Below are positions 1 through 64,000 of a stretch of DNA of 64,000 nt, in pieces (position 1 is the stretch's first letter; each line of letters starts with the position of its first letter). Under the pieces are notes generated by a model that saw only the letters and a list, made by a program, of their open reading frames with translations, did no database searches and had not been told where the DNA came from. The DNA is from Fibrobacter sp. UWB10 (GTDB lineage Bacteria; Fibrobacterota; Fibrobacteria; Fibrobacterales; Fibrobacteraceae): the NCBI RefSeq assembly GCF_900182935.1, contig NZ_FXUE01000005.1:1-64000 (forward strand). The letters are read 5' to 3'. The translations under genes were made by a program, and so were the position numbers.

Positions 1-1419
1 GAAGGTTACCCGGTTGCTGGCGCTACGGTTAACGTCAAGGATGTGAGCATCTTCCGTTACCTCGCTCTCGACCTCGAAATGTCTCACGATGACCTTTGGG
101 CCAAGAAAAATCGCGGTTTAGTGTGGGCCGCCAAACTCACGACCCGCTTCGGTGATACCCGTGAAGAGAATATCGGCGAAGAACGCTATCGTCGCTTGAA
201 TATTGAGCCTGAAAACGACTACTATGCAGCTATGAATCTCTATTTGAATCGTCGGTTCTTGGATGCCGCATACGCTTTTGGTAAAATCCAGACCAAGTAC
301 CCATCATTCCGCTTGGCGGACGAGGCTGCTTTCTACATGGCAAAGTCCTTTGAAAACCTCCGTATGCACAAGGCTGCGAAGTCCATCTATGAAGACGCTA
401 TCAAACGTTATCCGCAGAGCGATCAACTTGCCAAGTTCCACTTCCAGTTGATGAACCTCGACTATAAGGAAGGCAAGTACAAGGAAGGTATGGACAAGTA
501 TCAATTCATTGCCAAGAATTTCGGCAAAAGCGATGCGAAGATTGACGCTGACTACATTGCTGGCCAGATCAAGTTCGAACAGGGGCTCGATAAGGAATCC
601 GTTGACCTGCTTGCCTCTATTCTTCCGGGTAACGCCAACTACCTCTACGCTCGCTATACCATGGGTATCGCTTACAACCGTATGAGCAAGTTTGACGAAG
701 CCGAAAATTGTTTCCGCGCTATTACGGAACAGCCTGTTACCAACAACTCCGAACGCGATATTCAGGACGCGGCCAAGGTCAAGCTCGGTCACCTATTCTT
801 CTCTGCAGAAAAGCCAGACATCGTTGCCGCAGCTCGGATGTATCTCCAGGTCCATAAGGAATCTCCGGTGTTCGACGAAGCTGTGCTCGGTATTGCATGG
901 TGCTTTCTCAAGGCTCGCAAACTGGATGACGCTATGAAAGTGGCAAAGTGGATCATCAACAACTTTCCGGAATCATTCCTCGTGTCTGAAGCATATCTCG
1001 TGATTGGCTTCTGCTACTACATAAAGGAAGACTGGCGGAACGCTATCGAACCTTTGAGCGAAGCAGAAAAACGCACGGAAAAGCCGATGGTGTCTGTTGC
1101 TTCTCGCGATAGTGCTCGTCAGGCTTACGATGCAATGCAGAGCGAATTAGACTCCGTTCAGGTTATCGCCTTGGATCTAGCTCGCCAGTTGCCGACTCCT
1201 CGTGTGGAAAGCAAGCGTAAAGCTTTGCGTCCGATGTTTGATAAGGTTCACCAAGCTATTGAAGATTACGCGTCGTTTATGCAAAGATCAATCCAGAGTG
1301 ACCACTTTGAATATAACCGCAAGCGCGTCTTGGATTACGCTGGCTTTTATCTCGTATGTGTCCGTTCTGGAGCTGCTTGTGAACCAGAAGAGATTGATCC
1401 TCCAGAGATCGTGTTTTGA
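1..1419 (+). CDS. Tetratricopeptide-repeat protein, 5' end outside window
   Basis: The frame is open from base 1, so the GTG at 43 is probably internal and the gene starts upstream; 472 residues are visible. The body is made of helical repeats with TPR-like spacing of small and aromatic residues (for example YLNRRFLDAAYAFGKI, and 'AEKPDIVAAARMYLQV' further on), as in tol-pal/BamD-type periplasmic scaffolds. No enzyme motif is visible, so a role in protein-protein contacts, possibly at the envelope, is an inference from family. The C-terminus is Pro/Glu-rich. The next 338 bases are non-coding. The TPR assignment is fairly sure; partner and process are unknown. Confidence 0.75.
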   Translation, partial: EGYPVAGATVNVKDVSIFRYLALDLEMSHDDLWAKKNRGLVWAAKLTTRFGDTREENIGEERYRRLNIEPENDYYAAMNLYLNRRFLDAAYAFGKIQTKYPSFRLADEAAFYMAKSFENLRMHKAAKSIYEDAIKRYPQSDQLAKFHFQLMNLDYKEGKYKEGMDKYQFIAKNFGKSDAKIDADYIAGQIKFEQGLDKESVDLLASILPGNANYLYARYTMGIAYNRMSKFDEAENCFRAITEQPVTNNSERDIQDAAKVKLGHLFFSAEKPDIVAAARMYLQVHKESPVFDEAVLGIAWCFLKARKLDDAMKVAKWIINNFPESFLVSEAYLVIGFCYYIKEDWRNAIEPLSEAEKRTEKPMVSVASRDSARQAYDAMQSELDSVQVIALDLARQLPTPRVESKRKALRPMFDKVHQAIEDYASFMQRSIQSDHFEYNRKRVLDYAGFYLVCVRSGAACEPEEIDPPEIVF

Positions 1420-1757
1420 ATCGACGATTTTACTATTGCAGCATAACCATAGCAGTTTCGCAACTATACGGCAGTCTTGACAGAATTATTTCTTTGGCTC
1501 TGTCAAGTCATTTTATACGCCAACCCTGGGTTAGCAAAACTTTCCCAATCCGTCAGCCCATCGAAACCTGCAAATTCACCTCGGAAATGCTGTTTTTAGG
1601 CTATTTTGGCCATTTTGACCGCCGCAGCATAACCGTAGCAGGTTCGCAAACATACAGCCAAGCTTGACAGAGCCCGCCAAAATTCCGCAGCCAATTTACA
1701 GCCAATAAAGATTTTTAACGCAGCAATACGGAAAGGCTTGACAGAGCCGTTGCGGAT
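1420..1757. repeat. Non-coding patch with three degenerate direct repeats
   Basis: No convincing gene. Three related copies occur at about 1438-1484, 1624-1674 and 1720-1748, each beginning GCAGCA and ending in CTTGACAGA. The first copy is followed by a perfect 9-bp inverted repeat (CTTGACAGA at 1476-1484, TCTGTCAAG at 1499-1507) with a 14-nt loop, which could act as a weak terminator for the TPR gene. The last copy ends immediately before the next small ORF. Confidence 0.6.
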
Positions 1758-2123
1758 GTGTTTTTCTGGACAAGCATTTCGCTGTGTGCTCTAGCTCCGT
1801 TTTCCGCAATTTTTCTTAGCGCAAGATCTATAGGCTGCAACGTGAACGGAGATAACGACTGCAGTGCATCGGCCTTGGACATTGGGATTGCTGTGCCGTT
1901 ACTTCTCTTTTTGCCCTCGTGGATTACCTACGGAAGCTTTACTTTGGCAAAGAATATCCGTAAGAAGAATTATTATCTGTACTACAGGAAAAAGGAAGAT
2001 TATATAAAGCGCAGGCAATTTGAAAATAGCGAGACAGAAGAACGATCACTGTCCGTACAGGTGTTGCCTTTGGCAAATCCTGTAGACAACAGCTATGGAA
2101 TACGGCTTGCTTTGAACTTCTAA
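1758..2123 (+). CDS. Small hypothetical membrane protein (121 aa)
   Basis: GTG start at 1758. Two hydrophobic segments (about residues 2-22 and 42-62) are followed by a basic, Tyr/Lys-rich cytoplasmic-looking tail, so an inner-membrane protein is likely. I do not recognise the family. There is no clear ribosome-binding site, and the frame is open back only to about 1719, inside the repeat patch. The gene may therefore be the 3' remnant of a longer gene truncated by repeat-associated rearrangement. The hydropathy pattern argues against a random ORF; function unknown. Confidence 0.4.
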   Translation: MFFWTSISLCALAPFSAIFLSARSIGCNVNGDNDCSASALDIGIAVPLLLFLPSWITYGSFTLAKNIRKKNYYLYYRKKEDYIKRRQFENSETEERSLSVQVLPLANPVDNSYGIRLALNF

Positions 2124-2236
2124 ATAGCCCAACAGCGCACCAAGATTGTCTCTGCTGGGTCAATCTGTACGACAGTGAATTTGCAGCGACGATCAGGGCG
2201 GGTCTAGCCGCCATCCTTTTTCTCGGCTCTAATTGT

Positions 2237-2261
2237 TATATTTGCATTGTATAGGAAGGAG
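2237..2261 (+). promoter_or_regulatory. -10 box and strong RBS of the 2268 lipoprotein gene
   Basis: TATATT at 2237-2242, followed by AGGAAGGAG at 2253-2261, seven bases before ATG 2268. No good -35 box. The RBS decides the start against the upstream in-frame codon at 2247. Confidence 0.5.
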
Positions 2262-2267
2262 TTTCTC

Positions 2268-3797
2268 ATGAAAAAGTTTACATATCTTATGTTATTCGTG
2301 TTCGTCGTGGCGTTTCTTGATGCCTGTGGCGATGAAGGCAGCGACTCTATCTCATACCCGGAAGGGAAGGAATCTTCGCCTGAAGACATCTTGAGCAGTA
2401 GCGATGCACAAGACCCGGAACAACAGCCCCTTAGTAGCGCAATGTCCGAAGGTGTTGGGTCCTGTTCTTCGGTCTCGTCTAGTAGTGTGTCGTCATCTTC
2501 GGTCAAGTCGAGCAGCAGTCTTGCAGAATCCAGCAGTTCGTCAAAGCCCTTTACTATTGATGACATGGAGTTTGTAAAAATCGGCCCTTACGAGTTTGCA
2601 ACCAAAAACTTGAATATCCCTGTAGAAGGCAGCCGCTGTTACGATGACTTGGAAGAAAATTGTGAACGCTACGGACGCCTGTATACATGGGCTGCGGCTT
2701 TGGCCATAGATGAATCCTACAACTATAAGAGGTATGGGGGATTGGTAGAACCTCATCAGGGCGTATGCCCCGAAGGAACGCATATTGTCACTTATGATGA
2801 GTTGGCTGAACTATTTAATATAGTGGGAGATATAAGAGATACGCTTGACGAAGAAATGGATATACCTGAAGAAGATAATTTGATAAAGAAACTCAACAGG
2901 GGTCAAGGTGGCTTTTTCGATACCACGGGAACCTTTGTTGGTATTGATTCTGTGGCTGGTCTATGGATTGCCAATGAATCGACTGTAAATATTCCCAGCT
3001 ACGCCTGGATGGTTACCTTCGAAAATGCCGATTTTGGATATACCTCCTACATTACTCTTTTCAATAAGACCTTTGGTGCGTTTGTTCGCTGCGTTAAAGG
3101 GGAGGCATACACCATGATTTCGTCCTCTAGCGAAGCAGAAGTTCCTTCGTCCAGTTCCAAGGCGGATCTTACGCTAACGGTTGCCGAAGGGTGCGAATCT
3201 GCTACTCGCGAGAACTGGAAATACCTCAACCCGGATGTTGAATATGGTTGCATCAAGGATTCCCGCGATGGAAGGTATTACAAGACTTTAGTCCTGGACG
3301 AACAGATGTGGATTGCCGAAAATCTGCGCTATGTGCCGGAGAATACAAAAATCCAGAGTTGGTGCCTTTCCGAAAAGGATGGTGAATGTGATGAATTCGG
3401 CCGCTTTTACCATGGTAATGCCGTTGCAGCCAATCCGGGAATTTGCCCTGAAGGTTTCCATGTTCCAAGTATGAGTGAATTCGAAAAACTTATCAAGTAC
3501 GAAGAGAAATCCTTGATTTCTGTGGACGGGTGGAGGAAAAACCAATATTCGTTTGAAGGCGACAATGCGACAGGAATGTCGTTCCTTCCAAGCGGGGTTC
3601 GTGGCTACGATGATGGGCTTGGAGCAGGCTGGGAAACGGGTGTGTTCAGTTGGGTGGATGCATCCGCATTCGCCTGGACAAGCACCTCGGATCACTTCAT
3701 GGGTTATTATCATTTCTCTGTAGACAATTACAGTGATATAAGTTTTGCTGGAAAGGCAGCCGGTTTCGGGATTCCAATCCGCTGCGTCAAAAACTAG
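2268..3797 (+). CDS. Fibrobacter major-domain lipoprotein (two domains)
   Basis: 509 aa from ATG 2268. The N-terminus is a lipoprotein signal (MKKFTYLM, hydrophobic core, lipobox ending DAC). Next comes a Ser-rich linker (about residues 30-90), then two copies of the Fibrobacter succinogenes major paralogous domain (TIGR02145 type) at roughly 95-275 and 320-509, separated by a second Ser-rich stretch. Each domain shows the usual signposts: a Y-G-T/C-I-x-D-x-RDG-like opening, 'W-x-A-x-NL', a Cys-rich 'CPEGxHxP' block, and an ending in 'RCVK'. Such proteins are presumed outer-surface lipoproteins; their biochemical role is not established. Related genes in this window lie at 23413, 39866 and 55235. 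Confidence 0.85.
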   Translation: MKKFTYLMLFVFVVAFLDACGDEGSDSISYPEGKESSPEDILSSSDAQDPEQQPLSSAMSEGVGSCSSVSSSSVSSSSVKSSSSLAESSSSSKPFTIDDMEFVKIGPYEFATKNLNIPVEGSRCYDDLEENCERYGRLYTWAAALAIDESYNYKRYGGLVEPHQGVCPEGTHIVTYDELAELFNIVGDIRDTLDEEMDIPEEDNLIKKLNRGQGGFFDTTGTFVGIDSVAGLWIANESTVNIPSYAWMVTFENADFGYTSYITLFNKTFGAFVRCVKGEAYTMISSSSEAEVPSSSSKADLTLTVAEGCESATRENWKYLNPDVEYGCIKDSRDGRYYKTLVLDEQMWIAENLRYVPENTKIQSWCLSEKDGECDEFGRFYHGNAVAANPGICPEGFHVPSMSEFEKLIKYEEKSLISVDGWRKNQYSFEGDNATGMSFLPSGVRGYDDGLGAGWETGVFSWVDASAFAWTSTSDHFMGYYHFSVDNYSDISFAGKAAGFGIPIRCVKN

Positions 3798-3841
3798 GCT
3801 TTTGCCCGCTTGCCGACTTCGGGCAACTTATTGACAATTGC

Positions 3842-3876
3842 GCCGCAACATTAAAGTGTTGCGGCTAAATTTTTTG
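3842..3876 (+). terminator. Intrinsic terminator
   Basis: Perfect 9-bp stem GCCGCAACA (3842-3850) / TGTTGCGGC (3857-3865) with a 6-nt loop, followed by a T-rich run. It terminates the lipoprotein gene ending at 3797. Confidence 0.85.
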
Positions 3877-3904
3877 TCTGAGGCCCTGTCGGGCCAAGAT
3901 TTAC

Positions 3905-3947
3905 TATATTTTTGAGCAGTAAAACAAATGTTCACTATATAGTGAGG
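3905..3947 (+). promoter_or_regulatory. pcrA upstream region: -10 box and 12-bp palindrome
   Basis: TATATT lies at 3905-3910. A perfect palindrome, CACTATATAGTG, occupies 3933-3944 and overlaps the GAGG ribosome-binding site (3944-3947). The palindrome could be an operator or an RNA hairpin that masks the RBS; this is inferred from position only. Confidence 0.4.
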
Positions 3948-3952
3948 TGCAC

Positions 3953-6262
3953 ATGGCCCTAGAAAATATGGATCTGGAACGCTTGGATTTGGAACAGCGG
4001 GAAGCGGTGGAAACCACCGAGGGCTTTGTGCGCGTGGTGGCAGGGGCTGGGTCCGGTAAAACCCGGACGCTGACCCAGCGTTACCTGTATCTGGTGAAGG
4101 AGATGGGAATTTCGCCGTCGAACATTCTGTGCGTCACGTTTACCAACAAGGCCGCGAACGAAATGAAAAAGCGCATTCGCACGGTGTTGGGCGGCGACGA
4201 CAGCGGCTACATTTCTACGTTCCACGGCTTTTGCGTGCGCTTTTTGCGCGAAGAAATCCATGTGCTGAATTACCCGAAAGAATTCATGATTCTGGACGAA
4301 GACGACCAGAAGTCCCTTTTGCACAAGGCCTATGCCGATTTGGGCTACTCGCTTAAAGATTTAAAAATTAGCAGTGTGATCGACTACATTGGGGGCCGAA
4401 AGGCAGCCGACATCAATTACGTTTCACTTTTTGCGGAACTGCCGTCAGAAGGCATGACCACCAAGGACCATTTGCTTGCACTTTCAGAGGCTGCCGATGA
4501 CAAGTGGATGCGCGTTTATTACCGCTACCTCTACGAGCAGAAAAAAAATTACGCGCTGGACTTTGACGACTTGATTCTTTCGACGCTGTACATTCTCGAA
4601 AAATTCCCGGAACAGCTTGACAAATGGCGCAAGCGCATGATGTACATCATGGTCGATGAATACCAGGACATCGATGGTCAACAGTACCAGCTGGCAGATT
4701 TGTTGGCGAGCTACCACAAGAATCTTTTTGTGGTGGGTGACCCGGACCAAACCATTTACGGCTGGCGCGGTGCCGATGTCAATCGCATTTTGGAATTTGA
4801 CAAGACCCACGAAAACACCAAGACGATTTTGCTGCAGAACAATTACCGCTCCACGCCTAGCATTTTGAAGGTGCCGGATGCGGTCATCAAGAACAACAAG
4901 TTCCGAATTGAAAAAGTCTTGAGGCCCAAACGTGTAGGCGGCAAGACGCCAGTCTTTTACCACGCCAAGAACACCCGCGAAGAGGCCAAATGGATTGTTG
5001 AACAAATCCAGAATGCCGTGCAAAGCGCAGCCCATTACAAGGATATTGCGGTGCTTTACCGCATGCACTCGCAGTCGCGCTCTGTAGAAGAAGCCTTGAT
5101 GGCCGAAAATATTCCTTACAAGGTTTATAGTGGTGTCGGATTTTATCAACGCAAAGAAATCAAGGATGTCATTTGCTATTTGCGAATGCTGGTGTACGCC
5201 GACGATTTGTCGTTCATGCGTACGGTAAATACGCCCAAGCGCCAGTTCGGCCCGCGCAAGATTGCAACATTGCAGGCCTTTGCCGATGCTCGCGGTGTCG
5301 GGCTCTACGAGGCTCTACTTGAAATTGTCTCGGAAGCGGGTCTTTTGAATAATGTGGCGGTCGATGTTTCGTCGCAGGCGGAACTTTCCTCTGTCGGCGA
5401 CGAAAATCAAAAGATTGATTTCGACTGCAAGGGATTTTTAGCCCGAAGCAATGTGGTGGAATACGTGAAGCTGATTGAAAAGTACCGTTCCCGCTACAAG
5501 GACATGAGCGTCTCCGAAGTCCTCGCGAAAATCCTGCGCGAAACCAAGTACGAAGAAATGCTGCGTCTAGACGGCGACGAAGACCGCCTCGACAATTTGG
5601 CGGAACTCAAACAGGGCATTCTGGAATTCGAAAATTACTACGAAGAAGACGCTTCGCTAGATGAATACTTGCAGAATATTGTGCTGTTTACGAACACCGA
5701 CGAAGACACGGAAGAAAAAGACCGAGTGCAGCTCATGACGATTCACAATGCGAAGGGCTTGGAATTTCCGTATGTATTCGTATGCGGCTTGAACGAAGGC
5801 TTTTTCCCAGTCAAGCGCGTGCAGAACAAAATCCAGCTGGAAGAAGAACGCCGCCTGGCCTATGTGGCATTTACCCGCGCCGAGAATGTACTTTGCTTGA
5901 GCGATGCCGAAGACGGCGTTGCAGGCGAAAGCGGAACCCGCTACCCCTCTAGATTCCTGCTGGAAATGGATATGGGCGGACTGAATATCGCCCACGGCAT
6001 TTCAGAAGATTTTCTCGAAGCCGCGAAGGCCTACATTGCAAACATCGATCGTGACCGAGAATTTCTGAGCGACGAAAGTCTTGGACTCGTAAAAAAGGCG
6101 CCTTCGGCCGAGTTTGCCGAGGGCGACCGCGTAATGCATAAAATTTTTGGAGCAGGAACTGTGAAGGCCGTAGACGAAAAGAACTTCTGCTACGAAATCG
6201 CCTTCGAAAAGTTTGCGACCCCGCGCACTATCCAGTTTGATTATCCTTTGACGCGGATATAA
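3953..6262 (+). CDS. pcrA: ATP-dependent DNA helicase, UvrD/PcrA family
   Basis: 769 aa from ATG 3953, chosen because GAGG lies five bases upstream; a GTG at 3947 is an alternative. It is a superfamily 1A 3'-5' helicase that unwinds DNA in repair and removes recombinase filaments. Visible motifs: Q-motif region (LDLEQREAVE), Walker A GAGSGKT near residue 32, motif II VDEYQD near 235, motif III GDPDQTIYGWRGAD, motif IV region LQNNYRST, and motif VI RRLAYVAFTRA near 640. The C-terminal 50 residues (GDRVMHKIFGAGTV...) match the Tudor-like tail of PcrA/UvrD. Length is near the family's usual 720-780. It stands alone behind a terminator. Confidence 0.93.
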   Translation: MALENMDLERLDLEQREAVETTEGFVRVVAGAGSGKTRTLTQRYLYLVKEMGISPSNILCVTFTNKAANEMKKRIRTVLGGDDSGYISTFHGFCVRFLREEIHVLNYPKEFMILDEDDQKSLLHKAYADLGYSLKDLKISSVIDYIGGRKAADINYVSLFAELPSEGMTTKDHLLALSEAADDKWMRVYYRYLYEQKKNYALDFDDLILSTLYILEKFPEQLDKWRKRMMYIMVDEYQDIDGQQYQLADLLASYHKNLFVVGDPDQTIYGWRGADVNRILEFDKTHENTKTILLQNNYRSTPSILKVPDAVIKNNKFRIEKVLRPKRVGGKTPVFYHAKNTREEAKWIVEQIQNAVQSAAHYKDIAVLYRMHSQSRSVEEALMAENIPYKVYSGVGFYQRKEIKDVICYLRMLVYADDLSFMRTVNTPKRQFGPRKIATLQAFADARGVGLYEALLEIVSEAGLLNNVAVDVSSQAELSSVGDENQKIDFDCKGFLARSNVVEYVKLIEKYRSRYKDMSVSEVLAKILRETKYEEMLRLDGDEDRLDNLAELKQGILEFENYYEEDASLDEYLQNIVLFTNTDEDTEEKDRVQLMTIHNAKGLEFPYVFVCGLNEGFFPVKRVQNKIQLEEERRLAYVAFTRAENVLCLSDAEDGVAGESGTRYPSRFLLEMDMGGLNIAHGISEDFLEAAKAYIANIDRDREFLSDESLGLVKKAPSAEFAEGDRVMHKIFGAGTVKAVDEKNFCYEIAFEKFATPRTIQFDYPLTRI

Positions 6263-6271
6263 AAAACGTTT

Positions 6272-6718
6272 CTAGAACGCGTAGCGCACATCAAGCAAAA
6301 GCGATGAACCTGTAGACGAACGTTTAGAGACGGGCGTGAACATCATTCCATTCAGGCCCCAATGTTCGTTGAAATCCCAATTCAAGCCGGCAGCGACTTC
6401 GGTTTTGGTATCAGAAGCATGCGCCTTATTAATCAAAGTAAAGCCGGTAAGGAAATGAATATTGTTGCCACCTAAGTAAATCATGGCTGGCACACGAAAA
6501 TATTGCGTATGAAAACTCTGCCACATGGCATTAAAAGTCAGGTACACCCCATTTTCGTGACTCAGGCGGACTTTCAAGCCAAGGCCCGCATCCAGCAAGC
6601 CGGCATGCAGAAAGAATCGGCATCTGGATTCACTCCATGCAGATTCAGACGTTTTTGCGGCAAAGCTAGAGGCCGAAAAAAGCAACAAACAAACCAAGAC
6701 CATCTTTAACTTATTCAT
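6272..6718 (-). CDS. Small exported protein, probable outer-membrane barrel fragment or lipid-binding barrel
   Basis: 148 aa from ATG 6718 (a TTG/GTG slightly upstream is possible). A clear signal peptide (MNKLKM, hydrophobic core, SSFAA) is followed by short alternating strands rich in aromatic residues and glycine and a final phenylalanine (DVRYAF*). A terminal aromatic residue is typical of outer-membrane beta-barrels, but the mature protein is only about 125 residues, enough for a small eight-strand barrel. Family not recognised. It is convergent with pcrA and divergent from the glycosyltransferase pair. Confidence 0.6.
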   Translation of the reverse strand: MNKLKMVLVCLLLFSASSFAAKTSESAWSESRCRFFLHAGLLDAGLGLKVRLSHENGVYLTFNAMWQSFHTQYFRVPAMIYLGGNNIHFLTGFTLINKAHASDTKTEVAAGLNWDFNEHWGLNGMMFTPVSKRSSTGSSLLLDVRYAF

Positions 6719-6756
6719 CACACCCAAAATAGATAATCTTTCAACAAAGCGTTTTC

Positions 6757-6762
6757 TATATT
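6757..6762 (+). promoter_or_regulatory. -10 box of the glycosyltransferase pair
   Basis: TCTATATTG context; TATATT at 6757-6762, 29 bases before ATG 6792. Same motif as at other genes in the window; no good -35 box. Confidence 0.4.
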
Positions 6763-6791
6763 GAAACTCAAGTTATTTTTTTCGAGTATAT

Positions 6792-8528
6792 ATGAAGAAA
6801 AATCAGGCAACGACGCTTTTTATTGTTTGGGGCAGCATTTGCCTGTTTGCAAATATTCTTTGTTCTAACGCATCGGCGTTCGGAGGAGATCAAGGGTATT
6901 GGGCAGACTGGGTGCAAAAACTCGCCAACGGCGGTTTTGAAAAGTTCAACGGGAACTATCCCCCGCTTTACGTTTTTTGGCTTTGGGTAGTTTCCAAGAT
7001 TTATGTCTTGACCGAAATTCCCATCGACAAGACGTTCATGCTAAAATTCCTTTGCCTATGGCCCATTTACTTTTCGCACTTGGGCTTGGTCGACATTACG
7101 ACCCGACTGGTCAGCAAAAGCAAACTTGACCCGGTCAAAATCAACCTGATTATTGCTCTAGTCGCACTGAACCCCGCTTTATTGCTCGACGGCCCTATTT
7201 GGGGACAGGTCGATTTGTTCCCCTGCGTGTTCGGGGTGGCGGCCCTCTACTGCATCAATTTCAGGAACAAGATTAAATACGCCTCCATGTTCTTTGCACT
7301 TGCTCTGCTTGCAAAGTTCCAAATGATTCTCTTGCTCCCTGTGTTTGGCGGAATCTTTATCCGTCGCTACAAAGTTTCTTGGCGCGGGCTCCCCGCCATG
7401 GCGGTCGCAATCGCCCTCGTCTTTTTGCCTTTCCTTATCTCAGGGAACTTGGGCGGTATGCTTTCCAAAGCCTACGTAGACACCACAAGCCAATACCCGT
7501 TCTCGACTTACAATGCGGCTAACTTGTGGATGCTCTTGTCGGGCAACTTGAGCAGCGACGCTACCCCGCTCTTTAACTTGTCTTCTAACGGTATCGGATT
7601 CTTACTTGCCCCCAGCTGGATTGGCAAGATTCTCTTTGTGATTATTTCGGCCTACATTTTAAAGTGCGCCCTTTTTGCAAAGACTCTCCGCAAGACTTTT
7701 GAACTTGCCACCTTGAATGCTTTTGCATTCTTCTTGCTGTTGCCCGGCATGCACGAACGCTACCTGCTTTACGCCATTCCGTTCGCCTGCATTTGGTTCG
7801 CTCTCGATGTTCGCAAGTCCTGGTTCTGGGCGACCGCTATCACGACTCTTTGTGCCATGAACATTGCGATTGTGAACGGATTCAAGGGTGCTGACCTTTG
7901 GCCCTGGGTTTCTGGCCTCACGGTGATCGTATTCCTTGCCGCGGTCATTCACACCCTGGCACCGCGTGCATTCCCGTTTGTCGCAACCGTTTTCCAAAAG
8001 CTTTCGATTCCGCGATTTGCGCCTTATGTTTTGCTCGGTTCCATTTTGCTGGTCGAACTCGGCTGCGAAATTAAGAATTCCCTGCCGGCAGATATTGAGC
8101 TTGCCGAAAACCAGATGTACCTGACCGATATTCGCATTGACCATTTCACGCAAGAATACAGCACTCCCAAGATTAATCGCTCTGTCGAAGGTAAGACTCT
8201 TGCCGTCAAGGGAAGGCAATTCGAACATGGTATCGGAACTCATGCCAAATCGCAGTTGTACTTCAACCTGCCTGCAAACGCCGAGACGCTCGAATTCATG
8301 GCAGGCATCGACGACGAAGTTTCGGGCGGCGGTTCAGTCAAGTTTAGCGTGAACGCTCCGGACAAAGTCCTTTGGGCAAGCGGTGTCGTACACGGAAGCA
8401 ACCCGCCTGTACAAGGCAAGGTTGACGTTTCGGGGCTCGAATACATTTATCTCGAAGTCGATGCCAACGGCGACAACGCTTACGACCATGCCGACTGGCT
8501 GAATCTTGTTTTGACGGTCAAGAAATAA
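6792..8528 (+). CDS. GT-C membrane glycosyltransferase with C-terminal NPCBM-like domain
   Basis: 578 aa. Residues about 1-430 form a polytopic protein with roughly ten hydrophobic segments and an acidic first loop (GGDQGYWADW) in the place where GT-C enzymes carry the catalytic Asp. The layout resembles GT87/mannosyltransferase-like GT-C enzymes that use lipid-linked sugars. After the last membrane segment, residues about 445-578 are soluble and resemble an NPCBM module: 'HGIGTHAKSQLYFNL' near 485, then a 'GIDDEV' strand and a closing 'HADWLNLVLTV'. The next gene starts inside the stop codon (TAATG), so the two are translationally coupled. Sugar, acceptor and pathway cannot be told from sequence. 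Confidence 0.75.
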   Translation: MKKNQATTLFIVWGSICLFANILCSNASAFGGDQGYWADWVQKLANGGFEKFNGNYPPLYVFWLWVVSKIYVLTEIPIDKTFMLKFLCLWPIYFSHLGLVDITTRLVSKSKLDPVKINLIIALVALNPALLLDGPIWGQVDLFPCVFGVAALYCINFRNKIKYASMFFALALLAKFQMILLLPVFGGIFIRRYKVSWRGLPAMAVAIALVFLPFLISGNLGGMLSKAYVDTTSQYPFSTYNAANLWMLLSGNLSSDATPLFNLSSNGIGFLLAPSWIGKILFVIISAYILKCALFAKTLRKTFELATLNAFAFFLLLPGMHERYLLYAIPFACIWFALDVRKSWFWATAITTLCAMNIAIVNGFKGADLWPWVSGLTVIVFLAAVIHTLAPRAFPFVATVFQKLSIPRFAPYVLLGSILLVELGCEIKNSLPADIELAENQMYLTDIRIDHFTQEYSTPKINRSVEGKTLAVKGRQFEHGIGTHAKSQLYFNLPANAETLEFMAGIDDEVSGGGSVKFSVNAPDKVLWASGVVHGSNPPVQGKVDVSGLEYIYLEVDANGDNAYDHADWLNLVLTVKK

Positions 8529-10129
8529 TGCTCGCCGTAAAGAAATTCCTGTTGCACAAAGTGCAAAGCTATAAAGAAGCCTGCATCGCACACCCCGTGC
8601 GCATTTCGCTCTTTTGGCTTTCTTTGCTCATCGGAATTTTGGCAAGAACTTTCATGTTTGGTGAAGTCCCTGGCGACATCAACCAAGACGAAGCTTTTGC
8701 GGGCTACAACGCCTACACACTCTTGCATTACGCTAGGGATTCCTACGGCTACCGCCTGCCGGTTTACCTGACCGCATGGGGCTCCGGCATGAACGCGCTG
8801 GAATCTTACCTCATGATTCCCTTTGTCGCTCTTTTCGGGCTCAAGATTTGGGCAATCCGTTTGCCGATGCTTCTTGTCGGAATATTCTCGCTTGTCGCTG
8901 TATACAAGATTGTCCTGAGATTTTCGAACACCAAGTTCGCTTTGTTGGCGCTTTTCTTGGTCGCGATTTCGCCCTGGCATGTCATGCTTTCGCGCTGGGC
9001 ACTTGAATCGAATCTCGCTCCGGGATTTGTTCTGTTCGGAATTTTCTTTTTTATCTGGGGACTCGACAAACCCAAATACTTAATGTTTTCGGCCCTCAGT
9101 TTCGGGCTATCGCTTTACGCCTACGCCACCATTTGGGCCGTCGTTCCGTTTATCATTGTGGCATGTATCCTTTACGCAATCTGGACGCATGCGCTCTCTT
9201 TGAATCGCTACGTTTGGATTTCACTTGGCATTTTAATTGCGCTCGCATGCCCGCTCGTTCTTTTCCTTTTAGTCAACAAGGGCGTAATTAACGAAATCAA
9301 ACTCCCCTTCTTGAGCATTCCAAAGCTAGTCTATTTCCGCGACAGCGAAATTTCGTTCGCCAAGATTCCTGAAAATGCGGCAAACCTTTGGAACATTCTC
9401 AAAAACGAAAGCGATGGATTGCCTTGGAATTCCATTCGAAATTTCGGAATCTTTTACAAGGGCTTGATTGAGTTTTCTGCTGTCGGTCTTGGCATTTTCA
9501 TTTGGCAAACCATTCAAGACATTCGCAATCGCAGACTCGGTCTTTCGACATTCGTTATCATTTGGTTCTTGGCGGGCCTTACTATCGGGCTTTTGATTAA
9601 CGTGAACATCAACCGCGTCAACATTTTGTTTTTGCCCTTGCTGATTCTTGCCGCGCAAGGCATGATTATCACGGCCAAAGTCTCGCACCCCAAGATTCTT
9701 TATATTATGATTTTCGCCTTCTCACTTTCGTTTGCGGACTTTGAAAAGGAATACTTTACCACCTATAAAGATTCTATTGGCAAGCACTTTTGCGAAGGCC
9801 TTGAAGACGCCATGAATTTTGCACAGAGCAAAATGAAAAGCGGCATGCGAATGGTCGTAGACCCGAACACAAGCTACCCGCGCATTCTGTTCTTTGGCAA
9901 GGTTGATTTAGACTCATACCTTTCTACCGTAAACTACACGAATTTTCCAAGCGCCTTCTTGTACGTGCATTCGTTCGACAAGTACGACTTTACGAACGAT
10001 TTGAATCACGTTAGGTCAGACGTTATCTACCTGCAAGAAAACGACGAATTCCGCATGAATCGCCTGCAGGAATCCGGCTACAAAGTCAAGAATTTCGGGA
10101 AATACATTGTAGGCTATTCAGCCCAGTGA
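8528..10129 (+). CDS. GT-C (PMT/ArnT-like) membrane glycosyltransferase
   Basis: 533 aa, start overlapping the previous stop by one base. The first periplasmic loop contains DINQDEAFAGY, matching the acidic catalytic loop of GT39/GT83 (dolichyl-phosphate-mannose mannosyltransferase, ArnT) enzymes. It is followed by 'RLPMLLVGIFSLVAVY' and 'SPWHVMLSRWALESN', also typical of that family. About eleven membrane segments are visible. The C-terminal ~130 residues are soluble. It probably transfers a sugar from a polyprenyl-phosphate donor to a glycan, lipid or protein on the periplasmic side. The 3' end overlaps the convergent ribF gene by 16 bases. Confidence 0.8.
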   Translation: MLAVKKFLLHKVQSYKEACIAHPVRISLFWLSLLIGILARTFMFGEVPGDINQDEAFAGYNAYTLLHYARDSYGYRLPVYLTAWGSGMNALESYLMIPFVALFGLKIWAIRLPMLLVGIFSLVAVYKIVLRFSNTKFALLALFLVAISPWHVMLSRWALESNLAPGFVLFGIFFFIWGLDKPKYLMFSALSFGLSLYAYATIWAVVPFIIVACILYAIWTHALSLNRYVWISLGILIALACPLVLFLLVNKGVINEIKLPFLSIPKLVYFRDSEISFAKIPENAANLWNILKNESDGLPWNSIRNFGIFYKGLIEFSAVGLGIFIWQTIQDIRNRRLGLSTFVIIWFLAGLTIGLLINVNINRVNILFLPLLILAAQGMIITAKVSHPKILYIMIFAFSLSFADFEKEYFTTYKDSIGKHFCEGLEDAMNFAQSKMKSGMRMVVDPNTSYPRILFFGKVDLDSYLSTVNYTNFPSAFLYVHSFDKYDFTNDLNHVRSDVIYLQENDEFRMNRLQESGYKVKNFGKYIVGYSAQ

Positions 10130-11031
10130 TTGCCGTTGTAATTGCGGGCGGTATCGGCGTCCATGCCAATCTGGCGCACCAGATCGTCCAAGCTCGGGAA
10201 CTTCTGTTCGGGGCGTAAATAAGCCATCAAGTCAAGTACCATCGGGCGGCCGTAAATGTCTTCGTTAAAGTCGAGCAGGTAAGCTTCGATAGCCAAGCGC
10301 TGGTTGCCAGTAGAAGGCTGCGTGCCAATGTTCACCACCGCACGGAAGCAACGTTCATCATGCGCACCATCGGCATCGACACCACCCGGGAGGCGGGCGG
10401 TTGCCACATACACGCCATGCTTGGGCAAGAACTTGTACTTTCCCACCTGAAGGTTCGCAGTCGGGAAACCGATGGTATGGCCCAAGCGCTTGCCTTCGAC
10501 AATCGTTCCGGACAAACGATACGGGCGGCCCAAATAAGTTTGCGCGCGCGAAACATCGCCATTCAAAAGCGCATTTCGCACAGCAGAAGAACTCACGCGT
10601 TCACCCTTGTGGAGCACAATCGAAAGCATGGCCGTCGAAAGTTCCGGGAAGGCTGCGGTAATGGTTTCGTAGTTACCCTTGCCGCCGGCGCCAAAGCAAT
10701 GGTCGTGTCCAAAGAACATGGAGCACACGCCGCGTTTTTCAATCAGTTCCTGACGAACGAATACATCGAACGGGAGCTTTGCCACTTCGGGCGTAAACGG
10801 GAGCACCAAAAATTCAAGGCCCAGGCTTTCGATAAATTCGCGCTTTTCTTCGGTAGTCGTGAGGAGCAGCGGATCGCCAGGAGTGCGCAGCACATAGTTG
10901 GAATGCGGTTCAAAGCTTATGACGGTAGGCTTCAAGCCGTTCACTTCGGCAACAGCCTTAAGCGTGCGGAAAAGCGCCTGGTGTCCCAGGTGGCATCCGT
11001 CAAAATTACCCATCGTCACAGCACGCTTCAT
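10114..11031 (-). CDS. ribF: Bifunctional riboflavin kinase / FAD synthetase
   Basis: 305 aa from ATG 11031, chosen for the GAGG five bases upstream. It phosphorylates riboflavin to FMN and adenylates FMN to FAD in the cytoplasm. The N-terminal FAD synthetase half shows the nucleotidyltransferase motif GNFDGCHLGHQ (residues 8-18) and 'GHDHCFGAGGKGN' near 110. The link 'SSSAVRNALL' leads into the C-terminal flavokinase barrel with 'GRPYRLSGTI' and the GFPTANL motif near 205. Last gene of the rimP-nusA-infB-rbfA-truB operon, separated from truB by a palindromic repeat; truB-ribF linkage is common in bacteria. Confidence 0.95.
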   Translation of the reverse strand: MKRAVTMGNFDGCHLGHQALFRTLKAVAEVNGLKPTVISFEPHSNYVLRTPGDPLLLTTTEEKREFIESLGLEFLVLPFTPEVAKLPFDVFVRQELIEKRGVCSMFFGHDHCFGAGGKGNYETITAAFPELSTAMLSIVLHKGERVSSSAVRNALLNGDVSRAQTYLGRPYRLSGTIVEGKRLGHTIGFPTANLQVGKYKFLPKHGVYVATARLPGGVDADGAHDERCFRAVVNIGTQPSTGNQRLAIEAYLLDFNEDIYGRPMVLDLMAYLRPEQKFPSLDDLVRQIGMDADTARNYNGNHWAE

Positions 11032-11043
11032 TTTTACCTCATT

Positions 11044-11077
11044 TGTCATTCCCGACTTGGTCGGGAATCTCCTTTTT
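11044..11077 (-). repeat. REP-like palindrome, copy A
   Basis: Stem TTCCCGAC/GTCGGGAA followed by ATCTCC and T5 (plus-strand reading). It lies between truB and ribF and touches the truB stop codon. Same family as 45059-45093 and 54880-54911. In the minus direction it reads A5-GGAGAT-palindrome-ACA. Confidence 0.75.
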
Positions 11078-12077
11078 ACCCATCTTCTCCGAGATAGAAC
11101 TTAGGTTTGATTCTTCCCGGTTCATAGTGGCACAGGCTCAAGACTTCACCTTGCATGTTCGCGGCAAACACATGGCCCTCGGGGCCTACGCCCTCGACTT
11201 TCTCTTTCCACGGCAACCAATTACCCTGGCGAATCACAGCCACCTGTTCGTCAGTAAGGCGCACCACAGGAAAGTCGAGCACCGCATCGACCGGCAACAG
11301 ATTTTCACGGGTCAGGTTCTCACCACGCACAGCCTTATCCAGCGTCACATTGCCGATGCGGTGTCTGCGTATCTGCGATACGCATGCGTAGGTTCCAAGC
11401 GCACGCCCGATATCGCGACCGAGCGCACGAATGTAAGTTCCCTTAGAGCATTCGCAAATCAAATCAAAGGTCGCAAATTCCTTGCCGGAGCAGCCTTCAG
11501 TCACTTCGCCCTCGCCAATCACCTTGAGTTCGCCAATGTGAATCTTGCGGGGTTTCAATTCAATGTTACGGCCACGTTCCATCAAGTCGCTGGCACGCAC
11601 GCCGTTGATTTTTACGGCGCAATACTTCGGCGGCACCTGTTCAATATCGCCCGTAAATCTCGGCAGAACACTTTTAAGAGCGTCGCTCAAAGTGCAACAA
11701 GTTTTATCTAGCGAAGGCTGCGAATTGCTAAGAGAGCATTCGTCGGCCGAAGACCGAGGCCATGCGAGCGTGCAATTTGCAGCCGAAGCCTCTAAAACAC
11801 GTTCATCCTGAGCGACGACTTCACCATCCCATTCCAGGGTGTCGGTTTCGTAGCCCAAATGCAGCCTAAAGCTATAGCACTTGTCCTTGGCTTCGATAAA
11901 GGGCAACAGTCGCGTGCAGCGGCCCGTAGCCGCTATAATCAAGCCAGAGGCACGCAAATCCAGCGTGCCTGCATGGCCCACGCGCTTCGTAGAAAAGACC
12001 CTTTTCAGTGGGAAAAGGGCCTTAAAAGAAGTTTCGCCAGCAATCTTGTCCAAAAGAACGAAGCCGGAATTGCTCAA
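11076..12077 (-). CDS. truB: tRNA pseudouridine-55 synthase
   Basis: 333 aa, apparent TTG start at 12077 immediately after the rbfA stop. It makes pseudouridine 55 in the T-loop of tRNAs. The catalytic block HAGTLDLRASGLI (residues about 35-47) carries the nucleophilic Asp; the usual Pro after it is Leu here. Then come 'YSFRLHLGYETDTLEWDG' near 70-87, the 'QVPPKYCAVKINGVRA' block, and 'CSKGTYIRALGRDIG'. Odd feature: between 'GEVV' and the 'FTGDIEQVPP' block there are about 50 residues, Cys/Ser-rich and unlike the family, where roughly half that length is usual. This looks like an in-frame insertion. Confidence 0.93.
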   Translation of the reverse strand: MSNSGFVLLDKIAGETSFKALFPLKRVFSTKRVGHAGTLDLRASGLIIAATGRCTRLLPFIEAKDKCYSFRLHLGYETDTLEWDGEVVAQDERVLEASAANCTLAWPRSSADECSLSNSQPSLDKTCCTLSDALKSVLPRFTGDIEQVPPKYCAVKINGVRASDLMERGRNIELKPRKIHIGELKVIGEGEVTEGCSGKEFATFDLICECSKGTYIRALGRDIGRALGTYACVSQIRRHRIGNVTLDKAVRGENLTRENLLPVDAVLDFPVVRLTDEQVAVIRQGNWLPWKEKVEGVGPEGHVFAANMQGEVLSLCHYEPGRIKPKFYLGEDG

Positions 12078-12431
12078 TTACAAGTCCCCTTTCTGCTTCA
12101 GTTCGGCCAGAATGCTTTCGATATGCATGGCGTGTTCCAAGTTTTCATCCAGAACAAAATTCAGTTCCGGAATCTTACGGATCTTAAGCGCCTTGCCTAA
12201 AACAGTGCGGATATAACCCGCCGAATTCTTGAGGCCAATCAGCGAATCACGCTTTTCCTTGTCGGAACCCATCACAGACACCATGACCTTTGCGTAGCTC
12301 AGGTCATCGGTAATCGTGACGCGTGTGATGCTGGCGAGGCTGCTCACACGAGGATCCTTCAAGCCCTTCTGCAAGAGCTTGCCGATTTCCTCGCGGAACT
12401 GTTCGTCCAATCTGTCAGTTCTACGACTCAT
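12078..12431 (-). CDS. rbfA: Ribosome-binding factor A
   Basis: 117 aa from ATG 12431, preceded by GAGGAG; this start overlaps the end of infB by 11 bases, consistent with translational coupling. A longer reading to 12482 is possible but has no RBS. RbfA is a cold-shock 30S maturation factor with a KH-like fold. Family features: basic N-terminus MSRRTDRLDEQFREEI, 'DPRVSSLASITRVTITDDLSYAKVMVSV' region, and 'IRKIPELNFVLDENLEHA' near the end. Length is typical. It sits between infB and truB, the usual bacterial order. Confidence 0.95.
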   Translation of the reverse strand: MSRRTDRLDEQFREEIGKLLQKGLKDPRVSSLASITRVTITDDLSYAKVMVSVMGSDKEKRDSLIGLKNSAGYIRTVLGKALKIRKIPELNFVLDENLEHAMHIESILAELKQKGDL

Positions 12432-15400
12432 TGGACTCCTCAGCCTTCTTGGCCTTTTCTTCGGCTTCTTCGCGGGCGACATCCTTCAGGGTACGGGCAA
12501 CCTTGACTTCCTTGAAGAAGATCAAGCTATCGCCTTCCTTGATGTCTTCGTAACCCTTAAGACCGATACCGCATTCAAAGCCACGAGCGACAGACTTGAC
12601 GTCGTCCTTCATGCGCTTCAAGGACTGGACCACGGTCGTACCGAGTTCCACGCCGTTGCGGTACACGCGCACATGACTGGTACGGTCGACTTCGCCGTCG
12701 GTAACCATACAGCCTGCGATGAGACCGATCTTCGGAATCTTGAACACCTGGCGAATTTCGGCTTCGCCGGAGAGTTCTTCGCGCATGGTCGGCTTCAAGA
12801 GGCCTTCCACAGCGTTGGTGATATCTTCAATGCAGTCGTAAATCACGCGGTAGTTGCGGATTTCGATGCCTTCCTTCTGGGCCATTTCGCGGATAGAGAG
12901 CGACGGCATCAAGTGGAAGGAAATAATGATTGCCTGTGCGGTCGTAGCGAGCAAGATATCGGATTCCGTAATGGTACCCACACCCTTACGGATAATGTTG
13001 ACGCGCACTTCCTTGTTGGTAAGCTTTTCGAGGCTTGCAGCAAGAGCTTCTGCAGAACCGCCCACGTCGGCCTTAACAATAAGGTTGAGTTCGGAGAGTT
13101 TACCTTCCTTACGATCGTTGAAGGTATCTTCCAAAGTCTTCACGTTACGAGAACGCAGGTCGCGTTCACGAGCAGCCATACGGCGCTTAGAGGCAATTTC
13201 ACGTGCAGTCTTTTCATCTTCGACCACGATCAAGTCATCACCGGCCTGCGGAGTACCGTCAAAGCCGAGCACCTGACACGGAGCAGACGGAGGAGCTTCC
13301 TTCATCTGTTCGCCACGTTCGTTAAACATAGCACGGACACGACCAGCGTAAATACCGCAAACGAACGGGTCACCCACATGGAGCGTACCGTTCTGCACGA
13401 GGATCGTAGCCATAGAACCCTTACCCACGTCGAGCTTGGATTCCACCACGGCACCGCGAGCGTGAGCTTCTGGATTAGCCTTGAGTTCGAGCACTTCAGC
13501 TTCGAGGGCGAGCGTTTCCAAAAGGTCGTCCATGCCCTGGCCCGTACGTGCAGAAACTTCGATACAGCTGGTAGAACCACCCCACTGTTCCACTTCCACG
13601 CCGCGTTCAGCGAGCTGGGCGCGAATCTTGTCGGGGTTAGCGGTCGGCAAGTCGATCTTCGTGATAGCCACGACCATCGGCACCTTTTCGCGCTTGGCAA
13701 GTTCAATAGATTCAACAGTCTGCGGCATCACCATGGAGTCGGCAGCCACCACAAGCACGATCACGTCGGTCACCTGAGAACCGCGAGCACGCATAGCACT
13801 GAATGCTTCGTGACCCGGGGTATCGAGGAAGGTCACCTTACCCTGCTTGGTAGTGACTTCGTATGCACCGATGTGCTGCGTAATACCACCCGATTCGCCG
13901 GACACCACGTGGGTCTTACGAATCCAGTCGAGCAAAGAAGTTTTACCGTGGTCAACGTGGCCCATCACCGTCACCACCGGGTGACGCGGCTTCAGGTTTT
14001 CAGAAGATTCTTCTTCCACGCCGAGCACTTCTTCTTCGTATTCTTCCATCAGCTGGGCTTCGTAACCGAATTCGTCAGCCAAGAGCTGGATGGTTTCAAA
14101 ATCGAGGCGGGCGTTGATGGTCACCATCATGCCCATTTCCATGCACTTCGCAATCACGCGGGCCGGCATCTGGTCCATAAGGCCAGCGAGTTCGCCCACA
14201 GTGATAAAGTCGGAAGTCTTGAGGATTTTCTTTTCTTCGCCGGAATTATTGTCGTTGTGTTCCTTGCGATAAACTTTCTTGACAGGCTTCTTGGAAAGGT
14301 CTGCCATCACGCGAGAAACGTTCTGACGTACGGCTTCCTGCTGGAGCTCCTTCTGTTGCTCCATGCGGTCCTTGCCGTTATTGCGACGGTTCTTGTCATT
14401 CTGACCGTGACGGCCGTTCTGCTGCTTGCCACCCTTGCCGCCCTGGTTCTGGCCACCAAAGCCCTGGGCTGCATTGTTGCTAGCGTTAAAGGCGTCTTGC
14501 ATCGAGTTGCCGGTAAAGCCACCCGTGCGGCCCGTAAAGGTACGGCCACCATTGTTGTTGCCGCCATTGCCATTACGGTTGTCGTTACGGCGATTGCCGT
14601 TGCGGTTGTCGCCATTGTTGTTCGAAAGGCGACCAAAAGTTCCTGTATAACCCTGCTGGTTACCGTTGTTGTTACGGTGACCGCCGCGAGTTGCCTGAGC
14701 CTGTTGCTGAGACTTCTTGATACGAGCAAGAATAGCTTCGTCAGGTTTGAACACCTGAGCCTTCATCGGAGGCTGCTTGAGTTCCATGCCCGGGGTAACC
14801 ATGGCAGGCTTTGCAACGGCAGGAGCTGCTGCGGGAGCAGGAGCGGCCGGCTTAGCAGCGGGAGCTGCAGGGGCTTCAGCCTTCGGGGCTGCGGGAGCTG
14901 CCGGAGCAGGCTTTGCTGCGACGGGAGCGGCCGGAGCCTTCGGGGCGACCGGTGCGGCGGGCTTTGCGGCCGGAGCAGGTGCTGCGGCAGGGGCTTCAGC
15001 CTTCGGAGCCGGTGCTGCAGGAGCAGCAGGTTTCACTTCGGGAGCCTTCGGGGCAGGAGCCGGAGTTTCAGCCTTCGGGGCAACAGGTGCTGCCTTCGGA
15101 GCTTCGGCAGCAGCCGGAGCCTCGGCCTTCGGGGCAGCGGGCTTCACCGTTGCGGCAGGCTTTGCTGCAGCAGGCTTCTTCGTTCTAATCAGCTTGGCCT
15201 TCAACTTGCCATCGCCAGCCGAAGCAGACTCGTTCTTCTTGTCGGAAGAAGCATTGGAAGTTTCGGCGGAAGATGCCTTTTTCAGATTCTTGTTGCGGGC
15301 TTCAGCCTTCTGGCGTTCCGCCTCGGCATCTGCTTCGATTTTCTCATAGTCCTTAGCGTCAAGCTTAGACACCTGAGTACGGACAGCAACACCCGCATCA

Positions 15401-15483
15401 CGAAGCAGCTTCATCACGACATCAACCTTGACGCCGTGTTCCTTTGCCCAATCTACTGGTTTAATTTGTTCTTCATTAGCCAT
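12421..15483 (-). CDS. infB: Translation initiation factor IF-2
   Basis: 1020 aa, longer than most IF-2 proteins. It is the GTPase that delivers initiator tRNA to the 30S subunit. Order: IF2_N-like helical domain (residues 1-60); a long Ala/Pro/Lys low-complexity stretch (about 95-240); an Asn/Gly-rich stretch (about 265-370); a second IF2_N-like region (about 420-490); then the GTPase with G1 GHVDHGKT near 507, G3 DTPGHEAF, G4 ITKID and G5 SARTGQG; then domains II-IV. The low-complexity DNA is GC-rich and repetitive and throws long open frames on the opposite strand. Located between nusA and rbfA. Confidence 0.97.
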   Translation of the reverse strand: MANEEQIKPVDWAKEHGVKVDVVMKLLRDAGVAVRTQVSKLDAKDYEKIEADAEAERQKAEARNKNLKKASSAETSNASSDKKNESASAGDGKLKAKLIRTKKPAAAKPAATVKPAAPKAEAPAAAEAPKAAPVAPKAETPAPAPKAPEVKPAAPAAPAPKAEAPAAAPAPAAKPAAPVAPKAPAAPVAAKPAPAAPAAPKAEAPAAPAAKPAAPAPAAAPAVAKPAMVTPGMELKQPPMKAQVFKPDEAILARIKKSQQQAQATRGGHRNNNGNQQGYTGTFGRLSNNNGDNRNGNRRNDNRNGNGGNNNGGRTFTGRTGGFTGNSMQDAFNASNNAAQGFGGQNQGGKGGKQQNGRHGQNDKNRRNNGKDRMEQQKELQQEAVRQNVSRVMADLSKKPVKKVYRKEHNDNNSGEEKKILKTSDFITVGELAGLMDQMPARVIAKCMEMGMMVTINARLDFETIQLLADEFGYEAQLMEEYEEEVLGVEEESSENLKPRHPVVTVMGHVDHGKTSLLDWIRKTHVVSGESGGITQHIGAYEVTTKQGKVTFLDTPGHEAFSAMRARGSQVTDVIVLVVAADSMVMPQTVESIELAKREKVPMVVAITKIDLPTANPDKIRAQLAERGVEVEQWGGSTSCIEVSARTGQGMDDLLETLALEAEVLELKANPEAHARGAVVESKLDVGKGSMATILVQNGTLHVGDPFVCGIYAGRVRAMFNERGEQMKEAPPSAPCQVLGFDGTPQAGDDLIVVEDEKTAREIASKRRMAARERDLRSRNVKTLEDTFNDRKEGKLSELNLIVKADVGGSAEALAASLEKLTNKEVRVNIIRKGVGTITESDILLATTAQAIIISFHLMPSLSIREMAQKEGIEIRNYRVIYDCIEDITNAVEGLLKPTMREELSGEAEIRQVFKIPKIGLIAGCMVTDGEVDRTSHVRVYRNGVELGTTVVQSLKRMKDDVKSVARGFECGIGLKGYEDIKEGDSLIFFKEVKVARTLKDVAREEAEEKAKKAEESNES

Positions 15484-15513
15484 GAATAGCTTCCAATGTT
15501 CCTTTTTTAAAAA

Positions 15514-16683
15514 TTAGCGAGCAGCCTTACGGTTCTGGTTAAAATCGGCAGCGGACGGAGAGGTAATCTTAGCCTTCGTTTCGTCGTCCTTCTGGTTCCA
15601 TTCGTTTTCACCGAACACGTCGAGGTTACGCTGCACGAGTTCTGCAGCGAGCTTCACGTTCTGGCCGTTCTTGCCAATTGCAAGTGCGAGGTTTTCGTCG
15701 CTGATAATCACCACGGTGCGGCGGGTTTCGGGCACGTGAATCAGCTTGATCACGTTAGCCGGAGTAAGGGCACGAGTAATGAAGGTATCCAGATCCGGAT
15801 TCCACTGCACGATGTCGATACGTTCGTTACCGAGTTCGCGCACAATCGTCTGCACGCGGGCACCCTTCATGCCGACGCATGCGCCGACCGGGTCAATCTT
15901 TTCGTCACGGGAATACACGGCAATCTTGGCGCGGAAACCCGGTTCGCGGGCAACACCCTTGATTTCGACCGTACCTTCATAAATTTCGGGAACTTCCTGA
16001 CGGAAGAGTTCCTTGAGGAAGTCACCGTTAGCGCGGGACAGCACCACCTGGGCACCGTTCTTGGAGGATTCTTCCACGCGGGCAATCACAGCCTTAATAG
16101 AGTTACCCTGAGCCCAACGTTCGCGACGAATCTGTTCGCGAGCCGGAATCATAGCTTCGGTCTGCTTGCCGAGCTTCACGATGATGTTACTTTGTTCAAG
16201 GCGGAGCACTTCACCGCTCACCATGGTACCGATACGGCTACGGTAGGTGTCCATGATCTTCTGGCGTTCGGCATCGCGAATCTGCTGGTTCAGGAGCTGC
16301 TTTGCAGTCTGAATGGCCTGACGACCGAATGCAGAGATAGGAATTTCCATTTCGAGGAAGTCACCCGGCTGAGCGTCTTCGTTAAAGTCGCGGGCTTCTT
16401 CAACCAGCATGTAACCCTTGTCGAGTTCTTCCACTTCGGCAGCGGTCATGTTCGGGTCGTAGTCCGGATAGTCATCCACAACGGCCACGCGCAGATAAAC
16501 GTGAACTTCGTTCGTTTCCATGTCGAAATCCACATCGATCTTCTTTTCGATGTGCAAGTACTTACGGGCCGCCGTGATCAGCGCTTCCTTCAGCGCGTTC
16601 AGCACAACGGAATCATCCATATCCTTGGCTTCGACAACACCTTTCAGCACTTCGAGCAAGTTAACCTTCGGTTCGTTCTTCAT
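15514..16683 (-). CDS. nusA: Transcription termination/antitermination factor NusA
   Basis: 389 aa from ATG 16683 with AGGAAGG upstream. NusA binds RNA polymerase and nascent RNA and controls pausing, termination and antitermination. Visible: N-terminal polymerase-binding domain (1-130), S1 domain ('GTMVSGEVLRLEQSNIIVKLG' region about 150-200), KH1 ('DPVGACVGMKGARVQTIVREL' about 265-290) and KH2 ('LALAIGKNGQNVKLAAEL' about 330-350). The C-terminal acidic repeats of E. coli NusA are absent, as in many other bacteria. Between rimP and infB. Confidence 0.96.
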   Translation of the reverse strand: MKNEPKVNLLEVLKGVVEAKDMDDSVVLNALKEALITAARKYLHIEKKIDVDFDMETNEVHVYLRVAVVDDYPDYDPNMTAAEVEELDKGYMLVEEARDFNEDAQPGDFLEMEIPISAFGRQAIQTAKQLLNQQIRDAERQKIMDTYRSRIGTMVSGEVLRLEQSNIIVKLGKQTEAMIPAREQIRRERWAQGNSIKAVIARVEESSKNGAQVVLSRANGDFLKELFRQEVPEIYEGTVEIKGVAREPGFRAKIAVYSRDEKIDPVGACVGMKGARVQTIVRELGNERIDIVQWNPDLDTFITRALTPANVIKLIHVPETRRTVVIISDENLALAIGKNGQNVKLAAELVQRNLDVFGENEWNQKDDETKAKITSPSAADFNQNRKAAR

Positions 16684-16698
16684 AACATGACCTTCCTA

Positions 16699-17145
16699 TT
16701 ATATTTGTACATCCACTTTTGCCACCAGCACTTCGCTGCGGGGCACAACCACGTCACCGGCATTGCCTTTCAGGGTGAGCGTCAAATTTTCTTCGTCAGC
16801 AGCCACGAGCTTGCCTGTAACAGGCTTACCGGTACTGCGGGTTACTCGCAGGAATCGTCCGATATTGCGGGTAAAATCAGCAACCGACTTAAGGGGGCGG
16901 TCTAACCCCGGCGACGACACTTCCAAAGTGTAGGCACCTTCGATAATATCCGGATCAGCATCCAGGGCATCAGAGAGGTGACGGCTCACGTTCGAGCAAT
17001 CATCGATTGTCACCCCTTCGGGCTTGTCTATGTAAAGGCGCAGCGTTTTACGTTTGCCTGCGCGGAACATGTCCTGTTCCACCAATGTCACGCCGGCGGC
17101 TTCGCATGCCTGGGCGATTAACGTATCCAATTTCTGGGCTACCAA
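16699..17145 (-). CDS. rimP: Ribosome maturation factor RimP
   Basis: 148 aa from a TTG at 17145, supported by GAGG five bases upstream. RimP is needed for maturation of the 30S subunit. The sequence shows the family's N-terminal alpha/beta domain ('LRLYIDKPEGVTIDDCSNVSRHLSDALD' region), the highly conserved 'YTLEVSSPGLDRPLK' block near 85-100, and a C-terminal SH3-like domain (about 105-148). First gene of the operon that continues with nusA, infB, rbfA, truB and ribF. No clear promoter; the sequence upstream is AT-rich. Confidence 0.95.
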   Translation of the reverse strand: MVAQKLDTLIAQACEAAGVTLVEQDMFRAGKRKTLRLYIDKPEGVTIDDCSNVSRHLSDALDADPDIIEGAYTLEVSSPGLDRPLKSVADFTRNIGRFLRVTRSTGKPVTGKLVAADEENLTLTLKGNAGDVVVPRSEVLVAKVDVQI

Positions 17146-17302
17146 ATAGACCTCGTATAATAAACGGCGTTCGCATACGGCCCCGAAATCTGCTCATTTA
17201 AGCCTAAATCGAGTCCACGAACGTCAAGACAGACCAAATAGAGAAATTTTTTTGGCCTTAGGCAACCGGATTAACAGAAAATGAGGGCGAAAACGGACAA
17301 TT

Positions 17303-17356
17303 AGAGATGTGAGATGTGGAATGTGAGATTAATTTCTCATTGCACATTTCACATTA
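17303..17356. repeat. Short intergenic ATGTGAGA-type palindromic repeat
   Basis: A run of GTGAGATGTGGAATGTGAGA is followed, after a short spacer, by the near-complement TTCTCATTGCACATTTCACA. The same motif family reappears at 31376-31453. It forms an AT-rich cruciform or RNA hairpin; no gene inside. Confidence 0.6.
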
Positions 17357-17390
17357 CTTCCTACTATTCTGTAATTACTACATTTGGCGC

Positions 17391-17603
17391 ATGGCTTATG
17401 TACTTTTGATTCTCGCTTCTTTGATTGGCCTCGCCGGCTGTGCCTATTTTTTACGCAAGAACATTCTTGTGATTCGCGAAAAGAACAAAAACGAACCCAA
17501 GGCCTACAAGCGTAAGCTCAACTACGTTCTCACCGGACTTTGGTACGGCTACCTGACGATTTTCTTCCTGGGCCTTACAATTAACAACCTAGGCAATTGG
17601 TAA
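17391..17603 (+). CDS. Small two-helix membrane protein (70 aa)
   Basis: ATG 17391. Two hydrophobic helices (about residues 2-22 and 48-66) flank a basic loop (RKNILVIREKNKNEPKAYKRK), giving a small inner-membrane hairpin. Family not recognised; no strong RBS. It is preceded by the palindromic repeat at 17303-17356 and is convergent with the Nudix gene. Amino-acid composition and membrane topology argue that it is real, but function is unknown. Confidence 0.5.
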   Translation: MAYVLLILASLIGLAGCAYFLRKNILVIREKNKNEPKAYKRKLNYVLTGLWYGYLTIFFLGLTINNLGNW

Positions 17604-17608
17604 AATCT

Positions 17609-18349
17609 CTAGTCTCTCGTCTGTAGCGAAGCGTTCTCCCGTCTAAAATCGAGCCAGCGTTCGTACAAGAAGAGCGCAATAAAATTCTTTCCATCGATAA
17701 ATTCGTGGGCGGCTTCTTCGTAAGGGAGCACCACCGTTTTAATCCATTCGATTTCTTCGGTGTATTCCTGGTCCTTGCCGTCCATAGCTTTGAGCTGTTC
17801 CGGCGTCACGTCGCGTTCAATGGCATACAGACGAATGCGTTCATCTAAAAGTCCGCAGCTCGCGGCAAAGCCGTCGCTCTTGCCCTTATACCAAAAATCC
17901 ATCAAGTCAATCAGTTCAGAATCATCGGCCTTAATCTGGGCTTCTTCTTCGAGTTCACTCAAGGCTACCTTGCGGTAATCCCCCGTCCAGTCCAAAATAC
18001 CGGCCGGAATTTCGAGAGAAGCCTGTTCGCTAATGGCAAAGCGCGGCTGCTTCACCAGCAACAAATACTTTTTGCCTTCGCAGCGCAGCACCACGAGCAC
18101 ACCCACGGCATTTCCACGCACAAGCACAATGCCATGCACCGGGCGCCCATCCGGGAGAGTTGCCGTAGCATCGAGCTTAATGAATAACGGTTGCCTACCC
18201 TTGCGTAAAAAATCCACCGACGTAAAGTGAACCTTGGTCACTACGAATTTTTCTTGGGTCTTTTCCAGCCAATCCTTGTAAATACGGGATTCAAGGATAA
18301 TCGGGCGATCTGCCTCGGCAATTTCAGGAGAATAGGTATATTCGATCAT
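17609..18349 (-). CDS. Nudix hydrolase, ADP-sugar pyrophosphatase-like
   Basis: 246 aa from ATG 18349, overlapping the upstream lipoprotein stop (ATGA). Nudix enzymes hydrolyse nucleoside diphosphates linked to another moiety. The Nudix box is visible at 'EIPAGILDWTGD...' to 'SELEEEAQI' (about residues 120-148). The two Glu of EExx are present, but the usual Arg before Glu is Ser, so the box is divergent. The N-terminal beta domain (SVDFLRKGRQPLFIK, 'GNAVGVLVVL') resembles the ADP-ribose/ADP-glucose pyrophosphatase branch. Operon position suggests co-expression with envelope proteins. Substrate not predictable. Confidence 0.8.
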   Translation of the reverse strand: MIEYTYSPEIAEADRPIILESRIYKDWLEKTQEKFVVTKVHFTSVDFLRKGRQPLFIKLDATATLPDGRPVHGIVLVRGNAVGVLVVLRCEGKKYLLLVKQPRFAISEQASLEIPAGILDWTGDYRKVALSELEEEAQIKADDSELIDLMDFWYKGKSDGFAASCGLLDERIRLYAIERDVTPEQLKAMDGKDQEYTEEIEWIKTVVLPYEEAAHEFIDGKNFIALFLYERWLDFRRENASLQTRD

Positions 18350-19449
18350 TTTTCTTTCGGCGCGTCGGGCGCGACGGTCGCCTTTTTCCAAATTTTATAC
18401 AAACTATCAAGAGAAAGAGTACTGTCAGTATCGACTACCATCTCTTTGCTTGACAGGTTATAGACCATCCAATCTTTCTTGGAATTCGGCCCGCAGAACG
18501 TTTCGTTTTCATCGGGCGTAAACAGTTCGCGAATAAAGCGGGCTGTGCCCCCCACCACAAACGTATTAATCTCAAAACTACTATAAGTTCCGCACTCAGG
18601 AATCTTTTCAGTATAGTAGGTGCTGTAATGCCAAATCGTATCGGGGCGTTCCTGCAACTTGCCGAGTTCCGTAGAATCGTTTTCCCATTTAGAATTAATG
18701 CAATACACCGAATCTGAATCAGCGCAGGCATAATGTACCGGCACCAAGTTCGTATCGTTAATATTCCAGGAACTCGGGTAAACGGTATCGGGAACCGTAT
18801 TCTTACACATGTCTACACGATGCGTGCAGGTAGACTTCATGGTGCGCCAATAGAACACGCGCGGCGTAAGGGAATCAAGCACGCGCAATACAGTCGGCCC
18901 ATGCTTTTTTTCTTTGGTGCGCAACGGGAATGCATTCACATCGGCAAACGATGAATCCAGATACATTTCAAACGTATCCCTCGAAAGCGTACCGCGACGC
19001 AAAACGATAGAATCAAGCAAGGTATCGTTTTTCACTTTAATGACGCCGATATCCGTCATCAAATTCGACGGCAGCAACAGCTTAAGGGTCGTATCGGGGC
19101 GATAATAAGGGGCGGCACAATCTTCGGCAGTGGCATGAATCGAAAGCGTCGGTGCAATCCAAAGTACCGAATCCTGTTTTTCAAAATGCAAATCAATCGA
19201 TTTCAAGGCGCAGTTCGAAAACGTCCACATTTTCCCCATGTCCAAATACAGGGTATCCTTGGCCAGGTGAATCGTCTTGCCAGAATCTAGCCTTGCATAC
19301 GCAAAAAAGCCATCGCCATCGTAACTAAAGTCATCTTTGGATACATTCAAGGGGCCATCGGAATCTTTCTCGCAGCCTGCAAAAAACACGACTGCAAACA
19401 GAATCCAAAGCAGGCCCAAGACCATGTATTTAGAGCGAAAGCGGTTCAT
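18346..19449 (-). CDS. Hypothetical lipoprotein (367 aa)
   Basis: Start taken at ATG 19449, 13 bases after the upstream stop. The N-terminus has a basic start, a long hydrophobic core and the lipobox FFAGC, so it should be lipid-anchored. The mature part is rich in Asp/Ser/Thr and beta-strand-like segments with several Cys pairs. No domain is recognised. It lies between the LytM-like gene and the Nudix gene with short or overlapping junctions, so all three are probably one transcript with the STAS gene. Function unknown. Confidence 0.65.
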   Translation of the reverse strand: MNRFRSKYMVLGLLWILFAVVFFAGCEKDSDGPLNVSKDDFSYDGDGFFAYARLDSGKTIHLAKDTLYLDMGKMWTFSNCALKSIDLHFEKQDSVLWIAPTLSIHATAEDCAAPYYRPDTTLKLLLPSNLMTDIGVIKVKNDTLLDSIVLRRGTLSRDTFEMYLDSSFADVNAFPLRTKEKKHGPTVLRVLDSLTPRVFYWRTMKSTCTHRVDMCKNTVPDTVYPSSWNINDTNLVPVHYACADSDSVYCINSKWENDSTELGKLQERPDTIWHYSTYYTEKIPECGTYSSFEINTFVVGGTARFIRELFTPDENETFCGPNSKKDWMVYNLSSKEMVVDTDSTLSLDSLYKIWKKATVAPDAPKEK

Positions 19450-19462
19450 AAGACCAAAGGTA

Positions 19463-20383
19463 TTAAAAACCATGCAACTTTTCAAACGAAGCCAGCGAAT
19501 CTAAGGCGACAGGATGCGTCGATGCATAGAAATCGTTCCAACGCACAAACTGGCCATTCAAGCGAACCGACAAAAAGAACGTCGCGCTGTCTTTTGGAGA
19601 AAGCCTACCCAGCACCGATTCCATACCGACGGTATCGCCCACCGACAGCGAATCGCCAAGCGCACCCATTCCCAAAGTTTTGCTAGTCACGTTGTAGCCG
19701 TGGTCAATTTCGACAAAGTAACCAAGCGAATCGTGGCCGGTTTCAAGCACGCGACCCGAAAGCACCGGATAAATGGGAGCCTCACCAATACCGCTAAAAA
19801 CATCCATAGCCAACAAAGATTCCTGGCCTTCGAAGTCAAAGCCTTCGTCAATCGCAAGCGCCGACCATTCGAGCGGAAGCCTCGGGCACACACCAGGGAA
19901 TTTGCAACCCGTACTTTTAGAAATCCATACGTGGCTGGAATCGGATTTCATATAACGTAAATAAACCGAATTCTCACCATCTTCGTGCATAACGAGCAGA
20001 GCGTTCCCGAAGTCCTTGGTTGGCGCAATCCAATGAAGTTTGGACTTTTCCGTTTTACGCAACGAGCCTACATAACGCAAGAACGAATTCGGCAAGCGAG
20101 TCACCGGAATAGAATCGACCAGCACCCACGAGCACTGAGCCATTCCCTTCTTTAACACAAACGGGGTGCCGCCATAAAGTTTGCACTGGTAGTCCCAAGT
20201 TTCAATCGGTTTTTCTTCGACATTCCCCGGCAGCGGAAGCGCATTGGCAATCTTCGAAACCAATCCCGAAAAATATGCCGAAAGGGCAGCTGCCGCAACC
20301 AGCACCAGCCTGATTAAAGGGAACTTATGTTGAGTATTGAATGATTTGTGCTTACGTTTGTATTCTTGGAACTCGACAGGCAT
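19463..20383 (-). CDS. Membrane-anchored degenerate LytM/M23-like protein
   Basis: 306 aa from ATG 20383, four bases after the STAS-gene stop. One membrane segment (about residues 22-42) precedes a periplasmic domain. The C-terminal part ('APIYPVLSGRVLETGHDSLGYFVEIDHG', spread over about residues 205-235, then 'VGDTVGMESVLGRL') has the strand pattern of M23/LytM peptidases. The zinc ligands of that family are not where expected: there is no HxH motif near the end and no clear first His. If it is M23-like, it is probably a non-catalytic regulator such as EnvC/NlpD-type activators. Domain call moderate; inactivity is inference. Confidence 0.55.
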   Translation of the reverse strand: MPVEFQEYKRKHKSFNTQHKFPLIRLVLVAAAALSAYFSGLVSKIANALPLPGNVEEKPIETWDYQCKLYGGTPFVLKKGMAQCSWVLVDSIPVTRLPNSFLRYVGSLRKTEKSKLHWIAPTKDFGNALLVMHEDGENSVYLRYMKSDSSHVWISKSTGCKFPGVCPRLPLEWSALAIDEGFDFEGQESLLAMDVFSGIGEAPIYPVLSGRVLETGHDSLGYFVEIDHGYNVTSKTLGMGALGDSLSVGDTVGMESVLGRLSPKDSATFFLSVRLNGQFVRWNDFYASTHPVALDSLASFEKLHGF

Positions 20384-20387
20384 CGGA

Positions 20388-21053
20388 CTAAAGGCTGAAA
20401 ATCGCGATGGCACCGCCTACAGCAGCCAACAAAAGCAAAGCAACAATAACCACAGTCTTGGCCGAAGACGGTTCTTCGTCGAACGGAACGTCCAAGCCCT
20501 TCTTTTTAGACTTATCTGCAGGATCTTCCTTGGCAATTGCATTGAAACTCTTGGTAAATCTACGGTGTTGGCCAGTACGACGATCCAAGTGAGACGGAGT
20601 CACTTCGATAGAGCCCATGGTGCTACCCATATTCTGCGAAGCAACCGGAGCCGGTTCGTCACGGACTTCAACTTCGGGTTCACTTGCAGCCGGGTTCTGA
20701 GCCTGCAACGAGAACGACATCATGTCTTCTTCGTAAGCGAACACCATGATGTTCTTGTCGAGACCGGCCTTCTTGAGGCCAACGAGAATCGTCTGGTTGC
20801 TGGTAAGAACAGCAAAAATGCCCTTGCGGTCTTCCATTTCCTGCTGGAACTGGATAAAGGCGTTATAGGCATCGCTATAGACAAAATCGAGTCCTGTCAA
20901 ATCGACAGCTAAATACTTTTCGTCAGTCTTTTCGGCGAGAAGTTCGCGAACGTCTTTCTTAAACTGTTCGGCATCGAACGCCCCAATCGGGTTCAGGGGG
21001 GCGGACATCAAATCAAAAATTCCAACTTCGCGATAATTCTTTAATTGCGGCAT
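20388..21053 (-). CDS. STAS-domain protein with C-terminal membrane anchor
   Basis: 221 aa. Residues about 1-115 have the STAS pattern of anti-sigma-factor antagonists ('YLAVDLTGLDFVYSDAYNAF' region, then 'GIFAVLTSNQTILVGLKKAGL'), including the Ser in the phosphorylation-loop position (YSDAYN). An acidic/Pro linker of about 80 residues follows, then a single C-terminal hydrophobic helix (VVIVALLLLAAVGGAIAIF), making it tail-anchored in the inner membrane. First gene of a probable four-gene unit. A TATATT box lies six bases before the ATG. The usual soluble partner kinase is not in the window. Confidence 0.65.
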   Translation of the reverse strand: MPQLKNYREVGIFDLMSAPLNPIGAFDAEQFKKDVRELLAEKTDEKYLAVDLTGLDFVYSDAYNAFIQFQQEMEDRKGIFAVLTSNQTILVGLKKAGLDKNIMVFAYEEDMMSFSLQAQNPAASEPEVEVRDEPAPVASQNMGSTMGSIEVTPSHLDRRTGQHRRFTKSFNAIAKEDPADKSKKKGLDVPFDEEPSSAKTVVIVALLLLAAVGGAIAIFSL

Positions 21054-21059
21054 ATTAGA

Positions 21060-21065
21060 AATATA
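21060..21065 (-). promoter_or_regulatory. -10 box six bases before the STAS gene start
   Basis: TATATT (minus strand) at 21065-21060; the ATG begins at 21053. Transcription would start at or next to the start codon, so a leaderless mRNA is likely if this box is used. There is no ribosome-binding site between box and ATG. Confidence 0.4.
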
Positions 21066-21147
21066 GACTAATTATGGTTCATCGTGTTTGCGTTATCACG
21101 AGAAAGCCCCCAAATCTCGCTAAAACTGCCACTTTTCGTTCCGTTTT

Positions 21148-22431
21148 CTACTCTAAGACCTCGTCATCTGTTTCAATCACGGCGTTTCTTGCCGGGGTCG
21201 GTGCAGTAGGAGTTGCTTCGGCCGGGCTTGCGTTGCGAGCCTCGGATTCAGCCTGTTCCTGCGTAGATTCCGGAGCCGGAGCGGGCTGTTCTGTCGCACC
21301 CTCCATAGCTTTGGATCCTTCATACGGTTCGCGTTCCATGTCTTCGTAAGAAGAATCCTCGTCGTTCTCTTCCGTCAAATTCTTGCTGCGGACCGGAGTA
21401 GCTTCGGGCGTACCCGGCTTGGGCGCATGGCTAAACAAGTACGGACTGACGCTTACACTCACGCGGTGAACCGGAGACAATACCGGGTGCGATTCGAAGG
21501 CGTAGTCGACTTTTACAAATTTTGCAATAACAAGACCCGCACCTGCAGTCACGCTCTGAAGTGTGGTAAAGCTCGAAAGGCCAGCCCTGAGAGAAAGACC
21601 GAAATCAAACGTGTATTCGATACCGCCACGACCGCCCGAAAGCCAATCCAAGGGATCTTCCCAAATGCGCTTGCCGCGGGAATCGTCGGTTTCATAATCC
21701 ATATCGCGGGCTTCGCGGTGCAAAAGGCCGGCCCCCTGCCAATACAGGTTCAACTTGCCATACAGGTAAGGCACCGGAAGTCCATAACTGGCAGCGAGAT
21801 AGAGTTCAGGAGCAGCGTATTCAAACTCGCCCGATTCCCAACTAGTCGCCGAAGACGTCCAGCCCTTCAGGAGCGTTGACACATAAAGTTGATCGATAGC
21901 GCGGAAACGAAGACCGGCATCGCCACGGAAGCCCCAACCCGTCTGATCCATATCGCGATAAAGCCCGTGGAACCCGACACCAAGTTCTAAGCGGTCCGTA
22001 AGCTTGCGGCCAAAGGTGACCGAGAATACGTAGTCTGCAATCGAAAGCGTATTATAGTTTGAGCCTTCGGGCAGAGGTTCGCCCTCTTTAATGTAGGGAA
22101 TATCGTCGGCACCGAATCTTGAAAAAGAAACGCCCAGGCCCTGACCCACTCCCAGCGGAATCACGGCAGACGCATAGTCATACTTTGTATCTTCGTAGTA
22201 TTCGGTATGTGAAAAAGAAGCCCACGCATAGTTTACATTTGCAAGCTGATAAGGGTTCGACATGAGCCCCAAGTAGTCTCCATCGACAGCCATGGTCGCA
22301 GAACCCAAAGCGGCGGAACGCGCACCCGGTTCAATGTCCAAGGTCGCATTTGCACCAACCACACGGTCTGCGGCAAAAGAACTCACGACAGCTAATGAAG
22401 CAATACAAACAGATAATTTCGCAAACGTCAT
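21148..22431 (-). CDS. PorV/UPF0164-like outer-membrane barrel
   Basis: 427 aa with a signal peptide cleaved near SSFA-ADR. The segment after it, 'GARSAALGSATMAVDGD' (about residues 35-51), 'SNPYQLANV' and 'WASFSHTEYYEDTKYDYAS', is typical of the PorV/PorQ (UPF0164) family of 14-strand barrels, relatives of FadL. In Bacteroidota, PorV helps the type IX secretion system. After the barrel (about residue 335) comes a Pro/Glu/Ala-rich tail of 90 residues, absent from most relatives. Single gene, divergent from the Xer gene. Confidence 0.75.
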   Translation of the reverse strand: MTFAKLSVCIASLAVVSSFAADRVVGANATLDIEPGARSAALGSATMAVDGDYLGLMSNPYQLANVNYAWASFSHTEYYEDTKYDYASAVIPLGVGQGLGVSFSRFGADDIPYIKEGEPLPEGSNYNTLSIADYVFSVTFGRKLTDRLELGVGFHGLYRDMDQTGWGFRGDAGLRFRAIDQLYVSTLLKGWTSSATSWESGEFEYAAPELYLAASYGLPVPYLYGKLNLYWQGAGLLHREARDMDYETDDSRGKRIWEDPLDWLSGGRGGIEYTFDFGLSLRAGLSSFTTLQSVTAGAGLVIAKFVKVDYAFESHPVLSPVHRVSVSVSPYLFSHAPKPGTPEATPVRSKNLTEENDEDSSYEDMEREPYEGSKAMEGATEQPAPAPESTQEQAESEARNASPAEATPTAPTPARNAVIETDDEVLE

Positions 22432-22490
22432 ACTTTGATACTCAAAATAGAATTATTTTTATCCAGTAGACCACTAAAAACGCGTTTTAA

Positions 22491-23396
22491 ATGAACCTTT
22501 CGGAACACATAGAGCAATATTTACAATACATCGCGGATAGGCGACGCTTTTCGCCGCGTACCATAGACACCTACCGCAAGTCGCTCACGAAGTTCATCGA
22601 ACACCTCGGCGAGGGTGCTGCCGAATTTTCACTCAACGCGTTCTCGGAATCTAGCGTCAAGACGTTCGTGTGGGACTTGAAGATGAAGCAGAAGCTTGCG
22701 CCCACGAGCATTTGCGAACACTTGGCCGCCTTAAAAAGTTTCGGCAAGTACCTAGTCAAGAGCAAGATTTCCGAAAAGAACCCGGCTGAAAACGTGCCCA
22801 TGCCCAAGCGCCCCAAGCGCCTGGTGAATGTTCTTGGGCAAAAGGATTTGGCCGAAGAAAAATTCCCGGAACTTCCTGAAAAGCCAACCCTGCAGCAAGT
22901 TCGCGCCCGCATTCTGCTGGAACTCATTTACGGTTCGGGCCTGCGTATTTCGGAATGCCAGAACCTCACTTGGGACCGCATTAACGAAAGAGAATTCTTG
23001 GTGCGCGTACTCGGCAAGGGCAACAAGGAACGAATCGTTCCCCTAACCGAAAGCTTTGTCGGGAGAATCGCCAGTTACAAACAAATGCAACTGGAGGCAG
23101 GGCACCTGCCGACGGCCACGGGCTACGTATTCTTGAGCGAAGACGGCAAGCCTTTCGGCCTGCGCACGCTCCGAAACGACATTCAAAAACTGCTCCGCGA
23201 CATCGGCTGGGAAGGTAAAGCCAGCCCGCACGTGCTACGCCATAGCTTTGCTACGCACCTGCTCGAAAACGGAGCCGAAATCATGAGCGTCAAAGAGATG
23301 CTCGGGCATTCGAACATCTCCACCACTCAGGTTTATACACATGTAAATGCAGAACGCCTGCGCGCCGCCTTCAAGAAGACGCACCCGCGAGCCTGA
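22491..23396 (+). CDS. Tyrosine recombinase, XerC/XerD family
   Basis: 301 aa, the usual length for Xer proteins. An N-terminal SAM-like DNA-binding domain (1-100) is followed by the catalytic domain with Arg in 'GSGLRISEC' near 151, Lys in 'GKGNKERIVPL' near 176, 'HVLRHSFATHLL' near 245, 'LGHSNISTTQ' near 271 and the nucleophilic Tyr in 'QVYTHV' near 281. All key residues are present. It probably resolves chromosome dimers at dif; whether it is the XerC or XerD type cannot be decided here. No mobile-element context. Convergent with the lipoprotein gene across a poly-C tract. Confidence 0.9.
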   Translation: MNLSEHIEQYLQYIADRRRFSPRTIDTYRKSLTKFIEHLGEGAAEFSLNAFSESSVKTFVWDLKMKQKLAPTSICEHLAALKSFGKYLVKSKISEKNPAENVPMPKRPKRLVNVLGQKDLAEEKFPELPEKPTLQQVRARILLELIYGSGLRISECQNLTWDRINEREFLVRVLGKGNKERIVPLTESFVGRIASYKQMQLEAGHLPTATGYVFLSEDGKPFGLRTLRNDIQKLLRDIGWEGKASPHVLRHSFATHLLENGAEIMSVKEMLGHSNISTTQVYTHVNAERLRAAFKKTHPRA

Positions 23397-23399
23397 CAG

Positions 23400-23411
23400 C
23401 CCCCCCCCCCC
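23400..23411. repeat. Homopolymer of 12 C between convergent genes
   Basis: Twelve consecutive C bases lie between the Xer stop codon and the stop codon of the minus-strand lipoprotein gene. Such tracts are prone to slippage, but here it is outside both reading frames. Confidence 0.9.
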
Positions 23412-23412
23412 G

Positions 23413-25242
23413 TTAATCGTGGACGCAACGAATAGTCTCATAGACATTGTACGAGGGATAACAAACCCCCATAATTCTTTCCATGAAACAAGGTGCAAAA
23501 GCTAGTGTTCCTTCTTCGTTCAGCGAAGAACTCCAAAATTCAGCCAAGTCTCCGGAATACCAGTGGTTGAACGATGCTTCGTTCGGATCAAAAAAAGCAA
23601 GCATACCATGACCGACAGGAATAATGGCAAAACCAAAAGAATCCCTCCCGTTGCCGCTAAGCGAATCCCCCACATCCTCGTCGAAATACTTTGCCCAGCC
23701 CTTCCGGGACTTGAGATGTAGCCCGGCAACATCCTTACCGCCCACAGCACTGAACAAGGTGGCCCATTCCGTAGAATCCGGCAAGTGCCAGCCCGAAGGG
23801 CATGCGATCAAAGCGCTTTCCAAATCATACGCACGACGATTTTTTGAACACTCACTTGGATTATTCTCTTCAAGGCAACGACTACCGCTCATTTTATATT
23901 CCAAATTTTCCGCCATCCAGGTCTGGCTTCCGATGCGGGTATACTTATAGACATGACCGTCACGCGCATCCTTGAACGTACCATAATTTCGCTCATTGTT
24001 CTTCACACAGCGCACATACCCCATGCTTTCGGTTTCCACATACTGGACATTCTCGGCACTTGTATAATAAACCATGTCGGGACTTCCTGACAGAGTTTCA
24101 TTTTCATCGGCAGTCCATACACCCCCATAAAAGACACCCTCGGATGAACCATAGGGAATAAACGAAAGTCCTATCCTGTCGTTACCCGCACCGTTGGAAT
24201 TCCAGCCTTTATAAGACTTCAACGCGGTTCCTTCCTTGCCCAGATTATCGATCAGGTCGTAAAGGAACTGGAACTCTTTTTTCGTGGGCATATGCCAACC
24301 CACCGGACAAACACCCTGATGGTAAACTGGGTCAACAGCAGCATCTGCATGGGCATTTGCATTCTTGTACGATTTGTCGAGATTCATCGCCGCCGTCCAC
24401 GTATAGAGCCTTCCGGCCATCGAGCACAAGCTCCCATCACCAAGGGGACACTTCATTTCGGATTTGGTGTTGCTATAAAGATCTCCATCGTAAGAAGTCG
24501 GAGTATAGTTCAGGTTTTGCGCCATCCAGACAACGGCCTCGTCGCCGGAACCAAACGTCATAATCCTGTAGGTTTGCTGGTCGCGGCTATCTTTCATCGT
24601 TTCGTACTTGATATACGGGCTTTCGAAATACTTCCTTAAGTAATTCGATGTAAGTTCCTCATAGGAGGAACTGCTAGCTACTTCAACCGAGCTACTGTAT
24701 TCTTCCACAGAGCTACTTGATACTCCTGCCGAACTGCTGGATTCTTTCACAGAGCTACTCGATACTCCTGCCGAACTGCTGGATTCTTTCACAGAGCTAC
24801 TCGATACTTCTGCCGAACTGCTGGATTCTTTCACAGAGCTACTCGATACTTCTGCCGAACTGCCGGACTCTTCTACAGAGCTACTCGATACTTCTGCCGA
24901 ACTGCTGGACTCTTCTACAGAGCTACTCGATACTTCTGCCGAACTGCTGGATTTAGCGGAAGAAGACTCTGAGGATGATGACTCTGACAAAGACTGTTCC
25001 GAAGAAGACGAATTGGCAGAACTACTTGAATTGTCGTCTTGCGAACTAGAAGAACTTTGCAAATTATCCTTGGAAGAACTGCTCGACTTTTCGGACGAAG
25101 ATGAATCATAAGAACAGGGATCGTCGTCAATCGGCTTTACGGAAGAGGAGTCATCCTCACAAGCCGCAAAAAACGCAAACAACCCCATCAAGGCAAAGTA
25201 TTTCCCAAACGACAATATGCTTTTAGAAGCAAACATCTTCAT
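23413..25242 (-). CDS. Fibrobacter major-domain lipoprotein with tandem Ser-rich repeats
   Basis: 609 aa from ATG 25242 with AGGAGG upstream. Lipoprotein signal with lipobox FFAAC near residue 28, then a very long Ser-rich linker (about 40-195) containing six 14-residue repeats, then two major paralogous domains (about 205-390 and 393-609). Domain marks: 'DSRDQQTYRIMTFG', 'VVWMAQNLNY', 'CPVGWHMPTKKEF' and 'GYVRCVK' in the first; 'DARDGHVYKYTRIG', 'TWMAENLEY', 'CPSGWHLPDSTEW' and 'IRCVHD' at the end of the second. Presumed surface lipoprotein; function not established. The repeat array probably varies in length between strains. Confidence 0.88.
   Translation of the reverse strand: MKMFASKSILSFGKYFALMGLFAFFAACEDDSSSVKPIDDDPCSYDSSSSEKSSSSSKDNLQSSSSSQDDNSSSSANSSSSEQSLSESSSSESSSAKSSSSAEVSSSSVEESSSSAEVSSSSVEESGSSAEVSSSSVKESSSSAEVSSSSVKESSSSAGVSSSSVKESSSSAGVSSSSVEEYSSSVEVASSSSYEELTSNYLRKYFESPYIKYETMKDSRDQQTYRIMTFGSGDEAVVWMAQNLNYTPTSYDGDLYSNTKSEMKCPLGDGSLCSMAGRLYTWTAAMNLDKSYKNANAHADAAVDPVYHQGVCPVGWHMPTKKEFQFLYDLIDNLGKEGTALKSYKGWNSNGAGNDRIGLSFIPYGSSEGVFYGGVWTADENETLSGSPDMVYYTSAENVQYVETESMGYVRCVKNNERNYGTFKDARDGHVYKYTRIGSQTWMAENLEYKMSGSRCLEENNPSECSKNRRAYDLESALIACPSGWHLPDSTEWATLFSAVGGKDVAGLHLKSRKGWAKYFDEDVGDSLSGNGRDSFGFAIIPVGHGMLAFFDPNEASFNHWYSGDLAEFWSSSLNEEGTLAFAPCFMERIMGVCYPSYNVYETIRCVHD
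24707..24958 (-). repeat. Six tandem 42-bp units (14-aa minisatellite)
   Basis: Copies start at 24707, 24749, 24791, 24833, 24875 and 24917, each 42 bases, with a few substitutions (for example GATACTCCTG versus GATACTTCTG). The unit keeps the frame and encodes a Ser-rich 14-residue motif with Val-Glu/Lys-Glu and Ala-Glu/Gly-Val steps. No spacer diversity, so not a CRISPR. Confidence 0.95.
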
Positions 25243-25258
25243 TCATCCTCCTAGACTA

Positions 25259-25873
25259 TCAGAACAAGTAGGTAAAGGTCGGACCCATATAGGTCACATG
25301 AAGCATTGTCGTCGAACCGCTACCAAAACGCGACTCGATGTAATCAAGGCCCAAAATGAACCCAACGCGGTAATGTTGCTTGATTGTGTAGCCCAGCGTA
25401 TAAAATCCCGAAGCGGTATATTCGCAATCCTGGGACAAATCTTCTGTCGTACTTTTTCCGTCTTCTTCGCCCCAGAAAAAATAAGCTAGACCGTAGGTGC
25501 CGCCACCGCCCATATAGAATCCCTTTATATGGAAATCCAGTTCCAGGCGCAAATAGGATTCAAAATACGAGATGCCTCCCGTATGCCCCGTGCGTTCCCA
25601 AGACCAGCCATTACGATTAAAGCCCAGCGCCGGAGATAACGAGAGCCAGCTAAACGGACGGAATTCCCACCCTCCGTAAACATGCACATTTCCGTAGCCA
25701 TTATATGAAGCCGTTCCGCCCCAATCCACGCTCCAATCCGTATATTCTCTGTTAAGGTATTGCACCTCGACTTTTGACGGGGCAATCATGCCGCCAACAA
25801 AAAAACGGGACTTGTAATCGTTCGCAAAAGCAAGCACCGGAAGCAGCAAAAGCAACAAAAACTTTTTCATCAT
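25259..25873 (-). CDS. Exported beta-barrel protein (204 aa)
   Basis: Signal peptide MMKKFLLLLLLPVLAFAN, then alternating aromatic/glycine beta-strands ending in Phe (TFTYLF*), as in small outer-membrane barrels. GGGGGCGG precedes the start; the gene is seven bases downstream of the lipoprotein gene and 16 bases upstream of the major-domain gene, so all probably belong to one transcript. No family recognised. A role in the outer membrane is inferred from strand pattern only. Confidence 0.65.
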   Translation of the reverse strand: MMKKFLLLLLLPVLAFANDYKSRFFVGGMIAPSKVEVQYLNREYTDWSVDWGGTASYNGYGNVHVYGGWEFRPFSWLSLSPALGFNRNGWSWERTGHTGGISYFESYLRLELDFHIKGFYMGGGGTYGLAYFFWGEEDGKSTTEDLSQDCEYTASGFYTLGYTIKQHYRVGFILGLDYIESRFGSGSTTMLHVTYMGPTFTYLF

Positions 25874-25880
25874 CCGCCCC

Positions 25881-26450
25881 CTATTCCTTTAGCGACCCTT
25901 TGCAGGCGTTCTTGTCATCGGTACGGGAGAATTTCCTGATCGACTCTGAATAATACACACCCCCAAACTTATCTTCTATCTTCAAGTAGAAGTCGAGACC
26001 GCTCAGTTTTCCATCAACCAGTCGGATTCCCTTATCTGCATAATTGTTGCCTCCCGTCTCCTTGTTATCCCAATAATACTTCCAGTCTTCTCCCCCCGTC
26101 CCCATAAAGCTGACCGTAGCGGGCATCACGGTTCCATTCACTTCCGCCGAATAATCCGGAAAATATTCCGAACCGACAAACTTCATGACATAAGTAAAAG
26201 ATGAATCCTTGCCGACGCAAAATTCCACACACGTCTTTGAAGGCGCGGCAACCACCGTTTCGTTCCGGATGACGCCCGGTTCCTGGAATGTTACCCAACG
26301 TTCGGTGCCAATGTTTTCCGTAGAAAGCCAACAACCGGCAACGTCTTCGATACTCGGAGCATAATCCGATTCGTCATCGACATCATAAATAGAGCAGCCG
26401 CCCATTACCAACGGCAATAAGGCTAAAAGGCCCCCAAGACTATATTTCAT
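25881..26450 (-). CDS. Hypothetical lipoprotein (189 aa)
   Basis: ATG 26450 is chosen for the GGGGGAG four bases upstream. The signal ends in lipobox VMGGC near residue 19. The mature protein begins acidic, then has a compact beta-rich domain ('VAGCWLSTENIGTERWVTF') resembling lipocalin-like 'GxW' openings, with four Cys. Function unknown. In line with two barrel genes and a beta-propeller lipoprotein, suggesting an envelope unit. Confidence 0.6.
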   Translation of the reverse strand: MKYSLGGLLALLPLVMGGCSIYDVDDESDYAPSIEDVAGCWLSTENIGTERWVTFQEPGVIRNETVVAAPSKTCVEFCVGKDSSFTYVMKFVGSEYFPDYSAEVNGTVMPATVSFMGTGGEDWKYYWDNKETGGNNYADKGIRLVDGKLSGLDFYLKIEDKFGGVYYSESIRKFSRTDDKNACKGSLKE

Positions 26451-26477
26451 GTACTCCCCCATTACTTTCATTTCTTA

Positions 26478-27608
26478 TTAGAAGAAGCTTCCCTTGATGC
26501 CGACGGCAATGGTCCACTGCTGGCCAAAGTCACTCCAGTCCGGAGCGTCCCAGCTGCGCATGGGGCTTTCGTCGTATTCGTCATCGGGGTCAGCCGCATT
26601 GCTCTTGTCGTGGAGCGGCAAAGAGATTGCAAGGAACACCGGGAAGTCCGCATTCGAGAATTCGATGCCGTAGGCAAAGGCCACAGACCATGCCTGATGA
26701 TCGGGGTCCGGACGCGGATCGTAGGTTCCGACCTTTTCAGAATTAATCCAGGCAACACCAAGCGGAACCGAGAAGTTCACGCCGAAGCTCTGCACGATTC
26801 CCGGACGGCCACGATAACCGTAAGCGATGGAACCGCCCACAGAAGGCGGAGTGTAGGCGCCGAGGTCGTTTTCGCCATACGGCTTAAAGCGATATTCAAA
26901 GCGGTCGCCATCGTGATCCATGCCTTCCCAGTAAGAATCGTTGAATTCATTTTCGCCCGAAATCAAGTGCATGGCAAACGGATGCGTGTAGCTAAGACTG
27001 TACAGCCAAATTCCCTTGTCCGTGTCTCGGCTGTAATCCCAACCGAGCGTGAGCGAATACAAGCCCGAGCCTTTCTGGAAACTGCTCGGCAAAAGTTCCT
27101 TGCCAGAATCAGTACCGCGCTTGATGTCGTACTGACCAGTGGGAATCGAGAGGCTTGCAGAAAGCGATGCGGCACCACCGCTACCGATTGTTTTGCTAAA
27201 GTCGATAGATACATCGCCCAAGCCGCCCGTGGTGCGGTCCGCCGGAATCTGGTTACTGCGGTACTGGACTTCGCCACTATGGCTCATCCACGGAATAGAC
27301 ACGCCAAGCTTGGTCGACCAAGTAGGCTTGATAGACAAATGCGGTGTAAACGTGACACCCGTAAAGTTCTGACCGACGGTGTACTTGGTAAACGCTTCGA
27401 CTTCAAGATAACCGCCAGAGACACCCTGACCAATCCACTTGATACCATCGCCCGAACCGCCACCGGAACCGCCTGCACCGCAACCACCAATGGACTGCCA
27501 CGGAGTCGCCACTTCTACAGGCGAATTAAAACCGGCATAAAATGCGCCACCCGCTACAGCAGCCAAGGCAACGCCAGACAAAATCCCGCTAAATAAATTC
27601 TTCTTCAT
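26478..27608 (-). CDS. Outer-membrane beta-barrel protein (376 aa)
   Basis: ATG 27608 with GAGG upstream. N-terminal signal (MKKNLFSGILSGVALAAVAGGAFY), a short Gly/Cys-rich stretch (GGCGAGGSGGG near 43-53), then long amphipathic strands and a C-terminal Phe (IKGSFF*), all pointing to an outer-membrane barrel. The pattern 'GLGDVSIDFSKTIGSGGAASLSASLSIPTG' (about 115-145) resembles the transporter-like barrels grouped with 'MetA-pathway of phenol degradation' proteins. Substrate unknown. Confidence 0.65.
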   Translation of the reverse strand: MKKNLFSGILSGVALAAVAGGAFYAGFNSPVEVATPWQSIGGCGAGGSGGGSGDGIKWIGQGVSGGYLEVEAFTKYTVGQNFTGVTFTPHLSIKPTWSTKLGVSIPWMSHSGEVQYRSNQIPADRTTGGLGDVSIDFSKTIGSGGAASLSASLSIPTGQYDIKRGTDSGKELLPSSFQKGSGLYSLTLGWDYSRDTDKGIWLYSLSYTHPFAMHLISGENEFNDSYWEGMDHDGDRFEYRFKPYGENDLGAYTPPSVGGSIAYGYRGRPGIVQSFGVNFSVPLGVAWINSEKVGTYDPRPDPDHQAWSVAFAYGIEFSNADFPVFLAISLPLHDKSNAADPDDEYDESPMRSWDAPDWSDFGQQWTIAVGIKGSFF

Positions 27609-27616
27609 CTTTTACC

Positions 27617-28789
27617 TCACGGGAGCTTCAGCAAATAGCCATTGTTTGCGCCAGTCGCCAAGAAGAATCCATCTGGCGAACGGCCACCAATCATCGGGAC
27701 CGAGGCAATTTCTTTAGCATTGTCCACCCATTCAAACGCAAGGTCTGCAGGAGCATTGGCTGCCAACTTGATTTCGCGCATCATCGTGCGGCCAGCGCTA
27801 CCGTTTTGCACCGAGGCATCAGACAGATCGTTCTTGTTCACATACTGCGACCCCTGCGGGAATTCTGTCCACACCACAAAAAGACGGTCAGCAAAAGTAA
27901 ACCAGTGCGGCTGAACCGGTTCAGAAATCATGTCAGACTTCTTTTCGATTTCAAACGGAGTAGCATTCTTCGAAAGTTCCTGAATAAAGGAGCGCCAACC
28001 CGTCATCGCTGCGTTAATCACGTTATAGACCACATACTTGCCATCCGGCGAAATCATGGGGCTATCCATCATCCAGCCATCAACGCCTGAAGGTTTCTTG
28101 AGCGTAAAGGACTTTTTGGTGCCACCATTGGCGTAGTCTACAAATACAATTTGGTCTTTCTTGTTCACGTAAACAAGGCGAACATCTTTGGTACCAAAGA
28201 ATCCTTCCACCTTGGAATCATCGGCCGAAGAATCGCGCACGGCATCGGGATTCACCCACAAGTGCGGAGTCGCGAATTCGCTCATGTCCTTATCATAGAA
28301 GAAGAACTGCTTTTTGTCAGACATGCGAACCGCAAACAGACCGTAGTCCAAATTTTCGCAAGACTTGCTACCCTTGGTATCGTAGGCACGGAGCGCCACA
28401 ATGAAATTCGGGTGCGTACTCCATTCCGGGTCTTGGAACTGGCAATCGCCCGCTTCGGTATCGCGCATCAAGTACCAAAGAACCTTACCCGAAGTATCGG
28501 ACACCGAAAGACGGTCATGCTGCACCACCTTCGAAGTCGTGTACACGGAATCGGGGGCTTCTACATTCAGCTTGCCGCCAAAGTTCAGCCAAAGCATTGC
28601 AGCCGGATAATTTTCAGGATCCTGAGAAACGGAAGGGTTGCAAATTTGCTTACCATCGTTCACAGCAAAAATCGAGCCCGTTTCCGATGTTTTATTGGAA
28701 GTTTCTGAGCCCGCAAACTGTTCCGGCTCGTAAACGCAAGCCGAAAGAGCAAATAATAAAGACAATGAGGCGAATTTTAAATAACGCAT
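27617..28789 (-). CDS. TolB-like beta-propeller lipoprotein (390 aa)
   Basis: Lipobox LSAC at about residue 17 after a short signal. The mature protein contains propeller-type repeats, clearest at 'MISPDGKYVVYNVINA' (about residue 250) and 'WVDNAKEIASVPMIGGRSPDGFFLATG' near the end (residues 355-380), as in WD40/TolB-like domains. It probably binds a periplasmic or surface partner. A TATATT box lies seven bases before the ATG but overlaps the end of the MATE gene, so expression may be from either. Confidence 0.6.
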   Translation of the reverse strand: MRYLKFASLSLLFALSACVYEPEQFAGSETSNKTSETGSIFAVNDGKQICNPSVSQDPENYPAAMLWLNFGGKLNVEAPDSVYTTSKVVQHDRLSVSDTSGKVLWYLMRDTEAGDCQFQDPEWSTHPNFIVALRAYDTKGSKSCENLDYGLFAVRMSDKKQFFFYDKDMSEFATPHLWVNPDAVRDSSADDSKVEGFFGTKDVRLVYVNKKDQIVFVDYANGGTKKSFTLKKPSGVDGWMMDSPMISPDGKYVVYNVINAAMTGWRSFIQELSKNATPFEIEKKSDMISEPVQPHWFTFADRLFVVWTEFPQGSQYVNKNDLSDASVQNGSAGRTMMREIKLAANAPADLAFEWVDNAKEIASVPMIGGRSPDGFFLATGANNGYLLKLP

Positions 28790-28802
28790 TGTCCGAAATA
28801 TA

Positions 28803-30152
28803 CTAAAACTTGATACGCTTCACGTGGTAGAAATAGATTCCCATGACAACAGAAATCGTAAGAATCCAGCTTATCGGGTATACAACCATGAGTGAAGTAA
28901 ACGATTTGTACTTGGGGAACACGAAAATCACCCAAAGAATACGGATTCCGCAGACCCCAGCCATGCAGGTGAGCGCCGGAGCCAAGGACTTGCCCATTCC
29001 CGAAAGCGCCCCCGAAAACACATCTAGGAACACATTTATTGCCAAGAGTCCGACCACCACATACATGCGGATAGAACCGATTTCAATGATTTCGGCGTTA
29101 GACGTAAACACGCTCAACAGGGGCTTTGCAAAAATACAGCAGAGAGCACTCAGCACGATTGTAGAAGAGCAGCCCAACAGAAGCGTCCAGCGGACCGAGC
29201 GACGGCAGCGTTCCATATTCTTGGCGCCAAAGTTTTGCCCGACAAAGGTAACACACGCCTGGGAAAAAGAACTTAGCCAGTAATACACCACGAATTCATA
29301 GTTGAGCGCCACAGACGAAGCGGCCACCGTCAAAGAGCCGAGGCTATTGATAGCCGACTGCAAGCACACATTGCTAAACGAAAATACGACGCCGCGAAGC
29401 CCTGTAGGAATTCCCACGCGCAGAATGCGACTCAAGAAGAAGGGCGTCACGCGCAACTTCCAGAATTCCAGTTTGAAAGGACCCACCTCATGCAACAAGA
29501 GGTAGAACAAAGTAACACCACTGATGACGTTTGCAAACACGGTCGCAATAGCCACGCCCGACACGCCCATGTCAAAGCCTGCCACCAGAATCAGGTTCAG
29601 CACCACATTCACCGCGCCCGCCACCATGAGCACATAAAGCGGGCGCTTTGTATCGCCCTTGCTACGCAAGACAGCAGACACAAAATTGTAGACCATCACA
29701 AAGGGCATGCCCGCAAAATAGATTTGCAGGTAACGCACCGCCATATCCAACACATCAGCCGGAGTCGAAATCAACTCAAGAATCGGCCTAGCAAAAAAGA
29801 TGCCTACAAAAGAAAGGAATATTCCGCTAAAGAAGGCGACCATCACCGACGTGTGCACGCTGCGGGTCACAGAACGGTAACTGCGTTCGCCAATGGAATT
29901 GGCCACCACCACGTTTGCGCCTACAGAAAGGCCAACGAACAAGTTAATTAGCAAGTTGATGACGAAGGTGTTAGCGCCCACGGCAGCCAAAGCCTTGTCG
30001 CCCGCAAACTGTCCGACCACGGCAACGTCTGCCAAGTTGAACATCTGCTGGAAAATACTGCTCAAGGCAATAGGGATAGCAAACCTCAGGATTTTTCTCC
30101 CGAGGGGCCCATTCAGCATATCTATATTCGTCTTCGACGACTGCCCTGCCAT
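28803..30152 (-). CDS. MATE-family multidrug/cation exporter
   Basis: 449 aa with twelve hydrophobic segments in two halves, typical of MATE transporters that export drugs or metabolites using Na+ or H+. The opening 'ILRFAIPIALSSIFQQMFNLADVAVVGQF' (about residues 15-43) and 'LINLFVGLSVGANVVVA' are characteristic of the DinF/NorM-like branch. AAGGTAAGG directly precedes ATG 30152. Divergent from ychF with 121 bases between. Substrate cannot be deduced. Confidence 0.9.
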   Translation of the reverse strand: MAGQSSKTNIDMLNGPLGRKILRFAIPIALSSIFQQMFNLADVAVVGQFAGDKALAAVGANTFVINLLINLFVGLSVGANVVVANSIGERSYRSVTRSVHTSVMVAFFSGIFLSFVGIFFARPILELISTPADVLDMAVRYLQIYFAGMPFVMVYNFVSAVLRSKGDTKRPLYVLMVAGAVNVVLNLILVAGFDMGVSGVAIATVFANVISGVTLFYLLLHEVGPFKLEFWKLRVTPFFLSRILRVGIPTGLRGVVFSFSNVCLQSAINSLGSLTVAASSVALNYEFVVYYWLSSFSQACVTFVGQNFGAKNMERCRRSVRWTLLLGCSSTIVLSALCCIFAKPLLSVFTSNAEIIEIGSIRMYVVVGLLAINVFLDVFSGALSGMGKSLAPALTCMAGVCGIRILWVIFVFPKYKSFTSLMVVYPISWILTISVVMGIYFYHVKRIKF

Positions 30153-30273
30153 ACCTTACCTTAAAAACGGGCGTAAATTTAGATTTTCATGGGACTGCCT
30201 ACAAGGGCATTTTTCTACCTTTACATCGCAAAAAAACAAATGGCAGCAATGCCTTTTAAAATTGGAGATTATC

Positions 30274-31371
30274 ATGGGTTTTAAATGCGGTATCGTAGGC
30301 CTCCCCAACGTGGGCAAGTCCACCATCTTTAACGCCATCACCAACGCCGGCGCCGAAGCAGCCAACTATCCGTTCTGCACTATCGAACCGAACGTGGGCA
30401 TGGTGAGCGTGCCGGACAGCCGCCTCGACGAACTGGTCAAGGTCTACAATCCGAAATCCATCGTTCCCGCCGTTACAGAATTTGTGGACATTGCAGGCCT
30501 TGTAAAGGGTGCCGCCCAGGGCGAAGGCCTCGGCAACCAGTTCCTGACCCACATTCGTGAATGCGAAGCCATCATGGAAGTCATCCGCTGCTTCGACGAC
30601 GAAAACATCGTGCACGTGCATGGTTCTGTGGATCCGGTCCGCGACGTGGAAATCATCGAAACCGAACTGATTTTGAAGGACCTCGACTCTGTCGAAAAGC
30701 GCCTCGCTACCGAAGCCAAGGCAGCCCGTATGGGTGGTGCCGAAGCTAAGGCCCGCCTCGCCGCTTGCGAAAAGCTCCGCGACGCCTTCCAGGAAGGCAA
30801 GGCCGCCCGCACCGTGATGCACGACAGCGAAGAAATGGAACTCATCGTTAAAGATTTGGCCCTGTTGACCGCAAAGCCGCTCTTCTACTGCGCGAACGTC
30901 AAGGAAGACGACATCCTGACCGGTAACGCCTATGTGGAAAAGCTCAAAGAATACGCAGCCGCAAACGGCCACGAAGTCATCATGATCAGCGGCAAGATCG
31001 AAGAAGAACTTTCTGCGATGGAACCTGCGGACAAGGTGGAATTCCTGAAGGAACTCGGCATGAAGGAATCGGGCCTCGACGCCGTGGTTCGTAAGGGCTA
31101 CGAAATTCTTGGACTGCGAACCTTCTTTACCGCTGGCGAAAAGGAATGCCGCGCTTGGACGTTCCATGCTGGCTACAAGGCTCCGCAGTGCGCAGGCGTG
31201 ATTCACACCGACTTCGAACGTGGCTTCATTCGCGCCGAAACTTTGAGCTACGAAGACTTCCTGAAGCATGGCAGCTGGAACGCCGCCAAGGAAGCAGGCC
31301 TTGTCCGCACCGAAGGCAAGGACTACGTGGTACAGGATGGCGACATCATGTACTTCTTGTTCAATGTATAA
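30274..31371 (+). CDS. ychF: Redox-regulated ATPase YchF (Obg-like)
   Basis: 365 aa from ATG 30274 (GGAG seven bases upstream); this start matches the conserved MGFKCGIVGLPNVGKST. YchF is a P-loop ATPase of the TRAFAC class that binds ribosomes and affects stress responses. Walker A GLPNVGKS at residues 8-15, G3 'DIAGLVKGAAQGEGLGN' at about 70-86, the YchF-specific NxxE in place of NKxD ('ANVKED' near 208), and the C-terminal TGS-like domain with 'RAWTFHAGYKAPQCAGVIHTDFERGFIRAE' (about 288-318). Length as expected. Confidence 0.97.
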   Translation: MGFKCGIVGLPNVGKSTIFNAITNAGAEAANYPFCTIEPNVGMVSVPDSRLDELVKVYNPKSIVPAVTEFVDIAGLVKGAAQGEGLGNQFLTHIRECEAIMEVIRCFDDENIVHVHGSVDPVRDVEIIETELILKDLDSVEKRLATEAKAARMGGAEAKARLAACEKLRDAFQEGKAARTVMHDSEEMELIVKDLALLTAKPLFYCANVKEDDILTGNAYVEKLKEYAAANGHEVIMISGKIEEELSAMEPADKVEFLKELGMKESGLDAVVRKGYEILGLRTFFTAGEKECRAWTFHAGYKAPQCAGVIHTDFERGFIRAETLSYEDFLKHGSWNAAKEAGLVRTEGKDYVVQDGDIMYFLFNV

Positions 31372-31375
31372 TGCA

Positions 31376-31453
31376 TAACAATGTGTAATGTTTAATGAAA
31401 AATGTGAGATGGGTAATCGCTCATCTCACATTTCACATTCCACATTTCTCATT
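31376..31453. repeat. ATGTGAGATG-type palindromic repeat
   Basis: AAATGTGAGATG (31400-31411) and CATCTCACATTT (31422-31433) form a 12-bp inverted repeat with a 10-nt loop, flanked by more GTAATG/CACATT units. Related to 17303-17356. It lies between the convergent ychF and 31479 genes and could serve as a two-way terminator. Confidence 0.65.
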
Positions 31454-31478
31454 AGCGGGTTTGCCGCTTTTTTCTTGC

Positions 31479-32048
31479 TTATTGCGCTTTCTTTTTCGCG
31501 GCGCGGCGCGCTTTAAGTTCTTCTACAATCGGCCGGATGATAGTCGCGAGGTTCATCGCGGTTCCGATTAGAATCATAAACGATGCCGCATGAATCCCAA
31601 CGCCAGGTTCCACCTTCAAGAGCGAGACTCCCATCGCTGAACTAATCTGCCCGAGTTTCGCTAGGAAAAACCACATTGATACCATCGTTAGCATTCCGAT
31701 TGTAATGGAGCCCAGCGGAGTAAAGAACGCAAACAAGCCCGCAATCACGGCGCCCACGAGAATCACGTAGAGAAACGGCACCGGCTCCATTTTCGGGAAA
31801 TGAGGCATGGTCTGCCGGAATTTTTCCATGGCAGGCGGATTGCCAGTTTCCATCTTTTTCAGAATTCCCAAGGCAGGTTCCTTCAGTTCCTGTTCCAAGT
31901 CGAGACCCGAAGCAAGTTCATAAAGGCTGGGTTCGGCAATCACTTCGTCGGCGCAGGAAACATTTGCCAGCGGCATCAACAATGCCAAAATAACCAGCAA
32001 ATACGGAATCGCCGTCAGCTTTTTAAATAGACGCATTTCTTTAAGCAT
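31479..32048 (-). CDS. Hypothetical four-helix membrane protein (189 aa)
   Basis: The start overlaps the previous stop (TAATG) with GAAGGAAAG upstream, so it is translationally coupled to the FGE-domain gene. Hydrophobic segments at about 10-30, 95-115, 118-140 and 150-175, with a soluble loop of about 60 residues after the first and a very basic C-terminus (RRAAKKKAQ). No family recognised. The coupling suggests it works with the preceding protein at the inner membrane. Confidence 0.65.
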   Translation of the reverse strand: MLKEMRLFKKLTAIPYLLVILALLMPLANVSCADEVIAEPSLYELASGLDLEQELKEPALGILKKMETGNPPAMEKFRQTMPHFPKMEPVPFLYVILVGAVIAGLFAFFTPLGSITIGMLTMVSMWFFLAKLGQISSAMGVSLLKVEPGVGIHAASFMILIGTAMNLATIIRPIVEELKARRAAKKKAQ

Positions 32049-34405
32049 TACTTTCCTTCAAACAGATTCCTGGGGAATGCACAGCGGAAGCCGATGGCAT
32101 CAGACCAATAACGCGGATCTTCATCGTCGCGTTCCGTCAAATTCAAATCGTCTTCTTTGTCCTTCCAAGAGCCCCCCTTATAAACCTTGGAAGAACCAAT
32201 CATAGCCCCCGTCGGGTTAGAAGATTCCACCCAGACCGAGAACATGAAATACTTGTCACGAGTCCATTCGGCGACATTGCCCGACATATCGAAAATGCCC
32301 CAAGCATTGGACTTTTTGCTACTTACCGGCTGCGGGCCATATCCCGGATTCTTTTTGCCCAGGCTATAAGAGTTGGCCTTGTAAATAGCGTACACAGCTG
32401 GATTCGGGTCTTCGTCGAGATTCCAGAGAGCGCCTTCGTTATTGTCGGCGCGGCCAGCAAATTCCCACTGAGCTTCGGTCGGCAGGTCTCCACCTAATTC
32501 CTTGCAGAAAGCCTGAGCGTCGTGCCAGGTAATGTTATGCACCGGGTGGCGAGCGCCCGTAAAGGTCGAGCGGTCCTCTATACGTTCCTTCGCATCTTTC
32601 TTGTCCATCACATCTTTGAAGAACTGCTGAGTCACTTCGGTCGTGTGGATTGCATACGGAGAAAGCGAGACAATCTTGCCCTTGTAGCGGAACGAGCCAG
32701 AATCAATCAAGGCCACCGTACCGCGGTCCCTGTCGCGCACAACGCGCGGAACCTTCATGGAAACATCGAGCAAAACGCCACTATTGTCTTCCTGTTTGAT
32801 TTTTGCCCTCGGTTCTTGCACCTTATGGGCAGGTTCATCAATCGGGCGGTTCAGCCATTCCTGGACTTCGGGGTCATCGTAAATGTACGCCGGAAGTTCA
32901 AAGGAACCATAACTCTTGACAGGCTTGTCCTTCACAAACAATTCAAACTTTTGATAGCGGTAATGGTGGCGACCTTTCAAGTCCCCTTCATGGTAAATCC
33001 ACACCGGCTTGTTTCTTTCGATAGAGAAGAAGGCGCGAGAAGGAGAATTCTTGAGCAGGGCCAAGAGCGAATCGGCCGTATAACCTTCGACATTACCCAC
33101 CCAGGAAACATCGTAGCGGTCTCCCTGTCGGCCATAATTAATGCGGACAGCCTTCATTTTGCAGACGCGCTTTGTCTTCGGTGCAGGCGGTTCCGCCGGA
33201 GCAACCACAGAATCCTTGGCGCTAGAATCCTTTACCGCCTTCTTTTGGGCAGCAGCCTTGGCAATGGAATCCTGTTTCAGCGCGGCCAGGGTCGCGGCAG
33301 AATCAATCACGTCTTCGCAAGCGTTTTCGTCGTAAACAGGGTCAATCGCAGTCGGAACCAAAGATACACGATGCGGGATTTTCTCCAGGCTATCAATTTT
33401 ATGGCGAAGGGCAACGTTTACGACACTCGCTGAGCCCATTCTATTCATGCGCCAATAGAGTTTGGCTTCGTCACGTTTGCCTTCGTAGCGCTTTCGGTAC
33501 TGGATATAGACACTATCGTCTGCGGCCACCCCGAGATACAGAGGCTTATGGAGTTTCGGATAAATCTTGTCAAATTCATTCGTGTCGACTTTTTCGACCG
33601 AGGCCTGAACTTCGCGAGAAAGAATATCGAACAGGTGTTCGGTTTCTTCGAGAGTCTTGGCAACGGAAACGGCATGCAAAGTAACAGAAGTGGTAGCCCT
33701 GACCTTGGACGCAGTGTCTACAACCGGCATTTGCGGTTTAAGCTCTACCAAAGAGCCTCCCGGAACAGAAACTGCATCGACATACGGCAGGTGATTCGGA
33801 GCCGAGAACGAGAATGCGTACATGCCCGCTTCAACCGGGTAAACAAGCGGAGCCACTTCCTTCATCGGGACTGACAGCGAAGTCGCTTCCCAGCCCTTGG
33901 CCGGAGACTTGATAGCAATGATTCCCGGGCGAGCAGTTTCCTGAATAGTTTGCCATTGGCCGTTTCTTCTAAAATAAAGTTTCGGAACGCGCGGAGAATA
34001 AAGGTAATTCTTGTCAAAATAAATGTCCGCTTCGTCCTGGAACGCTCTAGAAGTCTGAGAACCATAGAAACGCAGAAGCATAACTTCGGCCGGCTTCAGA
34101 TAATTATCAGCCAAGCTGAAGGCATGGAGTTTTTCAAAATTAGTGGGATTTACCGGACCAGAGAACCACAGATATTCCTTGGGGCCCTTTTTATGGCGCA
34201 AGAACATAATGTTCGTGCGGAGGGGAACCATCGGGGATTCCGACAAAATCAGGTTTTCGTTCTTAACAATTGCCATATTGGCAATTGGCTCCATCAAAGC
34301 ACCTTCCTTGAACATTGTCGGGGCAACTCTGAAATTCTTGTCGCTATCGGCCAACGTCATAATCGGCAACAGCAACAAAAGCGGAAGCAAACGAGTAAAG
34401 GACAT
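32048..34405 (-). CDS. Exported protein with C-terminal FGE-sulfatase (SUMF1-like) domain
   Basis: 785 aa with a signal peptide (MSFTRLLPLLLLLPIMTLA). Residues about 25-540 are not recognised and include an Ala/Lys-rich stretch near 380-410. The C-terminal ~210 residues match the formylglycine-generating-enzyme fold: 'HTTEVTQQFFKDVM', 'HPVHNITWHDAQAFCKELGG', 'LPTEAQWEFAGRA', 'WGIFDMSGNVAEWTRD', 'GGSWKD' and 'IGFRCAF'. In many secreted proteins this fold is a structural or binding module; GldJ/GldK of Bacteroidota gliding/type IX machinery also carry it. Catalytic activity is not implied. AGGAG precedes the ATG. Confidence 0.78.
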   Translation of the reverse strand: MSFTRLLPLLLLLPIMTLADSDKNFRVAPTMFKEGALMEPIANMAIVKNENLILSESPMVPLRTNIMFLRHKKGPKEYLWFSGPVNPTNFEKLHAFSLADNYLKPAEVMLLRFYGSQTSRAFQDEADIYFDKNYLYSPRVPKLYFRRNGQWQTIQETARPGIIAIKSPAKGWEATSLSVPMKEVAPLVYPVEAGMYAFSFSAPNHLPYVDAVSVPGGSLVELKPQMPVVDTASKVRATTSVTLHAVSVAKTLEETEHLFDILSREVQASVEKVDTNEFDKIYPKLHKPLYLGVAADDSVYIQYRKRYEGKRDEAKLYWRMNRMGSASVVNVALRHKIDSLEKIPHRVSLVPTAIDPVYDENACEDVIDSAATLAALKQDSIAKAAAQKKAVKDSSAKDSVVAPAEPPAPKTKRVCKMKAVRINYGRQGDRYDVSWVGNVEGYTADSLLALLKNSPSRAFFSIERNKPVWIYHEGDLKGRHHYRYQKFELFVKDKPVKSYGSFELPAYIYDDPEVQEWLNRPIDEPAHKVQEPRAKIKQEDNSGVLLDVSMKVPRVVRDRDRGTVALIDSGSFRYKGKIVSLSPYAIHTTEVTQQFFKDVMDKKDAKERIEDRSTFTGARHPVHNITWHDAQAFCKELGGDLPTEAQWEFAGRADNNEGALWNLDEDPNPAVYAIYKANSYSLGKKNPGYGPQPVSSKKSNAWGIFDMSGNVAEWTRDKYFMFSVWVESSNPTGAMIGSSKVYKGGSWKDKEDDLNLTERDDEDPRYWSDAIGFRCAFPRNLFEGK

Positions 34406-34432
34406 ATCTTCTCCTGTATTCTATCTAATTGA

Positions 34433-34438
34433 AATATA
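34433..34438 (-). promoter_or_regulatory. -10 box of the FGE-domain gene
   Basis: TATATT (minus strand), 27 bases before ATG 34405; no good -35 box. Confidence 0.35.
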
Positions 34439-34474
34439 AAAACATTTCATTATTTTCACACAAAAGAGCGCCCT

Positions 34475-37400
34475 TTAGACTTCGTTCGTTCCCATATTAA
34501 GTAAATACCCGCCATTTTCACCACCAACAGGGCCAAGTTCCACCTTCCAATCCGCAAGGCGAATAATGTCCGGATGGTGTTCGATGACTATGACCGTGTC
34601 GCCGCGGGCAGAAAGTTTGCGCAACATGTTCCAGAGAATCTGAATATCCTTGAGGTGGAGTCCTGTAGTCGGCTCGTCGAGCAGGTAAACCATTTCCTGG
34701 GCGGGTTTGCGGGCAAGTTCCGCAGCCAATTTCAGGCGCTGGGATTCGCCGCCGCTGAGCGTCGTCACAGATTGTCCGAGTTTCACGTACGGGAGACCCA
34801 CATCGCGCAGGCATTCCAGCTTCGGCAAAATTTTCGGTTGATCCTTGAAGAACTCGCAGGCTTCGGCCACGCGCATGTCGAGCACGTCGGCGATATTCTT
34901 GCCCTTGAAAGTCACGGTGAGGGTTTCCTGATTGTAGCGCTTGCCGCCGCAAACATCGCAGACTTCCCACACATCCGAAAGGAAGTGCATTTCTACCGAG
35001 ATGGCGCCGCGGCCTTCGCAGGCCTCGCAGCGGCCGCGAGCCAAGTTGTAGCTGAAGCGGCCATAGTCGAAGCCTTTCAACTTGGCTTGCGGCAGTTTGG
35101 CGAATAGCTTGCGTATGTCGTCAAACACGCCAGTGAAACTCGCGGGCGTGCTGCGAGGAGTTCCCGAAATCGGGCTTTGGTCAACAAGCAAGACTTCACC
35201 GTTCTGCTTCTTGCGACCGCGGGCCTGGAATTTCTTTTTGAGGCGCGGGAAGATTTCGTCCATGACCATGGAACTCTTGCCCGAGCCAGACACACCGCAG
35301 ACCACGCTAATGGCGCCCTTCGGGAATTTTACAGACAAATTCTTAAGGTTATTGTGGTTCAACTTTTCGAATTCGTAGAATTCCGTAGAATCGGTAATGG
35401 GCTTTGCCGCAATCTCGTTTGCCATCGGGATGGTATGCGTCAGGTACTTGACCGTCTCGCTACGCGGGAATTGCTGCAAGGCATAAGGCTTGGAAAGCTG
35501 TTCCGGAGAACCTTCGGCAACGACTTCACCGCCGAACTCGCCCGCCGCCGGGCCCATATCGATAATATGGTCCGCCGCCTGCATCATCTTCATATCATGT
35601 TCCACCACGACAAGTGTATTGCCGAGATCGCGCAAACGGTAAAGCGTGTTAAGCAACATAGCGGTATCGCTTTCGTGCAAACCTACCGTAGGTTCATCAA
35701 GCACGTAGAGCACGCCTTCGAGGCCGCTACCAATCTGGCTAGCCAAGCGAATGCGCTGAGATTCACCGCCGGAGAGCGTGTCACCCGCGCGGTCGAGGCC
35801 AATATAGCCGAGCCCCACGCCCTTCAAGAAGTTGAGACGCCCGACAATTTCGCGGAGCAAGGGTTCCGCGACCGTCATCTTACCATCGGGATTCTTGTCT
35901 TTTCCGAAATTGTCGCGTTTGAAGTTTTCGTTGCTGAACCATTCGAGCGCCTGGGCGATACTCATGTGGTTCACATCCATAATGTTCTTGTCACCGATGC
36001 GAACCGCCAAATATTCCGGCTTCAAGCGTTCGCCGTGACAATCCGGGCAAACTTCGCCATCTTTAAAGTGGCCAAGGCCAAGGCAGGTTTCGCAGGCACC
36101 CCAGTGCGTGTTGAAACTGAAGTGTTTCGGGTTCAGCGCCGAATCCATGTACCAGCCGCAATCGGGGCAGCCCGGTTTTTCGGAGCAAGCGAGGCGTCCA
36201 CCCTTCTCGTCTTCTACATACAGGATTCCGTTGCCGTCGCGGTAGCCGCGTTCAAATGCTTCCACCAAGCGGGCACGATTGTCTTCTTTCACCACAACCG
36301 TATCGACGACAGCGAACAACTGCTTTTCGCGGGTCGGGATTTTCGGCAGCGGGAGTTCCACCAGTTTATCGCCGAGGTAAACCTTGCGGTAACCCTTCTC
36401 AGTGAGAATTTTCGAAAGTTTCAGCACGTCCTTGATTTCGAACGGGGCAAGGACGGTCACCTTCTTGTTCAAGTCGCGATCGAAGGCGTATTGCATCAGG
36501 TCGCCCGCGCTGTACGAAGACACGGGCTTCCCGCATTTCAAGCAATGCGGGGTGCCGACCCTCGCCCAGAAAATGCGGAAGTAGTCATAGATTTCGGTGA
36601 GGGTCGCCACCGTAGAGCGCGGGCTCTTGCTCGCACTCTTCTGGTCGATAGCAATTGCCGGCGCGAGGCCCGAAATAGAATCGATGCTTCCGTGATCAGG
36701 GCGTCCGAGGAATCGGCGAGCATACGTACTCAACGTTTCCACAAAGCGACGCTGGCCTTCGCTAAAGAGCGTATGGAAAGCGAGGCTCGACTTACCGGAG
36801 CCCGAAACGCCTGTCACCACCGTGAGCTTGTGCCGCGGAATCGTGACGTCAATGTTCTTGAGGTTATGCTTGCGGGCGCCATGTACCTCGATATCCAGCG
36901 ACAAGTCTTCGCCGCCCTTGAGCGTACGATCAAAATGATGATTTTCACCATGCTTTTTCGCAAGCACCGGCGCAAGGTACTTACCCGTCTCGGACTTTTT
37001 GCATTTCGCAATCTGCTCCGGCGTTCCCGTCGCAATGATTTTACCACCGTGAACACCCGCATCTGGGCCCAAATCGATAATCCAGTCGGCGCATTTAATC
37101 ACGTCCAGATTGTGTTCGATAATCACGACGCTATTGCCGAGACCGCGCAGGCGATTCAAGCAATCCATGAGCTTGCGGATATCTTCAAAATGCAAGCCCG
37201 TCGTCGGTTCGTCGAGCAGGTAGAGCGTCTTGCCGGTACCCGGGCGACGGAGTTCCGACGCAATCTTGATACGCTGCGCTTCACCGCCACTGAGCGTTGT
37301 CGAAGGCTGGCCCAAAGTCAAGTAGCCAAGGCCCACTTCCACCAGCAAGTTCAGCGGTTCTGCAATCTTCGAAATATCCTTGAAGAATTCCGCCGCATCC

Positions 37401-39769
37401 GCAATGCTCATATCCAAAATTTCAGAAACGTTCTTGCCCTTGTAATAAACTTCGCGAGTAGCATCGTTAAAGCGCTTGCCGCCGCACACCTCGCAAGTCA
37501 CCTGCACACTCGGCAAAATATGCATATCCACGATTTTCACGCCCGCGCCTTCGCAGGCATCACAGCGGCCGCCCTTCACGTTAAAGCTGAAACGGCTCTT
37601 GCTGTAACCGCGAATCTTGCTTTCTTCCATGCTGGCGAAAAGGTCGCGCACATCGTCCCAAATCTTGGTATACGTCGCCGGATTGCTTCGCGGTGTGCGG
37701 CCAATCGGCGTCTGGTCGATTTCAATCACCTTGTCGATATTTTCGAGACCTTCGAGGTGATCGAACTTGCCGACCGGTTCTTCGGAATTGAAGAACACGC
37801 GGGCCAATTCGCGGCGCAGAATCTGATTAATCAGCGTACTCTTACCGGAGCCCGAAACGCCCGTCACCACCGTCAGCGCACCGTCCAGCGGGATTTCCAC
37901 ATCAATATTCTTCAGGTTGTTTTCGGCGGCACCGCAAATCTTGAGCTTCGGCGTATTCTTGTCAATCTTCTTGCGGGTCGCAGGAATTTCAATTGCCTTA
38001 CGGCCGCTCAAATAAGCGCCCGTCAGCGAAGCCTTATTCTTTTCCAGCTCTTCGACAGTTCCCGCCGCAATCACGCGACCGCCTTCCACGCCGGCACCCG
38101 GCCCCACGTCAATCACGCAGTCCGCATGGCGCATGGTGTCTTCGTCGTGTTCCACGATAATCAGGGAGTTACCCTGCGCCCTCAAATGCTCCAACATCCC
38201 GAGCAGTTTATCGTTATCGCGGGGGTGGAGCCCGATGCTCGGCTCGTCAAGCACGTAAAGCACACCCTGCAAGCCGGCGCCCACAGCGCTTGCAAGCCTG
38301 ATTCGTTGCGCTTCACCACCCGAAAGCGTGGACGCCTTGCGGTTGATGGTCAAGTACCCCAGCCCCACCGCATTCAAGAACGAAAGTCGCCCGCGAATTT
38401 CCTTCAGAATTTCCTTGCCGATTCGCTTTTCCTTTTCGGACAAGTCAATCTTATTGAAGAAATCCACCGACTTCTCGACGGACCATTCCGTCATCTCGGT
38501 CAGATTCACACCATGGAACGTGACCGCATTCGCCGTGCGGTTGATTCGCGTACCGTGACATTCAGGGCAAACGCCAATCTGCATGTACTTGCGGAAATGG
38601 TAAATGTGCCACATGTCCCACAGTTCCTGCATAATCGGGATGATGCCGCGCTCTGATTCACTCGGCGTGCCGTATAAGACGGCATCCTGCTGCGCCTTCT
38701 TAAGCTTATTCCACGGCGTATCCAGCGAAAAGTGCATTTCGTTGGCGATATTACGCAAGTTGCGACGACCGAAATCGCTAAAAATCAGATTGCCATCGTC
38801 CTTCTTGATGGTGGCAATACAGCCGTCCTTAATAGACTTCGTCTTGTCCGGGATAATCAAGTCCAAATCAAACTTGTAACTCTCCCCCATGCCTTTACAA
38901 GCGGGGCAGCGGCCCTTGGGGTCGTTAAAGCTAAAGAATCGCGGTTCCAGTTCTGGAATAGAAATTCCGCACTTGGGGCAAGCGAGCAATGTGCCCTGCA
39001 GGCGATATTCTTCCTTTGCATCTCCGGCGCCATCCTTGCCCGAACCGCCCGCGGCCAGCAAGAAACTCACCAACTTTCCGTCGGTCAGTTTCAAAGCGCC
39101 TTCCAGCGCTTCGCGCAAACGGCTCATGTTCTTGCGCTCCAGCGTCAAGCGGTCAATCACCGCTTCAATGGTATGCTTCTCGTAACGCACCAGCGCGGGG
39201 ACATCTTCCAAACGGTAAATCGTGCCGTCCACGCGGGCACGCACAAAGCCATTTTCCTTGAGTTCAGCCAATTCCTTGCGGTATTCGCCCTTGCGCTCCT
39301 GCACAATCGGCGCCATCACCGTAATCTGCTTGCCCTCGTCACTCACATACAAATTATCGACAATCTGATCTACTGTCTGCGCTTGGATGACGCGCCCGCA
39401 ATCAGGGCAATGCGGCACACCTAGGCGCGCAAAAAGCAGACGATAATGGTCCAAGATTTCCACCACCGTACCCACCGTAGAACGCGGGTTACGGTTCACC
39501 GTCTTCTGGTCAATCGAAATCGTCGGCGAAATGCCGCGCACGCTTTCTACCTCAGGGTGCTTCATGCGGCCTATGAACTGGCGCGCGTACGCCGAAAGCG
39601 ATTCCACAAAGCGACGCTGACCTTCCTGGAACACCGTATCAAACGCAAGGCTCGACTTGCCCGAACCCGACACACCGGTCACCACCACAATAGAATCGCG
39701 GGGAATAGAAAGGTTCACATGGCGTAAGTTATGCTCGTGGGCGTCGCGGATTTCGATGGATTTTGTCAT
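34475..39769 (-). CDS. uvrA: Double-length excinuclease ABC subunit A (tandem UvrA fusion)
   Basis: 1764 aa against the usual ~940. UvrA scans DNA for bulky lesions and loads UvrB. Residues 1 to ~950 are a complete UvrA; ~955-1764 are a second, shorter UvrA. Each copy has two ABC cassettes: Walker A GVSGSGKS occurs four times (near 31, 640, 980 and 1490), and four signatures LSGGE(A/S)QR are each followed by a 'LDEP' Walker B. Each copy also has zinc-finger Cys clusters (for example CDACEGAG with CEVCGGKRF in copy 1, CEACEGRG with CDVCGGKRY in copy 2). Nothing looks inactivated. Copy 2 diverges clearly from copy 1, so the fusion is old. Confidence 0.95.
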
Positions 39770-39776
39770 GCTCCCG

Positions 39777-39782
39777 AATATA
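39777..39782 (-). promoter_or_regulatory. -10 box seven bases before uvrA
   Basis: TATATT (minus strand) sits directly behind the T-run of the terminator at 39783-39804 and seven bases before ATG 39769. The bases between (GGGAGC) contain an RBS-like run, but a transcript starting seven bases after the box would begin at the ATG. Confidence 0.45.
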
Positions 39783-39804
39783 GAAAAAGACGGCCAAGCC
39801 GTCT
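39783..39804 (-). terminator. Intrinsic terminator between the 39866 gene and uvrA
   Basis: GACGGC / GCCGTC stem (39789-39794, 39798-39803) with a 3-nt loop and a T5 run on the minus strand. The T-run leads straight into the uvrA -10 box. Confidence 0.8.
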
Positions 39805-39865
39805 AATTCTTAGTGCACTAATGTGCAGATTTTCAAAAAAAAACTCTGTCGAACTAAATCGTTCT

Positions 39866-41236
39866 TTAATCCTTTACACAGCGAACCGAACATGCTACCA
39901 CTTTTTCGTTCTTTTTCAAAGACGCCTTCTGGTAGTCCGAATAAAGCATATATGCAAAGCCGGGCGAGATATCGTAAGAAGTCCAAAGGCATGCAAAGTG
40001 ACCCGTTTTTTCCATATTGTATCCTGCGGGAAGAAGCGAAAATCCGTACACATCATGGAATGAATTATCGATATTTCCATATTCTTCAACCCAGGAATCA
40101 GCATAAGCCTTCAAGTTACTGTTTTTAGAAGTTGATTCCTTGACTGCATAAAGCAATGTCTTGTATTCGGCAAGTCCAGGCAAATGCCAACCTTCAGGAC
40201 AAATCCCACGAACATTCTTCGGGCGGTCGCAATATTTTTGGAAGCCACAACCAATCGAGGCGTCGGAATAATAGCCTAGACTATCCATAACCACAGCCCA
40301 GTTATACGCAGTTCCGTACTTGGCACAAGAATCCTGGCTGTTGTCGATGCAACCAGATATGTACGGATACTCCAGTTTCAAGTTTTCCGCCATCCATGTT
40401 TGATTTCCAATCACGACAGTCTTGTATTCATTGCCATCGCGACTATCTTTGAATGTTCCGTATTCACAGTTGTCCTCGTCTTTCGTCCTGCATGGTTCCT
40501 GCGCTACGACATCCGCCGAATCGGGCAAGGGCTCATAAAAGTCATCATCCTTCACACACCTTACGACCATATAGCAGTCCGCACTATTATCTTTCCATTC
40601 CACCGGTTTTTCCGCTTCCAGGTTGAAGGAATACAGGCTACCGTACTGAGCGTACTCAGCCGACATAAATACAGCCCTAGTATTGACCGATCTAATGCAC
40701 TTCATTCCCGAAGGAACCGCAGCAAATCCATAGATGTCCGTCTCGCCCTGCCTATCGTACCAAGCGTCTGTTGACCGCAACAGTTTACCCGCGGAATCTG
40801 GACCACCAACAGCCATCACCAGTTTGCTAAAATCCATAAATCTCGGGAGATGCCAGCCTGCAGGGCACGAGACTTTCGCATCTTGGTCCCAATAGTAACG
40901 CCCTAGAGTAGGATCGGCTATATCTGGAGTATAATCATAGGAATAGTTTTTGGCAGGATCCGTGTAGTTCAAATTCTGCGCCATCCAGGTCTGTTCGCCA
41001 ATGACAACATACCGATAAGGCTGTCCATCGCGTTCGTCAATAAAAATTTGCTCACTACTCGAACTATAATGTTCCTGGGAACTGCTGGATATTTCTACCG
41101 AGCTGCTCGATTCCTCAATGGAACTGCTAGATTCCTGTTCTAAATATTCAGCCGACGAAGAATCGTCACTGGAACATGCAGCCAGTGCAACAAAAGCGAT
41201 TGTCGTCAATCTCAAAAAAAATGTAGATTTATTCAT
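39866..41236 (-). CDS. Fibrobacter major-domain lipoprotein (two domains)
   Basis: 456 aa from ATG 41236 (AAGGA upstream). Lipobox ALAAC near residue 21, Ser/Glu-rich linker (about 23-60), then two major paralogous domains at about 65-235 and 255-456. Marks in the first: 'DERDGQPYRYVVIG', 'TWMAQNLNY', 'CPAGWHLPRFMDF', 'VVRCVKD'; in the second: 'DSRDGNEYKTVVIG', 'TWMAENLKL', 'CPEGWHLPGLAEY', 'VRCVKD' at the end. Presumed surface lipoprotein of unknown role. A TATATT box lies at 41266-41271. Confidence 0.88.
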   Translation of the reverse strand: MNKSTFFLRLTTIAFVALAACSSDDSSSAEYLEQESSSSIEESSSSVEISSSSQEHYSSSSEQIFIDERDGQPYRYVVIGEQTWMAQNLNYTDPAKNYSYDYTPDIADPTLGRYYWDQDAKVSCPAGWHLPRFMDFSKLVMAVGGPDSAGKLLRSTDAWYDRQGETDIYGFAAVPSGMKCIRSVNTRAVFMSAEYAQYGSLYSFNLEAEKPVEWKDNSADCYMVVRCVKDDDFYEPLPDSADVVAQEPCRTKDEDNCEYGTFKDSRDGNEYKTVVIGNQTWMAENLKLEYPYISGCIDNSQDSCAKYGTAYNWAVVMDSLGYYSDASIGCGFQKYCDRPKNVRGICPEGWHLPGLAEYKTLLYAVKESTSKNSNLKAYADSWVEEYGNIDNSFHDVYGFSLLPAGYNMEKTGHFACLWTSYDISPGFAYMLYSDYQKASLKKNEKVVACSVRCVKD

Positions 41237-41277
41237 TTCGATAGTCCTTGTTCTACTCTCTTCCAAATATATATTAA

Positions 41278-41299
41278 AAGGTGGCCGCAAAGCCACCTT
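41278..41299 (-). terminator. Intrinsic terminator of corA
   Basis: AAGGTGGC / GCCACCTT, an 8-bp stem with a 6-nt loop, followed by TTAATAT on the minus strand. Only 7 bp from the -10 box of the next gene. Confidence 0.75.
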
Positions 41300-41320
41300 A
41301 ATTTGTCCAAAAGATGTTTT

Positions 41321-42256
41321 TTACTTACGGCGCATCCAGAAGGCCATAAAGACAAGCACCGAGAGAATACACACTGCAATAATCAGCCAGAAGGCCATGG
41401 GCGAACCGACAGTTGCGTCGCCATTCATGCCAAAGGGCAGCTTCACGTTCATGCCAAACAAGCTTGCGAAGAACGTCGGGAGAGAAATAGAAATCGTCAC
41501 GATGGTCAAGTTCTTCATCAGCGTGTTCACGTTGTTGCTGATGACGCTTGCGCGGGCATCCATCATGGACGTCAAAATGTTGGCGTAGATTTCAGCTTGC
41601 TGCAGACTCTGGCGGTTTTCAATCACGATATCGTCCAGCAGTTCCCGTTCGCTTTCAGACCAGTTCAAGCTGCGGCCAATCTGCAACTTTTTCAGGAGCG
41701 TGTCGTTGCTGTTCAAGGCGCTCACGTAGTAAATCAAGCCCTTGTTCAAGCTGAACATCGAAAGCAGGTACTTGTTTTCCATGGCCGTACGCAGCTTCTG
41801 TTCCAACTCGTCGTTAATGCGGTTGATAATCTTCAAGTGTTCGTTAAAGTGGAAAATAGCGTAGCTCAACACGCGAAGCACAAAAGTGTTCAAGCTGTCA
41901 ATTTTGGAGAAGCGCTTTTCGTCCATCACCGGAATATCGGAGTCGGTCAGCAAAAGCACCCAGTCCTTAAAAATGAAGATACCGAAAGATTCCACGCGGA
42001 ACTGGAAGTTATCACTTGCGGAATAGTTCTTCGGCTTCTTAAACACGATGGTCGTAAAGTCGTCGTCGTATTCGATACGGGAAAGTTCGTCCGAGTCGAA
42101 TGCAGAGGCTATCGTATGTTCCGTGATTTCGTACTCTTTAACGAGCACGCTACGTTGCTCTTGGCTCAAGGAACCCATCATCACGATGTCGGCGCTGTCT
42201 TCGTTCGGGGCACTAGCGAGGCGACCCGATTCGATCTTGTAGTACTTCTTGAGCAT
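41321..42256 (-). CDS. corA: CorA-family magnesium/divalent cation channel
   Basis: 311 aa. A large soluble N-terminal alpha/beta and coiled-helix domain (1-250) is followed by two membrane helices at the C-terminus. The first ends in the signature GMN ('SLFGMNVKLPFGMNGD', about residues 268-283); the second is 'MAFWLIIAVCILSVLVF'. CorA pentamers carry Mg2+ across the inner membrane. Curiously GMN occurs twice within 12 residues; the first copy is in the canonical place. The gene has its own -10 box (42286-42291) and terminators on both sides. Confidence 0.92.
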   Translation of the reverse strand: MLKKYYKIESGRLASAPNEDSADIVMMGSLSQEQRSVLVKEYEITEHTIASAFDSDELSRIEYDDDFTTIVFKKPKNYSASDNFQFRVESFGIFIFKDWVLLLTDSDIPVMDEKRFSKIDSLNTFVLRVLSYAIFHFNEHLKIINRINDELEQKLRTAMENKYLLSMFSLNKGLIYYVSALNSNDTLLKKLQIGRSLNWSESERELLDDIVIENRQSLQQAEIYANILTSMMDARASVISNNVNTLMKNLTIVTISISLPTFFASLFGMNVKLPFGMNGDATVGSPMAFWLIIAVCILSVLVFMAFWMRRK

Positions 42257-42285
42257 AGGAGCCCCCTTTATCGAACGGGCTCTAA

Positions 42286-42321
42286 TATAGAAAAAACCTC
42301 GGCAAAACCGAGGTTTTTTAA
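42286..42321 (-). terminator. secDF terminator fused to the corA -10 box
   Basis: CCTCGG (42299-42304) and CCGAGG (42310-42315) form a stem extended by A6/T6. The minus-strand T6 run is followed directly by TATATT (42291-42286), the presumed corA -10 box, 29 bases before its ATG. Confidence 0.8.
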
Positions 42322-42346
42322 AGCTTTTTTTGGGTTTAGTGCTAAA

Positions 42347-44992
42347 TTACACACCCTTCTTGAAGCGCTTGCTCCACCACAGAACGATCGGAGAGCAGAT
42401 GCACACAGAAGAGTAGGTACCGATAAGGATACCGAAGCACTGGACCAAGCCGAAGTCGCGGATGGAAGAACCACCCATCACAGCAAGGATCACGCACACG
42501 AACAAGGTCGTGAGAGAGGTCACCATGGTACGGCTGAAGCACTGGTTCATAGACTTGTTGATGGTTTCGGCGAAGTTGCTGGAACCATACACAGCAGTGT
42601 TTTCACGAATACGGTCGAAGTTCACGATAGTGTCGTTCACAGAGTAACCGATCATGGTGAGGAGCGAAGCAATCAAGGCGCCATCGAAGGAAAGACCGAA
42701 GGCAGAGATGAAGCCGAGCGTAATCACGGTATCGTGCACCAGGCCGAGCACGGCAGCGACACCGAAGCCGAGACCGAACTTACCGAAGCGGAACCACACG
42801 TAAATCAGAATGCCGAGCCATGCGAGAATCACAGAAAGGATTGCGTTGAAGCGGAGTTCCTTACCGATGGTCGGACCCACATTGTCCTTAGCGACGATTT
42901 CGCACTTCTGGCCGGCCTTTTCGAAGGCCTGAGCCATCTTGGCTTCGAACTGGGCGTCGTCAGAGGCGCGCATGCTAATCTGGTAAGAGTTAGCAGAAGT
43001 ACCACCGAGCGTACGGACCTTCGTGCCAGAGATGCCAGCAGCAGAGAGAGCCTTGCTCAAATCCTTTTCATGCTTGTCGCTATCCTGGTACTGCACGGTA
43101 TAAACCTGACCACCAGTAAAGTCGATGCTGAAGTCAAAGCCCTTAACAGCGATGAAGGCGATAGAAGCAACAATGAGGATCAAGGAAATGAGGCCGAAAC
43201 GACGGCGGTTCGGAATGATCTGGAGGTTGGCTTCGTTGATAGCCTTGAAGCCGCCACCGATCGAAAGGGTCGTAGCGTCGCGCTTAGCAAGCTTCCAATC
43301 CAAGATGGAGCGGGTCACCGTGATAGCGCAGAACAAGGAGGTCAAAATACCGATCGTAAGAGTAAGACCGAAACCCTTCACAGAACCCGTACCAATCTTA
43401 TAAAGGATAAGGCCGGTAAGCACGGTGGTCAAGTTGGAGTCCAAGATGGCACCGAAAGCGCGTTCGTAACCCTTGGCCACGGCGGCGCGGGCGGTCAGGC
43501 CGTTCTTGAGTTCTTCACGGATACGTTCGTAAATAATCACGTTGGCGTCGAGAGACATACCGACCACGAGGATAAAGCCTGCGATACCCGGCAAGGTCAA
43601 CGTAGCGTTAAACACAGACATCACGGCGGCGGTCACCAAAGTGTTGATCACCATACCGAAGCTTGCAATCAAACCACCGAGGCGGTAATAAGCAACCATG
43701 AACACCAAGCAGAGGATAAGGCCGATAGCACCGGAACCGAAGCCCTGCACAATGTTTTCTTCACCGAGGGTTGCACCCACGCTGCGGCTTTCAATAATCT
43801 TCATCGGGGCCTTCAAGGCACCAGCGCGGAGCACAACAGAAAGGCGGTTAGCTTCGGCCATGTCGTCGAGACCCGTAATCTGGGCTTCGCCGTTCGGGAT
43901 ACGGTCGCGGATCACCGGAGCAGAAATCACCTGGTTGTCGAGCACGATAGCCATCTGCTTGCCAATGTTAGCGGCAGTCACAGCAGAGAACTTTTTCGGA
44001 CCAATGCCACCGAACTTGAGGCTCACAGCCACTTCACCGGCACTCACACCGTCAGACACGCGGTACGGACGGGCGTCAACCACATCGTCACCAGCCATTT
44101 CAGCACGGCGCTTGAGGAGGTAAAGACGCTTGGCCTTAATCTTGGAATCACGCTGCACCGGTTCGAGACCGCTGCCGAAAGCGAAAGCAACATCGCGCGG
44201 AATCAGCTTCTGCACACCGTCGGTAGCGAGGAGCTTCTTGACCTTTTCGACATTTTCTTCGGCGATAAAGCCACCGTTACCAAAACTCAGGTAGTAAGCG
44301 GAAAGGGCAACGCCGACCTCAGATGCCGGTTGAGCCTCGACTGCGGCAGAATCCTTGGCGGAATCGTTAGCAGCAACTTCAGCGGCAGGAGCCTTACCGA
44401 GCAATTCGTCATCGGAAAGGGCCTTAGTCGTATCCTTGGCGGAATCAACCTTAGCGACCGTAGAATCCTTGGCGGTAGAATCCGTAGCAGCGGAGTCAGC
44501 CACGATGTCGGTCGTCTGGCGGGTCAGGTACTGGTCGATGAGGCCAACAACCTGGGTAAACTTTTCAGCTTCGGCCAGGATCTTGAATTCGAGCTTAGCG
44601 GTCGAACCCACGAGAGCCTTTGCAGTGGAGTCATCCACGCCTGCCAGTTCAACCACGATTCGGTCGTCGCCGGACGGGGAAATCTGCGGTTCAGAAAGAC
44701 CGTACTGGTCAACGCGGTTACGGATGATTTCGAGGGACTGTTCCTGAATGTCCTTGATATCGTCGCCCTTGACGTTCGACTTGTCAATTTCGAGCGTAAT
44801 GGCCGTACCGCCAGCAAGGTCCAAACCGAAGTTGATGGATTTTGCACCCACCTTCGGATTTTCCTTGAGGAAGGTCTGCTTTTCTTCGCCCTTCTTGGTG
44901 TGAACCTGGATAGAAGGCCATACCGTGTAGGCCGACAAAACAATGACGAGGAGAATAATCAGTTCTCGCATGCCGAATTTTTTCTTATTCAT
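42347..44992 (-). CDS. secDF: Protein-export membrane protein SecDF (fused)
   Basis: 881 aa, SecD and SecF in one chain. SecDF uses the proton gradient to pull exported proteins through SecYEG. SecD marks: N-terminal helix, 'NFGLDLAGGTAITLEI' (about 54-69), 'LEIIRNRVDQYGLSEP', and the channel motif 'SLDANVIIYERIREEL' near 480. SecF marks: 'FDFSIDFTGGQVYTVQY' (about 615-632) and 'YSVNDTIVNFDRIREN' near 785. About twelve membrane helices in total. Odd: a low-complexity Asp/Ser/Ala/Lys stretch (about 165-235) inserted in the SecD periplasmic P1 domain. No yajC neighbour. Confidence 0.96.
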   Translation of the reverse strand: MNKKKFGMRELIILLVIVLSAYTVWPSIQVHTKKGEEKQTFLKENPKVGAKSINFGLDLAGGTAITLEIDKSNVKGDDIKDIQEQSLEIIRNRVDQYGLSEPQISPSGDDRIVVELAGVDDSTAKALVGSTAKLEFKILAEAEKFTQVVGLIDQYLTRQTTDIVADSAATDSTAKDSTVAKVDSAKDTTKALSDDELLGKAPAAEVAANDSAKDSAAVEAQPASEVGVALSAYYLSFGNGGFIAEENVEKVKKLLATDGVQKLIPRDVAFAFGSGLEPVQRDSKIKAKRLYLLKRRAEMAGDDVVDARPYRVSDGVSAGEVAVSLKFGGIGPKKFSAVTAANIGKQMAIVLDNQVISAPVIRDRIPNGEAQITGLDDMAEANRLSVVLRAGALKAPMKIIESRSVGATLGEENIVQGFGSGAIGLILCLVFMVAYYRLGGLIASFGMVINTLVTAAVMSVFNATLTLPGIAGFILVVGMSLDANVIIYERIREELKNGLTARAAVAKGYERAFGAILDSNLTTVLTGLILYKIGTGSVKGFGLTLTIGILTSLFCAITVTRSILDWKLAKRDATTLSIGGGFKAINEANLQIIPNRRRFGLISLILIVASIAFIAVKGFDFSIDFTGGQVYTVQYQDSDKHEKDLSKALSAAGISGTKVRTLGGTSANSYQISMRASDDAQFEAKMAQAFEKAGQKCEIVAKDNVGPTIGKELRFNAILSVILAWLGILIYVWFRFGKFGLGFGVAAVLGLVHDTVITLGFISAFGLSFDGALIASLLTMIGYSVNDTIVNFDRIRENTAVYGSSNFAETINKSMNQCFSRTMVTSLTTLFVCVILAVMGGSSIRDFGLVQCFGILIGTYSSVCICSPIVLWWSKRFKKGV

Positions 44993-45058
44993 TTGTAATC
45001 CCTATAAGGCATTATTCAGTAAGTTTTGCGCGCAAATGTAGAAAAAGTTGTGCCATCA

Positions 45059-45093
45059 TGTCTTCCCGGCCTTGAGCCGGGATCTCCTTTTTT
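45059..45093 (-). repeat. REP-like palindrome, copy B
   Basis: TTCCCGGC(C) / (A)GCCGGGA stem followed by TCTCC and T6 (plus reading); 67 bases upstream of the secDF start. Same family and same orientation as copies A (11044) and C (54880). A TACATT box for secDF lies at 45040-45035 (minus strand). Confidence 0.75.
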
Positions 45094-45124
45094 CGCCGAA
45101 AAGAAGAGATTTTCTTTAAAAGAA

Positions 45125-45240
45125 CCACACGGATTCGATTTTGCTAACGCAAAATCTGTTTATTTAACACATTAGTGCAATCAGTGTGATAGAAAACCTA
45201 CACCTTTTAAAAAAGCGTTAGCTTTTTCCAATCCGTGTGG
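45125..45240. repeat. Long interrupted inverted repeat between secDF and the GH13 gene
   Basis: The left arm 45125-45150 is CCACACGGATT, seven variable bases, GCTAACGC. The right arm 45215-45240 is its reverse complement with the same 7-base spacing (GCGTTAGC, seven bases, AATCCGTGTGG). The arms are 64 bases apart. No gene lies in 44993-45254. Confidence 0.85.
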
Positions 45241-45254
45241 CCTTTACGCCAAAC

Positions 45255-46514
45255 TTACACTATGTTATACTTAAATTCAGTGCCGTCTTGCAGCACAACG
45301 AGCGTCATCGTTTTTTTGCCGAGGGAGCGCTCGATGGCGAAGCCGTTGTCAGCAGCGCGGATTTCAAGCGAGCCGTTGCGAAGCACGGCATTCTTCTTGC
45401 GAAGCGCAATCATCTGCTTGATAAATTCGTACAGCGGCTTTGCCTGCATCTCGGCCAGTTTGCTCCACGGTACGCTACGGCGGTTGTCAGGATCCTTGCC
45501 GCCCTTCATCGAAAGTTCTTCTCCGTAATAAATGCACGGTGCACCCGGCAAGAAGAACAGAATCGCATACGCGAGTTTAATTCGTTCAAGGCTTACGCAA
45601 GGTTGCGACATCAAGCGCGTGGTATCGTGGCTCCCGAGCAAGTTCATGGGAATATCGCCACGGCCTTCGGGAAAAGCGCGGCTCATGCGTTCGCCAAATT
45701 CCTTAATCGAAATCGGCTTTTCGTCGAACAGGAACTGCATCGCCGCCTTGCGGAACATGTAATTCATCACGCCATCAAACTGGTCGCCTTTCAGCCAGCG
45801 AGAAGGCTCATCCCAAATCTCGCCCACAATGTAGGCATCCGGATTCACCGCCTTTACGCGGCGGCGGAATTCCTGCCAAAAGCTATCGTCGTCAATTTCA
45901 TTCGGAACATCGAGGCGCCAGCCGTCAATGCCACGTTTCATCCAGTACTCGCCTACCGAGAAAAGGTATTCGCGCACATCGGGGCAATCCGTATTGAACT
46001 TCGGGAGCGCCGGAAAGTTCCACCAGCATTCATAATTGGGCTTGTCGGTATAGGCGTTCAGCGGCCAGCCTTTCACATGGAACCAGTCCACATACGGCGA
46101 GTGCTCGCCCAATTCCATCAAACTATTGAACTGAAAGAATCCGCGCGAGCAATGGTTGAACACACCATCCAAAATCACGCGCAACTTTAGCTTGTGAGCC
46201 TTCTTGATTAAGCGATCAAAATCTTCGAGCGTGCCAAGCACCGGGTCAATTTCAAAATAATCCACCGTGTGGTAACGGTGATTCGAATTGCTCTTGAAAA
46301 TCGGGCACAGGTAAATCGCGTTGACGCCGAGGCCCGCGATGTATTCTAGTTTGTCTTCGATGCCTGCGAGGTTCCCGCCGAACATGTTTTCGCGAGTGGG
46401 CTTGCTTCCCCACTCCACGAACTTGCCTACGGCCTTGTAACGCCCCGAACGGCAGAACCGATCCGGGAAAATCTGATAGAAGATAGCGTCTTTAACCCAA
46501 GCAGGAGCGAACAT
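45255..46514 (-). CDS. GH13 alpha-amylase-family enzyme, neopullulanase/cyclomaltodextrinase-like
   Basis: 419 aa, no signal peptide, so cytoplasmic. The (beta/alpha)8 motifs are complete: 'AIYLCPIFKSNSNHRYHTVDY', 'RVILDGVFNHCSRGF', 'DGWRLDVPNEID' with the nucleophile Asp near 200, 'IVGEIWDEPS' with the acid Glu near 228, and 'LLGSHDTTR' near 293. The FPDRF and NMFGGNLAGI motifs near the start fit the neopullulanase subfamily, but the N-terminal CBM34-type domain is missing. It probably hydrolyses maltodextrins or glycogen-derived oligosaccharides, acting with MalQ upstream in the same direction. Confidence 0.9.
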   Translation of the reverse strand: MFAPAWVKDAIFYQIFPDRFCRSGRYKAVGKFVEWGSKPTRENMFGGNLAGIEDKLEYIAGLGVNAIYLCPIFKSNSNHRYHTVDYFEIDPVLGTLEDFDRLIKKAHKLKLRVILDGVFNHCSRGFFQFNSLMELGEHSPYVDWFHVKGWPLNAYTDKPNYECWWNFPALPKFNTDCPDVREYLFSVGEYWMKRGIDGWRLDVPNEIDDDSFWQEFRRRVKAVNPDAYIVGEIWDEPSRWLKGDQFDGVMNYMFRKAAMQFLFDEKPISIKEFGERMSRAFPEGRGDIPMNLLGSHDTTRLMSQPCVSLERIKLAYAILFFLPGAPCIYYGEELSMKGGKDPDNRRSVPWSKLAEMQAKPLYEFIKQMIALRKKNAVLRNGSLEIRAADNGFAIERSLGKKTMTLVVLQDGTEFKYNIV

Positions 46515-46538
46515 AACTAGAACTTTGAGCTTAGAGCT

Positions 46539-46567
46539 TAGAACTTAGACTCAATCTCTAAGTTCTA
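46539..46567. repeat. Short intergenic TAGAACTTAGA palindrome
   Basis: TAGAACTTAGA (46539-46549) and TCTAAGTTCTA (46557-46567) form a perfect 11-bp hairpin with a 7-nt loop, flanked by further GAGCTTAGAGCTTAG-type units. It fills the 71-bp gap between malQ and the GH13 gene. Confidence 0.75.
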
Positions 46568-46585
46568 CCAACTAAGCTCTACCAA

Positions 46586-48559
46586 CTAAATCTTCCACAT
46601 CGGGCGGCGCTTGCGCACATCCACGAGCATGCGAATTTCAGAGGCAAGCGACGAGTAGTCCATCAACTCTTCTACAGAACACGGCATGCGGTAGCACCAG
46701 TTAGAGCCACCCACCGTACCCGGCACATTCACGCGTTCTTCTTCGGGCGCGCACTTGGTCAAGCTAGCCGAAAGAGCGAAGTAGTCTTGCACCGGCAAAA
46801 TGCAGAACAAGCTGTTCGCCGTATACACATGGCTCAAAATCAAACGTGCCACAGAAGGCGTCACCTCTTCAGGTGCATTGCCCGGCAGGTGTGCATGCGA
46901 CCAGTACAGGTTGCGGTCAAAGTCAGGTTCCTTCCAGAGTCCACGCAGGCTAGAGGTATCGTGGCAACTCGTGGCGCATACAGACAGGCGCGGGTATTCG
47001 TCCATTTCATAGTACGGCGAATACGGAGCATTCCAATTGCGGGCCCAGCGTTCAATGCGCAGCGACAGGATGTTGAGCTTTTTGAGCACGGCAGGCACGC
47101 AAGGCGGCACGGCACCCAAGTCTTCGGCGCAGACCAGCATATCGGTTTCCTGCGAAAGCACGGTCAAGAGCTTGGTGGCATTGGCATCCCACAAGCCATT
47201 CTGGGAATTTTCGTTTTCCTTGATCAGGTTACGCAGCTTTTCCTGTTCGTAATCCGGCAAGGTAAAGAGCACCGGAGCATTGTACCAGTACCAATACGGG
47301 TAGAAATTGTTTTCGTCGCCCGAGGGCACAAACACGCGGTTCCAGTAAACCTTGAGCAGCTTGTCCTTGACTTCTTGCGGTTCGTTCAAGCCAAGGATAC
47401 CCTTTTCGGAACTGAATTCCGGCTTCAAGATAAAGCGACCCGGATGACCTTCGAGTTCGGTAAAGCAAACCGGAACCAAGCGGTCGGTATCGCCACCCAA
47501 GAAATCGCGCAACTGGTCGTAGCCGTAATTCGGACGGCGCAGGTATTCAAGCGTTTCGCGCATAAAGCCCGCAGCAGCGAGCTTGTCATACGTGAGCGGC
47601 ACGCACGGGTTAAAGTAACCCAGAATGCCCGTCACTTCTTGCTGCGGAATCGACCAAATGCGGAAGAATCCAAGCACGTGGTCAATGCGGTAAGCATGGT
47701 AGAACTTGCTTGCCTGAGCCAAGCGACGGCGCCACCATACAAAGTTGTCCTTTTCAATCACGTCCCAACGGTAAGTCGGGAATCCCCAGTTCTGGCCGGT
47801 GTAGCTGAACATGTCAGGAGGAGCGCCAGCGCGGTCATCCAGCGAGAAGTACTTGCGGTCGGCCCACACGTCGGCGCTGTCTTCGTTAATCAGAATAGGA
47901 ATGTCACCCTTCAGGCGGATTCCCATCTTGGAAACTTCGGCAACTGCGGCGCTGAACTGTTTTTCAGCTTCGAACTGCATCCAAGCCTGGAACAGGTTGT
48001 CCTTCAGGAACTTTTTCCAGAGGGCATCAATATCCTTCGCTGTCGGGTCGCGGTAATTTTTCCAGTCCTTCCAGCTTCTTTCGTCGTTCTGAGCCTTGAG
48101 GGTGCAGTACACGCAATACGGCTTTGCCCAAGTATTGTCGTCTATCCAGCGCTGCAACACCTTATCTTTTTTCAGGTCGTCATAACGGTTGTCAAAAATC
48201 TTGCGCAGAATCAGGCGCTTCCAAGTCGAAATATTGTAGTAGTCGATCTTGCCGTACTTTTCAAAATCGGCCTTGCCCGCCTGGATTTCATCTTCGTATT
48301 CCGAAGAACCTTCCACCGACTGCACGTTAATGAACACCGGATTCAAGGCAAAAGCACTGCGGGCGCTATAGGGGCTCGATTCGGCGCCCGTATCGTTCAC
48401 CGGCAAAAGCTGAATAATATTGAAATCACAAAAAGCGGTCCAACGGGCAAACGGAATCAGGTCCAAAAATTCGCCGATACCAATGCTCTGCTTGCTATAA
48501 AGGCTAAAGAGGGGAACGGCCACGCCGCTCTGGAAAAATGAAATGTCACCGTAACGCAT
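46586..48559 (-). CDS. malQ: 4-alpha-glucanotransferase (amylomaltase)
   Basis: 657 aa, GH77. It transfers alpha-1,4-glucan segments between maltodextrins in the cytoplasm. Visible: 'QLLPVNDTGAESSPYSARSAFALNPVFI' (about 54-80), 'LKGDIPILINEDSADVWAD' near 215, 'YRIDHVLGFFRIW' with the nucleophile Asp near 295, 'CAEDLGAVPPCVP' near 476 and 'SCHDTSSLRGLW' near 535. Length is longer than bacterial 500-aa forms and close to plant/E. coli-type enzymes. With the GH13 gene it forms an alpha-glucan-turnover pair, consistent with glycogen storage in Fibrobacter. Confidence 0.93.
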   Translation of the reverse strand: MRYGDISFFQSGVAVPLFSLYSKQSIGIGEFLDLIPFARWTAFCDFNIIQLLPVNDTGAESSPYSARSAFALNPVFINVQSVEGSSEYEDEIQAGKADFEKYGKIDYYNISTWKRLILRKIFDNRYDDLKKDKVLQRWIDDNTWAKPYCVYCTLKAQNDERSWKDWKNYRDPTAKDIDALWKKFLKDNLFQAWMQFEAEKQFSAAVAEVSKMGIRLKGDIPILINEDSADVWADRKYFSLDDRAGAPPDMFSYTGQNWGFPTYRWDVIEKDNFVWWRRRLAQASKFYHAYRIDHVLGFFRIWSIPQQEVTGILGYFNPCVPLTYDKLAAAGFMRETLEYLRRPNYGYDQLRDFLGGDTDRLVPVCFTELEGHPGRFILKPEFSSEKGILGLNEPQEVKDKLLKVYWNRVFVPSGDENNFYPYWYWYNAPVLFTLPDYEQEKLRNLIKENENSQNGLWDANATKLLTVLSQETDMLVCAEDLGAVPPCVPAVLKKLNILSLRIERWARNWNAPYSPYYEMDEYPRLSVCATSCHDTSSLRGLWKEPDFDRNLYWSHAHLPGNAPEEVTPSVARLILSHVYTANSLFCILPVQDYFALSASLTKCAPEEERVNVPGTVGGSNWCYRMPCSVEELMDYSSLASEIRMLVDVRKRRPMWKI

Positions 48560-48613
48560 GGTGTAAATTTAGTTTTTCGACAAAAATCTTAAATGGGCAA
48601 CGAAAGAAATTGC

Positions 48614-48648
48614 ATAAAAAAAACCTTCCCGTAAGATTTACAGGAAGG
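48614..48648 (-). terminator. Intrinsic terminator of the AlkD-like gene
   Basis: An 11-bp stem (48624-48634 with 48638-48648, one G-U pair), 3-nt loop, and a T8 run on the minus strand. Confidence 0.9.
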
Positions 48649-48675
48649 CTGCTTAAAAGTTGTTTCTTTTTTCGT

Positions 48676-49338
48676 TTAGATCAGGCGGAGGATTTCCTGG
48701 GCAGTCTGTTCGGCAAAGGTGTTATCTTGCACAAAGCGACGAACCTCGGTCGGGTTGATTCGGGCGTATTCCGAAAGGGCGCGACCGATACCATTCCTGA
48801 TGTAGTAATCGTCATCCTTGGCGCAAGTCAGGCAGAACTGTCTGAGCAGCGGCCAGTCGGTACGATCCTTGTACTGAATCTGGAAAATGATTGCGCTACG
48901 GCGTACCCACACGTTCGGGTCGCGAATCCAGGAGGCAATCTTGGAACGGAGCGCCGGGAGGCGGAGAGCCAAGTCACCCAGGACGCAAGCGGCGAGCGTA
49001 TCGACGGTATCGCGCCAAGCACGGGTCTTAATTAACTTTTTAAGGAAGGCAAGGTGCTGTCCACCGAGCAGGACTCTGTGGCGGAACAGGTAGTCACAAG
49101 CCGCATACTGGATTTCACGATACGGCTGCGCCCACATGTCCTCGACCCTGGCCACCAATTCGTCACCGTCTTTCGGCGGGTACTTGTCGAATATGGGGTA
49201 GGTCACCTCGCGGCGGGGAACAAGGCGAATTCCAAGGAAATCGAACTGTTCTCGAGCCTTCTTAGACATTTCATGTGCTTCCTCTTCATTAGAGATAGCA
49301 CGGAGAGCAAGTAATATTTCTTGAGTAAACCGAAGCAT
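48676..49338 (-). CDS. AlkD-like DNA alkylation-repair HEAT-repeat protein
   Basis: 220 aa from ATG 49338. The HEAT-like repeats match the DNA-alkylation-repair (AlkD/AlkC) family: 'REIQYAACDYLFRH', 'TRAWRDTVDTLAACVLG' with the Trp and Asp in the positions used by AlkD to hold the damaged base, 'DPNVWVRRSAIIFQI', and 'KDDDYYIRNGIGRALSEYARINPTEVRRFV' across about 178-207. AlkD excises cationic alkylated purines without base flipping. No clear RBS, so the exact start is uncertain. Divergent from the AT-hook gene. Confidence 0.85.
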   Translation of the reverse strand: MLRFTQEILLALRAISNEEEAHEMSKKAREQFDFLGIRLVPRREVTYPIFDKYPPKDGDELVARVEDMWAQPYREIQYAACDYLFRHRVLLGGQHLAFLKKLIKTRAWRDTVDTLAACVLGDLALRLPALRSKIASWIRDPNVWVRRSAIIFQIQYKDRTDWPLLRQFCLTCAKDDDYYIRNGIGRALSEYARINPTEVRRFVQDNTFAEQTAQEILRLI

Positions 49339-49487
49339 GTATAACAAAAATAGTCCAAAAAAAATTTTTTTTCTAGGTCTTGACAAGCATTTTTTTCAAT
49401 TTTTTTTAAATTTGGGTCGCATTTTTTACAATAAATCGACTTTTTCCACTCTTGACAAGCCTGCAAAGGGCAAAAAAATCGGGTTTT

Positions 49488-50138
49488 ATGGATCAGAATT
49501 TGTCTAATATCGCGCTCCAAATCATCGAAGTTCCGCCGGAACTCCGCGGCCTCACCGACGAAGAAATCATCCAGAATTCCGAAAAAATCAGGAAGGATTT
49601 TAACGGCAAGCGTAAGAACGGAGCCGCCAGGCCCTCCAAGAAAGACCGCCTTGCCCAGAAGCAGCAGAAGGAATACCAAGAAGCCCAGAACATCGCAAAC
49701 GAGATTTTCGGTTCGATTCCCAAGCAGAGCGACTTGTACTTCAAGCCCAAGACCGCCCTCCCGGGAATCCCGGCATTGAGCGAACTTTCGCCCGAAAAGC
49801 AGAAGATGCTGAGCTCCGCCTTCACGCAAGAAAGCCCGAGTTTTTCGAGCTACAAGCTTAAAGAAGCGACCTTGAACAGCGCCCCCAAGTCCATGATTTC
49901 GGAAACCCCGAAGCCCGCCTCGGGCCGCGTGCTCAAGGCATCGTTCGGCTCCAAGGGTGGCGACAAACCCAAGGCCGTGATTGTGTCGGCCGCAGACCTC
50001 GCCAAGCAAAAGGCCGAAGAACGCGCAAAGAAGATTCAGGATTTCTTTAAGGCCAAGCACCCAGAAGCAACCACCATGCCCGACGGCGCACCCATCAAGC
50101 GCGGCCGTGGCCGCCCGAGAAAGAATCCGATTGTTTAA
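49488..50138 (+). CDS. Basic hypothetical protein with C-terminal AT-hook
   Basis: 216 aa from ATG 49488; weak RBS. The N-terminus (IEVPPELRGLTDEEIIQ) looks folded. The rest is Lys/Ala/Pro-rich and probably disordered, with a helical Lys/Glu stretch ('AKQKAEERAKKIQDFFKAKH' about 175-195). It ends in KRGRGRPRKNPIV, a canonical AT-hook (GRP core) for the DNA minor groove. A nucleoid-associated or DNA-targeting role is inferred. Two TTGACAAGC copies (49380, 49452) lie upstream. Family not recognised. Confidence 0.65.
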   Translation: MDQNLSNIALQIIEVPPELRGLTDEEIIQNSEKIRKDFNGKRKNGAARPSKKDRLAQKQQKEYQEAQNIANEIFGSIPKQSDLYFKPKTALPGIPALSELSPEKQKMLSSAFTQESPSFSSYKLKEATLNSAPKSMISETPKPASGRVLKASFGSKGGDKPKAVIVSAADLAKQKAEERAKKIQDFFKAKHPEATTMPDGAPIKRGRGRPRKNPIV

Positions 50139-50272
50139 AGCTACAGACCGTTCGGCTCTATAGCATTCATAAAATGTGGCATAGCCTCACTCTCGCAACC
50201 GCCCCAGCTTAACGCCTGGGGCTTTGTTGCTCACGAATACCGCTCAATTCTACAGCGATTACAAACAAAATC

Positions 50273-50305
50273 AAAAAACTCCTTCTCGGGGTGAGAAGGA
50301 GTTTT
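50273..50305 (-). terminator. Intrinsic terminator of tRNA-Cys
   Basis: Perfect 9-bp stem CTCCTTCTC (50279-50287) / GAGAAGGAG (50293-50301), 5-nt loop, T6 run on the minus strand, directly after the tRNA. Confidence 0.9.
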
Positions 50306-50309
50306 GAGA

Positions 50310-50381
50310 GGCAACGATCAGACTCGAACTGATGAATAAGGCTTTTGCAGAGCCGCCCCTTACCAACTTGGGTACGTCGCC
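50310..50381 (-). tRNA. tRNA-Cys (anticodon GCA)
   Basis: 72 nt, full cloverleaf by hand. Acceptor GGCGACG/CGTTGCC (one G-U), 3-bp D-stem, anticodon arm GGCT-CTGCAAA-AGCC with anticodon GCA and a C-U mismatch at 27-43, variable loop of 5, T-arm ATCAG-TTCGAGT-CTGAT. The discriminator base is U, the identity element expected for tRNA-Cys. The CCA end is not encoded. Confidence 0.95.
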
Positions 50382-50393
50382 AAAGTGAAACGC

Positions 50394-50422
50394 AATATAG
50401 GTAATTTTATTCCCTTTTTCAA
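50394..50422 (-). promoter_or_regulatory. Promoter of tRNA-Cys
   Basis: Minus strand: TTGAAA (50422-50417), 17-bp spacer, TATATT (50399-50394), 12 bases before the mature tRNA 5' end. Confidence 0.7.
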
Positions 50423-50463
50423 GGGCAAACCGGGCATTTTTTGCATTTTTTTATCTTTTACGC

Positions 50464-50976
50464 ATGGCAAAACCCGCTTTCAAGGTCAGGTTCAAGGCAT
50501 TTCTTGTAACCCTCTGGATTAAAAGCCTTCGTATCAGGCTCAAAACGCCCGAGTCGTTTGCTCCGGGAATCCTTGGAGTGTGGCATAAAGATCTACTCGC
50601 GAGTGCCGCCGCCTTTAAAAACTGGGGCGTGCACACACTCGTTTCAGAGTCCAGCGACGGTGACTTATTCGCGACCATCGTACAAAATCTAGGCTACAGT
50701 GTCACACGCGGGTCGAGCACCCACGGCGCCACCAACGTGCGTCACCTACTTGCACCGCTCCGCGACGGCCGCTTTGTAGGCATGGCTCTCGATGGCCCTC
50801 GCGGACCGGCAGGTGTAGTCAAAAAAGGCTCGCTCTGGCTTTCCAAAACAAGCAACACTCCCCTATGGCAAATCAGCGCCAAGTACGGTGCGCACATCAC
50901 GCTAAAAACATGGGATAAATTTGTTCTGCCCCTGCCTCTGACACGTATTGACATCGAAATTAAATTATCTTTGTGA
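50464..50976 (+). CDS. DUF374 lysophospholipid-acyltransferase-like protein
   Basis: 170 aa. It matches the DUF374 family, distant relatives of LPLAT/LpxL acyltransferases: 'ILGVWHKDLLASAAAF' (the His-x-x-x motif region, about 36-51), 'LVSESSDGDLFATIVQNLGY', 'VTRGSSTHGATNVRHLL', and 'GMALDGPRGPAGVVKKGSLWLSKTSNTPLWQI' across about 102-135. Somewhat shorter than the usual 200-220 residues, lacking part of the C-terminal region. Probably membrane-associated and acting on lipid A or a related lipid; substrate unknown. Confidence 0.82.
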   Translation: MAKPAFKVRFKAFLVTLWIKSLRIRLKTPESFAPGILGVWHKDLLASAAAFKNWGVHTLVSESSDGDLFATIVQNLGYSVTRGSSTHGATNVRHLLAPLRDGRFVGMALDGPRGPAGVVKKGSLWLSKTSNTPLWQISAKYGAHITLKTWDKFVLPLPLTRIDIEIKLSL

Positions 50977-51021
50977 CTGCAAATAAACCAAGGTGATAAC
51001 TTATTAACTAAGGAATGAATC

Positions 51022-51669
51022 GTGATTTTAATGCCCCCGAAATTTGTCGCCTTCGACCTTGAAACTACAGGTCTTAACAACCAGAAAGATGAAATCATTG
51101 AAATCGGTGCAGTCAAGTTCACCGTAGAAACAAAGAACGGCAAAGTCGTGCCCAAGCTGCTTGGCGAACTCGAAACATTCGTGAAGCCGAACATGATGAT
51201 TCCGGCCGAAGCCTCCGCCGTGAACCACATTTACGACAGCGACGTGCAAGACGCCCCCGCCGTTGGCGATGCCATCAAGAAGTTCACCGAATTCTGCGGC
51301 CAGAGCTCTATTCTGCTCGCTCACAACGCAAACTTCGACGCAAGTTTTTTGCGCGTGGCCTACAAGAACAACCCGCAGCTCGTGCCCGGCAACCCGGTCA
51401 TCGACTCCCTCGCTATTTCTAAGGCAATTCTCCCTGAAGCCAGCTCCCACAAGCTCGGCATTCTGGCCAACATGTTCCAGCGCCGCGACGAAATCAGCAT
51501 GAAGATCGAATCCGACAAGATGCACCGCGCTGTTTACGACTGCTTGATGCTCATGGAAGTGTTCGTGGCACTGCTCCGCCGCCGCTTCAAGGAAAAAGAC
51601 TGGGAAATGGCTTGCATCATGAAGAACATGGAAAAGTACAAGGGTATCCCCCAGTTCATCAACAAGTAA
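51022..51669 (+). CDS. DnaQ-like DEDDh 3'-5' exonuclease
   Basis: 215 aa from GTG 51022, favoured by AGGA seven bases upstream; an ATG three codons later lacks good spacing. Exo I 'FVAFDLETTGL' (Asp and Glu at about 11 and 13), Exo II 'LLAHNANFDASFL' near 98-110, Exo III 'HRAVYDCLML' (His and Asp, near 165-172) define a DEDDh proofreading-type exonuclease like the DNA polymerase III epsilon subunit. Whether it is the replicative epsilon subunit or a repair/RNase T-like enzyme cannot be told. Ends in a strong terminator. Confidence 0.9.
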   Translation: MILMPPKFVAFDLETTGLNNQKDEIIEIGAVKFTVETKNGKVVPKLLGELETFVKPNMMIPAEASAVNHIYDSDVQDAPAVGDAIKKFTEFCGQSSILLAHNANFDASFLRVAYKNNPQLVPGNPVIDSLAISKAILPEASSHKLGILANMFQRRDEISMKIESDKMHRAVYDCLMLMEVFVALLRRRFKEKDWEMACIMKNMEKYKGIPQFINK

Positions 51670-51692
51670 TTTTTCGCTAAAATTTCAAACGC

Positions 51693-51722
51693 ATGCGGAC
51701 ATTCATTTGTCCGCATTTTTTT
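51693..51722 (+). terminator. Intrinsic terminator of the exonuclease gene
   Basis: ATGCGGACA (51693-51701) / TGTCCGCAT (51708-51716), perfect 9-bp stem, 6-nt loop, long T-run. Confidence 0.9.
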
Positions 51723-51730
51723 TGTTATAA

Positions 51731-51764
51731 AAAAAGAACCGCCCCCGAAGGAGCGGCTTTTAAG
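51731..51764 (-). terminator. Intrinsic terminator of rplI
   Basis: Minus strand: GCCGCTCC, short loop, GGGGGCGG, followed by TTCTTTTTT; about 25 bases beyond the rplI stop. Stem slightly imperfect. Confidence 0.75.
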
Positions 51765-51787
51765 ATTTCTAGTGATTTAGAAAAAGC

Positions 51788-52237
51788 TTAGGCTTTTTCA
51801 GCAACCACCCAAACCTTGACCTGAGCTTCAACGTCGCTGAAGACCTTGATCGTCACGGTGTAAACACCGAGCTGCTTGATCGGTTCTTCGAGAGCAACCT
51901 GAGCACGGGTAACCTTAACGCCCTGCTTGGTGATAGCGTCAGCGATGTCAGAAGCGGTCACAGAACCGTACAGACGTTCGCCTTCCACAACGCGGCGTTC
52001 GAGGTTGACAGAAACCTGAGAAAGCTTGGCAGCCACATCGCCAGCGGCAGCGAGTTCCTTCTGGAACTGAGCTTCAACGGCAGCGCGGTTGTTTTCGATT
52101 TCAAGCTTGGCTTCCTTAGTAGCGCGAACAGCGAGCTTGCGCGGGAAAAGGTAGTTACGAGCATAGCCGTCCTTAACCTTCACGACGTCAAGCATCTTGC
52201 CCAAATGGGGGACATTAGCCTTAAGAATAATTTCCAT
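51788..52237 (-). CDS. rplI: 50S ribosomal protein L9
   Basis: 149 aa. The start MEIILKANVPHLGKMLDVVKVKDGYARNYL... (conserved Gly-Tyr-Ala-Arg-Asn-Tyr-Leu/Phe-Pro at about 24-32) is diagnostic for L9. A long central helix (residues about 40-75) connects it to the C-terminal rRNA-binding domain with 'LYGSVTASDIADAI'. Last gene of rpsF-rpsR-rplI, with AGGAGG upstream and its own terminator. Confidence 0.97.
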   Translation of the reverse strand: MEIILKANVPHLGKMLDVVKVKDGYARNYLFPRKLAVRATKEAKLEIENNRAAVEAQFQKELAAAGDVAAKLSQVSVNLERRVVEGERLYGSVTASDIADAITKQGVKVTRAQVALEEPIKQLGVYTVTIKVFSDVEAQVKVWVVAEKA

Positions 52238-52254
52238 AGTCTAGTTCCTCCTTA

Positions 52255-52506
52255 TTAGCGCAAGCTGTCCGAAACGAACGGGAGAATAGCCATCTGACGG
52301 GCACGCTTGATAGCTTCGTTCAGCATACGCTGATACTTGGCGGAGGTGCCAGAAATGCGGCGAGGAATGATCTTACCACGTTCAGAGATAAAGCGACGAA
52401 GAGTCTTTTCGTCCTTATAGTCAATGAACTTGATGTTGTTTTCCGTGAACCAGCAAGTCTTCTTGCGGCGGATACGGGTTGCCTGCTTCTTATCTTCAAA
52501 AGCCAT
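52255..52506 (-). CDS. rpsR: 30S ribosomal protein S18
   Basis: 83 aa. Conserved core '[43 protein letters not shown]' (about residues 18-61) typical of S18, which pairs with S6 on the 30S platform. The start overlaps the rpsF stop (TAATG), so it is translationally coupled. Single Cys near the start (KTCWF); no zinc-type CxxC pair. No ssb gene between rpsF and rpsR. Confidence 0.97.
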
Positions 52507-52877
52507 TATTCAGCCTCCCCTTCTTCTGCGTCAACCGGGATGATATCTTCGGTGGACTGGGTCTGAGTTTGGTCATAAACAATTTCGCTCATCGGATAAT
52601 CAGCGAGAGTCATCCAGCGGAGAACGTTTTCGTTCAGCTTAAGAGCGGCTTCCACAGAGGCGACCGTAGCGGCTTCAGCCTTGTAGTAGAAGATCACGTA
52701 AAAGCCATGCTGGCGCTTCTTGATGGTGTAAGCGAGCTTGCGCTTGCCCCAATCGTCGCGGCGGAGGATTTCGCCGTTGCCTTTGGTGATGTTGGCGGCG
52801 ATAGTCTCGATTTCAGCCTTGATAGCGTCGTCAGAGATCATAGCGTCGATGATCACCATCGTTTCGTATTGTCTCAT
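52506..52877 (-). CDS. rpsF: 30S ribosomal protein S6
   Basis: 123 aa. Opening '[19 protein letters not shown]', '[26 protein letters not shown]' and '[11 protein letters not shown]' are S6 hallmarks, followed by an acidic C-terminal tail (EEGEAE). First gene of the S6-S18-L9 operon with a recognisable promoter (52955-52983) and a structured leader of about 70 nt that may mediate feedback by S6:S18. Confidence 0.97.
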
Positions 52878-52901
52878 ATAATGAGTCCCTTTGGTCTATC
52901 G

Positions 52902-52946
52902 CCCGGGAAACCGACATTGGCCCCGGGAGGGTTCCGATAAAAATCG
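52902..52946 (-). promoter_or_regulatory. Structured 5' leader of rpsF, candidate S6:S18 autoregulatory element
   Basis: Two hairpins lie between promoter and start codon: CCGAT/ATCGG (52933-52946) and CCCGGG/CCCGGG (52902-52907 with 52922-52927). S6:S18 leader elements with hairpins are known in several phyla. The match here is by position and presence of hairpins only. Confidence 0.4.
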
Positions 52947-52954
52947 GTGCACCA

Positions 52955-52983
52955 AATATAGAAAAACGGGATTTAGGTGTCAA
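52955..52983 (-). promoter_or_regulatory. rpsF promoter
   Basis: Minus strand: TTGACA (52983-52978), exactly 17 bases, TATATT (52960-52955). Full consensus -35 box. Confidence 0.85.
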
Positions 52984-53003
52984 ACCTCGGAGGCAGGTCC
53001 ACC

Positions 53004-53834
53004 CTACGCTCCGAACTGAATACCCAGGAAAAAGGAGTTCGACCACCCGTCAATATCGTTGTTGAAGGTCTTGATTGCCCCTATTTCAAAAGAAATCCAG
53101 GTCGAACGAAGCGTACGCTTGGCCCACGGCCATACTTCGCGAAGGTTAAAGGCCACCCCCGGCACGACATTCAACAAGACCGCCTTCGAAAAGTTGTATT
53201 CCACATGGGCACCAGCAGTCAGCGACAAATACCGGGTCAAGTTATAGCCACCGCCAACACCGAGCCCAATCGAAAAGCCGTCCAATGTGAAAAGCCTCTG
53301 GCAATCATCGCTTTCGTCTATACCCAGAGAATCAGCAATCTCTTCGCCGTCGGATTCATCCCACCAATAACGTTCGTCTTTGTCCTTACTGGTTTTCTCG
53401 CCCTTGACCTGCTTTCTGAAAGCAGAAATACTCGTGTTTTCGAGTCCCATGAACGGTTCTACATAAAGGTCGAATTTATCGGAAGGCTTATGGAACCTCA
53501 AGTTCACGCGGTAACGTTGGTACATGACCATGGCGTCGCGGTCCAAGTCACCCCCGAAAAAGCGGACATCGGCACCGGCACTCACCCAATCGGAATAAAA
53601 ATATTCGATTTGCACCTGCCAAGCGCCCATGCAGTCGCATTCGTCCAGCGGGTCGTAAACACCAAAACCCATACCGAACGAAAGCCCCTGTTCCATGTAG
53701 GCAGTCTGCCCTGGCAAAGGGACCGTGGTAATTTCGGACAACTTATTCTCTGATTCAAGCGAATCTACGTCGTCTGCCGCAAACGAGGCAGACAACCCAA
53801 ATACAAGAACAATCAGCAAGAATAAGTAACGCAC
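53004..53834 (-). CDS. Outer-membrane beta-barrel protein (276 aa)
   Basis: Start GTG 53834. Signal peptide MRYLFLLIVLVFGLSASFA, then an acidic stretch and alternating strands rich in Tyr/Gly: 'VQIEYFYSDWVSAGADVRFFG', 'GIGLGVGGGYNLTRYLSLTAGAHVEYNF'-type segments (about residues 165-205) and a 'SNSFFLGIQFGA' end. Probably a small outer-membrane barrel of about eight to ten strands. A TAATAT box lies five to seven bases before the GTG, with no RBS. Function unknown. Confidence 0.65.
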   Translation of the reverse strand: MRYLFLLIVLVFGLSASFAADDVDSLESENKLSEITTVPLPGQTAYMEQGLSFGMGFGVYDPLDECDCMGAWQVQIEYFYSDWVSAGADVRFFGGDLDRDAMVMYQRYRVNLRFHKPSDKFDLYVEPFMGLENTSISAFRKQVKGEKTSKDKDERYWWDESDGEEIADSLGIDESDDCQRLFTLDGFSIGLGVGGGYNLTRYLSLTAGAHVEYNFSKAVLLNVVPGVAFNLREVWPWAKRTLRSTWISFEIGAIKTFNNDIDGWSNSFFLGIQFGA

Positions 53835-53839
53835 AACTG

Positions 53840-53876
53840 AATATTAGAAAAAACGCCCGGCAAGCCGGACGTTTTC
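53840..53876 (-). terminator. Terminator of the aldolase gene fused to the next -10 box
   Basis: Minus strand: ACGTCCGG, 4-nt loop, CCGGGCGT (one G-U), T6, then CTAATATT at 53847-53840, immediately before the GTG of the barrel gene. Confidence 0.75.
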
Positions 53877-53903
53877 ATCAAGGAATTCCCATGATGAACG
53901 ACG

Positions 53904-54845
53904 TTAGTCGTTCATCATATGATTATAGAACTTGGTGTAGTTGTCCTTGTCTTCGGTTTTACGGATGGCGATGGCGTCTTGCGGGTGGCGGTTCAGCATA
54001 CCCGTAATCATCTGCGGAATGATATAGCCCCATTCGTACTTTTCCTTAAGCGGCAAGAACAGTTCCTGGTAGGCATCGAGCACCGGACGCAGGTCGTACT
54101 TCGGGTTCTTCAAGAAACCGAGCAAGAGTTCGGTGGTGCAGTTACCAGCGCCACGGCCCATACCGGACACGGAACCGTCGAGGTAATCCACGTGGTCGAT
54201 GATAGCCTGAATCGTGTTGGAGAAGGCCAGCTGCTGGTTGTTGTGGCCATGGAAGCCAAACTTCTTGCCCTTCACGATACTGCGATAGCGGGTAATTTCC
54301 TTATCGATGTCTTCCTGGTAGAAGGCGCCGAAGCTGTCCACGAGGTAAAGCACGTCGGCCTTGCATTCTTCGTTCACCTGGTGCAGGGCTTCGTCCAGTT
54401 CCGGACCACGGTCACGGCTCACAGCCATGATGTTGAGGGTGGTTTCGTAACCCATGTCGTGGAAGGCATTCACCATTTCGATACCCTTGTCGATGTTCTT
54501 CACGTAGCTTGCCACGCGGAACATCTGGTACGGGCTTTCGCTAGCGGGCTTCACGGCGTCCATGTTCACGCGGCCCACGTCAGCCATCACAGCCATCTTA
54601 ATCTTGGAATCGATACCGTCTTTCACCTTCCAGAGCAGATCGTCATCGCAGAACTTCCACGGACCATATTCCTTGGGGTCAAAGAGATCCGGAGAGTTCT
54701 TGTAGCCCATTTCCATATAGTCCACACCAGCGGCAGACAGGAGGGTGTAAAGGCGACGCACAAATTCGAGGGAGAAGTCGTGCTTGTTGACCAAGCCACC
54801 ATCGCGGATGGTGCAGTCCAAAACTTTGATGCTTTCGTAGTACAT
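53904..54845 (-). CDS. HMG-CoA-lyase/DmpG-like aldolase-family protein
   Basis: 313 aa. TIM-barrel of the HMGL-like (DRE-TIM) superfamily: 'VLDCTIRDGG' (residues 8-17) with the Arg-Asp pair that binds metal and enolate, 'DYMEMGYKNS', 'LYLVDSFGAFY' and the metal-binding 'FGFHGHNNQQLAFSNT' (about 195-210), then 'GSVSGMGRGAGNCTTELLL'. Closest in pattern to 4-hydroxy-2-oxovalerate aldolase-like proteins found near polysaccharide or amino-acid genes. The usual partner acylating dehydrogenase is absent here. Weak RBS; REP-like copy C lies upstream. Confidence 0.78.
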   Translation of the reverse strand: MYYESIKVLDCTIRDGGLVNKHDFSLEFVRRLYTLLSAAGVDYMEMGYKNSPDLFDPKEYGPWKFCDDDLLWKVKDGIDSKIKMAVMADVGRVNMDAVKPASESPYQMFRVASYVKNIDKGIEMVNAFHDMGYETTLNIMAVSRDRGPELDEALHQVNEECKADVLYLVDSFGAFYQEDIDKEITRYRSIVKGKKFGFHGHNNQQLAFSNTIQAIIDHVDYLDGSVSGMGRGAGNCTTELLLGFLKNPKYDLRPVLDAYQELFLPLKEKYEWGYIIPQMITGMLNRHPQDAIAIRKTEDKDNYTKFYNHMMND

Positions 54846-55234
54846 GGTTTGATTCTTGTTAATGGTTTATTCTTTAGGATGTCTTCCCGGCGAAAGCCGG
54901 GATCTCCTTTTATTTGTTCGCGGACAAAACTAGAATTCGGAATTGCAGAAGTCAATAGTCAAAAAGCAATTCATAGAAAAAAGAATATTTTCAACGCATA
55001 TTCTGCGTTATTTTAAATAAAAAGTTTGTAATTCCGTCAAAATCAAGGGGTTAGAAATCTTAAAAAGATGAAATTTCGGTCATCAAGAACGAAAAACGCC
55101 GCTCAACCAATCAAGGAATTTCACAATCAAGCAGACAATGCTATTCTGCCCGTCATTATTCAACGCATGTTTTGCGTGTATAAAATCAAACAAAAACCGA
55201 GCTATTCCCGCAAAATAAAGTTATTTTATATGCT
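54846..55234. other. 389-bp gene-free AT-rich stretch
   Basis: It contains REP-like copy C (54880-54911) and two similar 20- to 30-bp units at about 54991-55020 and 55160-55190, each with CAACGCAT, a short AT run, and TGCGT followed by A/T. The second unit lies about 45 bases before the next gene. No ORF with coding character. Confidence 0.6.
54880..54911 (-). repeat. REP-like palindrome, copy C
   Basis: TTCCCGGC / GCCGGGA stem with a 4-nt loop, followed by TCTCC and T4 (plus reading); 35 bases upstream of the aldolase-family start. Same family and orientation as copies A and B. Confidence 0.75.
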
Positions 55235-56821
55235 ATGAAGAAGAAAATTTTTTGGGGATTAGTTTCATTCTTTCTGTGTGCCTGCGGAGGTGAGATTTCA
55301 TCATCCGAAATCTCATATTCCAGCGAAAGCAACGCAACTCCAGACAAGGAATCGCCATCTTCTGGCGAAAACACTCTGTCGTCAAGCTCCGCGACCGAGA
55401 CACCATCTGGCGATTCCACATCAACCGATTCGTCTTCAAGCGGCGGCACTGTTTCAGACGCGCAGACTTCTTCTAACGACACCGCATCGAACGTTTCGTC
55501 ATCAAGCGCAGCGCAATCAGGTTCCGGCCCAGCAGGTGGAATCAGCTTCCCGCAAGTAAGAGGTTGTAGGCCAGCCGCCCCCACCGAAAGCGAAACCTTC
55601 GGCGTAGTCGACGCATTCATTCAGAAACGAGTCGAAACCCTCGTACAGCAAGGCTTAAGCAACGACTCCGCGAGAGACATCGCCATCGAAGAACTCCAGC
55701 GCGAACTCGGCCTAGACACCCTATTCCAGGAGAACCCCTACATCGCGGAATACCAACTGGAATACACGCTGTTCTTCCTTTACGGAAACAAGAACGAGAA
55801 TACGCTGAATCAAGATTTAACTGACGACTTCGCCGACGGCACGCTAGAAGCCGACAACTACTGCATCAACCATGTTCCATACGCCACCCTAGACGTTTTC
55901 CCCGAAATGTTTATGCCCCTGGGCTGCGCCATCAGCATGAGCGAAATCAACAACCCCTTGGCCATCATGCGCAACATCTGGCGAAAGTGCGCCGGCATGC
56001 CCTATTGCAACGCAAGCGTCGGCGACACCATGATTACCTTGGACAAAGACCATTTCGTATGCGAGGAAGGTTCTTGGGTCACGCTCGAAATGCTCGGCAA
56101 AGAAAAGAACGGCGTGATTTGCACCAAGAATGGAGATCGCGTCGTCGTCAGGGAATCCGACAACAACGACAACACATACATTTGCCACGATAGTTTATGG
56201 CGTTCCATATCGAGTACAGCGTACTTACCCGCAGAATATTTCCTGAACCCAGACTTTGAATACGGAACCTTCGAAGACCCGCGCGACGGACACGTGTACA
56301 AAACAACCGTGTACGAAGGCAAAACCTGGTTCGCCCAAGATATCGACTACTACGACAAAGACGACTCCCTTTTCGTGAATCAGAGCAAATGCGCAAAGGT
56401 CGCAGAACACAAAAAGCACGACCCCAGCGAAAACACCTATTGCGACGGAGCAAGCCGATTCTACACCGTCAACGTGATCAAGAAGGTTTGCCCCACCGGC
56501 TGGCGCTTGCCCTCCAAAGAAGACTGGAATAACATCACAGGAATGTCTTACTCCGAAGCGGACAAATACTACCCCAAGCTGTACGCGATAGGCACCCACA
56601 TTGCAGGCAACACCAGAGTCGTCACCGATGAATTCGGCCTGTCGCTCAAAAAGAACGGCTGCGTAGACCCCTACGGCATGGACATGACGCGATCTAACTA
56701 CAACTTATTCTGGGTCGAAGAAGGCGAATACGTAATGAACAGCGATTTCTTCGCTTATTACCAAAAAGTCGACCCCCGCGAAAACGGAGAATACATTCCC
56801 GTTAGATGCATTAAGGAATAA
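55235..56821 (+). CDS. Fibrobacter major-domain lipoprotein (single C-terminal domain)
   Basis: 528 aa. Signal MKKKIFWGLVSFFLCAC ends in a lipobox; a Ser/Thr-rich linker (about 22-95) follows. The middle (about 100-330) is unrelated to the others: a helical part ('FIQKRVETLVQQGLSNDSAR') then a Cys-containing part. One major paralogous domain fills about 335-528: 'DPRDGHVYKTTVYEG', 'TWFAQDIDYYDKDD', 'CPTGWRLPSKEDW' and 'IPVRCIKE*' at the end. No clear RBS; TTTTATATG sits a few bases before the ATG, so the mRNA may be leaderless. Presumed surface protein. Confidence 0.85.
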   Translation: MKKKIFWGLVSFFLCACGGEISSSEISYSSESNATPDKESPSSGENTLSSSSATETPSGDSTSTDSSSSGGTVSDAQTSSNDTASNVSSSSAAQSGSGPAGGISFPQVRGCRPAAPTESETFGVVDAFIQKRVETLVQQGLSNDSARDIAIEELQRELGLDTLFQENPYIAEYQLEYTLFFLYGNKNENTLNQDLTDDFADGTLEADNYCINHVPYATLDVFPEMFMPLGCAISMSEINNPLAIMRNIWRKCAGMPYCNASVGDTMITLDKDHFVCEEGSWVTLEMLGKEKNGVICTKNGDRVVVRESDNNDNTYICHDSLWRSISSTAYLPAEYFLNPDFEYGTFEDPRDGHVYKTTVYEGKTWFAQDIDYYDKDDSLFVNQSKCAKVAEHKKHDPSENTYCDGASRFYTVNVIKKVCPTGWRLPSKEDWNNITGMSYSEADKYYPKLYAIGTHIAGNTRVVTDEFGLSLKKNGCVDPYGMDMTRSNYNLFWVEEGEYVMNSDFFAYYQKVDPRENGEYIPVRCIKE

Positions 56822-56855
56822 AAAAGACGCATTTCGCCATAGTCTCCTTTGTTTC

Positions 56856-57689
56856 TTATTTCTCCGCAACGGCTTTCTTCCGTTCCTGTTTTAACTTTTT
56901 AGCACTGATTTTGGGAGTGGGAAGGTTTTCTGGCATTGTTCCACCGAGTTCAGCGATAGTCTGGCGAACTTTCTTGCCTACGGCAAAATGGGTTTCGTTT
57001 GCCAATTCCTTTCCCTTGATGTTTTCACGACGAAGTTTGTCGTCTGTTTGCGTGATACGAAACAGGTTTGCAGCAAGTTCCGTAGCACCCATGTGGTCCA
57101 ATATCTGCTGGTTCTTCTTGAGCCCTTTGCGCTTGTGGATATCCTTCATTCCCAAGCCATTATAAAGGCCTTGGTAACCACGGTTTTGGAATACCGCATA
57201 ATCCACAGGCGTTTCGACACCGGCAGCCTTTGCGGAACTGGCAAGGAATTTGTTACGAATCGTAACTTCATCGCGAATGGCCAAGCGTTTTTCATCTTCT
57301 GAAAGTTGCGTCATTGAATCCGAAATTTCCTTTTGCCTGGTTTTAACTGCAAAATATGTTTGTCCGAGGGCAATCACTTCTTTACGGGGATCGCCGTTCA
57401 TTACAATCAGGTAACAGGCATAACGGGAAAGCTTCACGTCGGCGACTTCACGCTTGGCCCCTTTGGCGAGATTTATCATTTTGCCGACGTCGGCAAAATG
57501 ATCCCCGACAATTAACCCACTGGCCTCGCAAGCTGTTTTAGCCCTTTCAATTGATTCCTGAAAGCGCCGCCATTGAGCATATTCCAAAGCCGTCTGCAAC
57601 TCCCTCGCATACCAGAACTCGGCTCCGTTTTCATCAATGTGTTTGATATTCTCGAACGTCTGCTGAGATGGCAAAGCCAAATAAAACAA
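56856..57689 (-). CDS. dinD: DinD-family DNA-damage-inducible protein
   Basis: 277 aa. N-terminal BRO-like part 'TFENIKHIDENGAEFWYARELQTALEYAQWRRFQESIERA' (about 11-50) and 'ADVKLSRYACYLIVMNGD' are diagnostic of DinD; the central 'YAVFQNRGYQGLYNGL' and 'HMGATELAANLFRITQTD' also fit. E. coli DinD is SOS-induced and interferes with RecA. The frame begins only with a TTG (57689) 11 bases after an AAGGA; ATGs at 57697/57700 are in another frame. So either TTG is used or there is a one-base indel in the T-rich start. C-terminus Lys-rich. Confidence 0.85.
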   Translation of the reverse strand: MFYLALPSQQTFENIKHIDENGAEFWYARELQTALEYAQWRRFQESIERAKTACEASGLIVGDHFADVGKMINLAKGAKREVADVKLSRYACYLIVMNGDPRKEVIALGQTYFAVKTRQKEISDSMTQLSEDEKRLAIRDEVTIRNKFLASSAKAAGVETPVDYAVFQNRGYQGLYNGLGMKDIHKRKGLKKNQQILDHMGATELAANLFRITQTDDKLRRENIKGKELANETHFAVGKKVRQTIAELGGTMPENLPTPKISAKKLKQERKKAVAEK

Positions 57690-57696
57690 AAGCGCA

Positions 57697-57717
57697 TCAT
57701 TCCTTTCTATGGAATGA
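57697..57717. promoter_or_regulatory. Inverted repeat over the dinD ribosome-binding site
   Basis: TCATTCC (57697-57703) and GGAATGA (57711-57717) with a 7-nt spacer. The AAGGA of dinD (57705-57701, minus strand) lies inside, so an RNA hairpin would hide it, or the site is an operator. No LexA-type box was recognised. Confidence 0.4.
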
Positions 57718-57793
57718 CGCGTCGGGCATGAATGTACCTAATATTCAAAAAGCTGGCAAGAGGGGGAAGAAAATTTTACAAGACGATTAAATT

Positions 57794-57822
57794 AAAAAGG
57801 CAGGCAACGCCCGCCCTTTTTA
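57794..57822 (-). terminator. Intrinsic terminator of the Rpn-like fragment
   Basis: Minus strand: GGGCGGGC, GTT loop, GCCTGCC(T) with two G-U pairs, then TTTTTAAT. Confidence 0.7.
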
Positions 57823-57844
57823 GTGTAAATAGGACTTGTAGGAA

Positions 57845-58051
57845 TTAAGCTTTGAGCTGGTTGCGCAGCACAACAACTTCTTCTAAAGAAAGCCCCGTTG
57901 CAGCGACTATTTTCTCGTCAGAATCGCCAAGCTTTATCAGATTCTTCGCGATTTCACGGGTACGATCTTCAATCTTCGCGTTGATGTCATCCGCGAATTC
58001 CTTGAAGAAGCCCTTTCTTAAGGCATTATGATCCCAGACCTTGTGATACAT
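57845..58051 (-). CDS. Short ORF like the C-terminus of Rpn/PD-(D/E)XK transposase-family proteins
   Basis: 68 aa. The end 'REIAKNLIKLGDSDEKIVAATGLSLEEVVVLRNQL' (about 32-66) is the helical tail commonly found at the C-terminus of Rpn-type / PD-(D/E)XK 'putative transposase' proteins. The nuclease part is absent. It has its own ATG and a terminator, so it may be a stand-alone internal-product-like gene (Rpn C-terminal variants are known to be made separately), or simply a remnant of a deleted element. Confidence 0.5.
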   Translation of the reverse strand: MYHKVWDHNALRKGFFKEFADDINAKIEDRTREIAKNLIKLGDSDEKIVAATGLSLEEVVVLRNQLKA

Positions 58052-58123
58052 ATTCCGATAAGCCTCACTTTTCTTATAAATCTAATTTCATGTCTACTCA
58101 GAGGCAATACCATTGAACAATAA

Positions 58124-58174
58124 TTTATGGCCGCTATTTTCGGCCATAAATTTTGCAAGTGGGACTTGCAAAAT
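58124..58174. repeat. Twin adjacent perfect hairpins
   Basis: Hairpin 1: TTTATGGCCG (58124-58133) / CGGCCATAAA (58141-58150), loop 7. Hairpin 2: ATTTTGCAAGT (58150-58160) / ACTTGCAAAAT (58164-58174), loop 3. They share base 58150 and lie just past the stop of the 63-aa gene. They could end its transcript or be an element end. Confidence 0.85.
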
Positions 58175-58184
58175 GGAAAAGAAA

Positions 58185-58376
58185 TTAAGGAATCTTGAAC
58201 TGCAGGATTTCATCAGCAGTCAATTCATCAATTTCCTTTCCAACACGCTCGGCATATCGCCCTAATTCCAGTAGATTTAACTTGCCTTTAGGAGGGTTTT
58301 TATAGGGATTCGGAGGAGCCAAGTACTCTTCCATGGAATCCGCCAGAATGACAGCAGGCTTTCTAATTCCACTCAT
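58185..58376 (-). CDS. Small protein paired with the GNAT-like gene (63 aa), candidate antitoxin
   Basis: ATG 58376, overlapping the end of the GNAT-like gene by 14 bases, with GGAGG about ten bases upstream. The sequence has a Pro/Asn-rich middle ('YLAPPNPYKNPPKGKLN') and a helical end (LTADEILQFKIP). No domain recognised. The overlap, small size and acidic helical end resemble the small partner in toxin-antitoxin pairs, but that is inference from arrangement. Confidence 0.55.
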   Translation of the reverse strand: MSGIRKPAVILADSMEEYLAPPNPYKNPPKGKLNLLELGRYAERVGKEIDELTADEILQFKIP

Positions 58377-58923
58377 AGGTATAGACCTCCAGAAGTTTTT
58401 GTGATGCTTTCCTGTTAAAAGCAAATTGATATGGATGCATAGCACCCAAATAAGTTGCACCTAGAACTTCAATATAGTGATTTAACAACTCTTTGTTAAG
58501 GGCAAAACCATGAATAAATCCGTCATATCCCCATGCAAGGGATCGGTCCGCCGCTATAGCAAAAAGATGACCACCAACACCGATGAATTTTTGCTTACCA
58601 AAAGCATGTTTGTTATTTTGCGGAGCGGTACAAGCCCAATGAATATACGCCGCTTTTACATCCACATCATTCCTCACCCCGACAAGCCCCTGAATTTCAT
58701 TATTTTCCTTCAAAGCAAGGGCAAAGACTTCAACCTCTTTGGGAATTTTAATCCAATTTATTTCCCACCCATTCTTTTCGTTGAATTTTTTCAGGAAAGA
58801 TCTACTTTCAATCCTGAATACCACCGTTTCCTTGATTTCCCCAGTTTCAGTATCCTTGAGGCAGGGGACAATTTCGTCGAGCCAAATGCCGACACCACCA
58901 GCGTTTACGCCATTCTTCATCAT
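58363..58923 (-). CDS. GNAT-fold-like protein (186 aa), candidate toxin or modifier
   Basis: ATG 58923 with AGAGGAG upstream. Central strands 'EVFALALKENNEIQGLVGVRNDVDVKAAYIHWACTAPQN' (about 63-101), then 'GVGGHLFAIAADRSLAWGYDGFIHGFAL' (about 115-142), fit a GNAT layout: strand with a beta-bulge, a Gly-rich turn followed by a long helix as in the acetyl-CoA loop, then 'ELLNHYIEVLGATYLG'. The R/Q-x-x-G-x-G/A loop is only approximate ('KFIGVGGHL'), so I call it GNAT-like. It is transcribed from a consensus promoter with its 63-aa partner, within a defence-like region. Confidence 0.5.
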   Translation of the reverse strand: MMKNGVNAGGVGIWLDEIVPCLKDTETGEIKETVVFRIESRSFLKKFNEKNGWEINWIKIPKEVEVFALALKENNEIQGLVGVRNDVDVKAAYIHWACTAPQNNKHAFGKQKFIGVGGHLFAIAADRSLAWGYDGFIHGFALNKELLNHYIEVLGATYLGAMHPYQFAFNRKASQKLLEVYTYEWN

Positions 58924-58947
58924 TCACTCCTCTCCGCCTACAAGCAT

Positions 58948-58978
58948 AAAAAAGGCGGGGCTTAACGGTTTGTCGCCC
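58948..58978 (-). promoter_or_regulatory. Hairpin plus T6 in the leader of the GNAT-like gene, possible attenuator
   Basis: Minus strand: GGCG (58977-58974), 16-nt loop, CGCC (58957-58954), then T6 (58953-58948). It lies between promoter and RBS. The stem is short, so this is tentative. Confidence 0.3.
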
Positions 58979-59009
58979 AACATGTACAAATGCACGTCCG
59001 AGCACTATA

Positions 59010-59038
59010 AATATAAATTACCGGATGGCGATTGTCAA
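59010..59038 (-). promoter_or_regulatory. Promoter of the GNAT-like/63-aa pair
   Basis: Minus strand: TTGACA (59038-59033), exactly 17 bases, TATATT (59015-59010). Leader about 80 nt before ATG 58923. Confidence 0.8.
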
Positions 59039-59128
59039 GAGGTGATTGAAAAACTTTTAAAAATCTTTTGGGCGTTTCTCTCACGCGAATTATCATTTGT
59101 TACGCAAAATATCTTTGCATAAACAAAC

Positions 59129-59149
59129 TATATTGCATAAAAAAAAGGA
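59129..59149 (+). promoter_or_regulatory. -10 box and RBS of the KAP NTPase gene
   Basis: TATATT at 59129-59134, AAGGA at about 59145-59149, ATG 59158. The direct repeat TTGCATAAA (59115, 59133) flanks the box and may bind a regulator. Confidence 0.45.
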
Positions 59150-59157
59150 ATGAATAC

Positions 59158-60621
59158 ATGCAACAAGATATGCTCGGGCGTGAGCCGTTCGTCACATTAC
59201 TTGATAATATAATTACGCAAAAAGTCAGCGTGCACGAAGGTTTCTCATTTGCGATTGATGGCAAATGGGGCTGTGGAAAATCATGGATTTTGAAAGAACT
59301 TGAGCAAAAACTCGAGTTGAAGAATTATTTGGTAATTCACTACAACTGTTGGGAAAACGAATACTACGAAGAACCACTTGTAGCGATACTCTCCGTTATA
59401 ATTGATAAACTGAATCAGTTGCAAGAAAACATTCCGGACAAGAATAAAAAAGACAGAATACAAATTGCACTAAAATTTTTCGCTGAAATAATATCGACCA
59501 TCTTAACAAATAAGTTCGGTATCGGTTTTAACGATTTTTTAGAATCCGGGAAAAAAGCAATAGCCGCAGACAAAGCTCCTGCTATATCAAAAGATTTTGA
59601 CAAGAATCAATCGTTAAAAGATGCTTTAGCAGCGGTTCGCGAAAATCTTTTACAATTAACTAATGTCCTGTCAGAAAGCAAAGATGTATTTGAAAACGTC
59701 ATTATCGTAGTCGATGAACTTGATCGTTGTTTGCCTGAATACGCCATTAAAGTAATGCAGCGGTTACATCATATATGTTTTGACACTACATCTGATAAAT
59801 ACATGTTTATTCAATTAGCGGCAATCAATAAAAGTGAATTACTCGGCTCCATAGTCAAAACATTTGGCCGTGAATTCAATTTAAAACAAAAATATACCGC
59901 TGCAGACACTAAGCCAGGATCTATTGTCTATGAGAACTTCGATGAATGTCAAATTCAATTTGGCAATTACTACTTCAAAAAATTTTTCCAATTGATCATC
60001 CCTGTATCTAATGGAGAGAAGATAGAAAGACCCTTATCGCTCCTTGATGGTTTTGAAAATAATTTTGATTCTACAGATGTGACAGGAAAGGAGTGTGTTG
60101 AGAAATTTTTTACAGATGTCTTAGCGTTTTTCCCGATGAGAATAAAACTAGAATTAGTTCATCTTGTTAAGACAGCCCATGAAATTACATCGATGGACGA
60201 ATCTTTAGACAAAAATTTAAAATACAATACTCTATGTATTGAGTTAATAGATTGCTTATGCAAGTCGGTGCTGAAAAAAAATCATCCCCAAATATTGCAT
60301 AAAAAAGACAACGATGAAAGTCGAAACTATTTATTTTTACGAATTTCAAATTTGAAAAACATTGAAGGAATCTTTGACATCAACGCTTTTACAATTGCTT
60401 TTGAAAAGTGGAGTCAATCAGAATGTGGTGCCATGTCGTACAGAACAGAACACGGAACATCAACGTATCATCCTTTCAGTTTGCAACGTACGGAATCCTA
60501 TATAAAGGCGTTTTATGAGCCAACACAAGGACTTATATGTAAAAAAATTGACGCCGGCCCCATTCCCTCCGAAGTCGCTTTTATCGAAGCCTTCCGAAAG
60601 ACGTTAGACATTCTTGTATAA
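59158..60621 (+). CDS. KAP-family P-loop NTPase (487 aa)
   Basis: ATG 59158 is chosen for the AAGGA upstream. KAP NTPases (STAND-like) include PifA of plasmid F and the QatA protein of the Qat phage-defence system. Visible: 'FAIDGKWGCGKSWIL' (Walker A near 34-43), 'HYNCWENEYYEEPLVAI' (the family's Trp-containing motif near 62-78), Walker B 'VIIVVDELDRC' near 181-191, and 'YMFIQLAAINKSEL' (sensor 1 region). No transmembrane insertion is evident, unlike many KAP proteins. The DNA is AT-richer than the core genes, suggesting horizontal acquisition. It is convergent with hsdR, 22 bases apart. Confidence 0.8.
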   Translation: MQQDMLGREPFVTLLDNIITQKVSVHEGFSFAIDGKWGCGKSWILKELEQKLELKNYLVIHYNCWENEYYEEPLVAILSVIIDKLNQLQENIPDKNKKDRIQIALKFFAEIISTILTNKFGIGFNDFLESGKKAIAADKAPAISKDFDKNQSLKDALAAVRENLLQLTNVLSESKDVFENVIIVVDELDRCLPEYAIKVMQRLHHICFDTTSDKYMFIQLAAINKSELLGSIVKTFGREFNLKQKYTAADTKPGSIVYENFDECQIQFGNYYFKKFFQLIIPVSNGEKIERPLSLLDGFENNFDSTDVTGKECVEKFFTDVLAFFPMRIKLELVHLVKTAHEITSMDESLDKNLKYNTLCIELIDCLCKSVLKKNHPQILHKKDNDESRNYLFLRISNLKNIEGIFDINAFTIAFEKWSQSECGAMSYRTEHGTSTYHPFSLQRTESYIKAFYEPTQGLICKKIDAGPIPSEVAFIEAFRKTLDILV

Positions 60622-60643
60622 CGAGCTTTGAATTTAGCCGTTC

Positions 60644-63600
60644 CTACTCTTCATATTTCTTGAAATTCTCAACCTGCTTCAAGACTTCGTCGTAGGCTTC
60701 GTCAATTACGGTTGGCGGATAACCGTTCTTTCTCAGAAGTACAGCCAAGTCGGAATAGAGTTCGTCGCGGATATCCTGCCGATTGGTCCAATCTGCATAT
60801 TTCGCCTTGCCATTGACGAGTTCCCTGATTTTTCGGGCTAGTTCGATATAGGTTTCTTCGGTCAGGGCCTTACGGAAATTGTGTTCGTCAGCGACAGCAA
60901 CAAGGATGTCGTAGAAAGCCTTTTCGATGTAGGAAATTCCCATTTCTTCAAAGGAGCTCTTTTCCTTCTTCAAATCCTTGAATACTTTTTCAAGTTCTTC
61001 ACTAAGATTGTCAACGGTTTCTTCGATAATTTCTTGAACTTCGCTGAGTTCGTTGCGGCTGTTATAGCGGTCAATGATGTTTTTCAGGCGTTTTGAGAAT
61101 TCAGCGGCTTTCAGCATATTTGTCTTGCCAAATTCCTTGATGGCGCGTTTCAGCAACTTGACCAGCGCGAAGTATTTCGTATTCGGGAATTTTATTTTCT
61201 TCAGTTTTTCCAGAAATTCGTCGCTGAACAAGTTTTGCACATCGTCTTTTGCAGAATCATCAAATGTGAAATCCTTACCTTCGTATGACGAGCAGATGGC
61301 CTTATCCACAAGTTCTGCAATTTTCTTGTTCATCAAAGTGGCATCGGGCGTATCGCCAATGGTCATCTTGAAAATTACGGAACGGACACACAAGAAGTAA
61401 TGCAATATATCGACTTCATGCTCTGTAATTTGATCGTGACCGATACACACATCAAACGCTTTCTTGGCGCGTTGCGTAAAGCCCATAAAACGGTCGCGAC
61501 GTTCCTTGAACGCCATTACAAATTCAACACCCTTGTTGATGATATCCAACCGTTCAAGAGGCGTAGCCGTCTCTTCAAAGAACCGGCTATAATCCACATC
61601 ATTCATCAAGTCCATCGTCTTTTGCAAGAAATCCTTGAAGATGACGAGGGCAGCATCTGTTCCGTTAACAGGCTTGATATCGCCATTATACAACTTCATC
61701 GCTTTTGCGATAGACGATTCAAGACCGATGTAGTCAACAATCAACCCGTATTCTTTTCCCTTGAAAACTCGGTTCACACGGGAAATCGTCTGAATTAGGT
61801 TATGCCGTTCTACGGGCTTGTCAAGATACATTGTGTCAAGCGAAGGGACATCAAAACCGGTAATCCACATATCGACAAGAATGACTATTTTGAAATTCGA
61901 TTTTTCATTCTTGAATTCCTTGGCGTAGTTTTTACGGTCATCATCGGTCCCGATAATCGCCTTCATTTCGGCGGTATCATTCTTGGAGCCGCTACAGACG
62001 AACTTGACCTTTTCAATGTCCATCGCATCGCGGCTAATTTCATTTCCGTCGTATTCAGGCGCGCACTTGCGTTTTTCAAACCATTCCGGGCGGAGCGTCT
62101 TGATGCGTTTATAGACTTCAAGCCCGATTTCACGGTCATAGCACACAAACATTGCCTTGCCGTTTACGGTAGCATTTTCACGGCAACGTTTTTCATAATG
62201 GCCAATAAAGTGATTGACAACAATATCAAGGCGACTTGTAGCCCCCAGAATTGTCTTGATCTTGAGCATATCCCGTTGCGATTGTTGAATCTGGTCCGGG
62301 TTTGTGCCTGCATTTGCCATAGATTCGTAAAACTTATCGCAAATTTCAGCTTGACGTTCGTTTAATTGAACTTCTCGCGGACCGTTCAATCGGGAAATCT
62401 GGACCGTTGCGCCGTCTTCTTTCGACTGGAACATCGTGTACTTGAAGGTGATGTCTCCAAAGACTTGCAAAGTTGCATCTACGGGTGTGCCGGTAAAGCC
62501 TATATAAGTGGCATTAGGGAACGAATCTCGCAAGTATTTCGCGAAACCGTAAACCGTCTTTGCGCCCTTGGTTTGCGACATCACGATTTTACTGTTCACA
62601 TTCGTTTGCGTTCGGTGCGCTTCGTCAGAAATACAGAAGATATTCCTGCGGTCACTGAGCAAGTTCAGGTCTTCCCTGAACTTTTGAATAGTCATCAGGT
62701 AAACACCGCCACTTTGGACATCCTTCAATTTTTGTGTCAGCATTGGCCGGTTCTTGATTTGCAGAGTATTCGCTTCTACAAAGTATTCCTTGGCGTTTTC
62801 GAAATCTTCGGACAGCTGGTCGTCCAAATCATTGCGGTCCGTAAGCATGATGACGGTCGGCTTGTCAAATTCCTCGTAGGTCGTAATCTTTTTTGCGAGG
62901 AACAGCATGATATACGATTTTCCGCAGCCGGTCGCACCCCAGAACGTGCCACCCTTGTGTGTATTTGCCGCATATTCCTTGACGATGCCCTTGAACATCG
63001 CCTCAGCACCATAATACTGATAGTATTTGGGCAAGATAACGAGATTCTTATCGCTATTGTCAGGAATATAGATATAATTGCGCAAAAAATTCAATAATGT
63101 GCGGCGTTCAAAAATGCCTTCGATAATGTTGTCTATTCCCTGCGGGCCATCGGCACTTCTGTAAGCATCGCCTTCCTTGAGTTTCCACTTGAAATAGAAT
63201 TCGTATGGGCTGAACAACGCTCCGTATTTATTGTTTGCACCATCGCTGATGATATTGATAAAGTCAAACTTCATTAGCGAAGGAATATTCTGGGCATAGC
63301 GGATATGCGTCTGTTCGTATGCGTCAGCAATGGTTACGGAATCATCGGCTGGATTCTTTAGCTCAATAACGGAAACAGGAATGCCGTTGATAAACAGCAC
63401 TATGTCAGGGCGTTGTAGTTTATATTCCTGGAATTCAAACTGGTTTACAACGCGGAAAATGTTGTTGGTTTCAGCATCGTCGCCAAAGTCAAAGAAATTG
63501 ATAAACAGCCTTGAACCATCGTCTCGCGAAAGGTCAAAACCCTTGAAAATACGCTTGTAGGTTTCTTTTAAAGCTCGATAAAGCGACTGGTTTGAATATT

Positions 63601-63802
63601 CCGTGATGTAACTGACAACTTGGCTAAATTCGTTATCCGAAAGCGAATCATAATTCTGGTCCAAGTAAGTGCGAAGGTCTTGCTCAAGAATGGGCGAATC
63701 CAACTCACGGCTGATATCGTAGCCGCAAAGGTATTCCCAGGAATTGTTCTCGAACTTTTCAAGAACAGCCTGCTCGAATTCATTTTCGCAAAACTTGGCC
63801 AT
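60644..63802 (-). CDS. hsdR: Type I restriction enzyme, R subunit
   Basis: 1052 aa from ATG 63802 with GAGG upstream. HsdR translocates DNA and cuts it at a distance from the recognition site. N-terminal nuclease motif 'PDIVLFINGIPVSVIELKNP' (Asp and Glu-x-Lys, about 132-151), Walker A 'GATGCGKSYIMLF' near 285-297, DEAH box 'ISDEAHRTQ' near 392, 'IGFTGTPVD' near 437, and helicase motifs 'DMWITGFDVPSLDTMYLDKP' with 'QTISRVNR' near 650-680. A long C-terminal helical part binds the methylase. All key motifs are present. hsdS follows upstream on the same strand, five bases away. Confidence 0.95.
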   Translation of the reverse strand: MAKFCENEFEQAVLEKFENNSWEYLCGYDISRELDSPILEQDLRTYLDQNYDSLSDNEFSQVVSYITEYSNQSLYRALKETYKRIFKGFDLSRDDGSRLFINFFDFGDDAETNNIFRVVNQFEFQEYKLQRPDIVLFINGIPVSVIELKNPADDSVTIADAYEQTHIRYAQNIPSLMKFDFINIISDGANNKYGALFSPYEFYFKWKLKEGDAYRSADGPQGIDNIIEGIFERRTLLNFLRNYIYIPDNSDKNLVILPKYYQYYGAEAMFKGIVKEYAANTHKGGTFWGATGCGKSYIMLFLAKKITTYEEFDKPTVIMLTDRNDLDDQLSEDFENAKEYFVEANTLQIKNRPMLTQKLKDVQSGGVYLMTIQKFREDLNLLSDRRNIFCISDEAHRTQTNVNSKIVMSQTKGAKTVYGFAKYLRDSFPNATYIGFTGTPVDATLQVFGDITFKYTMFQSKEDGATVQISRLNGPREVQLNERQAEICDKFYESMANAGTNPDQIQQSQRDMLKIKTILGATSRLDIVVNHFIGHYEKRCRENATVNGKAMFVCYDREIGLEVYKRIKTLRPEWFEKRKCAPEYDGNEISRDAMDIEKVKFVCSGSKNDTAEMKAIIGTDDDRKNYAKEFKNEKSNFKIVILVDMWITGFDVPSLDTMYLDKPVERHNLIQTISRVNRVFKGKEYGLIVDYIGLESSIAKAMKLYNGDIKPVNGTDAALVIFKDFLQKTMDLMNDVDYSRFFEETATPLERLDIINKGVEFVMAFKERRDRFMGFTQRAKKAFDVCIGHDQITEHEVDILHYFLCVRSVIFKMTIGDTPDATLMNKKIAELVDKAICSSYEGKDFTFDDSAKDDVQNLFSDEFLEKLKKIKFPNTKYFALVKLLKRAIKEFGKTNMLKAAEFSKRLKNIIDRYNSRNELSEVQEIIEETVDNLSEELEKVFKDLKKEKSSFEEMGISYIEKAFYDILVAVADEHNFRKALTEETYIELARKIRELVNGKAKYADWTNRQDIRDELYSDLAVLLRKNGYPPTVIDEAYDEVLKQVENFKKYEE

Positions 63803-63807
63803 AGGCG

Positions 63808-64000
63808 TTAACCTCTTTTGGATTTACCTTCTTCGACAGCACCCTTGATTAGGATGGGACAGATGTTCTTGATTTGCTGTTTGAGTTTTTCGTTTAAATC
63901 TTTTCGAATATTAAATGCTTTGTAAATTTCGGCAATATTCTTTTGAGTTGTTATATCAGGTATCGGAATTTTGTAATCACAGAGTGCATTCCAATCAAAA
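63808..64000 (-). CDS. hsdS: Type I restriction specificity subunit, C-terminal part (cut by window edge)
   Basis: The minus-strand frame ends in TAA at 63810-63808 and is open to the window edge. The 63 visible residues include 'YKIPIPDITTQKNIAEIYKAF' split over 9-29 and a following helix ending 'LIKGAVEEGKSKRG'; the 'P-x-P-x-x-x-x-Q-x-x-I' step plus long helix is the standard end of an HsdS target-recognition half. It directly precedes hsdR in the operon; hsdM is expected beyond the window. Confidence 0.85.
   Translation of the reverse strand, partial: FDWNALCDYKIPIPDITTQKNIAEIYKAFNIRKDLNEKLKQQIKNICPILIKGAVEEGKSKRG

Follow-up and report, generated by a model that had tools for sequence, protein, structure and literature searches.

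A TATATT −10 box six to seven bases before start codons very probably gives leaderless mRNAs in Fibrobacter and through its class

Leaderless genes are a known kind of gene. In the TA-led type, surveyed in Deinococcus-Thermus, Actinobacteria and other groups, the first T of a TANNNT box lies some 12 nt ahead of the start codon, a Shine-Dalgarno (SD) sequence is lacking, and SD-led genes occur in the same genomes, as set out in the sections of PMC3160421 used here; the Fibrobacter genes described below are alike in each of these respects. They differ in that the core of the box is TATATT, with TATAAT nearly absent, and in that the box often adjoins a terminator-like U-tract. The share of such genes differs as well, at an estimated 8% or so of all genes in UWB10 against an average of 39.4% in Deinococcus-Thermus (Table 2 of the same source). 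Fibrobacteres are not among the groups named in those sections and could fall under 'Other Bacteria', and by term counts "Fibrobacter" is absent from the main text of PMC3160421, PMC5397173 and PMC9581028. Fibrobacter degrades plant fibre in herbivore guts; among the titles listed in open-access literature searches there was no report of leaderless genes or mapped starts in Fibrobacter, and these searches found no promoter map. To the known kind, the Fibrobacter case adds a distinct box, two modes of leader length and a terminator-promoter arrangement.

Primary-sigma promoters of Bacteroidetes combine a −7 TAnnTTTG with a −33 TTTG, and TATATTTG, which is common at Fibrobacter uvrA, fits TAnnTTTG. 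In place of a −33 TTTG, however, Fibrobacter tRNA genes have an ordinary TTGACA-17-TATAWT arrangement, and SD sequences are in use in Fibrobacter, which is a further difference. In the sections of PMC7366714 used here, the commonest leader of B. thetaiotaomicron is 23 nt long, which resembles the leadered mode of Fibrobacter, whereas leaders shorter than 10 nt make up only about 3.7%, unlike in Fibrobacter. Genomes with non-SD, A/T-rich ribosome-binding sites are also unlike Fibrobacter, in which AAGGAG-type motifs are enriched and the anti-SD CCTCC is intact. Parts of earlier surveys describe SD sequences in Fibrobacteres as less obvious yet detectable (PMC3155529) and place Fibrobacteria among the classes with the anti-SD CCUCCUUU (PMC10783764).

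The window analysed here is a stretch of 64,000 nucleotides from the genome of Fibrobacter sp. UWB10 (10 contigs, 3.48 Mb). The original prediction held that a −10 box ends four to seven bases before the start codon at uvrA, a STAS-domain gene, a beta-barrel gene and possibly the genes starting at 28789 and 55235. With the gap defined as the count of bases separating box from start codon, the short distance proved real, the actual range being six to seven bases. The box was found at the first three genes and at 28789, but TATATT is absent from the upstream sequence read at gene 55235, which has only a weak TATTTT variant at gap 7. The features concerned are as follows.

34475 to 39769, minus strand: uvrA, long form, 1764 aa.
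39767 to 39769, minus strand: ATG start codon of uvrA and putative transcription start.
39777 to 39782, minus strand: −10 box TATATT of uvrA, followed by 7 nt and then the ATG at 39769 (read directly from the sequence).
39783 to 39804, minus strand: terminator-like hairpin AGACGGC-TTG-GCCGTCT (39788 to 39804) with U-tract TTTTC (39783 to 39787), abutting the −10 box.
39814 to 39827, no strand assigned: palindrome TGCACTAATGTGCA, candidate LexA box, lying in the stretch that separates the hairpin from the upstream gene.
21060 to 21065, minus strand: −10 box TATATT of the STAS-domain gene 20388-21053, 6 nt before the ATG at 21053.
53841 to 53846, minus strand: −10 box TAATAT of the beta-barrel gene 53004-53834, 6 nt before the GTG at 53834.
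53852 to 53873: hairpin with U-tract and one mismatch, just upstream of the TAATAT of the barrel gene (identified by eye).
28797 to 28802, minus strand: TATATT 7 nt before the ATG of gene 27617-28789, adjoining the stop codon of the upstream gene.
55222 to 55227, plus strand: weak −10-like TATTTT, 7 nt before the ATG of 55235-56821 (Fib_succ_major domain protein).
48566 to 48571, minus strand: −10-like TAAATT, 6 nt before the ATG of 46586-48559 (4-alpha-glucanotransferase).
42284 to 42289, minus strand: leadered contrast, TATATT 27 nt before the ATG of the CorA gene (start 42256).
34433 to 34438, minus strand: leadered contrast, TATATT 27 nt before the ATG of gene 32048-34405, with the SD AGGAG between.
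50394 to 50399, minus strand: box of a tRNA promoter (TTGAAA-17 nt-TATATT); 12 nt separate it from the tRNA, 50309-50381.

On the coding strand, uvrA is preceded in order by AGACGGC, TTG, GCCGTCT, TTTTC, TATATT and CGGGAGC, and then begins with ATG. The box sits between uvrA and its upstream neighbour, a gene for a Fib_succ_major protein (39866-41296), of which the hairpin at 39783-39804 is probably the terminator. The beta-barrel gene matches Pfam OMP_b-brl at 27 bits, slightly under the cut-off of 28.7; its GTG at 53834 is the start given in the original prediction, and the start called by our hexamer gene finder lies 13 codons inside. At the CorA gene an SD-like AAAGGGGG lies between TATATT and ATG, and a terminator-like hairpin abuts the box.

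The reading that we regard as very likely is that TATATT is the core of the housekeeping −10 box of Fibrobacter, which at a gap of 6-7 would give leaderless mRNAs, class-wide and beside a leadered mode. The −10 element would consist of this core, a T-rich stretch before it that often has C or T as its last base, and usually a T after it. At a gap of 6-7, RNA polymerase would start at or within 1-2 bases of the A of the ATG, and the leaderless mRNA would be translated by a start-codon/initiator-tRNA route, without SD pairing. In other genes this promoter would sit some 20 nt more distal, accompanied by an SD sequence, so that two modes exist with little in between; in some tandem pairs the U-tract of the upstream terminator would run into the −10 box. 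The sequence statistics below establish the position of the box, its enrichment, its promoter character, the two modes and the presence through the class.

Enrichment was measured in 1.19 Mb (about a third of the genome), in which a home-made hexamer gene finder, blind to upstream signals, called 870 genes, some of them with wrong starts; the 850 with a readable upstream region were used. First genes (n = 539) were divergent, or tandem with a spacing of at least 60 nt, operon-internal genes numbered 232, and the contrast excludes 79 tandem genes whose spacing was 25-59 nt. TATATT lay at gap 6-7 in 38 of the 539 first genes, as against a mean of 0.8 and a maximum of 5 over 300 rounds of dinucleotide shuffling of the last 50 nt; the comparison with shuffled upstream regions that had been proposed as a check, run on this third of the genome, thus gave strong enrichment (38 vs 0.8). 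As in TA-led genes, a −10 box placed some 10-12 nt ahead of the start codon exceeds the shuffled background. Before operon-internal genes the same placement was found in 4 of 232 (shuffle mean 0.1; p = 0.0017 against first genes), marking the signal as mainly one of the first genes of transcription units, and before in-frame internal ATG codons (n = 7384) the two gaps gave 3 and 1 matches. The four operon-internal cases suggest internal leaderless promoters; one of them is TATATT 28797-28802, within the 13-nt spacer of two tandem genes, which is a possible promoter of this kind.

When all 6-mers were ranked by position before first genes, TATATT at gap 7 came first (21 vs 1.4 expected) and at gap 6 third (17 vs 1.45 expected), with the overlapping CTATAT second and pieces of the SD motif next (AAAGGA, AAAAGG, AGAGGA); before operon-internal genes, SD-like pieces were on top and TATATT was absent from the 25 6-mers listed. 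TATAAT was nearly absent at the leaderless gaps. The relaxed motif TAWNWT at gap 5-9 occurred in 102 of 539 first genes against 32.7 after shuffling, an excess of about 69 genes, or 13% of first genes and about 8% of all 850. Probably some 12-13% of first genes are leaderless, and the figure is probably a minimum because wrong start calls would blur the peak. Across the whole genome and independently of any gene finder, 200 occurrences of TATATT-N6/7-ATG were counted, as against 61 with N14/15 and 28 of the reversed motif with N6/7. Chance in A+T-rich intergenic DNA might seem to suffice, since TATATT is fairly common at any distance (mean 0.97 per position among the 539 genes at gaps 31-94), but the peak is absent in dinucleotide shuffles, at internal ATG codons, in operon-internal genes and at shifted gaps; these four counts refute chance as an explanation, and we consider it exceedingly improbable.

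The box also has the character of a promoter element. TATATT has a second peak at gap 24-33, where 29 genes carry it against a shuffled mean of 3.9; the intervening gaps 10-17 and 18-23 hold 5 and 11 genes. An SD motif accompanies the box in 18 of the 29 genes of the distal peak vs 2 of the 48 with the box at gap 6-9 (Fisher p = 3e-8). The lack of SD in the other 46 of these 48 genes, a trait of TA-led genes as well, is partly forced by lack of room and is weak evidence, because the box occupies the SD space. Both the 80 leaderless candidates and 52 boxes lying 18-45 nt upstream share a T-rich run leading up to the box and a T following it; C stands just before the box at a frequency of 0.50 in the former and 0.33 in the latter, and among the 80 candidates T follows the box in 0.56, with G next in only 0.23. 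At −1 a pyrimidine stands in 70 of the 80 candidates; it does so less often in SD genes (70 of 116, p = 2.6e-5) and in other first genes (269 of 459, p = 2.9e-7). Transcription usually starts at a pyrimidine/purine step, so this preference indirectly supports a +1 at the A of the start codon.

Genes for stable RNAs carry the same box. A −35-like hexamer was found at a spacer of 15-17 in 15 of 20 tRNA upstream regions, some of which were poorly aligned by script, and in 10 the spacer was 17; TTGACA was perfect in 7 of the 20, at spacer 17, and others have TTGAAA. In clear cases the mature tRNA follows 10-15 nt after a box that reads TATATT, TATAAT or close to one of these. These 20 come from 23 tRNAs, the tRNA on L114 at 6912 (tandem set) having been omitted along with two on L135 that have no clear box upstream. 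An Rfam scan of 54 sources of the own genome, in which stretches L088-L091, L100 and L101 were left outside, returned the 23 tRNAs, RNase P RNA, one cut-off 5S RNA and two sRNA-family matches barely above threshold, with no tmRNA or SRP RNA for calibration. RNase P RNA, located in 69 of 72 class genomes, is preceded in UWB10 by TTCTATATTTGGG, and position 1 of its Rfam model lies 4 nt after the box. In promoters of protein genes the −35 is weak: 5 of the 38 TATATT candidates score at spacer 17, and with all 80 candidates counted, other spacers do equally well, reaching 8. Taken together, the contexts point to a primary-sigma promoter to which the box belongs, common to leadered, tRNA and RNase P RNA genes. 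The 16S tail CCTCCTTT, with the anti-SD CCTCC, is intact, so that leaderless and leadered modes can coexist, and AAGGAG-type motifs are enriched before both first and operon-internal genes.

These contexts bear on a rival view, which makes the T/A-rich box a non-SD motif for ribosome or S1 binding within a longer leader, as in Bacteroidetes, and no promoter at all. The box does lie at the usual place of a ribosome-binding site, genes with the box lack SD, and for other phyla parts of PMC5397173 interpret a U-rich bias around −10 as possible S1 sites. Operon-internal genes, however, need ribosome binding equally and rarely have TATATT, the same TATATT is also seen at tRNA genes that have a −35, at RNase P RNA and, alongside an SD, 24-33 nt upstream of other genes, terminator-like hairpins end directly before the box, and the anti-SD is intact with SD in use. 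On the promoter contexts, the T-rich flank, the pyrimidine at −1 and the tRNA promoters, we rejected a ribosome-binding motif, which we hold to be very unlikely.

Conservation at uvrA supports a housekeeping −10 box tied to the start codon. Of 80 uvrA loci, 16 were unused (cut at the gene start, or from other phyla) and five distant ones (L059, L064, L065, L068, L072) were set aside, leaving 59 Fibrobacter-type loci; in the 18 loci at the top of the list, nearly all of them Fibrobacter, the best segment of the first 423 residues of UvrA shows 96-98% identity. The ATG stands at the aligned start and in register in 59 of 59, and DNA upstream of the box diverges widely among loci. Exact TATATT at gap 6-7 is present in 40 of 59 loci and any box at gap 4-10 in 45, in all 45 of which the base preceding ATG is a pyrimidine; G is at −5 in 31 of the 40, so TATATTTG prevails. 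It could still be that the box is a −10 element from which transcription starts a few bases off, giving very short leaders, or that start codons are wrong and translation begins further in. Such readings gain support because the distance of transcription start sites from a −10 box varies, at around 5-9 nt, and TATATT does lie at gaps 8-9 in 10 cases, but gap 6-7 dominates, and the invariant pyrimidine at −1 and the start codon kept in register at uvrA both argue against these readings; we think them quite unlikely.

A box at gap 4-10 is missing in 14 of the 59 loci. In four of these 14 (L032, L037, L039 and L044) TATATT lies 24-30 nt upstream, which looks like a switch of uvrA between leaderless and leadered modes among relatives; if so, close relatives offer natural pairs, with uvrA leaderless-looking in one species and leadered-looking in another. 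A hairpin ends at most 8 nt from the box in 15 of the 40 loci with exact TATATT at gap 6-7: 12 of these hairpins are of the AGACGGC/T type, one (L055) is a LexA-like palindrome and two are doubtful.

Prior work on the LexA protein of F. succinogenes is mentioned in the part of PMC3091678 used here. The motif TGnACN4GTnCA has a single match in the window and lies at most 70 nt from the uvrA start in 15 of the 59 loci, and a similar LexA-like half-site abuts the TATATT box in many relatives. The match in the window is TGCACTAATGTGCA at 39814-39827, which we take to be a likely LexA operator. SOS control of uvrA may thus act by covering the leaderless promoter. As to the protein itself, among the matches listed, open frames of about 1750-1820 aa are common in the family; other classes of the phylum commonly have frames of about 945-1000 aa, and some of them hold both sizes.

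The fused order of terminator and promoter seen at uvrA recurs elsewhere, including at the barrel gene (by eye) and the leadered CorA gene. A strong terminator-like hairpin was found in 99 of 367 tandem spacings (at least 30 nt) and in 85 of 132 convergent pairs; the distance from the stem to the start of TATATT is 1-10 nt in 18 of the 99 tandem and in 0 of the 85 convergent cases (p = 7e-6). Of the 30 tandem leaderless candidates, 11 have a stem whose end lies 13-27 nt upstream of the start codon; such a stem is present in 1 of 50 divergent candidates and in 13 of the 271 remaining tandem first genes. Because the hairpin test looks for T behind the stem, the T-rich flank of a promoter makes a positive result easier, and the divergent candidates control for that. 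In those 11 tandem candidates the distance from stem to box, judged by eye, is at most 11 nt in 10 and 15 nt in one. If the stem terminates transcription, this placement leaves little room for a leader, and the U-tract of the upstream terminator can be the T-rich part of the next promoter. Compact spacing accounts for part of the proximity of terminator and box. Terminator activity, the exact transcription start and leaderless translation are what we infer from these signals. No earlier description of the arrangement was found in a literature search that was not exhaustive.

Recycling of RNA polymerase after termination, the subject of PMC6978322 and PMC6978380, offers a parallel, in that a terminator with a nearby promoter could let retained polymerase start again. 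In Fibrobacteria, gene end and next start might often be fused in a cassette of about 40 nt with an operon-like hand-over by termination and leaderless restart. A terminated polymerase still on the DNA would restart on the box a few bases ahead, and neighbouring genes would be expressed in series without a common mRNA. The fused signals are observed; the hand-over is speculation, and we judge it unlikely. Restart by retained polymerase comes from single-molecule work on bacterial polymerase in which, in the part of PMC6978322 used here, the direction was usually reverse, and this slightly lowered our already low estimate; the Fibrobacter case differs further in being known from the arrangement of DNA signals.

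Leaderless-type spacing extends through the class. The comparison of TATATT-N6/7-ATG with TATATT-N14/15-ATG, made without gene calls, covered 136 whole genomes from the phylum, each with a completeness of 80% or more. The counts were 11990 vs 3430 in 68 genomes of the own genus (ratio 2.4-6.8), 3979 vs 1332 in 20 genomes of the rest of the family, 53 vs 4 in two genomes of the other family of the order, one at 67% G+C in its sample, and 398 vs 139 in 12 genomes of the rest of the class. For the class as a whole they sum to 16420 vs 4905, with a ratio of at least 1.76 in 102 of 102 genomes. Outside the class, 34 genomes gave 4450 vs 3238, with ratios of 0.99-2.4 that exceed 1.5 in 14 of the 34; the genus g18 (G007-G011, five genomes) reached 743 vs 349, or 2.1 overall, and G022 211 vs 120, a ratio of 1.758, close to the lowest in the class. 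Within the class the signal is at its strongest; outside, it is weaker but present, and the border is not sharp; separate or older use of leaderless genes is possible in g18 and G022.

Gene-level samples of 154-200 kb were taken from eight other genomes, and since their k-mer lists were noisy, boxes were recounted simply with a background. Class members with power gave 15 of 77 genes vs 2.8 (G122) and 9 of 103 vs 3.1 (G086), and weak, small class samples gave 5 of 88 vs 1.8 (G117), 2 of 80 vs 0.8 (G132), 1 of 55 vs 0.3 (G126) and 2 of 58 vs 0.2 (G034). Outside the class no gene-level peak appeared in the 200-kb sample of G022 (2 of 96 vs 3.6) or in G027 (1 of 85 vs 1.7). In reading the box as a sign of regular leaderless translation in this lineage, the original prediction was very probably right. 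The class would then join the lineages with regular leaderless translation, gene-start prediction in it should use the T-rich/TATATT signal, and expression tools for Fibrobacter should include leaderless promoters.

Separately, three long plus-strand frames in the window (12316-15489, 35177-38656 and 41303-44998; 1057, 1159 and 1231 aa) lie antisense to long genes, and these long antisense frames are probably by-products of codon usage.
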